Shown: piece by piece, positions 1-23,928 of the stretch
How positions within the stretch are numbered: the stretch's first letter is position 1
Layout of the letters: every line of letters starts with the position of its first letter
Virus record (IMG/VR): IMGVR_UViG_3300044627_002450
Span: 1-23,928 of that record
From: a virus
DNA: 23,928 bases
Direction: 5' to 3' (one strand)
Notes under the pieces: generated by a model
What the model was told of the DNA's origin: nothing
What the model saw: only the letters and a program-made list of their open reading frames with translations
Database searches by the model: none
Program-made: the position numbers and the translations under genes

Positions 1-631
1 GGACGAGGCAGATGGTATTAGGTTCGATGCACAGAACGGTCTAAAGGCATTCCTGGAGCAGTTCTCATCCAATTGCCGTTTCATCTTTACTGCTAATCTA
101 CGACACAAGCTAATTGAGCCTATTCAGAGCCGTTGTACTCATGTAGATTTTCGTATTGAATCCGAAGACAAGAAAACGTTGATGGCTTTGTTCTACAAGC
201 GCATTCTTTCAATTCTTGACAACGAAGGCGTGAAGTACGATCAAAAGGCAGTGGCAAAGCTAATTGATAGAAACTTCCCGGATTTTCGACGTACGCTGAA
301 TGAACTACAGCGATATGGTGAGAGCGGTGAAATTGACACAGGAATTCTAATCAACAGAAGTACGGATGACATTGCTCGTCTTGTATCCCACGTCAAGGAA
401 AAGAACTTCAAGGAAATCCGTAAGTGGATTGGCGAAAACGAAGACATTGAGGCATCCACTCTGTTTAGGCAGCTATATAATCTGTCGGAGACAAGTATGA
501 AGAAGTCGAGCGTGCCTCAGTTGATTCACATTCTAGCGGACTATCAATACAAATCCGCATTCGTTGTTGACCAACAGATCAACACTGCGGCATGTATGTT
601 GGAAATCATGGCTAACTGTGAGTGGGAATGA
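1..631 (+). CDS. 44: Sliding-clamp loader large subunit (gp44-like AAA+ ATPase), 5'-truncated by window edge
   Basis: The reading frame is open from base 2 to the stop at 629-631, so this is the C-terminal ~209 residues of a longer protein. The visible part begins with a DEAD Walker B box, then the sensor/arginine-finger region (FIFTANLRHKLIEPIQSRC), followed by the helical lid and collar region. This order is typical of phage gp44 and RFC-type clamp loaders. The family, as a gp44/gp62 complex, uses ATP to open and load the gp45 ring clamp onto primed DNA for the replicative polymerase. gp62, regA and gene 43 downstream support the call. The Walker A motif lies outside the window. The end overlaps the next gene (ATGATG). 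Confidence 0.93.
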   Translation, partial: DEADGIRFDAQNGLKAFLEQFSSNCRFIFTANLRHKLIEPIQSRCTHVDFRIESEDKKTLMALFYKRILSILDNEGVKYDQKAVAKLIDRNFPDFRRTLNELQRYGESGEIDTGILINRSTDDIARLVSHVKEKNFKEIRKWIGENEDIEASTLFRQLYNLSETSMKKSSVPQLIHILADYQYKSAFVVDQQINTAACMLEIMANCEWE

Positions 632-969
632 TGGAGTACGTTATTCACTTCTGTTTTTTCTTCTTCGGCTTTTGTATTGGTAGTTGGTTAACTGCAGCGA
701 TGATTGCCAGCAAGATCAAAGAGCATGACAAAGCACTTAACGGTACACCGATCGCCACGCGGGCAATCTATGTAGAAGAACACCAAAACAATCTGTTTGC
801 TTACGACAAAAATACACATCAGTTTCTTTGTTCGTTTACTTCGTACAATGACCTATATCATAAGCTCCTTGGCATTGATGCAAACGTGGAATGGACATTC
901 AACGAAGCAAGTCGGTTGCTGGTAAACAAATACAAGGAGAAGAACAATGGCGCAAACGTCATTTTTTGA
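628..969 (+). CDS. Small single-pass membrane protein of unknown function
   Basis: 113 residues if started at the ATG at 628 (ATG at 631 is equally possible); both overlap the gp44 stop. Residues ~4-28 are one strongly hydrophobic, Phe-rich segment (VIHFCFFFFGFCIGSWLTAA) followed by charged KIKEHDK, so the rest is probably cytoplasmic. The soluble part has a V-E-E-H...F-A-Y-D...F-L pattern that recalls small phage proteins of unknown function. The 3' end overlaps the gp62 start by 23 bases. In T4, genes 44 and 62 are adjacent, so this gene is an insertion within the clamp-loader operon. It could help place replication at the membrane, but that is a guess. Confidence 0.8.
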   Translation: MMEYVIHFCFFFFGFCIGSWLTAAMIASKIKEHDKALNGTPIATRAIYVEEHQNNLFAYDKNTHQFLCSFTSYNDLYHKLLGIDANVEWTFNEASRLLVNKYKEKNNGANVIF

Positions 970-1324
970 CTGGCTGAACAGTATCAATCTAAAGACCGAG
1001 ATGGACAGTGAGCTCATTGAAAAGGAGTACAACCCCTTCATGGTCAACCGAGGACTGTCCTACTTTAGCGACACGGTTCATTGGGCTAACGAGATGAACC
1101 AGCGCTCGTTCCTTGACAAGGACTTACAATATAAGTTTCTACTAAATACAGTGAAGAAGGGGAAGCGTTTTGGTAAGTGGGCTAAAGCAGAGAAAGACGA
1201 AACAATTGACATGCTCATTGAGTTCTATCAAGTAAACAGGCAACGGGCACAGGAAATTTCACGTTTACTAAATACCAAACAGCTTCAACTTATAAAAGAA
1301 AAGATGTATAAAGGTGGAAGATAA
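947..1324 (+). CDS. 62: Sliding-clamp loader small subunit (gp62-like)
   Basis: 125 residues. It carries the phage clamp-loader A subunit signature: FDWLNSIN at the start, YNPFMVNRGLSYF at ~28-40, and a basic LLNTVKKGKRFGKWAK stretch at ~66-81. gp62 has no ATPase site; it joins four gp44 subunits to form the loader that places the gp45 clamp on DNA. A good Shine-Dalgarno (AAGGAG) lies 7 bases before the ATG, inside the upstream membrane-protein gene. The protein is shorter than T4 gp62, as in other distant T4-like phages. Its stop overlaps the next start (TAATG). Confidence 0.88.
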   Translation: MAQTSFFDWLNSINLKTEMDSELIEKEYNPFMVNRGLSYFSDTVHWANEMNQRSFLDKDLQYKFLLNTVKKGKRFGKWAKAEKDETIDMLIEFYQVNRQRAQEISRLLNTKQLQLIKEKMYKGGR

Positions 1325-1773
1325 TGGTATTTCCTGAACAAGCTAGAGCAGTAGATTTATTGTATGAATGGTCTCCGGAGAAGATGGTCGAGGTGTTGCT
1401 GGACAAGCCCGACGACTTTCTGAAGGTACGCGAGACACTGACCAGAATGGGCATCGCAAGTAAGCGACCCGATCTTGATGGCAAGCAAGTTTTGACACAG
1501 AGCTGTCATCTGCTGCACAAGAAGGGCAAGTATTACATCATGCACTTCAAGGAACTTTTCTGCCTTGATGGTCGCGAATCTGATCTTACTGTATCCGATG
1601 TTGAGCGTCGCAATCTTATTATCGGTCTGCTACAAGAGTGGGGATTGGTAAAGGTTATCAACGTGCAGCTAATATCGTTCAAGGCACCCATGTCGTCCAT
1701 TAGAGTAATCTCACATAAAGAAAAGAACGGCTGGAAACTAACGAGCAAGTACACCGTTGGAATCAAGAAATAA
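1324..1773 (+). CDS. regA: RegA translational repressor of early genes
   Basis: From residue 21 the protein follows T4 RegA closely: KPDDFLKVRETLTRMG, then QSCHLLHKKGKYYIMHFKEL, a D-G-R turn, a RRN...LLQEWGLV helix and a C-terminal W-K-L-x-x-K-Y-T. RegA binds ribosome sites of many early phage mRNAs, including its own operon, and blocks translation. Start choice is uncertain. ATG 1324 overlaps the gp62 stop and has AGGTGG at good spacing, giving a 20-residue extension not found in T4. ATG 1384 matches the T4 N-terminus, and its GGAG lies only 3 bases upstream. Family identity is firm; the start is not. Confidence 0.9.
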   Translation: MVFPEQARAVDLLYEWSPEKMVEVLLDKPDDFLKVRETLTRMGIASKRPDLDGKQVLTQSCHLLHKKGKYYIMHFKELFCLDGRESDLTVSDVERRNLIIGLLQEWGLVKVINVQLISFKAPMSSIRVISHKEKNGWKLTSKYTVGIKK

Positions 1774-1776
1774 ATA
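1769..1776 (+). promoter_or_regulatory. Candidate late promoter (AATAAATA) for hsp20
   Basis: AATAAATA followed by GTA matches the T4 late consensus TATAAATA in 7 of 8 positions and overlaps the regA stop codon. The same ATAAATAGTA string precedes the late genes at 14564 and 17585. A start a few bases downstream would give a ~135-base leader for hsp20. Confidence 0.5.
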
Positions 1777-1792
1777 GTAAAAGAATTTTACG

Positions 1793-1883
1793 GTTCCTCT
1801 ACCTTAGGGACGTATATGCCGGCACAACGATATGGTGCCCCTGTATTCGGTAAGCAGGATTAACGCTGTGCCATCCGGGCAGC
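1793..1883 (+). other. Run of four predicted hairpins in the regA-hsp20 gap (structured leader or small RNA)
   Basis: The 143-base gap holds four consecutive short stems: 1793-1797 with 1807-1811 (GTTCC/GGGAC, one G-T pair), 1821-1825 with 1835-1839 (GGCAC/GTGCC), 1840-1843 with 1855-1858 (CCTG/CAGG), and 1865-1872 with 1877-1883. Loops are 9, 9, 11 and 4 bases. The gap is more GC-rich and structured than other gaps in this compact genome, and no ORF fits. It could be a 5' leader regulating hsp20, a small RNA, or a processed spacer. It matches no RNA family that I recognise. Confidence 0.4.
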
Positions 1884-1891
1884 AAATTTTT
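1865..1891 (+). terminator. Possible intrinsic terminator of the clamp-loader/regA operon
   Basis: A 7-bp stem with one bulge (GCTGTGCC with GGGCAGC, loop ATCC) is followed by AAATTTTT. The T-run is short and set off by three A's, so this is a weak terminator call and may simply be the last hairpin of the leader. Confidence 0.35.
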
Positions 1892-1916
1892 AACTCGCTT
1901 CATAAAGGAGAAACTT

Positions 1917-2396
1917 ATGACACATCTTTCTGTATTTGGTCCAGGCTTCAAGGACTTCGATAAGTATTTCGTTGGCTTTGAAGATCAACTCAGCAAACTT
2001 GCTAAGGTGCATGATGACCTTACCAAGAACATTCCCAATTATCCCCCATACAACATCAAGAAGACTGGTGACAACACCTACGCCATTGAACTTGCTGTGG
2101 CTGGGTTTGGTAAGCAGGACATTGAGATTGAACTGGCTGAAGGCAAGTTGATTGTCAAGGGTAGTCTAACAGACTCAACAGATGACAATTTTGTATTCAA
2201 GGGCATCGCTAATCGTGCGTTCACTCGCGCTTTTGCACTAGATGATCAGATTGAAGTTCAAGATGCTGAGATGATCAACGGCATGCTTCGCATCTTCCTT
2301 GAGCGCATCATCCCTGAACATAAAAAGCCAAAAAGGATTGAAGTAAAGGACAAAGCCGAGAAGCCAAAGTCCAAAGCTCAACTACTAGCAGAGTGA
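1917..2396 (+). CDS. hsp20: Small heat-shock protein, Hsp20/IbpA-like
   Basis: 159 residues. After a variable ~40-residue N-terminus comes NYPPYNI, then an alpha-crystallin domain (~42-140): IELAVAGFGKQDIEIELAEG, KLIVKG, and a FTRAFALDD...INGMLRIFLERIIP segment. The tail is Lys-rich. This is the IbpA type of Hsp20, an ATP-independent holdase that keeps unfolding proteins soluble. Hsp20 is common in environmental T4-like phages, where it is thought to aid head or tail assembly. AAAGGAG sits 7 bases before the ATG. A candidate late promoter and a structured leader lie upstream, pointing to its own transcript separate from regA. Confidence 0.95.
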   Translation: MTHLSVFGPGFKDFDKYFVGFEDQLSKLAKVHDDLTKNIPNYPPYNIKKTGDNTYAIELAVAGFGKQDIEIELAEGKLIVKGSLTDSTDDNFVFKGIANRAFTRAFALDDQIEVQDAEMINGMLRIFLERIIPEHKKPKRIEVKDKAEKPKSKAQLLAE

Positions 2397-2399
2397 ATC

Positions 2400-2564
2400 A
2401 TGATCGATAAACTAAAGAGAATGTTTTCTGCTGTAATCGACGGCATCATCGAAACCAAGGCTTTCAAGGCTCAAAATTACGTGGACAGTTATCTAGCAAG
2501 CGCTACTGACATTCGCGATCTTGAGCAGAGAATGAGAGATCTTCAGTCTCGTGGCATCGTATAA
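2400..2564 (+). CDS. Small helical protein of unknown function (54 aa)
   Basis: ATG at 2400, three bases after the hsp20 stop, opens 54 codons ending in TAA at 2562-2564. It starts MIDKLKRMFSAVIDGIIETK and ends DLEQRMRDLQSRGIV. The composition is amphipathic and helical, and the C-terminal ...LE-R-M-R-L-R-G-I shape loosely recalls DUF1127/YjiS-like small proteins. Codon use looks coding, and the close spacing to hsp20 suggests co-transcription. No function can be assigned. Confidence 0.65.
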   Translation: MIDKLKRMFSAVIDGIIETKAFKAQNYVDSYLASATDIRDLEQRMRDLQSRGIV

Positions 2565-2576
2565 CGTAAACCCACA

Positions 2577-2601
2577 GTAACTCATAAATAATTTGAGTTA
2601 C
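2577..2601 (+). repeat. Perfect 8-bp inverted repeat around a late promoter
   Basis: GTAACTCA (2577-2584) and TGAGTTAC (2594-2601) are exact reverse complements separated by TAAATAATT. The repeat encloses the late-promoter motif at 2583-2590. In transcripts coming from upstream it would fold just ahead of the ribosome site of the gene at 2618. Confidence 0.75.
2583..2590 (+). promoter_or_regulatory. Candidate late promoter (CATAAATA)
   Basis: CATAAATA differs from T4 TATAAATA only at the first base. It is 28 bases before the ATG at 2618 and sits within an inverted repeat, as do the late promoters at 9043 and 14530. Confidence 0.6.
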
Positions 2602-2617
2602 TAAAGAGGGATTACAT

Positions 2618-2857
2618 ATGCTAAGAGGTCGAAGAGTTGGTAAGGTAATCAAAATTACTACATTTCAAACAGTAAGAAGGGGTAATTGGTTACTCCGTTT
2701 TTCAATAACTGATATGGATAGTATCATGTTATTGTGTTCTTCGACAACTAATATTGAAAATACTTTTATAAAGTTTTTCAATACTGAAGAAGAAGCAGTT
2801 AGTTTCGTTGATTTTCTAGTTACTCAGGAACAGTATGAAATAGGTGATACTGAGTAA
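2618..2857 (+). CDS. Unknown 79-aa protein, AT-rich orphan
   Basis: Begins MLRGRRVGKVIKITTFQTVR and ends QEQYEIGDTE. It reads as a mostly beta protein with a final helix (EEEAVSFVDFL) and has no recognised motif. GGG at 2608-2610 lies 7 bases before the ATG. Base composition is visibly richer in A and T than in neighbouring genes. The gene is boxed between a late promoter in an inverted repeat and a strong terminator, forming a self-contained unit that looks like a recently gained 'moron'-type cassette. Function unknown. Confidence 0.7.
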   Translation: MLRGRRVGKVIKITTFQTVRRGNWLLRFSITDMDSIMLLCSSTTNIENTFIKFFNTEEEAVSFVDFLVTQEQYEIGDTE

Positions 2858-2875
2858 TATAGTAGAGTAACAAAC

Positions 2876-2904
2876 AAAGCCCGACCAAAAGAGTCGGGCT
2901 TTTT
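2876..2904 (+). terminator. Strong intrinsic terminator
   Basis: AAAGCCCGAC (2876-2885) pairs perfectly with GTCGGGCTTT (2893-2902) around a CAAAAGA loop and runs into TTTTT. It separates the 2618 gene from the early-promoter block that starts seven bases later. Confidence 0.93.
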
Positions 2905-2910
2905 CATGGC

Positions 2911-2939
2911 TTGAAATTTAATAGTGTGCGTGCTATACT
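2911..2939 (+). promoter_or_regulatory. Sigma70-like early promoter, copy 1
   Basis: TTGAAA (2911-2916), 17-base spacer, TATACT (2934-2939), followed by GGTAACAAGTTAGAAAGG carrying the ribosome site of the gene at 2966. The same boxes, spacing and leader recur at 3226. It lies directly behind a terminator, as expected for a new transcription unit. Confidence 0.85.
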
Positions 2940-2965
2940 GGTAACAAGTTAGAAAGGAATGTGAA

Positions 2966-3229
2966 ATGTCCCAAGTGAAACAAGATAACCAAAATGCTCT
3001 TGCTGATGTTCTTCGTGCGTTCAGCGAGGCAGCCAAGATGAACTACGGTACGCACGCCTTTGAAGCAGGCTACCTGCAGAGCACTCTTGTTAGCATCCTG
3101 CCTCTGTTGCCCAAGCGAGCACAGAAGGTTTTGATCGAAGACATGATCCGTGCTGCACAAAAGCAATCTGCGTTTGCTTTTCAAAAGCAATCGGATCAAA
3201 TCATCGCCAAGATGAGTAAAAAGGCTTGA
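2966..3229 (+). CDS. Unknown 87-aa protein, early gene
   Basis: Start follows AGAAAGG and is driven by the promoter at 2911. The protein begins MSQVKQDNQNALADVLRAF and is predicted all-helical, with Ala, Gln and Lys rich stretches (e.g. AAQKQSAFAFQKQSDQIIAK) and a basic end MSKKA. No enzyme motif or membrane segment. Small proteins from strong early phage promoters often act on host functions, but nothing here shows a target. The stop codon lies inside the -35 box of the next promoter. Confidence 0.8.
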   Translation: MSQVKQDNQNALADVLRAFSEAAKMNYGTHAFEAGYLQSTLVSILPLLPKRAQKVLIEDMIRAAQKQSAFAFQKQSDQIIAKMSKKA

Positions 3230-3254
3230 AATTTATTCCGGGATCCGTTATACT
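3226..3254 (+). promoter_or_regulatory. Sigma70-like early promoter, copy 2
   Basis: TTGAAA (3226-3231), 17-base spacer, TATACT (3249-3254), then GGTAACAAGTTAGAAAGG. Apart from the spacer it repeats the cassette at 2911. The -35 box contains the TGA stop of the preceding gene. Confidence 0.85.
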
Positions 3255-3280
3255 GGTAACAAGTTAGAAAGGTACACGAA

Positions 3281-3598
3281 ATGTCCAAGTTGCTGATTTC
3301 CACTCAAGTTTACGAAAATTACGCCTGGGGCGAAGATGGTACTCTGGGTACCGGTGCCGATGCGTACTGGAAGGCAAAGGGCGGCAACGACTACGTTGTC
3401 AAGAATGTTGACGAGTGTGACATGGTTGACATCATCGTGGACCGCGTTCGTGGCAAAATTGAGTGCGATAATGACGCCTTCCGGGAATACGTTATCGGCT
3501 GGAAGGTGGTTGCTGATGACTACCTGACATCGTTTGAGCGAGACCAGCTCGAGTACGACGGCAAGATTACGTATCCCGCTCAAGAAGTTAATGTATAA
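3281..3598 (+). CDS. Conserved phage protein of unknown function (105 aa)
   Basis: Begins MSKLLISTQVYENYAWGEDG and continues with a GADAYWKAKGG segment, then mixed alpha/beta with an acidic C-terminal half. The N-terminal pattern (LLISTQVYENYAW) is one I associate with a widespread family of small uncharacterised phage proteins. It is the first gene behind early promoter copy 2 and lies 14 bases before the RNA ligase gene, so it may head the transcript for the RNA-repair block. Function unknown. Confidence 0.8.
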   Translation: MSKLLISTQVYENYAWGEDGTLGTGADAYWKAKGGNDYVVKNVDECDMVDIIVDRVRGKIECDNDAFREYVIGWKVVADDYLTSFERDQLEYDGKITYPAQEVNV

Positions 3599-3612
3599 TT
3601 TTGGAGAAGTAA

Positions 3613-4674
3613 ATGCGTAAGTTGGCTACTATTCGTAAGATTGATGAAATTCGCCCAATCGAGGGTGCGGATGCTATTGAGTGCGCCGTAATCGGTGGAT
3701 GGACTGTGGTTGTGAAGCGCGGCGAGTTCAGCGCGGGCGATCTTGCTGTGTACTTGGAAATTGACAGTTTCGTTCCAACTGAACTGGCACCGTTCTTGAC
3801 CAAGCCGGGTCACTTTCCCAAGGAATACAACGGTGTCAAGGGTGAGCGTCTTCGTACGGTGAAGTTGCGTGGGCAGGTCAGTCAAGGTCTGCTGCTTCCA
3901 CTACATAACGATCCGTCCGGGACGTATGTTCATAAGTTTGATCCCCTTGGGTCAGGCGAAGAGTTTACTATGGATGTCGAAGAAGGTACCGACGTTACCG
4001 AATTCTTTGGTATTCAAAAGTGGGAAGCACCTATCCCGGCTCAACTGGCGGGTCAAGTCCGCGGTAACTTCCCGGGGTTCATTCCCAAGACCGATCAGGA
4101 ACGCATTCAGAATCTGACTAAGGAACTGGAACATTGGAACAGTGACCCACAGTTCACTTGGGAAGTCACTGAGAAGCTAGACGGCAGCTCTATGACTGTG
4201 TACGTGCGTGATGATGACGAAGGTGTTTGCTCTCGCAATCTGGACCTGAAGCGCGACGAAGCCAACACTTTCTGGATGGTCGCTATTCGTGAACAATTGA
4301 TTGAGAAGATTCGTCAAACTGGTCGTAACCTGGCTCTGCAGGGCGAACTGATTGGCGAAGGGATTCAAAAGAATCCGTATGGTATCAAGGGTCAAGACTT
4401 TCGTTTGTTCGACATCTATGACATTGATCGTGGTGACTACATGACTCCCCTGGAGCGTCGAGTGTTTGTTGCAACTCATGGCATTAAGCATGTTCCTGTT
4501 ATCGCCACTGAGGAGGTAATCGAATATGGTGTTGCGGGTCTTCTAACAATGGCAGAAGGCAAGAGTGTGTTGAGCAATGCCGAGCGTGAAGGGTTTGTAT
4601 TCAAGTGCAACGTTTTCGGTGGTCCTACGTTCAAGGCAATTAGCAACAAATTTTTGATGAAGGGCGGAGATTAA
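3613..4674 (+). CDS. RNA ligase, DraRnl/Rnl5-like
   Basis: 353 residues. An N-terminal OB-like domain (~1-130, RKLATIRKIDEIRPIEGAD) comes before the nucleotidyltransferase domain, the order seen in the DRB0094/Rnl5 RNA ligase family. Visible motifs: EKLDGSS with the expected adenylated lysine K188 (motif I), SRN (Ia), LQGELIGEGI (III), EGFVFK (IV) and FKAISNKFLMK (V). The enzyme should activate 5'-phosphate RNA ends with ATP and seal nicks, acting in the cytoplasm. A GGAG lies just upstream of the ATG. A phosphoesterase and a second, different RNA ligase follow closely, suggesting an RNA-repair function against host tRNA or rRNA cleavage. Confidence 0.9.
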   Translation: MRKLATIRKIDEIRPIEGADAIECAVIGGWTVVVKRGEFSAGDLAVYLEIDSFVPTELAPFLTKPGHFPKEYNGVKGERLRTVKLRGQVSQGLLLPLHNDPSGTYVHKFDPLGSGEEFTMDVEEGTDVTEFFGIQKWEAPIPAQLAGQVRGNFPGFIPKTDQERIQNLTKELEHWNSDPQFTWEVTEKLDGSSMTVYVRDDDEGVCSRNLDLKRDEANTFWMVAIREQLIEKIRQTGRNLALQGELIGEGIQKNPYGIKGQDFRLFDIYDIDRGDYMTPLERRVFVATHGIKHVPVIATEEVIEYGVAGLLTMAEGKSVLSNAEREGFVFKCNVFGGPTFKAISNKFLMKGGD

Positions 4675-4675
4675 A

Positions 4676-5227
4676 ATGAAGACATGGATTACAAGTGACC
4701 TGCATTTTGGTCACGGAAACATCCTGAAGTTCAATCCTGCTACGCGCAAGTTTCGGGATGTTGAACACATGAACTCAGAAATGATCCGAATGTGGAACGA
4801 GTTTGTTGAGCCCAACGATTACGTATACATCCTTGGTGATGTTGCTTTCTGTAATGCCGCCAAGGCGGCAAACATTATGCGTAGCCTGAACGGTATGAAA
4901 ATTCTGGTGCGTGGTAATCATGACTCCAAGTTGATTTCTAATCTAGAATTTAATGGATGCTTTCATAGCATTCACGATTACCTGACTATCAATTGGAACG
5001 GAACTCGGGTAAGTATGTTTCATTACCCAATTCATGAGTGGGATCAATGTCACCGTGGCGCTGTACACTTTCACGGACACGTTCATGGCAGGCCGACTGG
5101 TCTTGAGCGGTATCGTGTTCGTGATGTTGGAATGGACGCTACTGGTTGCGTAGTAACGCTAATGGACGTTATGGTAAAAGATGCACTGCGTGGTGAAATT
5201 AAGACGCATGGCACTTCTACTATGTGA
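4676..5227 (+). CDS. Calcineurin-like metallophosphoesterase
   Basis: 183 residues with the complete two-metal phosphoesterase motif set: DLHFGH (D8, H10), GDV (D55), GNHD (N81-H82-D83), H116 in FHYPIH, and HGHVHG (H133, H135). The single-domain size fits small phage and bacterial phosphoesterases acting on nucleotides or RNA phosphate ends. It begins 1 base after the upstream RNA ligase stop with GGAG at good spacing. Lying between two RNA ligases, it could heal RNA ends (2',3'-cyclic phosphate or 3'-phosphate removal) before sealing. That role is inferred from position; the motifs alone do not give the substrate. Confidence 0.92.
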   Translation: MKTWITSDLHFGHGNILKFNPATRKFRDVEHMNSEMIRMWNEFVEPNDYVYILGDVAFCNAAKAANIMRSLNGMKILVRGNHDSKLISNLEFNGCFHSIHDYLTINWNGTRVSMFHYPIHEWDQCHRGAVHFHGHVHGRPTGLERYRVRDVGMDATGCVVTLMDVMVKDALRGEIKTHGTSTM

Positions 5228-5234
5228 TGAAAAT

Positions 5235-6155
5235 ATGAACAAGGAAGATTTGAAGCAATTTGTTGAGAGCAATCCCAAGTTGGTTACCATGCGCGAGTGT
5301 GGTGGTTATCCTGGGCTGTATGTTCTCAAGTATTCAAAGAAGGTGTTCTATGATAACCTGTGGAATGAGTACCTAGAAGAATGTCGAGGAACTATCGTTG
5401 ATAGCGATTTCAACGTAGTTTCTCGTCCTTTTACCAAGGTGTACAACTATGGCATCGAATCTAAGGCCCCTGTGTTGGGTGCGAACACTCTTGTTACCGC
5501 ATATCGCAAGGTGAACGGTTTCATGGTGGCTATGACTTGTTATAATGGTGATATTCTAGTGTCCACCACTGGGTCTACCGATAGCGAGTATGTTGCCATG
5601 GCGAAGGAAATGATGCTAAAGCATCAGTGCTGGGAGGATTGGCGATTCGCGGTTTATGATGCTGAAGGAATGACTTTGCTGTTTGAGTGTGTTCATCCGA
5701 ACGATCCTCATATTGTCGTGGAAAAGCCGGGCATGTACTTCCTGGGCTGGCGTGAAAATCGCTGGGATAGTGCTGTTCATGGCTGGAGCTGCTCGGAGGT
5801 ATGGCGCGAGTACGCATCTAATGGTTTTTCTTGTCACTCAGTTGAGTCATATCATGTGACTTTGCAGGAGTTGCAGGAAATGACCAAGCAGTGCCGTCAC
5901 GAAGGATTCGTGTTTTACACTCAATCCAATGCAAGTGCAAAGATCAAGAGCCCTTACTACTTGACTTCTAAGTGGGTGGCTCGTAATCCTCGCACTGACA
6001 AGCTGGTGGACATGAAGAACGATATCAAGAAGAACTTAGACGAAGAATACTATCCTTTGGTTGACGCAATACGTGCTAATATAGTAAACTATACAAGCAT
6101 GGATGAACAACAACGATTGGCGTGGGTTCGCAATTTCGTGGATAAAGTAGAGTAA
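5235..6155 (+). CDS. RNA ligase, T4 Rnl1-related
   Basis: 306 residues from ATG 5235; earlier in-frame ATGs at 5181 and 5208 overlap the phosphoesterase gene and add no family-like sequence. Motifs follow T4 RNA ligase 1: EECRGTIVD and SRPFTKVYNYG before the active site, Y-R-K92-V-N-G (motif I), STTGS (Ia), LLFECVHPNDPHIVV (III/IIIa), EGFVF at 223-227 (IV), KIKSPYYLTSKW at 236-247 (V). The C-terminal ~55 residues are helical. T4 Rnl1 reseals host tRNA cut by anticodon nuclease. The motif I sequence KVNG, instead of KxDG, departs from the consensus Asp. Second sealing enzyme of the RNA-repair block. Confidence 0.85.
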   Translation: MNKEDLKQFVESNPKLVTMRECGGYPGLYVLKYSKKVFYDNLWNEYLEECRGTIVDSDFNVVSRPFTKVYNYGIESKAPVLGANTLVTAYRKVNGFMVAMTCYNGDILVSTTGSTDSEYVAMAKEMMLKHQCWEDWRFAVYDAEGMTLLFECVHPNDPHIVVEKPGMYFLGWRENRWDSAVHGWSCSEVWREYASNGFSCHSVESYHVTLQELQEMTKQCRHEGFVFYTQSNASAKIKSPYYLTSKWVARNPRTDKLVDMKNDIKKNLDEEYYPLVDAIRANIVNYTSMDEQQRLAWVRNFVDKVE

Positions 6156-6190
6156 AAGTTAAAACGGTTTCCTTTGAAAGGTAGTAAATA

Positions 6191-6529
6191 ATGAAAGTAG
6201 TAATAAATGCTTGCCATGGCGGTTTTGGTCTAAGCCAAAAGGCAATGCAACGATATGCTGAGCTGAAAGGCTTTAAGTTGATTACGGAAGACAGGGGACT
6301 ATATTCTATATACTATGCAGATAGCGTGAGTGATGATAATCTGATTTGTGATAGTGATATTCCTCGTAATGATCCCGATTTGGTTCAAGTAGTAGAGGAA
6401 CTTGGAACAGCAGCTAACAGTTGGTCAGCCAATCTAGGGATTGTTGAAATTCCCGAAGGTATATCTTGGGATATTGAAGAATATGATGGTTTTGAATGGG
6501 TTGCCGAGTCCCACCGTACTTGGCGTTAA
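6191..6529 (+). CDS. Conserved phage protein of unknown function (112 aa)
   Basis: Begins MKVVINACHGGFGLSQKAMQRYAELKG, residues 1-27, a pattern shared by many uncharacterised phage and prophage proteins (KVVIN...GGFGLS...RYAELKG). The C-terminal half has I-P-E-G-I-S-W-D-I-E-E-Y-D-G, ending in a Trp/Glu-rich segment. It appears a compact alpha/beta soluble protein without known catalytic motifs. An AAAGG precedes the ATG. It ends 11 bases before the next gene, probably in the same transcript. Function unknown. Confidence 0.82.
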   Translation: MKVVINACHGGFGLSQKAMQRYAELKGFKLITEDRGLYSIYYADSVSDDNLICDSDIPRNDPDLVQVVEELGTAANSWSANLGIVEIPEGISWDIEEYDGFEWVAESHRTWR

Positions 6530-6540
6530 GGAGATATAAA

Positions 6541-7032
6541 ATGGGTTTGTATAAAGTTACTACATTGGTTCAGTACAAGCATGTTTACTTTGTTGAGGGT
6601 AAATGCCTTGAACATGCACTTGACGAGGTCTCTATGCGAGAGTCAGGAAATGATGATGACTATTTCGAGGAGTCCGGACAACAATACCTTGGTGAGGTAA
6701 TTGTTGATGGCGAAGAGGTTACTATGCGAGATTTTGAGAAGTTTCTCACAAAAGCAGAAAACGGTGAGGTGTCATCATCACATTGGATGGGCGATAAGTT
6801 GATTCATAAAATGCGGTATGAAGAAGACGAACAAACACCCGACACTATCACAGTGAGTGTGTATGATGAATCATATGTAGACGATACAAATATGAATACA
6901 CCATCTCCCGGTCACGAAGCGTTCAAGCAGATGGGCACTAGTTTGATTCTTGGTAAACCCAGCATTGGTCTTCCGGGAGATCTTGAAAAGGTTCGTTACG
7001 GTAGGTGGAACCCGCATCTTCGGGGCTATTGA
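6541..7032 (+). CDS. Unknown acidic protein (163 aa)
   Basis: ATG 6541 is preceded by AAGGAGAT at ideal spacing, which decides this start over upstream in-frame alternatives. The protein begins MGLYKVTTLVQYKHVYFVEG, is strongly acidic in the middle (NDDDYFEESGQ, YEEDEQTPD), and ends with a basic GRWNPHLRGY tail. The N-terminal beta pattern (YKV...V-Y-F-V-E-G...A-L-D-E-V) looks like a small phage domain of unknown function. The stop overlaps the exonuclease start (TGATG), so the two are translationally coupled. Confidence 0.78.
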   Translation: MGLYKVTTLVQYKHVYFVEGKCLEHALDEVSMRESGNDDDYFEESGQQYLGEVIVDGEEVTMRDFEKFLTKAENGEVSSSHWMGDKLIHKMRYEEDEQTPDTITVSVYDESYVDDTNMNTPSPGHEAFKQMGTSLILGKPSIGLPGDLEKVRYGRWNPHLRGY

Positions 7033-7604
7033 TGAAGTACGATAATTTTTGTCTCGATGTTGAGACAACTGATATCGACTCGTCAGCCATCGTACTGTCT
7101 GCTGCTATTGTTGGTTTCAATCTAAATGAGGACTTTACGTATGAGGATCTTGTTGATCGAACCCTCTATGTAAAGTTCATTGCAAAGGAACAAAAGGCTG
7201 CGGGTAGAACTGCATCCCGGGATACATTGGAGTGGTGGGATAAACAGGGAGATGAAATCAAGCGCATGTGCTTCCTTCCTTCTAAAAAGGATGTGAGTGC
7301 ATTAGAAGGGCTCGATACTATTCGCTCTTTCATTGCAACAAAAGGAAACAAGGATTGCCTAGTTTGGACTCGGGGTTGCTTGGACCAGATGGTAATGGAA
7401 TCGTTGTGCAGAACATTCAAGGTTGATCCCATCGCCAGCTACAATTCGTTTTGCGATGTGAGAACTGCTCTTAGGTGTCTAAAGTCCACGACCAACAATA
7501 GGGGTTACTGCGACATTCCCAACTTTGATCGAGACAAGATCTCAAAACACAACCCCATTGATGATATCGCATTAGACGTTCTAATGCTAAGGTATGGCGT
7601 TTGA
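7032..7604 (+). CDS. dexA: DexA-like 3'-5' exonuclease (DEDDh family)
   Basis: 190 residues. Exo I is DVET (D9, E11), Exo II carries D118 in WTRGCLDQ, and Exo III is H173-x4-D178 in SKHNPIDDIALDV, the complete DEDDh set. The DTLEWWDKQ segment (~64-72) and CDVRTALR (~141-148) match T4 DexA, a 3'-5' exonuclease of host/phage DNA turnover. The earlier in-frame start at 7005 is less likely because ATG 7032 overlaps the preceding stop. Its own stop codon lies in the -35 box of the next promoter. Position just before the polymerase gene is consistent with a DNA metabolism role. Confidence 0.85.
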   Translation: MKYDNFCLDVETTDIDSSAIVLSAAIVGFNLNEDFTYEDLVDRTLYVKFIAKEQKAAGRTASRDTLEWWDKQGDEIKRMCFLPSKKDVSALEGLDTIRSFIATKGNKDCLVWTRGCLDQMVMESLCRTFKVDPIASYNSFCDVRTALRCLKSTTNNRGYCDIPNFDRDKISKHNPIDDIALDVLMLRYGV

Positions 7605-7629
7605 CATTTCACGCTACATACCATACACT
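7601..7629 (+). promoter_or_regulatory. Sigma70-like promoter of the DNA polymerase gene
   Basis: TTGACA (7601-7606), 17-base spacer, TACACT (7624-7629). The -35 box is a perfect consensus and overlaps the dexA stop codon, the same layout as the promoter at 3226. Transcription would begin near 7636 and give a leader that is mostly the hairpin at 7642-7675. Confidence 0.72.
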
Positions 7630-7641
7630 GTAATTTTGTTG

Positions 7642-7675
7642 GAAGGGTGTGCCTATATGGCACACCTGTACCTTC
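7642..7675 (+). promoter_or_regulatory. Leader hairpin of gene 43, candidate translational operator
   Basis: GGTGTGCC (7646-7653) and GGCACACC (7659-7666) pair perfectly around TATAT, and the outer GAAG/CTTC (7642-7645 with 7672-7675) extends the stem with a 3' bulge. The stem ends 4 bases before AAAGAGGAG, the polymerase ribosome site. T4 and RB69 gp43 repress their own translation by binding a hairpin in this place; the loop here differs, so the operator role is inferred from position. Confidence 0.6.
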
Positions 7676-7690
7676 GCAAAGAGGAGAATT

Positions 7691-9007
7691 ATGGATACTT
7701 ACACCTACGTTGCTAACATTGGCAACAAGATTCTATGTCGGGGTTACTTTGAGAACGGCTCACGCTTCAATCGTAAAGATGACTTTTACCCCGTTCTGTT
7801 TTCCAACGCAAAGAAAACAGCAAAACAAACTACAGAATGGCATGATCTATATGGCAAGCCTCTGTACGAGATCAGACCCGGAAGTATTCGAGAGTGTCGT
7901 GACTTCATTGAGCAATACAAAGATGTTCATGGGTTTGAAATCTTTGGAATGACCAATTGGGTTACCCAATACATCTCGGAAGAGTTCCCGGGTACCATCA
8001 AACTCAACATCAAGCACACTCTTATCAATATCATCGACATCGAGACTGCGGTCGAGGATGGCTTTCCGGATATCGAGAAGGCAAACGAAGAGATTCTTCT
8101 CATTACTGTATACGACAACATCTCGAATAGTTATGTTGTCTACACATCACGTGAATTTGATGTAGATGGTGTGCTGCTCGAGAAGTACGGCATCAAGGCA
8201 GAAACAGTCAGAAAGTCCGTTAGCATCGATGAATATCACATGCTAAAGCTATTTGTGACTGATTGGCAAACAAGGTGTCCCGATGTTGTTTCGGGTTGGA
8301 ACAGTCAGTTCTTTGACATTCCGTATCTCGTGAATCGTATCAACAGAGTGTTGGGTGATTCCTTTGCAAACAAGCTGAGTCCCTGGAACCTTGTTAGGGA
8401 TAGGCGTGTAAAGATCAATAACGACGAACAACTTGTATACGATATCATTGGTGTCAATCAGCTTGATTACATTGACCTAATGAAGAAGTATACCTATGGT
8501 GGTCGAGAGTCTTGGAAGTTGGATAACGTTGCTAATGATGAGTTGGGGCGTAAGAAACTTGAATACAATGGTACATTCAAGGAACACTACACAAAGGACT
8601 GGAATCACTTCTGCATGTATAACGTAATCGACGTTAGTCTTGTCAAGGCATTCGAAGACAAGATGAAGTTGATTGAGCTTGCACTGACTATTGCGTATGA
8701 TAGCAAGATTGTTCCCGATGAGGTGTTCAGCCAGATTCGTTCTTGGGACTCGTTGATCTACAACGAGCTAAAAGAGAAGAAGATTGTTATTCCCAACTCA
8801 AAGCGAAACCAGCGAGATCAGTTTGAGGGTGCATATGTTAAGGAACCTATCATTGGTAAGCACAAGTGGGTTGTGTCGTTTGACTTGCAGTCTCTTTATC
8901 CTTCGCTTATGCAATGGGCAAACATCAGCCCAGAAACCATTGTTGACTGCTATGTAATTGAAAAGGAATTGTTGGAACATATTGACAATGAGCTAGAATC
9001 AAGGTAG
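7691..9007 (+). CDS. 43A: Family B DNA polymerase, N-terminal half (43A): exonuclease and start of palm
   Basis: 438 residues from ATG 7691, chosen for AGAGGAG at ideal spacing and alignment of MDTYTYVANIGN with the T4 gp43 start. It carries the full proofreading site (D116-I-E118, D209 in FDIPY, D314 in YNVIDV) and polymerase motif A, DLQSLYPS with D398. The frame stops 22 residues after SPET, so motifs B and C are missing; they are on 43B downstream. Together 43A and 43B total 887 residues, close to full-length T4 gp43 (898), so little or nothing has been lost. The two chains probably associate into an active replicase, as known for the split 43A/43B of some Aeromonas T4-like phages. Confidence 0.93.
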   Translation: MDTYTYVANIGNKILCRGYFENGSRFNRKDDFYPVLFSNAKKTAKQTTEWHDLYGKPLYEIRPGSIRECRDFIEQYKDVHGFEIFGMTNWVTQYISEEFPGTIKLNIKHTLINIIDIETAVEDGFPDIEKANEEILLITVYDNISNSYVVYTSREFDVDGVLLEKYGIKAETVRKSVSIDEYHMLKLFVTDWQTRCPDVVSGWNSQFFDIPYLVNRINRVLGDSFANKLSPWNLVRDRRVKINNDEQLVYDIIGVNQLDYIDLMKKYTYGGRESWKLDNVANDELGRKKLEYNGTFKEHYTKDWNHFCMYNVIDVSLVKAFEDKMKLIELALTIAYDSKIVPDEVFSQIRSWDSLIYNELKEKKIVIPNSKRNQRDQFEGAYVKEPIIGKHKWVVSFDLQSLYPSLMQWANISPETIVDCYVIEKELLEHIDNELESR

Positions 9008-9008
9008 T

Positions 9009-9071
9009 TTTGACCTTCAATGCCTTTAGCGCGCCAGTATTTTATAAATAATAAAGGCACTAAAGGTCAAA
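9009..9071 (+). repeat. 17-bp interrupted inverted repeat around a late promoter, ahead of the HNH gene
   Basis: TTTGACCTT (9009-9017) pairs with AAGGTCAAA (9063-9071) and TGCCTTTA (9021-9028) pairs with TAAAGGCA (9052-9059), with a 3/3 internal loop. The 23-base apical loop contains TATAAATA. The 3' arm reaches into the AAAGG ribosome site of the endonuclease, so early read-through mRNA would hinder its translation while late transcripts lack the 5' arm. This is the logic described for T4 I-TevI. Confidence 0.85.
9043..9050 (+). promoter_or_regulatory. Late promoter TATAAATA of the homing endonuclease
   Basis: Exact match to the T4 late consensus, located in the loop of the inverted repeat at 9009-9071 and 38 bases before the ATG at 9081. 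Confidence 0.8.
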
Positions 9072-9080
9072 GGATTACAA

Positions 9081-9863
9081 ATGAACTACCTAAAAATTTA
9101 CACATCGCTAGTGAAGAAAGCAAAGAATCGAGCATCAGTTGAAGGTTATACTGAAAAACATCATTATTTTCCACAATGTATTTTTGGTAAGAATGATAAA
9201 ACCATAGTTGTTACTGCTCGCGAGCATTTTGTATTGCACAGATTACTTTATGCTATTGCAAAGAAACGGTATGGCGAAACACATTCTTATAGCATAAAAT
9301 TGGGTAAAGCATATAGAATGATGGGAACAGTAAAAGTTTCTGGGAGGAACATACTAATCAATTCTAGAGTTCTAGAAGAGTTGCGAAGAATAAACTCAAC
9401 TGCAATCAAAGGCGATAACAACCCAGCAAAAACAAATGAATCGAGAGAGAAAATCTCTCAATCAAAACAAGGGAAAGCAAGGAAAGACATGAAAGGGAAA
9501 TCTTTCATGGGCTCTCAAAAATCAAAACAAGAGATTGTTGAAACTGCTAGGTTGGCAAGAAATCAAAACATAGAAAAAAGAAGAAGCCAAGGTTTACCAG
9601 GAATAAACCATCGACCCGGCGGTTACAAAAACGGACCACATGCTTCAGAAACAATAAAATCTATTTCTGAAAGTCGCAAGAAAACGCCAGAAAAATGGCG
9701 AGCAATGTCAAAAGAACAATTTGCACAAAAACTAAAAGCCTTTTATAATAAAGGTACACTTTACCGCAAACATGGTTTGGGTGGTAACATCACAAGGGCT
9801 CTTAAAGCAAGAGGCGAAACATATGAAGAATATAAAGAATTTGTCGAAGGAAGAGTTGAATAG
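9081..9863 (+). CDS. Free-standing HNH homing endonuclease with NUMOD3 repeats
   Basis: 260 residues. The HNH region is at ~23-57: YTEKHHYFPQCIFG (H27-H28), then TAREHFVLHRLL with H49 and H53. Downstream are NUMOD3-type DNA-binding motifs (GDNNPAKTNESREKISQSKQ at ~111-130, further Gly/Lys-rich units to ~200). Such proteins nick or cut a homologous allele and spread themselves by recombination. The gene sits inside the DNA polymerase gene. It is more AT-rich than its surroundings, as expected of a mobile gene. AAAGG precedes the ATG. The last 41 bases overlap the start of 43B. Confidence 0.88.
   Translation: MNYLKIYTSLVKKAKNRASVEGYTEKHHYFPQCIFGKNDKTIVVTAREHFVLHRLLYAIAKKRYGETHSYSIKLGKAYRMMGTVKVSGRNILINSRVLEELRRINSTAIKGDNNPAKTNESREKISQSKQGKARKDMKGKSFMGSQKSKQEIVETARLARNQNIEKRRSQGLPGINHRPGGYKNGPHASETIKSISESRKKTPEKWRAMSKEQFAQKLKAFYNKGTLYRKHGLGGNITRALKARGETYEEYKEFVEGRVE
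9081..9863 (+). mobile_element. Homing endonuclease insertion splitting gene 43 (core; exact borders unknown)
   Basis: The inserted block runs at least from the hairpin after the 43A stop (9008) to near the end of the HNH gene. No intron core would fit: only 73 bases lie upstream and none downstream outside coding sequence. The polymerase is thus interrupted by a plain insertion, not by a splicing element. Confidence 0.7.
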
Positions 9864-11172
9864 CCTTAGGACGTTTATAACAACAGGGCAATTCCAAAAA
9901 GAATTGCAATATGGTGTTGACTGTCTTTTGGACAAGAAGTTGAGCAATGAATCTATCACATTGCTAAATTTAGCAAATGTTTCCCTGGCAGCTAATGGTT
10001 CGTTATACAGAAAAGAGAAACAAGGTTTTATCCCCGTTCAAGTAAATCGTATTTTTAGTGAGCGAGCCATCTTCAAGAAGCAGATGTTGACGTTAGAGCA
10101 AGAGTATGACACCACAAAGGATCCTAAATTGGTTCCTGAAATTAGTAGGCTCTATAACCTACAAATGGCTCGCAAGATTCAGATGAATTCGGTTTATGGA
10201 GCACTTGCTAGCCCTTACTTTAGGTACTATGATCTTAGAATGGCAGAGGGCATCACTACATCTGGGCAGTTGGCTATTCGTTGGGTGTCTAAATCCTTGA
10301 ACGAGTTTTTGAACAAGGCATGCAAGACAACGGATGTTGATTATTGTATCTACAATGATACCGATTCAGGTTACTTTACACTGGCAAAGGTAGTTGAACA
10401 GACTCAGGGGTCTAAGTCTACCGAGGACATCGTAAAGTTTGTTGATAAGTTTGCAGGTGAGGTTCTGCAGAAGGTGATCAACAAGTCATACCAAGAGTTG
10501 GCTGACTACATGAATGCATATCAACAGAAGTTGATCATGAAGCGTGAGGTTATCGCGGATGTTGCCATCTTTGTTGCAAAGAAGCGGTATGCCATGAGCG
10601 TTCATAACTCAGAGGGTGTGCAGTATAAGGAACCAAAGATTAAGGTTACTGGTTTGGAACTGGTTCGTTCATCTACTCCCGCTGTTGTTAGAACTACACT
10701 CAAGGCAGGGGTCAAGCAGGTTCTGTATGGTACGCAGTCTAGTGTACAGAAGTTTATTGCGGAGTATCAGGCAAAGTACCTTATCGAACCAATCGAGGCT
10801 ATTGCATTCCCGCGTGGTGTGAACGGACTCAAGCAATACTCGGGTTCCCCAATATATACAAAGGGGTGCCCTATTCATGTCCGCGGTGCGCTGCTGTACA
10901 ATCACTACATCAAGAAACTTGGGCTTGAGGGTAAGTATGAGTTTATCAAAGAAGGATCTAAGATGAAGTTTGTCTATCTTAGACTCCCAAATAAGTTCCA
11001 TGAGAATGTCATTGGCTTCATTGATAAGTTACCTTTAGAATTTGGGTTGACAGACTACGTGGATAAGGATACAATGTTTCAGAAGTCCTTTGTTGAATCT
11101 ATGCAGACAATGCTAGATCCGCTAGGTTGGTCAGCAGAAGAACGTAGTTCGCTAGAAGATTTTTTCAATTGA
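9823..11172 (+). CDS. 43B: Family B DNA polymerase, C-terminal half (43B): palm, fingers, thumb
   Basis: 449 residues from ATG 9823, which has GAGG 8 bases upstream inside the HNH gene; the first ~14 residues use bases that also encode the HNH C-terminus in another frame. It holds ANGSLYRKEKQGFIP, motif B KIQMNSVYG (118-126), motif C YNDTDS (D179, D181), KKRYAM, and a CPIHVRGALLYN thumb segment. The last residues SLEDFFN resemble the clamp-binding tail of T4 gp43 (SLDFLFG), so contact with the gp45 clamp should be kept. It supplies the catalytic aspartate pair that acts with D398 of 43A. UvsX follows after 10 bases. Confidence 0.92.
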   Translation: MKNIKNLSKEELNSLRTFITTGQFQKELQYGVDCLLDKKLSNESITLLNLANVSLAANGSLYRKEKQGFIPVQVNRIFSERAIFKKQMLTLEQEYDTTKDPKLVPEISRLYNLQMARKIQMNSVYGALASPYFRYYDLRMAEGITTSGQLAIRWVSKSLNEFLNKACKTTDVDYCIYNDTDSGYFTLAKVVEQTQGSKSTEDIVKFVDKFAGEVLQKVINKSYQELADYMNAYQQKLIMKREVIADVAIFVAKKRYAMSVHNSEGVQYKEPKIKVTGLELVRSSTPAVVRTTLKAGVKQVLYGTQSSVQKFIAEYQAKYLIEPIEAIAFPRGVNGLKQYSGSPIYTKGCPIHVRGALLYNHYIKKLGLEGKYEFIKEGSKMKFVYLRLPNKFHENVIGFIDKLPLEFGLTDYVDKDTMFQKSFVESMQTMLDPLGWSAEERSSLEDFFN

Positions 11173-11182
11173 AAGGAATACA

Positions 11183-12250
11183 ATGAGTTTGATGGATAAA
11201 CTAAAGAAGAATAGCACAATAAAAGAGACGGCTATTCTATCTGAGTCAAAGTTTTTTGATGAAGGCGACAAGGTAGTTACCTCGGTGCCGGCAATCAATG
11301 TTGCATTGACTGGTGAGTTAGACGGTGGATTTGGTTCGGGCTTGATTGTATTCGCTGGTCCTTCCAAGCACTTCAAGACGAGTTTTACTCTGCTAATGAT
11401 GAAGGCATATCTCGATAAGCACAAAGATGCAATCGCATTGTTTTATGACTCTGAGTTCGGCTCTCCTCAGTCCTACTTTGAATCTTTTGGTATTGATCTG
11501 AAGCGCGTATTGCATACTCCGGTTGCTAACATCGAAGAGCTAAAGTTTGATATCATGAAGCAGTTAAGCGAGATTAAGCGCGGCGACAAGGTATTCATTG
11601 CACTTGATTCCGCGGGTAACATTGCATCCAAGAAGGAAGTTGATGATGCGTTGGAAGGAAAGTCAGTTGCGGATATGAGTCGTGCCAAGCAGCTGAAGTC
11701 TTTGTTTCGTATGGTGACACCCGAGCTAACAATCAAGCAGTTGCCAATGGTTGTAGTCAATCACACGTACAAGGAACAAGGTCTGTATCCCAAGGATATT
11801 GTCTCGGGCGGAACGGGAATCTACTACAGTGCAAACACTATCTTTATCATTGGACGACAACAAGAGAAGGATGGGCAAGAGGTAACTGGTTACAACTTCG
11901 TTATCAACGTCGAGAAGTCCAGATTCTCCCGAGAGAAGTCAAAGATTCCTATCACTGTTATGCACGATGCCGGTATCTCTCGTTGGTCAGGACTACTAGA
12001 CATGGCTCTGGAATCTGGTCATGTAATCAAACCGTCTAACGGTTGGTACTCCAGAGTAGACATGGATACCGGTGAAGTTGAGGATAAGAAGTTCCGTGAA
12101 AAGGACACTAACTCATCTGATTTTTGGTTAAGGGTTTTACAACAACCTACCTTTCGCGGTTGGGTAAAGTCAAAGTATCAAGTAGGCAACACATCGATTC
12201 TTTCCGATGAAGCACTTGATACCGAACTGGATGAGATGTTGGAGGAATAA
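11183..12250 (+). CDS. uvsX: UvsX, RecA-like recombinase
   Basis: 355 residues. Walker A is GPSKHFKTS (59-67), an atypical loop typical of phage UvsX; the Walker B-like segment is VFIALDSAGN, and VVVNHTYKE and SGGTGIYYSAN match the RecA/UvsX core L1/L2 region. The acidic end ELDEMLEE resembles the T4 UvsX tail that contacts partner proteins. It forms filaments on single-stranded DNA and drives strand exchange for recombination-dependent replication. A GAAAGGAAT precedes the ATG. The stop overlaps the next start (TAATG). Confidence 0.96.
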   Translation: MSLMDKLKKNSTIKETAILSESKFFDEGDKVVTSVPAINVALTGELDGGFGSGLIVFAGPSKHFKTSFTLLMMKAYLDKHKDAIALFYDSEFGSPQSYFESFGIDLKRVLHTPVANIEELKFDIMKQLSEIKRGDKVFIALDSAGNIASKKEVDDALEGKSVADMSRAKQLKSLFRMVTPELTIKQLPMVVVNHTYKEQGLYPKDIVSGGTGIYYSANTIFIIGRQQEKDGQEVTGYNFVINVEKSRFSREKSKIPITVMHDAGISRWSGLLDMALESGHVIKPSNGWYSRVDMDTGEVEDKKFREKDTNSSDFWLRVLQQPTFRGWVKSKYQVGNTSILSDEALDTELDEMLEE

Positions 12251-12834
12251 TGAAAAAAGAACTTGATGAATTTCTAGTAAAGAAGTATCCAAAGATCTTT
12301 CGTGATCGTTACGGCGATATTCGAAACACCTGCATGGCTTGGGGGTTTGAAATTGGTGATGGTTGGTTCAACATCATTGATGCAATGTGTGCCAACATTC
12401 AGGGTCACATAAATCACTCTCGCCGTGATCGTGCCAATGCACTAAAATTCAATCGTGCATTGGCTCGAGCGAAGAAAGGCGACATGGCTGGTCTTTATCA
12501 CTATCACAACTACAGTCGTAAAGAAGAATTATCGGAATACACGATAAAGACAGCACATGAAAGTCTTGAAAGAGGCAAGGAACGACAAGTTCGCGCCGCA
12601 TGTCCCCAAGTTATTGCCACTCAGGTAAAGGAAAAATTTGGTACCTTGCGTTTTTACTACGATGGTGGTGATGAATATGTTAGAGCTATCGAAAACATGG
12701 CAGACTCAATGAGTGCCAGGACCTGCGAGGTTTGTGGCAATCCGGGTAAGGTATATCGTGATGGGTGGCATAGTACCCTATGTCCCACACATGCTAAAGA
12801 ACAACACCGCGAAGAGGAACAAGATGACGTTTGA
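12250..12834 (+). CDS. Conserved phage protein with C-terminal zinc-binding CxxC...CxxH motif
   Basis: 194 residues. The N-terminal half contains WGFEIGDGWFNIIDAMC (~31-47); a VIATQVKEKFGTLRFYYDGG block (121-140) is followed by a probable zinc site C159-x2-C162 ... C178-x2-H181. The combination GDGW...QVKEKFGTLRFY...CEVCG...TLCxxH recurs in many uncharacterised phage proteins. GGAGG in the end of uvsX is the ribosome site. Placement between uvsX and gene 41 suggests coupling to replication or recombination, but no reaction can be named. Confidence 0.85.
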   Translation: MKKELDEFLVKKYPKIFRDRYGDIRNTCMAWGFEIGDGWFNIIDAMCANIQGHINHSRRDRANALKFNRALARAKKGDMAGLYHYHNYSRKEELSEYTIKTAHESLERGKERQVRAACPQVIATQVKEKFGTLRFYYDGGDEYVRAIENMADSMSARTCEVCGNPGKVYRDGWHSTLCPTHAKEQHREEEQDDV

Positions 12835-13126
12835 AACAACTATCAAAGAAATCGAAATCAACGGTAGACCCGAATACGAGATTAGATTTATCAACTCCGA
12901 ATTTTCTGATCTATCTTTCAAGTATGGTGAGGTAAAATTCAATGAAGACGACAAGCAAGAAAGCGCGACTCTATCTTTTGAATATGATATAATTGAAGGA
13001 GAGAAGCCCGGTGCTGATAGGCTACCTGCATTTGAAAAGATGCTGGGAGACTATCTTGTACATCTTATCACTGAGCAGATCTCAAAGCGAGAGTTGGTAT
13101 TCAAAGGCGGAACAAGCGAGGAATGA
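12824..13126 (+). CDS. Small acidic protein between uvsX and gene 41, unknown
   Basis: 100 residues from ATG 12824, preceded by GAGG inside the upstream gene; an earlier frame extension (from 12713) overlaps a clear coding gene and lacks support. It starts MTFETTIKEIEINGRPEYEI, is beta-rich and acidic, with a LSFEYDIIEGE segment and a final helix (KMLGDYLVHLITEQISKREL). T4 has gene 40 at this place, and this could be a distant counterpart, but I cannot show it from sequence. The stop overlaps the helicase start (ATGATG). Confidence 0.72.
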   Translation: MTFETTIKEIEINGRPEYEIRFINSEFSDLSFKYGEVKFNEDDKQESATLSFEYDIIEGEKPGADRLPAFEKMLGDYLVHLITEQISKRELVFKGGTSEE

Positions 13127-14517
13127 TGCGTTTAGAAGACAAGATTATTGCTGGTCTAATTTTTGATGAGGATTACACTCGAAAGGTTATGCCTTTTATT
13201 AAGGCAGAATATTTCGAGGCTCGGAATGATCAAGTCATTGTAAAGGAGATTATCAAGTTTTTCTCTGATTACAACAAGCTAGCGTCAAAGGACATTATTG
13301 AGATTGAAGTTCTTAACAGAAAAGACATCTCCCAGAAGGAAGCAAAAGAGATCCCAGAACTGTTGAATGGGCTGGTTTACAACGAAAAGAATACTGATTG
13401 GTTGTTGCATGAAACGGAAAAATTCTTCCAGAAAAGAGCCGTATTCATTGCAATCCTAAATAGCATTCAAATTATCGAGGGTAACGACACTAAACACACA
13501 GAGGACGCAATTCCGTCTTTGTTGCAGGAAGCACTTGCTGTTACATTCGATATGCAAGTCGGGCATGACTACTTGGAAGATTCCGATGCTCGTTATGACT
13601 TCTATAACAAGAAAGAAGAAGGCATCAAGTTTGATCTTGATCTACTGAACCGAATTACCGGAGGAGTGGGGCTACGTAAGTCTACTCTAACAGCAATTGC
13701 CAGTAAAACGGGTGGTGGTAAGAGTCTCATGATGTGTCACATATCCGCAGCCACGTTGATGCAGGGTAAGAACGTTCTTTATATCACGATGGAAATGAGT
13801 GAAGAGCGCATCGCGGAACGTATTGATGCTAATCTATTCAACACACCCATTCAAAATCTAAGGAGTCTTGATAAGGCTACTTTCGATAGCAGAGTACAGC
13901 GCATTCGTGACAAGACGCAAGGGCGATTGGTTGTCAAGGAATATCCTACCGGATCCGCACACGCTGGACATTTCCGGGCATTGATTGAGGAACTGAAGGC
14001 AAAGAAAAACTTCATCCCAGATCTTGTTGTTATCGACTACCTAAATATCTGCTCGTCTCAGCGTATTAGGAATTCGTCCAATGCAAATTCATATACGATT
14101 ATCAAGAGCATCGCCGAGGAGATTCGAGCGATTGCGCAAGAATACAAGTTTCCCATTCTAACTGCCACACAGTTGAACCGAGGTGGTATTGATAGTTCGG
14201 ATGTTGAGATGACTGATACGTCAGAATCAATTGGCTTGGTACATTCCTTAGATTTGTACCTTGCATTGATTCGTACAGAGGAACTGGACCAGCTTAATCA
14301 AGTACTCGTGAAACAGCTAAAGAACAGGTACGGCGATCCAAACATGTACAAGCGGTTCGTTGTTGGGCTTGATGCCAGTAGAATGAAATTCTACGATGTT
14401 GAGCAATCCGCCCAGAAGAACATATCGGACTCGGGTAAGCAAGAAGAAGATGATGCTCCGATGTTCGATAATTCTAAATTTGGTAAGCGATTGAAAACAG
14501 AAGGCTTCATCTTCTAA
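13126..14517 (+). CDS. 41: Replicative DNA helicase, gp41/DnaB-like
   Basis: 463 residues from ATG 13126 (GAGG at better spacing than for the ATG at 13123). The N-terminal domain (~1-150) is helical; the RecA-like ATPase domain has SKTGGGKS Walker A (~193-200), LYITMEMSEERIAERI (~218-233) and LVVIDYLNIC Walker B (~300-309), then TATQLNRGG with the sensor Gln and an arginine-finger region near KNRYGDP. The hexamer unwinds the fork 5' to 3' and partners with primase and gp43. It closes the early replication block; the next gene lies behind a late promoter. Confidence 0.95.
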   Translation: MRLEDKIIAGLIFDEDYTRKVMPFIKAEYFEARNDQVIVKEIIKFFSDYNKLASKDIIEIEVLNRKDISQKEAKEIPELLNGLVYNEKNTDWLLHETEKFFQKRAVFIAILNSIQIIEGNDTKHTEDAIPSLLQEALAVTFDMQVGHDYLEDSDARYDFYNKKEEGIKFDLDLLNRITGGVGLRKSTLTAIASKTGGGKSLMMCHISAATLMQGKNVLYITMEMSEERIAERIDANLFNTPIQNLRSLDKATFDSRVQRIRDKTQGRLVVKEYPTGSAHAGHFRALIEELKAKKNFIPDLVVIDYLNICSSQRIRNSSNANSYTIIKSIAEEIRAIAQEYKFPILTATQLNRGGIDSSDVEMTDTSESIGLVHSLDLYLALIRTEELDQLNQVLVKQLKNRYGDPNMYKRFVVGLDASRMKFYDVEQSAQKNISDSGKQEEDDAPMFDNSKFGKRLKTEGFIF

Positions 14518-14520
14518 ATC

Positions 14521-14561
14521 AAGAATCCCATAAATAGTAGAGATACATTTATGGGATTCTT
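14521..14561 (+). repeat. Perfect 15-bp inverted repeat around a late promoter, at the early/late gene border
   Basis: AAGAATCCCATAAAT (14521-14535) and ATTTATGGGATTCTT (14547-14561) are exact reverse complements with an 11-base loop. The 3' arm contains the GGGA ribosome site of the gene at 14564 and ends 2 bases before its ATG. mRNA read through from gene 41 would hide that site; transcripts starting in the loop would not. There is no T-run, so termination is less likely. Confidence 0.88.
14529..14536 (+). promoter_or_regulatory. Late promoter (CATAAATA) of the virion/payload cluster
   Basis: CATAAATAGTA, 7 of 8 bases of the T4 late consensus, at the edge of the 5' arm and loop of the inverted repeat. 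A start about 5 bases downstream would give a leader of ~20 bases. Confidence 0.75.
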
Positions 14562-14563
14562 CT

Positions 14564-15253
14564 ATGTTCGAACGATTCAAAGATTTTCTTTACGCAAGAG
14601 CTCTTGCTGAAGCAGTTGGTCAAGGCGGTCGTGATTACGAAGTAGTAGTCAACGACAAGCTAAAGAAGCACGGCAAAGCCGATAAAGACGCAAAAACTGC
14701 TGGTTCATCTGCAGATGCTCCCGACGCCAAGTTCCGCCACAACGGCAAAGAGCACAACCTGGAAGTAAAAGCAGACCACAAAGCCATGTTTGGTCAGCTT
14801 GAACTTAAGCATGATGGTGCAAAGTGGGACATTTCACCCAGGTCCAAGACAAAGTATCCACACACCGCAGACGCAATTCTTTCTACTGGCTTTCTCAAGA
14901 AGATAAACCAGAAGTGGGGTAAGCCTACTGGTGATTACGACTCAGATCTTCAACAAGGTAACGTATACCACGACCACCATGATGCCGAGCCAATAAAGGC
15001 ACACTACGGCAAGGATCGCAAAACAGACTATATTCAAATTGGTGGTGGACATGGCTTCTACCACACAGGTAAAGACGCAGCTGGATTGGGTTCACCTGAA
15101 CTAGAAGGTAAGACTCAATTACGTGCTAGAATGAAGTACAGAGGCACAGACAAAGGCGGCAAGAAGAAATACGGTGCTTTGATAGTTATGTCTCTTAAGG
15201 ATGCAGATAAATCGCATCATGATCTAGACGCAGAACCAGCGGAGAAGAAATAA
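14564..15253 (+). CDS. Candidate PD-(D/E)XK-type nuclease with capsid-targeting-like N-terminus
   Basis: 229 residues, basic. The start MFERFKDFLYARALAEAVGQ carries an L-A-E|A site at 14-16, like the prohead protease sites of T4 internal proteins. Next comes a nuclease-like pattern: YEVVVNDKLKKHG (~25-37), P53-D54 and E67-V-K69 within HNLEVKAD, followed by GQLELK. This helix-PD-ExK arrangement fits the Holliday-resolvase/restriction endonuclease fold. The rest is Gly, His and Lys rich (GGGHGFYHTGKD) and ends KSHHDLDAEPAEKK. First gene behind the late promoter at 14529. The nuclease call is motif-based and unproven. Confidence 0.75.
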   Translation: MFERFKDFLYARALAEAVGQGGRDYEVVVNDKLKKHGKADKDAKTAGSSADAPDAKFRHNGKEHNLEVKADHKAMFGQLELKHDGAKWDISPRSKTKYPHTADAILSTGFLKKINQKWGKPTGDYDSDLQQGNVYHDHHDAEPIKAHYGKDRKTDYIQIGGGHGFYHTGKDAAGLGSPELEGKTQLRARMKYRGTDKGGKKKYGALIVMSLKDADKSHHDLDAEPAEKK

Positions 15254-15987
15254 TGGCGGGCGAAGCAGCAGAACGACAAGAGAACGGCATAGTAAAAGCC
15301 GTTTCTGACGCAGTAAAGAAAAATAAAGGAAATCCTATCACTGTTGTTGCGGGTAAAACAAAAATTTCTAGTGTCACCTCGGCAAGAAAAGCTACACATC
15401 TAAGACAACAGGGTGGGTCCGAACCTTATATTGATGTTCTTTTAGGTATACATGGCGAAGATGAAATAGGACTTTCTTGTAAAGGCAAGTCAGCACCATC
15501 TCTTGCGGGTGGTGGATTGTCAGGATTAGAATTGGCAGTTCCTGGTATTGCAAAGAAGTTCATGACATCTGCATTTAACCACCTATCAAAGAAGTTGAAA
15601 TTACAACCTGGCGATAAAGTACCTGACGTATACGGAAAAATTGGCAGTGCCGACAAAGTAAAAATTGTCGTTGGAAACAAGAAGATGGGTGGTCCTATAG
15701 ACTACATGTTCGTGGGTACAATGGATGTTAGAGCAACATACGACCAAGCAAAGAACGAACTAACGTTTGGCGATACAGAGATAACCCCTGCTAAAAAATA
15801 TGCCGAGGAGCATGAACTTTACTTTAGACTAAGAGCCAGAAGAGAGGATCAACGATTTGATCCTACATCTAAAGACAAAGACGGCTCTCCTAAAATTTAC
15901 GGCAAGAGCCCAAGCAGAGGAGACTCGGCAGGTAGAATTGTTGTACAAGACAAAACACCTTCTAATGCGGTTATTGTAAACATATGA
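15253..15987 (+). CDS. Unknown protein, partner of the preceding gene
   Basis: 244 residues. Starts 1 base inside the preceding stop (TAATG), so the two are translationally coupled. The middle has EPYIDVLLGIHGEDEIGLSCKGKSAPSLAGGG in residues ~57-88 (IDV...LSCKG is reminiscent of a PD-(D/E)XK core but with Ser where Glu is expected). The C-terminal part has ELYFRLRARRED and a Lys/Asp/Gly-rich basic end, suited to binding nucleic acid. No capsid-targeting-like N-terminus is visible (MAGEAAERQENG). It could be an inactive nuclease relative or complex partner; function unknown. Confidence 0.75.
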   Translation: MAGEAAERQENGIVKAVSDAVKKNKGNPITVVAGKTKISSVTSARKATHLRQQGGSEPYIDVLLGIHGEDEIGLSCKGKSAPSLAGGGLSGLELAVPGIAKKFMTSAFNHLSKKLKLQPGDKVPDVYGKIGSADKVKIVVGNKKMGGPIDYMFVGTMDVRATYDQAKNELTFGDTEITPAKKYAEEHELYFRLRARREDQRFDPTSKDKDGSPKIYGKSPSRGDSAGRIVVQDKTPSNAVIVNI

Positions 15988-17231
15988 AAACTTTCAAATC
16001 ATTCCTAGTAGAGGCAGAAGCAGTTGTTGGCGTAAAAGCAGGTCACATGACTCACCTCGAAGATCTAGTTTTTGACCTTGGCGTAGAGGGTACCCGTAAA
16101 GCAATCAACTTCATGCGTGATGTTAGAGACATGCTTTCCCAGGGTACTGGTCAAAAGAAGGCAGTTGCAACAGTAAAGTTCGATGGTGCGCCAGCATTGA
16201 TCGCGGGTATCAATCCAGAGAACGGAAAGTTCTTCGTGGCAAAGAAGGGCATCTTCAACAAGAACCCTAAGTTGTATTACTCACATGCCGACATTGATGC
16301 AGACACACAAGGCGATCTTGCAAACAAGCTAAAAGTTGCATTCACAGAGTGCAAGAAACTTGGTCTAACATCTGGTGTATACCAGGGAGACATCATGTTC
16401 ACAAGCGATAGTCTCAAGCTTGAAAAGATAGACGGTGTTGACTACGTTACGTTTCACCCAAACACGATCGTCTATGCTGTACAAAAAGAATCAGCGCTTG
16501 GTAGACAGATTAGAAGAGCCAATATTGGCATTGTGTGGCACACCACATTTGAAGGTGATACAATCGCTACTCTAAAGCCAACCTTTGGCAAACCAATTAT
16601 AGACAAGTTCAAGAAAAACCAGAGTAGTTGGATGGAAGACGCAACATTCAAGGATGTTACTGGTGTTGCCACGTTTACTGATGCCGAGAGAAAAGAGTTT
16701 GATTCTAAGTTGTCTCAGATTGGCACAATGTTCCAGAGAATGCCCTCAACTGTTGTAAATGCAATACACAAGGATGAGACACTTCTTACTCTAGTGCACA
16801 CATACAACAACAGCAAGATTAGAGCTGGTGAGCGTGTTACTGATATTCCGAAACACGTTGACGGGTTGTATGACTTCATCTTCGAGAGATACGAAAAAGA
16901 AAAGAAGGGTTTGAAGACACCTGCTGCAAAGACACGCAAGGACGAGGAACGTAGCAAGGTTCTAAACTTCTTTGCTCTCCACCCCAAGACTGAAATCATT
17001 AAGGTATTCGAACTTGCATCGGCTATCGCATCAGCAAAACAAATGCTAGTTGACAAGATGAACAAAGCCAGCAATGTTGGTACATTCCTAAAAACAAAAG
17101 ATGGATTTAGAGTAACTGGTGCCGAGGGGTTTGTGGCTATTTCGGAACAAGGCGCAGTAAAGTTAGTTGATCGCCTCGAGTTTTCATTGGCGAATTTTAG
17201 TCCTCTAATAGTCAAAGGGTGGGAAAGATGA
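15984..17231 (+). CDS. KxDG nucleotidyltransferase/ligase-like protein with capsid-targeting-like N-terminus
   Basis: 415 residues. MKTFKSFLVEA closely mimics the T4 internal-protein leader MKTYQEFIAEA, with a probable cut after LVE (8-10). The body has VKFDGAPALIAG with K65 as possible nucleotide-accepting lysine, FFVAKKGIFNK (~83-93), GVYQGDIMF (~131-139), and NIGIVWHTTF (~180-189); the order resembles motifs I, Ia, III and IV of DNA/RNA ligases and capping enzymes. This pattern is shared by an uncharacterised protein family in marine T4-like phages (I recall it as DUF6267, not checked). The C-terminal ~150 residues are helical. ATGA overlap with the preceding gene. Confidence 0.8.
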   Translation: MKTFKSFLVEAEAVVGVKAGHMTHLEDLVFDLGVEGTRKAINFMRDVRDMLSQGTGQKKAVATVKFDGAPALIAGINPENGKFFVAKKGIFNKNPKLYYSHADIDADTQGDLANKLKVAFTECKKLGLTSGVYQGDIMFTSDSLKLEKIDGVDYVTFHPNTIVYAVQKESALGRQIRRANIGIVWHTTFEGDTIATLKPTFGKPIIDKFKKNQSSWMEDATFKDVTGVATFTDAERKEFDSKLSQIGTMFQRMPSTVVNAIHKDETLLTLVHTYNNSKIRAGERVTDIPKHVDGLYDFIFERYEKEKKGLKTPAAKTRKDEERSKVLNFFALHPKTEIIKVFELASAIASAKQMLVDKMNKASNVGTFLKTKDGFRVTGAEGFVAISEQGAVKLVDRLEFSLANFSPLIVKGWER

Positions 17232-17560
17232 ATGATATCGTAAGTTGGCTCAAGACACATTGGTTCATATTCACTGCATTGGTAACATGTGGTGTTGCTT
17301 GGGGTCAGACAGTAACAAAGGTTGCGGAACTTGAAAACAAGCTGGCAAAAACAGAGACTATTGCAGCAAATCAATCTAGACTAGACGAGCGCACACAGAT
17401 GATGCAAGAATCTATGAAAGAGCAGAATAAGATGCTCCTTGAGATATTGACTACACAGCGCGCGTGGGCACAGAAAAATAATGTTGTGGTTGAAAATCCT
17501 TCTCCAGTGCAAACCCCAAGAGCAGTAGTTAGACCTGCACAAACACAAAACAATAAATAG
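17228..17560 (+). CDS. Small membrane-anchored coiled-coil protein
   Basis: 110 residues from ATG 17228 (GGGAAAG upstream, ATGA overlap with the previous stop). One hydrophobic segment at ~8-27 (KTHWFIFTALVTCGVAWGQ) is followed by a heptad-like Gln/Glu/Lys-rich region (~30-80) and a Pro/Gln-rich tail. The layout resembles an i-spanin or a minor membrane/virion protein, but there is no partner gene or signature to decide. A late promoter overlaps its stop codon. Confidence 0.75.
   Translation: MNDIVSWLKTHWFIFTALVTCGVAWGQTVTKVAELENKLAKTETIAANQSRLDERTQMMQESMKEQNKMLLEILTTQRAWAQKNNVVVENPSPVQTPRAVVRPAQTQNNK
17552..17559 (+). promoter_or_regulatory. Candidate late promoter (AATAAATA)
   Basis: AATAAATAGTA, 7 of 8 bases of the T4 consensus, overlapping the upstream TAG stop and 26 bases before the ATG at 17585. 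The same AATAAATAGTA string precedes hsp20. Confidence 0.6.
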
Positions 17561-17584
17561 TAAATACATTCTAATGGGTAACAT

Positions 17585-19249
17585 ATGATCACATACAAAG
17601 AGCTATTAGAGGCTCGAAAGAGCACTGTGGTGATGGCTTTTGGTAGGCTAAATCCTCCCACGATTGGTCATGAGCTGCTTGTCAAGGCAGTCGCTGCCCT
17701 GGCAAAGAAAAACAACGCTGATCATATCATCTATGTGTCTCGCACACAAGATGCAAAGAAAAACCCCCTTACAGTAGATCAAAAAGTTGCGTATGCGCGC
17801 CACTCCTTCAAGGGAATGAACATTGTGGGAGCCAGTGATAAGGTAAGAACTTTTATCGAGGCAGCAAAAGACCTCACAGGCAAGTACGACAATCTAATCA
17901 TGATCGCGGGATCGGATAGAATCCTCGAGTACAAGCAACTACTAGATCGCTATAACGGAAAAGATTTTAGATTCAAGTCCATTCATGTAGTATCTGCTGG
18001 AGAAAGAGATCCAGACGAAGAAGGTGCTGCTGGAATGTCCGCATCAAAGATGCGCGCCGCTGCTGCATCTGATGACTTTGCGAAGTTCAAGCAGGGCGTA
18101 CCATCAGCGATGACTGACGCAATGGCTCGTAGAATGTTTGATGACGTAAGAGCCGGAATGAAACTAAACGAAGAAGTTGATGAAGTTAGAGAAGAATACG
18201 TCAACGAACGTGTGTTCAATGTAGGCGATATAGTTACACATGAAGAACAAGAGAAGACAATTATCCATCGTGGTACCAACTATGTTGTACTAGAAGACAA
18301 CAAGCGTGTTTGGCTAACTGACATCAAACAAACCACAAAGGTCAACGAGGCTATCATGGTAAAACAGCAAGATAAGATCAAAGCAGCCCGTATCATTGGA
18401 ATGTCTTTGGGTTATGCGGATGCAGAAACTAAGAACGATCCTACCATGATTGTAAACATGGCACTTCGTGGTATCAGAAACAAAGCGCTAAATCCAGAGA
18501 CCAGGGCAATCATTGGAAGAATGCTTGATCTAGCTAAACAAATGGAAATCTCCTATGACGATAGACTACTTGGTTTGAAAGAAGCCAAGGATGAAGAAGA
18601 GCAAGAAGAAGTAATTGAAAAGGTACCCTTGGATATTGCAGATGTTGATTCACATGTATTGATGCACGGCAAGGGTCCCCTAAGTCCACGTGCTGGTGAT
18701 AACGAATACAAGCGTATGCGAAAGATCCATCTAAGAGCACATGAGTCTACTGAACCCGAAGGTGAGGAAGACGACGAAGATTTTGACGAAGACGAACTAG
18801 TAAACAGCTTGTCAGACGACGACATCATCGAACACGGATACGATGACGATGAGATTCACGTAGTTGACGATGAGACTGGTGAGCCAATCAAGGAAGAATT
18901 CAATCTAGATTCCATAAATGAAGTTCTAAGTCGCATTGAAAGAATGAGAGCAAAGGTAAGACTAGCAAAGACTTCCGCTAAGAGAGAGCGTGCTGCTGCA
19001 ATTGCATTAAAGCGTCGTTCTACCACACCAGTTCTTGTTAAGAGAGCCAGAAGACTAGCAGTAAAGACGCTAGAGATGAGGCTAGCCAAGAAGCCATTGG
19101 CTAAGCTAAGCATTGGTGAGAAGGAAAGAATCGAAGCAAGAATTGCAAGAATGGGTCCCGTTATTACTAGAATTGCTGTAAAGATGCTACCCCGGGTTCG
19201 TAAGGTAGAGTCAGAGAGACTAGCACACCACTCAACACAGAAAGCATAA
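17585..19249 (+). CDS. TxGH nucleotidyltransferase (cytidylyltransferase-like) with basic C-terminal virion domain
   Basis: 554 residues. MITYKELLEA has an L-L-E|A site at 7-9, capsid-targeting-like. The N-terminal domain (~12-180) is a Rossmann nucleotidyltransferase: FGRLNPPTIGH (T26-x-G-H29) and SASKMR (152-157), matching the HxGH and SSTxxR motifs of cytidylyl/adenylyltransferases; DPDEEGA lies just before. The middle (~185-420) includes acidic stretches (EGEEDDEDFDEDE). The last ~100 residues are very Arg/Lys/Ala rich (RRLAVKTLEMRLAKKP, LPRVRKVESERL), a segment seen in several T4-like phage proteins and suited to DNA contact. Several L/I-x-E sites (e.g. INE before the basic part) could allow processing. 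Confidence 0.85.
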   Translation: MITYKELLEARKSTVVMAFGRLNPPTIGHELLVKAVAALAKKNNADHIIYVSRTQDAKKNPLTVDQKVAYARHSFKGMNIVGASDKVRTFIEAAKDLTGKYDNLIMIAGSDRILEYKQLLDRYNGKDFRFKSIHVVSAGERDPDEEGAAGMSASKMRAAAASDDFAKFKQGVPSAMTDAMARRMFDDVRAGMKLNEEVDEVREEYVNERVFNVGDIVTHEEQEKTIIHRGTNYVVLEDNKRVWLTDIKQTTKVNEAIMVKQQDKIKAARIIGMSLGYADAETKNDPTMIVNMALRGIRNKALNPETRAIIGRMLDLAKQMEISYDDRLLGLKEAKDEEEQEEVIEKVPLDIADVDSHVLMHGKGPLSPRAGDNEYKRMRKIHLRAHESTEPEGEEDDEDFDEDELVNSLSDDDIIEHGYDDDEIHVVDDETGEPIKEEFNLDSINEVLSRIERMRAKVRLAKTSAKRERAAAIALKRRSTTPVLVKRARRLAVKTLEMRLAKKPLAKLSIGEKERIEARIARMGPVITRIAVKMLPRVRKVESERLAHHSTQKA

Positions 19250-19251
19250 TA

Positions 19252-20580
19252 ATGGCTCAGTTTAGAAAAGACATTCACCAATACCTCAACAATGGGAGAA
19301 CCATTTTTGAGGTAATGATGTTAGCTGATCAGTATGGCAATCTGGTTGGTCCAGCGAACCCTTCAGGTATGGCAGTAGATGCTTTCGGGCGTGCTAGAAC
19401 TAGCTCCCCACTAACACTATTTGATTCCAATCATCGCTATTCAGACAACGGGCTTTGGGCAACTTCAACTGCCACTGGTGGCGCCGCTGTGTTTAACGCA
19501 AATCAAGGACTTGTTGATCTAAATGTAACAGGTGCAGCGGGATCAGAAGTAATTCGTGAAACGTTTAAGGTATTTGCTTATCAACCAGGTAAATCACTGC
19601 AGATTCTTAATACATTTTGTTTCAACGAAGCAAAAACAAACCTAAGACAAAGAGTAGGTTACTTTGGAGCAAACAACGGTTTCTATGTTGAGCTCAACGA
19701 CTCTACTCTAAGTTTCGTCAAGAGAAGTTCAGTATCCGGTTCTTTAGTTGAAACAAAGATCAGTCAACTTGGTTCCGTATATGGAGCAGGAGACACAGGT
19801 TGGAATCTAGATAAACTAGATGGTACTGGTCCTTCTGGTTACACAATTGACAAAACAAAGTCACACATCTTTTGGATGGACTTGGAATGGCTTGGTGTTG
19901 GTACAGTAAGAATGGGTGTGGTTATAAATGGTCAGTTTATCCACTGCCATTCCTTCCACCATGCAAACCTCATCACTGCCACTTACATTACAACCGCTTC
20001 TTTACCAGTTAGGTATGAGATTAGAAATACTGGAACTACTTCTGGACCTAGCACACTAAAACAGATTTGCTCAACTGTCATCTCCGAGGGTGGTTATGAG
20101 CTTAGAGGCTCTCAACTAGCTGTAAACGTTCCTATTACGGCACCAAGATCTCTTGCTGTTGCTGGTACATACTATCCAGTAATTGCGTTAGAGCTAAAAT
20201 CCAGCAAGTTGGATGCAATTGTAATACCAACAAACATATCTCTAATGGGTCAAGGAAACGGTATCTTTTACCATTGGCAGTTGACTCAGAGCGCAACAGT
20301 TACTGGTGGAAGCTGGATTGATTCGGGAACTAATTCAGCAGTAAACTATAACCTCACCGGTACTGGTATATCAGGAGGTCGTGTAGTTGCATCAGGGTTT
20401 ACTAGCTCTTCAAATCAAAGCCATCAGACTGTCACGGTAAACAAAGAAAACTTGTTTAGATTCCAATTAGAACGAAACGGTTTAACAAACACTCCCCTTT
20501 CTTTGTCTCTATCTGTAACTGCCGCAACAGCAAATCAAACGATATTTGGTTCGATGGATTGGGAAGAGGTAACAAGATGA
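19252..20580 (+). CDS. Virion structural protein, beta-rich
   Basis: 442 residues, no capsid-targeting-like start (MAQFRKDIHQYLNN). Composition is Gly, Ser, Thr and Asn rich with alternating hydrophobics, as in fibres or capsid decorations. The core has W-N-x-D-K-L-D-G-T-G-P-S-G (WNLDKLDGTGPSG), IFWMDLEWLGVG and FHHANLITATYITTASLPVR, a combination I associate with structural proteins of environmental T4-like phages. No receptor-binding or enzymatic signature is visible. Lies 2 bases after the nucleotidyltransferase gene, and its stop overlaps the next start (ATGA). Confidence 0.8.
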   Translation: MAQFRKDIHQYLNNGRTIFEVMMLADQYGNLVGPANPSGMAVDAFGRARTSSPLTLFDSNHRYSDNGLWATSTATGGAAVFNANQGLVDLNVTGAAGSEVIRETFKVFAYQPGKSLQILNTFCFNEAKTNLRQRVGYFGANNGFYVELNDSTLSFVKRSSVSGSLVETKISQLGSVYGAGDTGWNLDKLDGTGPSGYTIDKTKSHIFWMDLEWLGVGTVRMGVVINGQFIHCHSFHHANLITATYITTASLPVRYEIRNTGTTSGPSTLKQICSTVISEGGYELRGSQLAVNVPITAPRSLAVAGTYYPVIALELKSSKLDAIVIPTNISLMGQGNGIFYHWQLTQSATVTGGSWIDSGTNSAVNYNLTGTGISGGRVVASGFTSSSNQSHQTVTVNKENLFRFQLERNGLTNTPLSLSLSVTAATANQTIFGSMDWEEVTR

Positions 20581-22886
20581 AAACACTAAAACAACTATTA
20601 GAAGATATCCAAACAGGATACGCCCCCAAGGAAATTTCGTACAAGGGCTATACAACAAAGAATCTACATCATGTCCCTGATGCAACAAAGGCATTCCAGG
20701 CAACCATAACAAGAGTAGAAAAAGGTACTCTTGAAGACAACGGAGAAGTTCTTGATTCCCTGAAGAACACAGATACATATATGAAGTTGAATGACATGCA
20801 TCTGGAACAAGAAAAGGACCTGGATCCCAGTGAACTACAACAGTGGCTAAAATCTCATGAAGCCGCAAAACAAGCTCTAACCAAGATAGGCGAATTCGAG
20901 CATCATTACGATTACTGGAATTCACACAACTCAGAACTTCAATATCTGAAAGCGAACCAAAATATGCCACAAGAAACAGAATCAGTAGAAGAATCAATTG
21001 ACTTCAAGAAAGAAGCTGCAAAGCATATGAAGGATCTTCATAGCAAAGATTCAACACCAGCCAATAAAGAGTACGCTCAGAAGATGCTACGAAGAGCATT
21101 AGAGGCGTCAAAGATGAAAGACCCAGTTGCAGCCAAGAAACATTATACGGGTGTTTCTGAAGAAGTAGAACTAGACGAAATGTGGAGAGTCGAAAAGTCT
21201 GAAGCAACAGGGCGTCACCATGTTGTAAAGGGATATAACGAGAAGCGCAATGTTTGGAAGAACAAGATTGGCGCTGTAGACTTCAATTCTGAAGCAGATG
21301 CAAAGAAAAAAGCAGAAGAACTAAACTCAGTAAAAGAAGAAGCGAACACAAAAACGGCTAATCCATATCATGCCGGATATTCTGCTCATGGTCAAAAGAA
21401 GACTCGCCAGCACAATCCATATAAGGAAGGTTCAGAAGGAGCCGCTATGTGGGCAAAGGGCTGGGAACATGCTTCTGATGGTAAGCCAAAGGCAAAGTTT
21501 ACAAACGAGCAAGTAGAATCTATTGAAGAAGCTATCAATGACATTGATAGAGTAGCAAAAGGAAAACCAACATCAGACGATGTTCGTAGAAAATACTACT
21601 CTAAAATGGTTACATCAATTCTAGGCGGAAAAGATAGCGTAAAGCAACAAACAAAATCTTTAGATAGATACAACAAAGTAAAATCAATTACTGACCCAGA
21701 ACAAAAAACGGAACAAGTAGAAGAGAATTTTGGTGCTGATTTCCTAGCAATGGCAAAAGAAAGGAATCCAAACGCACGTCTAGTTACTCCAGAGCAGAAG
21801 AAAAAAGAAGCCGAAGAGTTAGCAAAAAAGAGAGCCGAACTAAAACCAGCACATGCTACTCCTACAGGCAATCCACGCCCACTAGGTGGTTACGACCCAA
21901 AGAGTGGTCGTTCTTACAGTGAAAGCACCGAGCCTAAAAAGGAGTTGACAGTCAAAACCAGTGATGACACGCATGATGTAGTCAATTCCGCTGGCAAGGT
22001 TGTAAAACAATTTCACAAAACAACAAAGGGATTGGAATACGCACACCAATTTGTGAAACAAAATAAAGGCGTCAAAGAACTAGACGAAGCAACATGGGCT
22101 GGACACTCTGACACTGTAAAAAATCCAAACTTCAATGATGAACTGAGTATCCGCAGGGTCAGCCCTCCCGGCAAAAGACTAAAGTCTGGTAAATTAGACT
22201 ACAACGAAAGATCAAGCCAAGAACGCCTTAAGGCTCTTATAAAATTCAAGAAAGCGAAAGGCGGACTAACTGGACCCATGGGTAAGTTGCCAGAAGAAGT
22301 CGAAACCATCGAAGAAGGTCCTTATTCTTCTGGTCAACTAAAGCCTTCTAAGGGCATGGAAGATCAGGAAAAGAAGGCAGTTACATCTAGAACAAGCACC
22401 ATCAGGGGTCGTGATAGCAAGGGTGTTTACACCGCCACAATGAAAGACGGTAAGGAAGTTTCAAAGGTTTATGAAGAAAACATAAACGAATTGAGCAAGA
22501 CAACTCTTGGAAGCTACATAAAGAAGCGCAGTCACGATGTTGCAACAATGGGTGCAGTAACCCGCAAATATGCTATGGACTCTGATGCGAAAAAGAAAGA
22601 ACACGGCGCATATACAAATGCTGCTCGTGAGTTGGACCAAAAGTCAAACAGAGCCTTCATGAAGGGTTGGAAGCATCGTGAAAATATCGGTAAGGCTGTA
22701 GATAGACTTACTAAGGAAGAAGTCGAGCTAGACGAAAAGACCCTAACTACAGCCGAGCTAAAGAAGCGCGAAGAGATTGCCAAAGCCATGGAAAGAAAGA
22801 ATCCAAACATGGACAAGTCACGTAAGATGGCAATCGCAACGGCAGTAGCAAAGAGAGTTGCAGAGCAGTATGATGACGCTGAGTGA
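20577..22886 (+). CDS. Modular internal virion protein with repeated (L/I)xE linkers
   Basis: 769 residues from ATG 20577 (GAGG upstream, ATGA overlap). Leader MKTLKQLLEDIQ has an LLE site. The chain is Lys/Glu-rich and divided by linkers of the form EEVE-(L/I/S)-(D/E)-E: LDE 199-201, IEE 316-318, VEE 381-383, LDE 502-504, IEE 578-580, INE 636-638, LDE 718-720. T4 prohead protease gp21 cuts after L/I-x-E, so this looks like a polyprotein. Modules include an RMF-like piece (NPYHAGYSAHG ... NPYKEGSEG ... WAKGWEHA, ~262-300), a TLGSYIKKR ... RAFMKGW helical module and a final LKKREEIAKAMERKN module. Confidence 0.85.
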   Translation: MKTLKQLLEDIQTGYAPKEISYKGYTTKNLHHVPDATKAFQATITRVEKGTLEDNGEVLDSLKNTDTYMKLNDMHLEQEKDLDPSELQQWLKSHEAAKQALTKIGEFEHHYDYWNSHNSELQYLKANQNMPQETESVEESIDFKKEAAKHMKDLHSKDSTPANKEYAQKMLRRALEASKMKDPVAAKKHYTGVSEEVELDEMWRVEKSEATGRHHVVKGYNEKRNVWKNKIGAVDFNSEADAKKKAEELNSVKEEANTKTANPYHAGYSAHGQKKTRQHNPYKEGSEGAAMWAKGWEHASDGKPKAKFTNEQVESIEEAINDIDRVAKGKPTSDDVRRKYYSKMVTSILGGKDSVKQQTKSLDRYNKVKSITDPEQKTEQVEENFGADFLAMAKERNPNARLVTPEQKKKEAEELAKKRAELKPAHATPTGNPRPLGGYDPKSGRSYSESTEPKKELTVKTSDDTHDVVNSAGKVVKQFHKTTKGLEYAHQFVKQNKGVKELDEATWAGHSDTVKNPNFNDELSIRRVSPPGKRLKSGKLDYNERSSQERLKALIKFKKAKGGLTGPMGKLPEEVETIEEGPYSSGQLKPSKGMEDQEKKAVTSRTSTIRGRDSKGVYTATMKDGKEVSKVYEENINELSKTTLGSYIKKRSHDVATMGAVTRKYAMDSDAKKKEHGAYTNAARELDQKSNRAFMKGWKHRENIGKAVDRLTKEEVELDEKTLTTAELKKREEIAKAMERKNPNMDKSRKMAIATAVAKRVAEQYDDAE

Positions 22887-23751
22887 TTATATTCAGGATG
22901 TTATGATTGCCGAGGGGCTTTATGACCCCTCGATCTTCAAGGCAATATTCCTTGCGGGTGGACCGGGTAGTGGTAAGTCCTTCATGGCTAAAAAGACTGC
23001 CCTACAAGCACTTGGTTTTGTAGTCATAAATTCGGATCAGCCTTTTGAAGCTCTAATGCACAAGTTAGAATTAGATTTTAAGATGCCCGACTCGGAAAAA
23101 GAACAACGAGATGCTGCCAGGGAAGTCGCCAAAGCAACCGCAGATAAAAAGCAGATGCTTGCAATCCATGGTAGACTGGGTCTTGTCATTGACGGTACCG
23201 GCAGGGACCTGGAAAAAATTATGAAGATGCGGGGGCATCTTGCAGTAAAGGGTTACGACTCGGCACTCGTGTTTGTTAACACAGACCTTGAAACCGCTCT
23301 TGCTCGTAATGCTAGAAGAGAACGGTCAGTACCCGAAAAAATTGCATCTGATCTATGGAAAGACGTCCAGAAAAATCTTGGTACATTCCAACGAGCTTTT
23401 GGCACCAACTTTCATATTATCGATAACTCAGAAGGTTCTGATTACGACGCTCAAACAACGCAAGTTTACAAAAAGTTGCTTGCATGGTCAAAAGAACCAC
23501 CAAAGAATGGGGTTGCTATTAGATGGATTCAGGATCAGAAACAACGCAGAAACATAACCGAAAACGTAACCGAGGCATCATATGCCGGTAACATCGGTGT
23601 TATGGAACTGGTAAAATTTCATAATGTTGCATCGGATGCCGAAAAGAAACACCTCAAGCATCTTATCTCAACCAAGAAGACAAAAGATGCCTGGAAACTA
23701 GTCCAAGATAAACTTGGCGTAAAGTTGGTAGGGAAAAGTTTTGGTAACTAA
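22870..23751 (+). CDS. P-loop kinase (zeta-toxin/polynucleotide-kinase type) with capsid-targeting-like N-terminus
   Basis: 293 residues from ATG 22870 (22873 also possible), overlapping the previous gene by 17 bases. MTLSDYIQDVMIAEG has an I-A-E|G site at 13-15. Walker A is GGPGSGKS (30-37), followed by VINSDQPFEAL, LVIDGTGRD and a lid-like ARNARRERSVPEKI segment, as in zeta-toxin and phage polynucleotide kinases; the substrate could be an RNA/DNA end, a nucleotide sugar or another small molecule. After a second cut-like site (VTEA) comes a C-terminal module, YAGNIGVMELVKFHNVA ... AWKLVQDKLGVKL, found in other phage virion proteins. Confidence 0.87.
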   Translation: MMTLSDYIQDVMIAEGLYDPSIFKAIFLAGGPGSGKSFMAKKTALQALGFVVINSDQPFEALMHKLELDFKMPDSEKEQRDAAREVAKATADKKQMLAIHGRLGLVIDGTGRDLEKIMKMRGHLAVKGYDSALVFVNTDLETALARNARRERSVPEKIASDLWKDVQKNLGTFQRAFGTNFHIIDNSEGSDYDAQTTQVYKKLLAWSKEPPKNGVAIRWIQDQKQRRNITENVTEASYAGNIGVMELVKFHNVASDAEKKHLKHLISTKKTKDAWKLVQDKLGVKLVGKSFGN

Positions 23752-23754
23752 ATA
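23748..23754 (+). promoter_or_regulatory. Weak candidate late promoter (CTAAATA)
   Basis: CTAAATAAG overlaps the kinase stop codon, 26 bases before the next ATG. It departs from ATAAATA at one base, but its position over a stop codon matches the motifs at 1769 and 17552. Confidence 0.35.
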
Positions 23755-23779
23755 AGAATAGTCTTTACAAAGGATTACT

Positions 23780-23928
23780 ATGAAATCTTTCAAATCACTA
23801 ATGGAATCACTAGCCGAAGCATGGCCTGGTACTCCCGAATACAAGAAGAAGTTTGGCTCACCATCAGCTGATGGTCCAGACGGTTCACGCCACAAGATTG
23901 ATCGCACTCCTGGTATTACACGAGCAAC
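23780..23928 (+). CDS. Start of another late gene with capsid-targeting-like N-terminus, cut by window edge
   Basis: ATG 23780 follows AAAGGATT. The visible 49 residues start MKSFKSLMESLAEAWPGTPE, with an L-A-E|A site at 11-13, then KKKFGSPSADGPDG and a His/Arg/Lys-containing stretch. The frame is open to the window end. The leader matches that of the other late-cluster proteins; the body is too short to identify. Confidence 0.7.
   Translation, partial: MKSFKSLMESLAEAWPGTPEYKKKFGSPSADGPDGSRHKIDRTPGITRA

Follow-up and report, generated by a model that had tools for sequence, protein, structure and literature searches.

The closest described counterparts of the locus analysed here are the internal proteins IPI, IPII and IPIII of phage T4, with which it shares an N-terminal leader of 9-16 residues with key residues 4, 7, 8 and 10, an L/I-x-E motif at the cut site (predicted here), a gp21 protease in the genome and the occurrence of the same leader on unrelated bodies. 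Mutagenesis of T4 IPIII has assigned residues 4 and 7 to targeting and residues 8 and 10 to processing (PMC9026906). T4 Alt, an ADP-ribosyltransferase, is also comparable as a packaged enzyme with a gp21-cut N-terminus that is delivered to the host. Virions of the cyanophages S-CREM2, S-SZBM1, S-SM1 and S-SCSM1 have been described with cytidylyltransferase/NMNAT, kinase and SAM hydrolase proteins; the cytidylyltransferase is homologous to that of the present phage and, in both S-CREM2 and S-SZBM1, has the same leader; these reports linked virion detection neither to the leader nor to gp21. Diverse propeptide-packaged ejection proteins cut by a prohead protease are likewise known from phiKZ-like phages, SPN3US and P1.

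The stretch of DNA under study (the window, 23,928 nucleotides) represents part of the genome of a T4-like myovirus, an aquatic relative of T4 that is known from metagenome alone. From 14564 onward, six of nine genes begin with a leader ending in L/I-x-E, as the original prediction had claimed for these late genes, and all six were confirmed at the starts it had proposed; the genes at 15253, 17219 and 19252 carry none. The leaders are read here, with a probability of about 0.8, as T4-type capsid-targeting sequences that are cut by gp21 and load an enzyme set into the head. The leaders and single bodies of the cluster are given below, where the arrow marks the candidate junction.

14564..14611, + strand: leader MFERFKDFLYARALAE↓A, atypical; relatives with a different N-terminus retain an L/V-x-E junction
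14612..15253, + strand: body of the 14564 protein (phrog_26930), by PHROG match
15253..15987, + strand: gene without leader and without assigned function, seen in close relatives only
15984..16013, + strand: leader MKTFKSFLVE↓A, by N-terminus inspection and homologue comparison
16014..17231, + strand: DUF6267 body (PF19782, 9e-102), ligase-type nucleotidyltransferase by motifs
17219..17560, + strand: gene without leader, GTG start
17585..17611, + strand: leader MITYKELLE↓A, by N-terminus inspection
17612..19249, + strand: cytidylyltransferase / NMNAT-like body (phrog_3041, 7.5e-63), homologues in cyanophage virions
19252..20580, + strand: virion structural protein without leader (phrog_1645)
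20577..20603, + strand: leader MKTLKQLLE↓D, by N-terminus inspection
22870..22914, + strand: leader MMTLSDYIQDVMIAE↓G, with E↓G conserved at the junction of 13/13 kinase sequences
22915..23751, + strand: P-loop kinase, Zeta-toxin / polynucleotide-kinase-like (PF06414 4e-13, phrog_12810 3.5e-46)
23780..23818, + strand: leader MKSFKSLMESLAE↓A, by N-terminus, full gene from a near-identical contig

The occurrence of the leaders was analysed with a simple rule ([LIVMF]xE and then A, G, S, D or R, within about 16 residues), matched by 6/9 cluster genes against 2/21 upstream genes (Fisher P=0.003), and with a stricter rule of helix-spaced hydrophobics, matched by 4/9 against 0/21, both rules having been devised after viewing the cluster sequences. 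Shuffling of residues 2-19 gave a mean of 0.9 leaders expected against six observed (P=5e-5). Independent tests were provided by relatives fetched by body alone and by a scrambled-pattern control. A chance N-terminal likeness in small lysine-rich phage proteins could be argued from the loose L/I-x-E rule, which matches 34/167 non-virion S-CREM2 proteins; the shuffles, the scrambled-pattern control and the body-selected homologues make this reading extremely improbable, and it is refuted for the whole cluster and possible for 14564 alone. The 14564 gene is the weakest member of the cluster, as homologues 79-81% identical to it carry another N-terminal extension, while retaining the L/V-x-E junction. 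The leaders of 15984, 17585, 20577 and 23780 have a hydrophobic residue at both position 4 and position 7, as do the DUF6267 homologues; the 14564 and 22870 leaders are out of register for these positions. The 23780 leader contains an additional, earlier LME↓S. When N-termini were scored by BLOSUM for their similarity to the T4 leader, the ranking was poor (Mann-Whitney P=0.70), and the position rule was used instead. The automatic gene caller yielded few matches to the leader rule per genome outside this cluster, which indicates that start-site choice limits genome-wide leader counts.

The conservation of the leader was followed in 63 unique DUF6267 sequences retrieved by body only. The leader sequences vary among these homologues, and P1 is E in 58/63 and P3 is I or L in 56/63; within residues 2-10 the least variable positions are 4, 7, 8 and 10, which coincide with the residues identified by T4 IPIII mutagenesis. 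Codon choice at the conserved residues is variable, which places the selection at the protein level. Some DUF6267 genes are without a leader and their bodies begin at the junction. In loci not chosen by leader, it is present in 20/28 for DUF6267, 15/39 for cytidylyltransferase and 1/31 for replication genes; cytidylyltransferase counts that included leader-chosen loci were dropped as biased and recounted without them. A scan of IMG/VR with the leader pattern gave at least 120 stretches, and among the matches listed 124/125 were open and 114/125 stood at gene starts; the leader was found on at least 39 unrelated bodies by body clusters. The scrambled control pattern gave 46 stretches in the full IMG/VR collection, 12/46 of them open. 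The leader is thus conserved apart from the body, with the pattern kept, many bodies served, and presence or absence on the same body. The objection that homologues might lack the leaders was mostly contradicted, with exceptions such as the leaderless DUF6267 of S-SZBM1; in the HTVC008M cytidylyltransferase the Glu is lost (MKTLKELLRKK). A leader at the start codon that recurs on many genes might instead be an N-terminal expression element acting on translation or mRNA structure and not an address, but the conserved residues are encoded by different synonymous codons, the residues between them vary freely and fused proteins contain the same junction internally, far from any start, which renders this explanation scarcely credible.

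A search for a gp21-type protease, proposed as a check, did not find one within the 23.9-kb window; a contig 97-98% identical to the window encodes gp21 protease (PF03420) together with gp22 and gp23, placing the protease in the same phage species, and its gp23 carries the site QQLTE↓DAP. A gp21 match exceeded the cut-off in 11/40 leader contigs against 5/38 control contigs, a modest difference. A short amphipathic helix rich in Lys is able to bind membranes, and the proteome lists do not split head from tail; on these grounds the leader might direct the proteins elsewhere in the particle or cell (tail, baseplate, membrane) without being a gp21 substrate. This alternative is very unlikely, as each position of the pattern fits its counterpart among the capsid-targeting residues of T4 and in the gp21 site, the P1 Glu is nearly invariant while its neighbours vary, and all complete relatives tested encode gp21.

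Published virion proteomes of tagged homologues also support capsid targeting. In S-CREM2, 5/6 leader-bearing proteins (SAM hydrolase, kinase, cytidylyltransferase and two unknowns) are among the virion proteins (Fisher P=2.4e-4, with a rule devised after viewing the S-CREM2 N-termini); 23/28 of its non-structural or unknown virion proteins are without a leader, and the bare L/I-x-E rule gave no separation of virion from non-virion proteins (P=0.23). The tagged cytidylyltransferase of S-SZBM1 is in the virion, and the untagged DUF6267 adjoining it was not detected in the published virion proteome. These data contradict, for the homologues, the possibility that the proteins are absent from virions. 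CsCl-purified virions can hold contaminants according to the authors of both cyanophage papers (PMC10665884, PMC9602691), who raise this for the same enzymes, so that the detections might reflect abundant infected-cell proteins and the leader might have another role. Contamination is an unlikely explanation, given that so many of the leader-bearing S-CREM2 proteins are in the virion list and that the cytidylyltransferase was detected independently in the virions of five cyanophages (S-SM1, S-SZBM1, S-CREM2, S-SCSM1 and S-CBWM1). The single-stranded DNA-binding protein, the RecA-like protein and ribonucleotide reductase are usually abundant in infected cells, and the S-CREM2 virion list is without all three. 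Packaging is well supported by the homologues, and for the virions of this phage it would follow by homology.

The bodies behind the leaders are not T4 internal proteins, as had been predicted: Pfam and PHROG searches gave DUF6267, cytidylyltransferase and Zeta/PNK kinase, and no small basic IPI-III-like body was found by them among the cluster proteins. Capsid-targeting-like leaders on such enzymes are supported by gp21, leader conservation and the homologue virion data. Among the functional labels proposed earlier, nucleotidyltransferase and kinase stood through profile matches, and the 17585 protein contains an HxGH-type motif (GRLNPPTIGHE); the ligase-like label comes from motifs of DUF6267 (KxDGAPA, EGFV, KLVDR), in which K65, D67, G68, E381, G382 and K393 are invariant over 12 sequences. 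A fold search with the predicted DUF6267 model (pLDDT 76, leader region <50) gave no fold match, and PDB sequence searches gave nothing convincing. The 229-aa protein of 14564 has an N-terminal E as well as APDAKF and LEVK, which on visual inspection alone look like those of a PD-(D/E)XK nuclease; Pfam and PHROG searches matched no nuclease profile and the AlphaFold model was poor (pLDDT 44), leaving nuclease-like as an unproven resemblance.

The 20577 and 23780 genes encode multi-module proteins with the following features.

20604..22886, + strand: multi-module protein of the 20577 gene, modules joined by EEVELDE-like linkers fitting L/I-x-E
21177..21179, + strand: candidate internal gp21 site VELDE↓M (Glu201), by sequence motif
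21354..21473, + strand: RMF-like module (PF04957, E 9.7e-5, under the curated cut-off), by Pfam
21528..21530, + strand: candidate internal gp21 site VESIEE↓A (Glu318), by sequence motif
22086..22088, + strand: candidate internal gp21 site VKELDE↓A (Glu504), by sequence motif
22314..22316, + strand: candidate internal gp21 site VETIEE↓G (Glu580), by sequence motif
22734..22736, + strand: candidate internal gp21 site VELDE↓K (Glu720), by sequence motif
23819..23928, + strand: second multi-module protein, start only, with modules and linkers common to the 20577 protein

The window ends within the 23780 gene, whose full 396 aa were obtained from a near-identical contig that agrees with the window at 98.8% in the overlap. 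The EEVELDE-type linker motif is enriched across phages, and its association with leaders is weak (24/105 against 97/1201, start choices being unequal). The kinase E↓G junction is identical in leaders and internal fusions (13/13). The internal L/I-x-E junctions suggest that some of the cargo is polyprotein.

Three late-promoter-like elements precede cluster genes.

14530..14536, + strand: ATAAATA, late-promoter-like, T4-type late core, 28 nt upstream of the 14564 start
17553..17566, + strand: ATAAATAGTAAATA, late-promoter-like, 19-32 nt upstream of the 17585 start
23748..23754, + strand: CTAAATA, late-promoter-like, 26 nt upstream of the 23780 start

The cores TATAAATA and TAAATA are not enriched in number over expectation in the window; TAAATA occurs in 12 copies, all on the + strand, against 13.7 expected, and the promoter reading is suggestive only for this reason.

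In the proposed mechanism, a tagged enzyme would bind the prohead core late in infection via its short N-terminal helix, whose hydrophobic residues lie around positions 4 and 7. Cleavage by gp21 after L/I-x-E, near residues 8-16, would then free the enzyme, which would stay inside the head along with the packaged DNA and enter the next host together with the genome. The cargo would comprise the DUF6267 protein as a putative ligase-type nucleotidyltransferase, the cytidylyltransferase/NMNAT-like enzyme, the Zeta/PNK-like kinase, two multi-module proteins and the 14564 protein. Probably gp21 also cleaves the multi-module proteins at their internal junctions, so that one tag could carry several small domains. 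As tagged relatives are found inside purified particles, these viruses probably carry ready-made enzymes into the cell with their DNA; leader cleavage, location inside the head, injection and function in the host are what we infer, and a literature search found no published test of injection of leader-bearing proteins.

A wider reading, held tentatively at somewhat short of even odds, is that aquatic T4-like phages use one portable capsid address for a large, fast-changing repertoire of injected effectors, much of it as gp21-site polyproteins. This repertoire would include nucleotidyltransferases, kinases, peptidoglycan enzymes, acetyltransferases, SAM hydrolase and perhaps even Cas9, and polyprotein modules separated by repeated gp21 sites (the EEVELDE-type linkers) may be freed inside the head. 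The leader provides a simple sequence rule to predict the proteins that ocean and lake T4-like phages bring in at time zero, and it offers a mechanism for enzymes repeatedly found in cyanophage virions and dismissed as possible contaminants. Since most tagged bodies are without known function, candidates for host takeover and counter-defence can be picked out by the tag.

Compared with the T4 internal proteins, the bodies here are enzymes and multi-module proteins and not small basic proteins, the cluster lies directly downstream of the gp41 helicase, and internal L/I-x-E junctions are repeated. The enzymes differ from Alt, which has its own propeptides at both ends. To the cyanophage set this phage, itself recovered as metagenomic sequence, adds a tagged DUF6267 and a Zeta/PNK-like kinase. 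The phiKZ-like phages, SPN3US and P1 differ in belonging to other capsid lineages with diverged proteases, and their cargo is not homologous as far as known. On the reading favoured here, the locus is the T4 internal-protein strategy in another form, with enzymes and multi-module proteins as cargo.

A leader, that is a short N-terminal tag ending in L/I-x-E, was present in six of the nine genes of the leader cluster (named here by their starts, from window 14564 onward), as the original prediction had claimed, and its frequency was above chance against both the 21 upstream genes and shuffles. The leader rules were composed after the sequences had been read, therefore tests independent of the window were sought. 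Of the body labels proposed, the nucleotidyltransferase (17585, a cytidylyltransferase with a strong profile match) and the kinase (22870, with a Zeta toxin/PNK-like P-loop) held; the DUF6267 protein (15984) may be a ligase-type nucleotidyltransferase, judged by invariant motifs only, and the 14564 body appears nuclease-like by eye only. The 20577 protein has an RMF-like stretch scoring below the Pfam cut-off.

The gp43 DNA polymerase is split across window 7691-11172, with an apparent homing-endonuclease ORF in the gap, and the ORFs before the cluster are:
7691-9007 and 9820-11172, T4-type DNA polymerase (gp43), two ORFs
9081-9863, apparent homing-endonuclease ORF between the polymerase halves, preceded by TATAAATA
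11183, UvsX
13126, DnaB/gp41 helicase, after which the leader cluster comes next

The relatives of the window are all T4-like (Stenotrophomonas phage DLP6, Melnitz, HTVC008M and cyanophages). Melnitz and HTVC008M have DUF6267, cytidylyltransferase and neighbours downstream of gp41, and in DLP6 the DUF6267/cytidylyltransferase pair is located further on from gp41. At window 3613-6155 a metallophosphoesterase-like ORF is flanked by two RNA-ligase-like ORFs (EGFVFK motifs), which looks like an RNA repair group. All TAAATA sites (12/12) are on the coding (+) strand, and in three cluster units (14564, 17585 and 23780) one lies about 19-32 nt before the start.

DUF6267 homologues were retrieved with the body alone as query. 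The strict leader rule fitted 39 of 66 unique N-termini, the remainder being mostly close variants such as MNLKTHIAE/A (slash, candidate gp21 cut; P1 and P3 are counted back from it). Alignment on the junction (n=63 unique) revealed Glu at P1 in 58, Ile/Leu at P3 in 56, Phe/Leu at residue 4 in 57 and Tyr/Phe/His at residue 7 in 54, while residues 2, 3, 5, 6 and 9 were almost unconstrained. The four least variable of residues 2-10 are 4, 7, 8 and 10, exactly the positions assigned by T4 amber-suppressor work to targeting (4, 7) and processing (8, 10) (PMC9026906); codon usage at these four varies. Leaderless DUF6267 genes, that of S-SZBM1 among them, start at the junction with M(A/G)KN(T/L)HLEHLED. 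In this comparison, one that had been proposed as a check, leader and body evolve separately. At loci chosen without regard to leader, the strict rule fitted 20/28 DUF6267 (P=2e-8) and 15/39 cytidylyltransferase genes (P=3e-4) versus 1/31 replication genes.

A degenerate DNA pattern for MKxFxxF[LIVMF]xEA was scanned across IMG/VR, the control being the same codons reordered. The leader pattern gave at least 120 stretches and the control 46 across the whole collection. Among the matches listed, 124/125 opened a frame of at least 60 aa (or running off the contig) versus 12/46 for control, and 114/125 versus 26/46 were preceded by an in-frame stop no more than 20 codons away, as is typical of gene starts. 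The tagged bodies in these listed matches formed at least 39 unrelated clusters, among them cytidylyltransferase (at least 54 members); others were DUF6267, lytic transglycosylase, glucosaminidase, GNAT acetyltransferase, deoxyribonucleotidase, DUF192, WYL_2 and many without assigned function. The leaders are real, portable and under selection at the protein level. A second N-terminal pattern, MTxYxxTMxEA, opens other multi-module proteins (contigs L005:17131-18519, L010:9429-10547, L212 and L275) and is possibly another head-targeting leader. Many cytidylyltransferases (contigs L099, L139 and many more) carry behind the leader a module, AKRLGLxxDGHGxWYDxxGxxxAKTxxGKL, that is roughly 30 residues long and is also seen in the S-CREM2 virion kinase (gp14).

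The gp21 protease (PF03420) was not found within the 23.9-kb window. The proposed search elsewhere located it, with gp22 and gp23, on the 37.5-kb contig IMGVR_UViG_3300044631_000507, which is 97-98% identical to window 1-16934. On that contig QQLTE/DAPANSS occurs in the N-terminal region of gp23, KVLTE/AKD close to the N-terminus of gp21 itself, and MITFIEYLLE/K opens an ORF slightly upstream of gp21. The T4 controls read MKTYQEFIAE/A (IPII/IPIII) and FGSFLTE/AEIGG (gp23).

The virions of S-CREM2 contain 52 listed proteins (Table 3 of PMC10665884). A register that requires hydrophobic residues at 4, 7 and 8 together with Glu at 10, settled after the N-termini were inspected but using the positions of the T4 work, matched 6/219 S-CREM2 N-termini against 0.23 expected from internal positions. 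Five of the six are virion proteins off the structural list (P=2.4e-4):
SAM hydrolase, MKDFDSFLEE
gp13, MKDLHSFLTE
kinase, MKRFDAFLTE
gp136, MQTFSMFFSE
cytidylyltransferase, MKNFSSFLTE

The virion Cas9 of S-CREM2 (gp12, L024:7704-10313) bears the capsid-targeting-like LRFASFMAE/A at residues 17-26, after a short extra N-terminus. Simple contamination is argued against by the absence of the S-CREM2 single-stranded DNA-binding protein, RecA-like protein and ribonucleotide reductase from the 52-protein list. S-SZBM1 virions contain a cytidylyltransferase (PMC9146016) with the leader MRFRQFIIE/A, and the adjoining untagged DUF6267 was not detected in them (PMC9146016); the cytidylyltransferase is also in S-SM1 virions (PMC3037559). 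In the openly searchable papers, no statement linking virion detections to a leader was found.

The 20577 and 23780 proteins have common modules, and the acidic linkers that connect these modules fit L/I-x-E. Linkers in the 20577 protein:
EEVELDE/M
EQVESIEE/A
GVKELDE/A
EEVETIEE/G
EEVELDE/K

EEVELDEA occurred in at least 120 IMG/VR stretches versus 14 for a rearranged control motif; these linkers sit in long phage proteins built from several modules (window 20577-22886; viral contigs L212-L331). The kinase junction E/G is identical behind the leader (MKTFAELQE/GVYDP) and behind fused domains (NEDLITE/GVYDP), with Glu at P1 in 13/13; P3 could be read in 12 cases and was Leu/Ile in 10. The 14564 body in relatives is fused behind longer extensions with the junction LVAE/A or LNE/K. 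Tags and linkers thus use the same junction type, and we infer that processing would occur there, which would make the multi-module proteins candidate polyproteins.

The claim of capsid-targeting-like leaders is supported by the matched T4 key residues, the gp21 in a near-identical contig and the tagged homologues in relatives' virions. The leaders agree with T4 capsid-targeting sequences at the key positions and co-occur with gp21, and they mark proteins previously found in virions of relatives. Packaging through the leader tag is given a probability of about 0.8, and delivery of the tagged proteins into the host is considered fairly likely. The leader tagging seen here is a variation on the known T4 internal-protein strategy.
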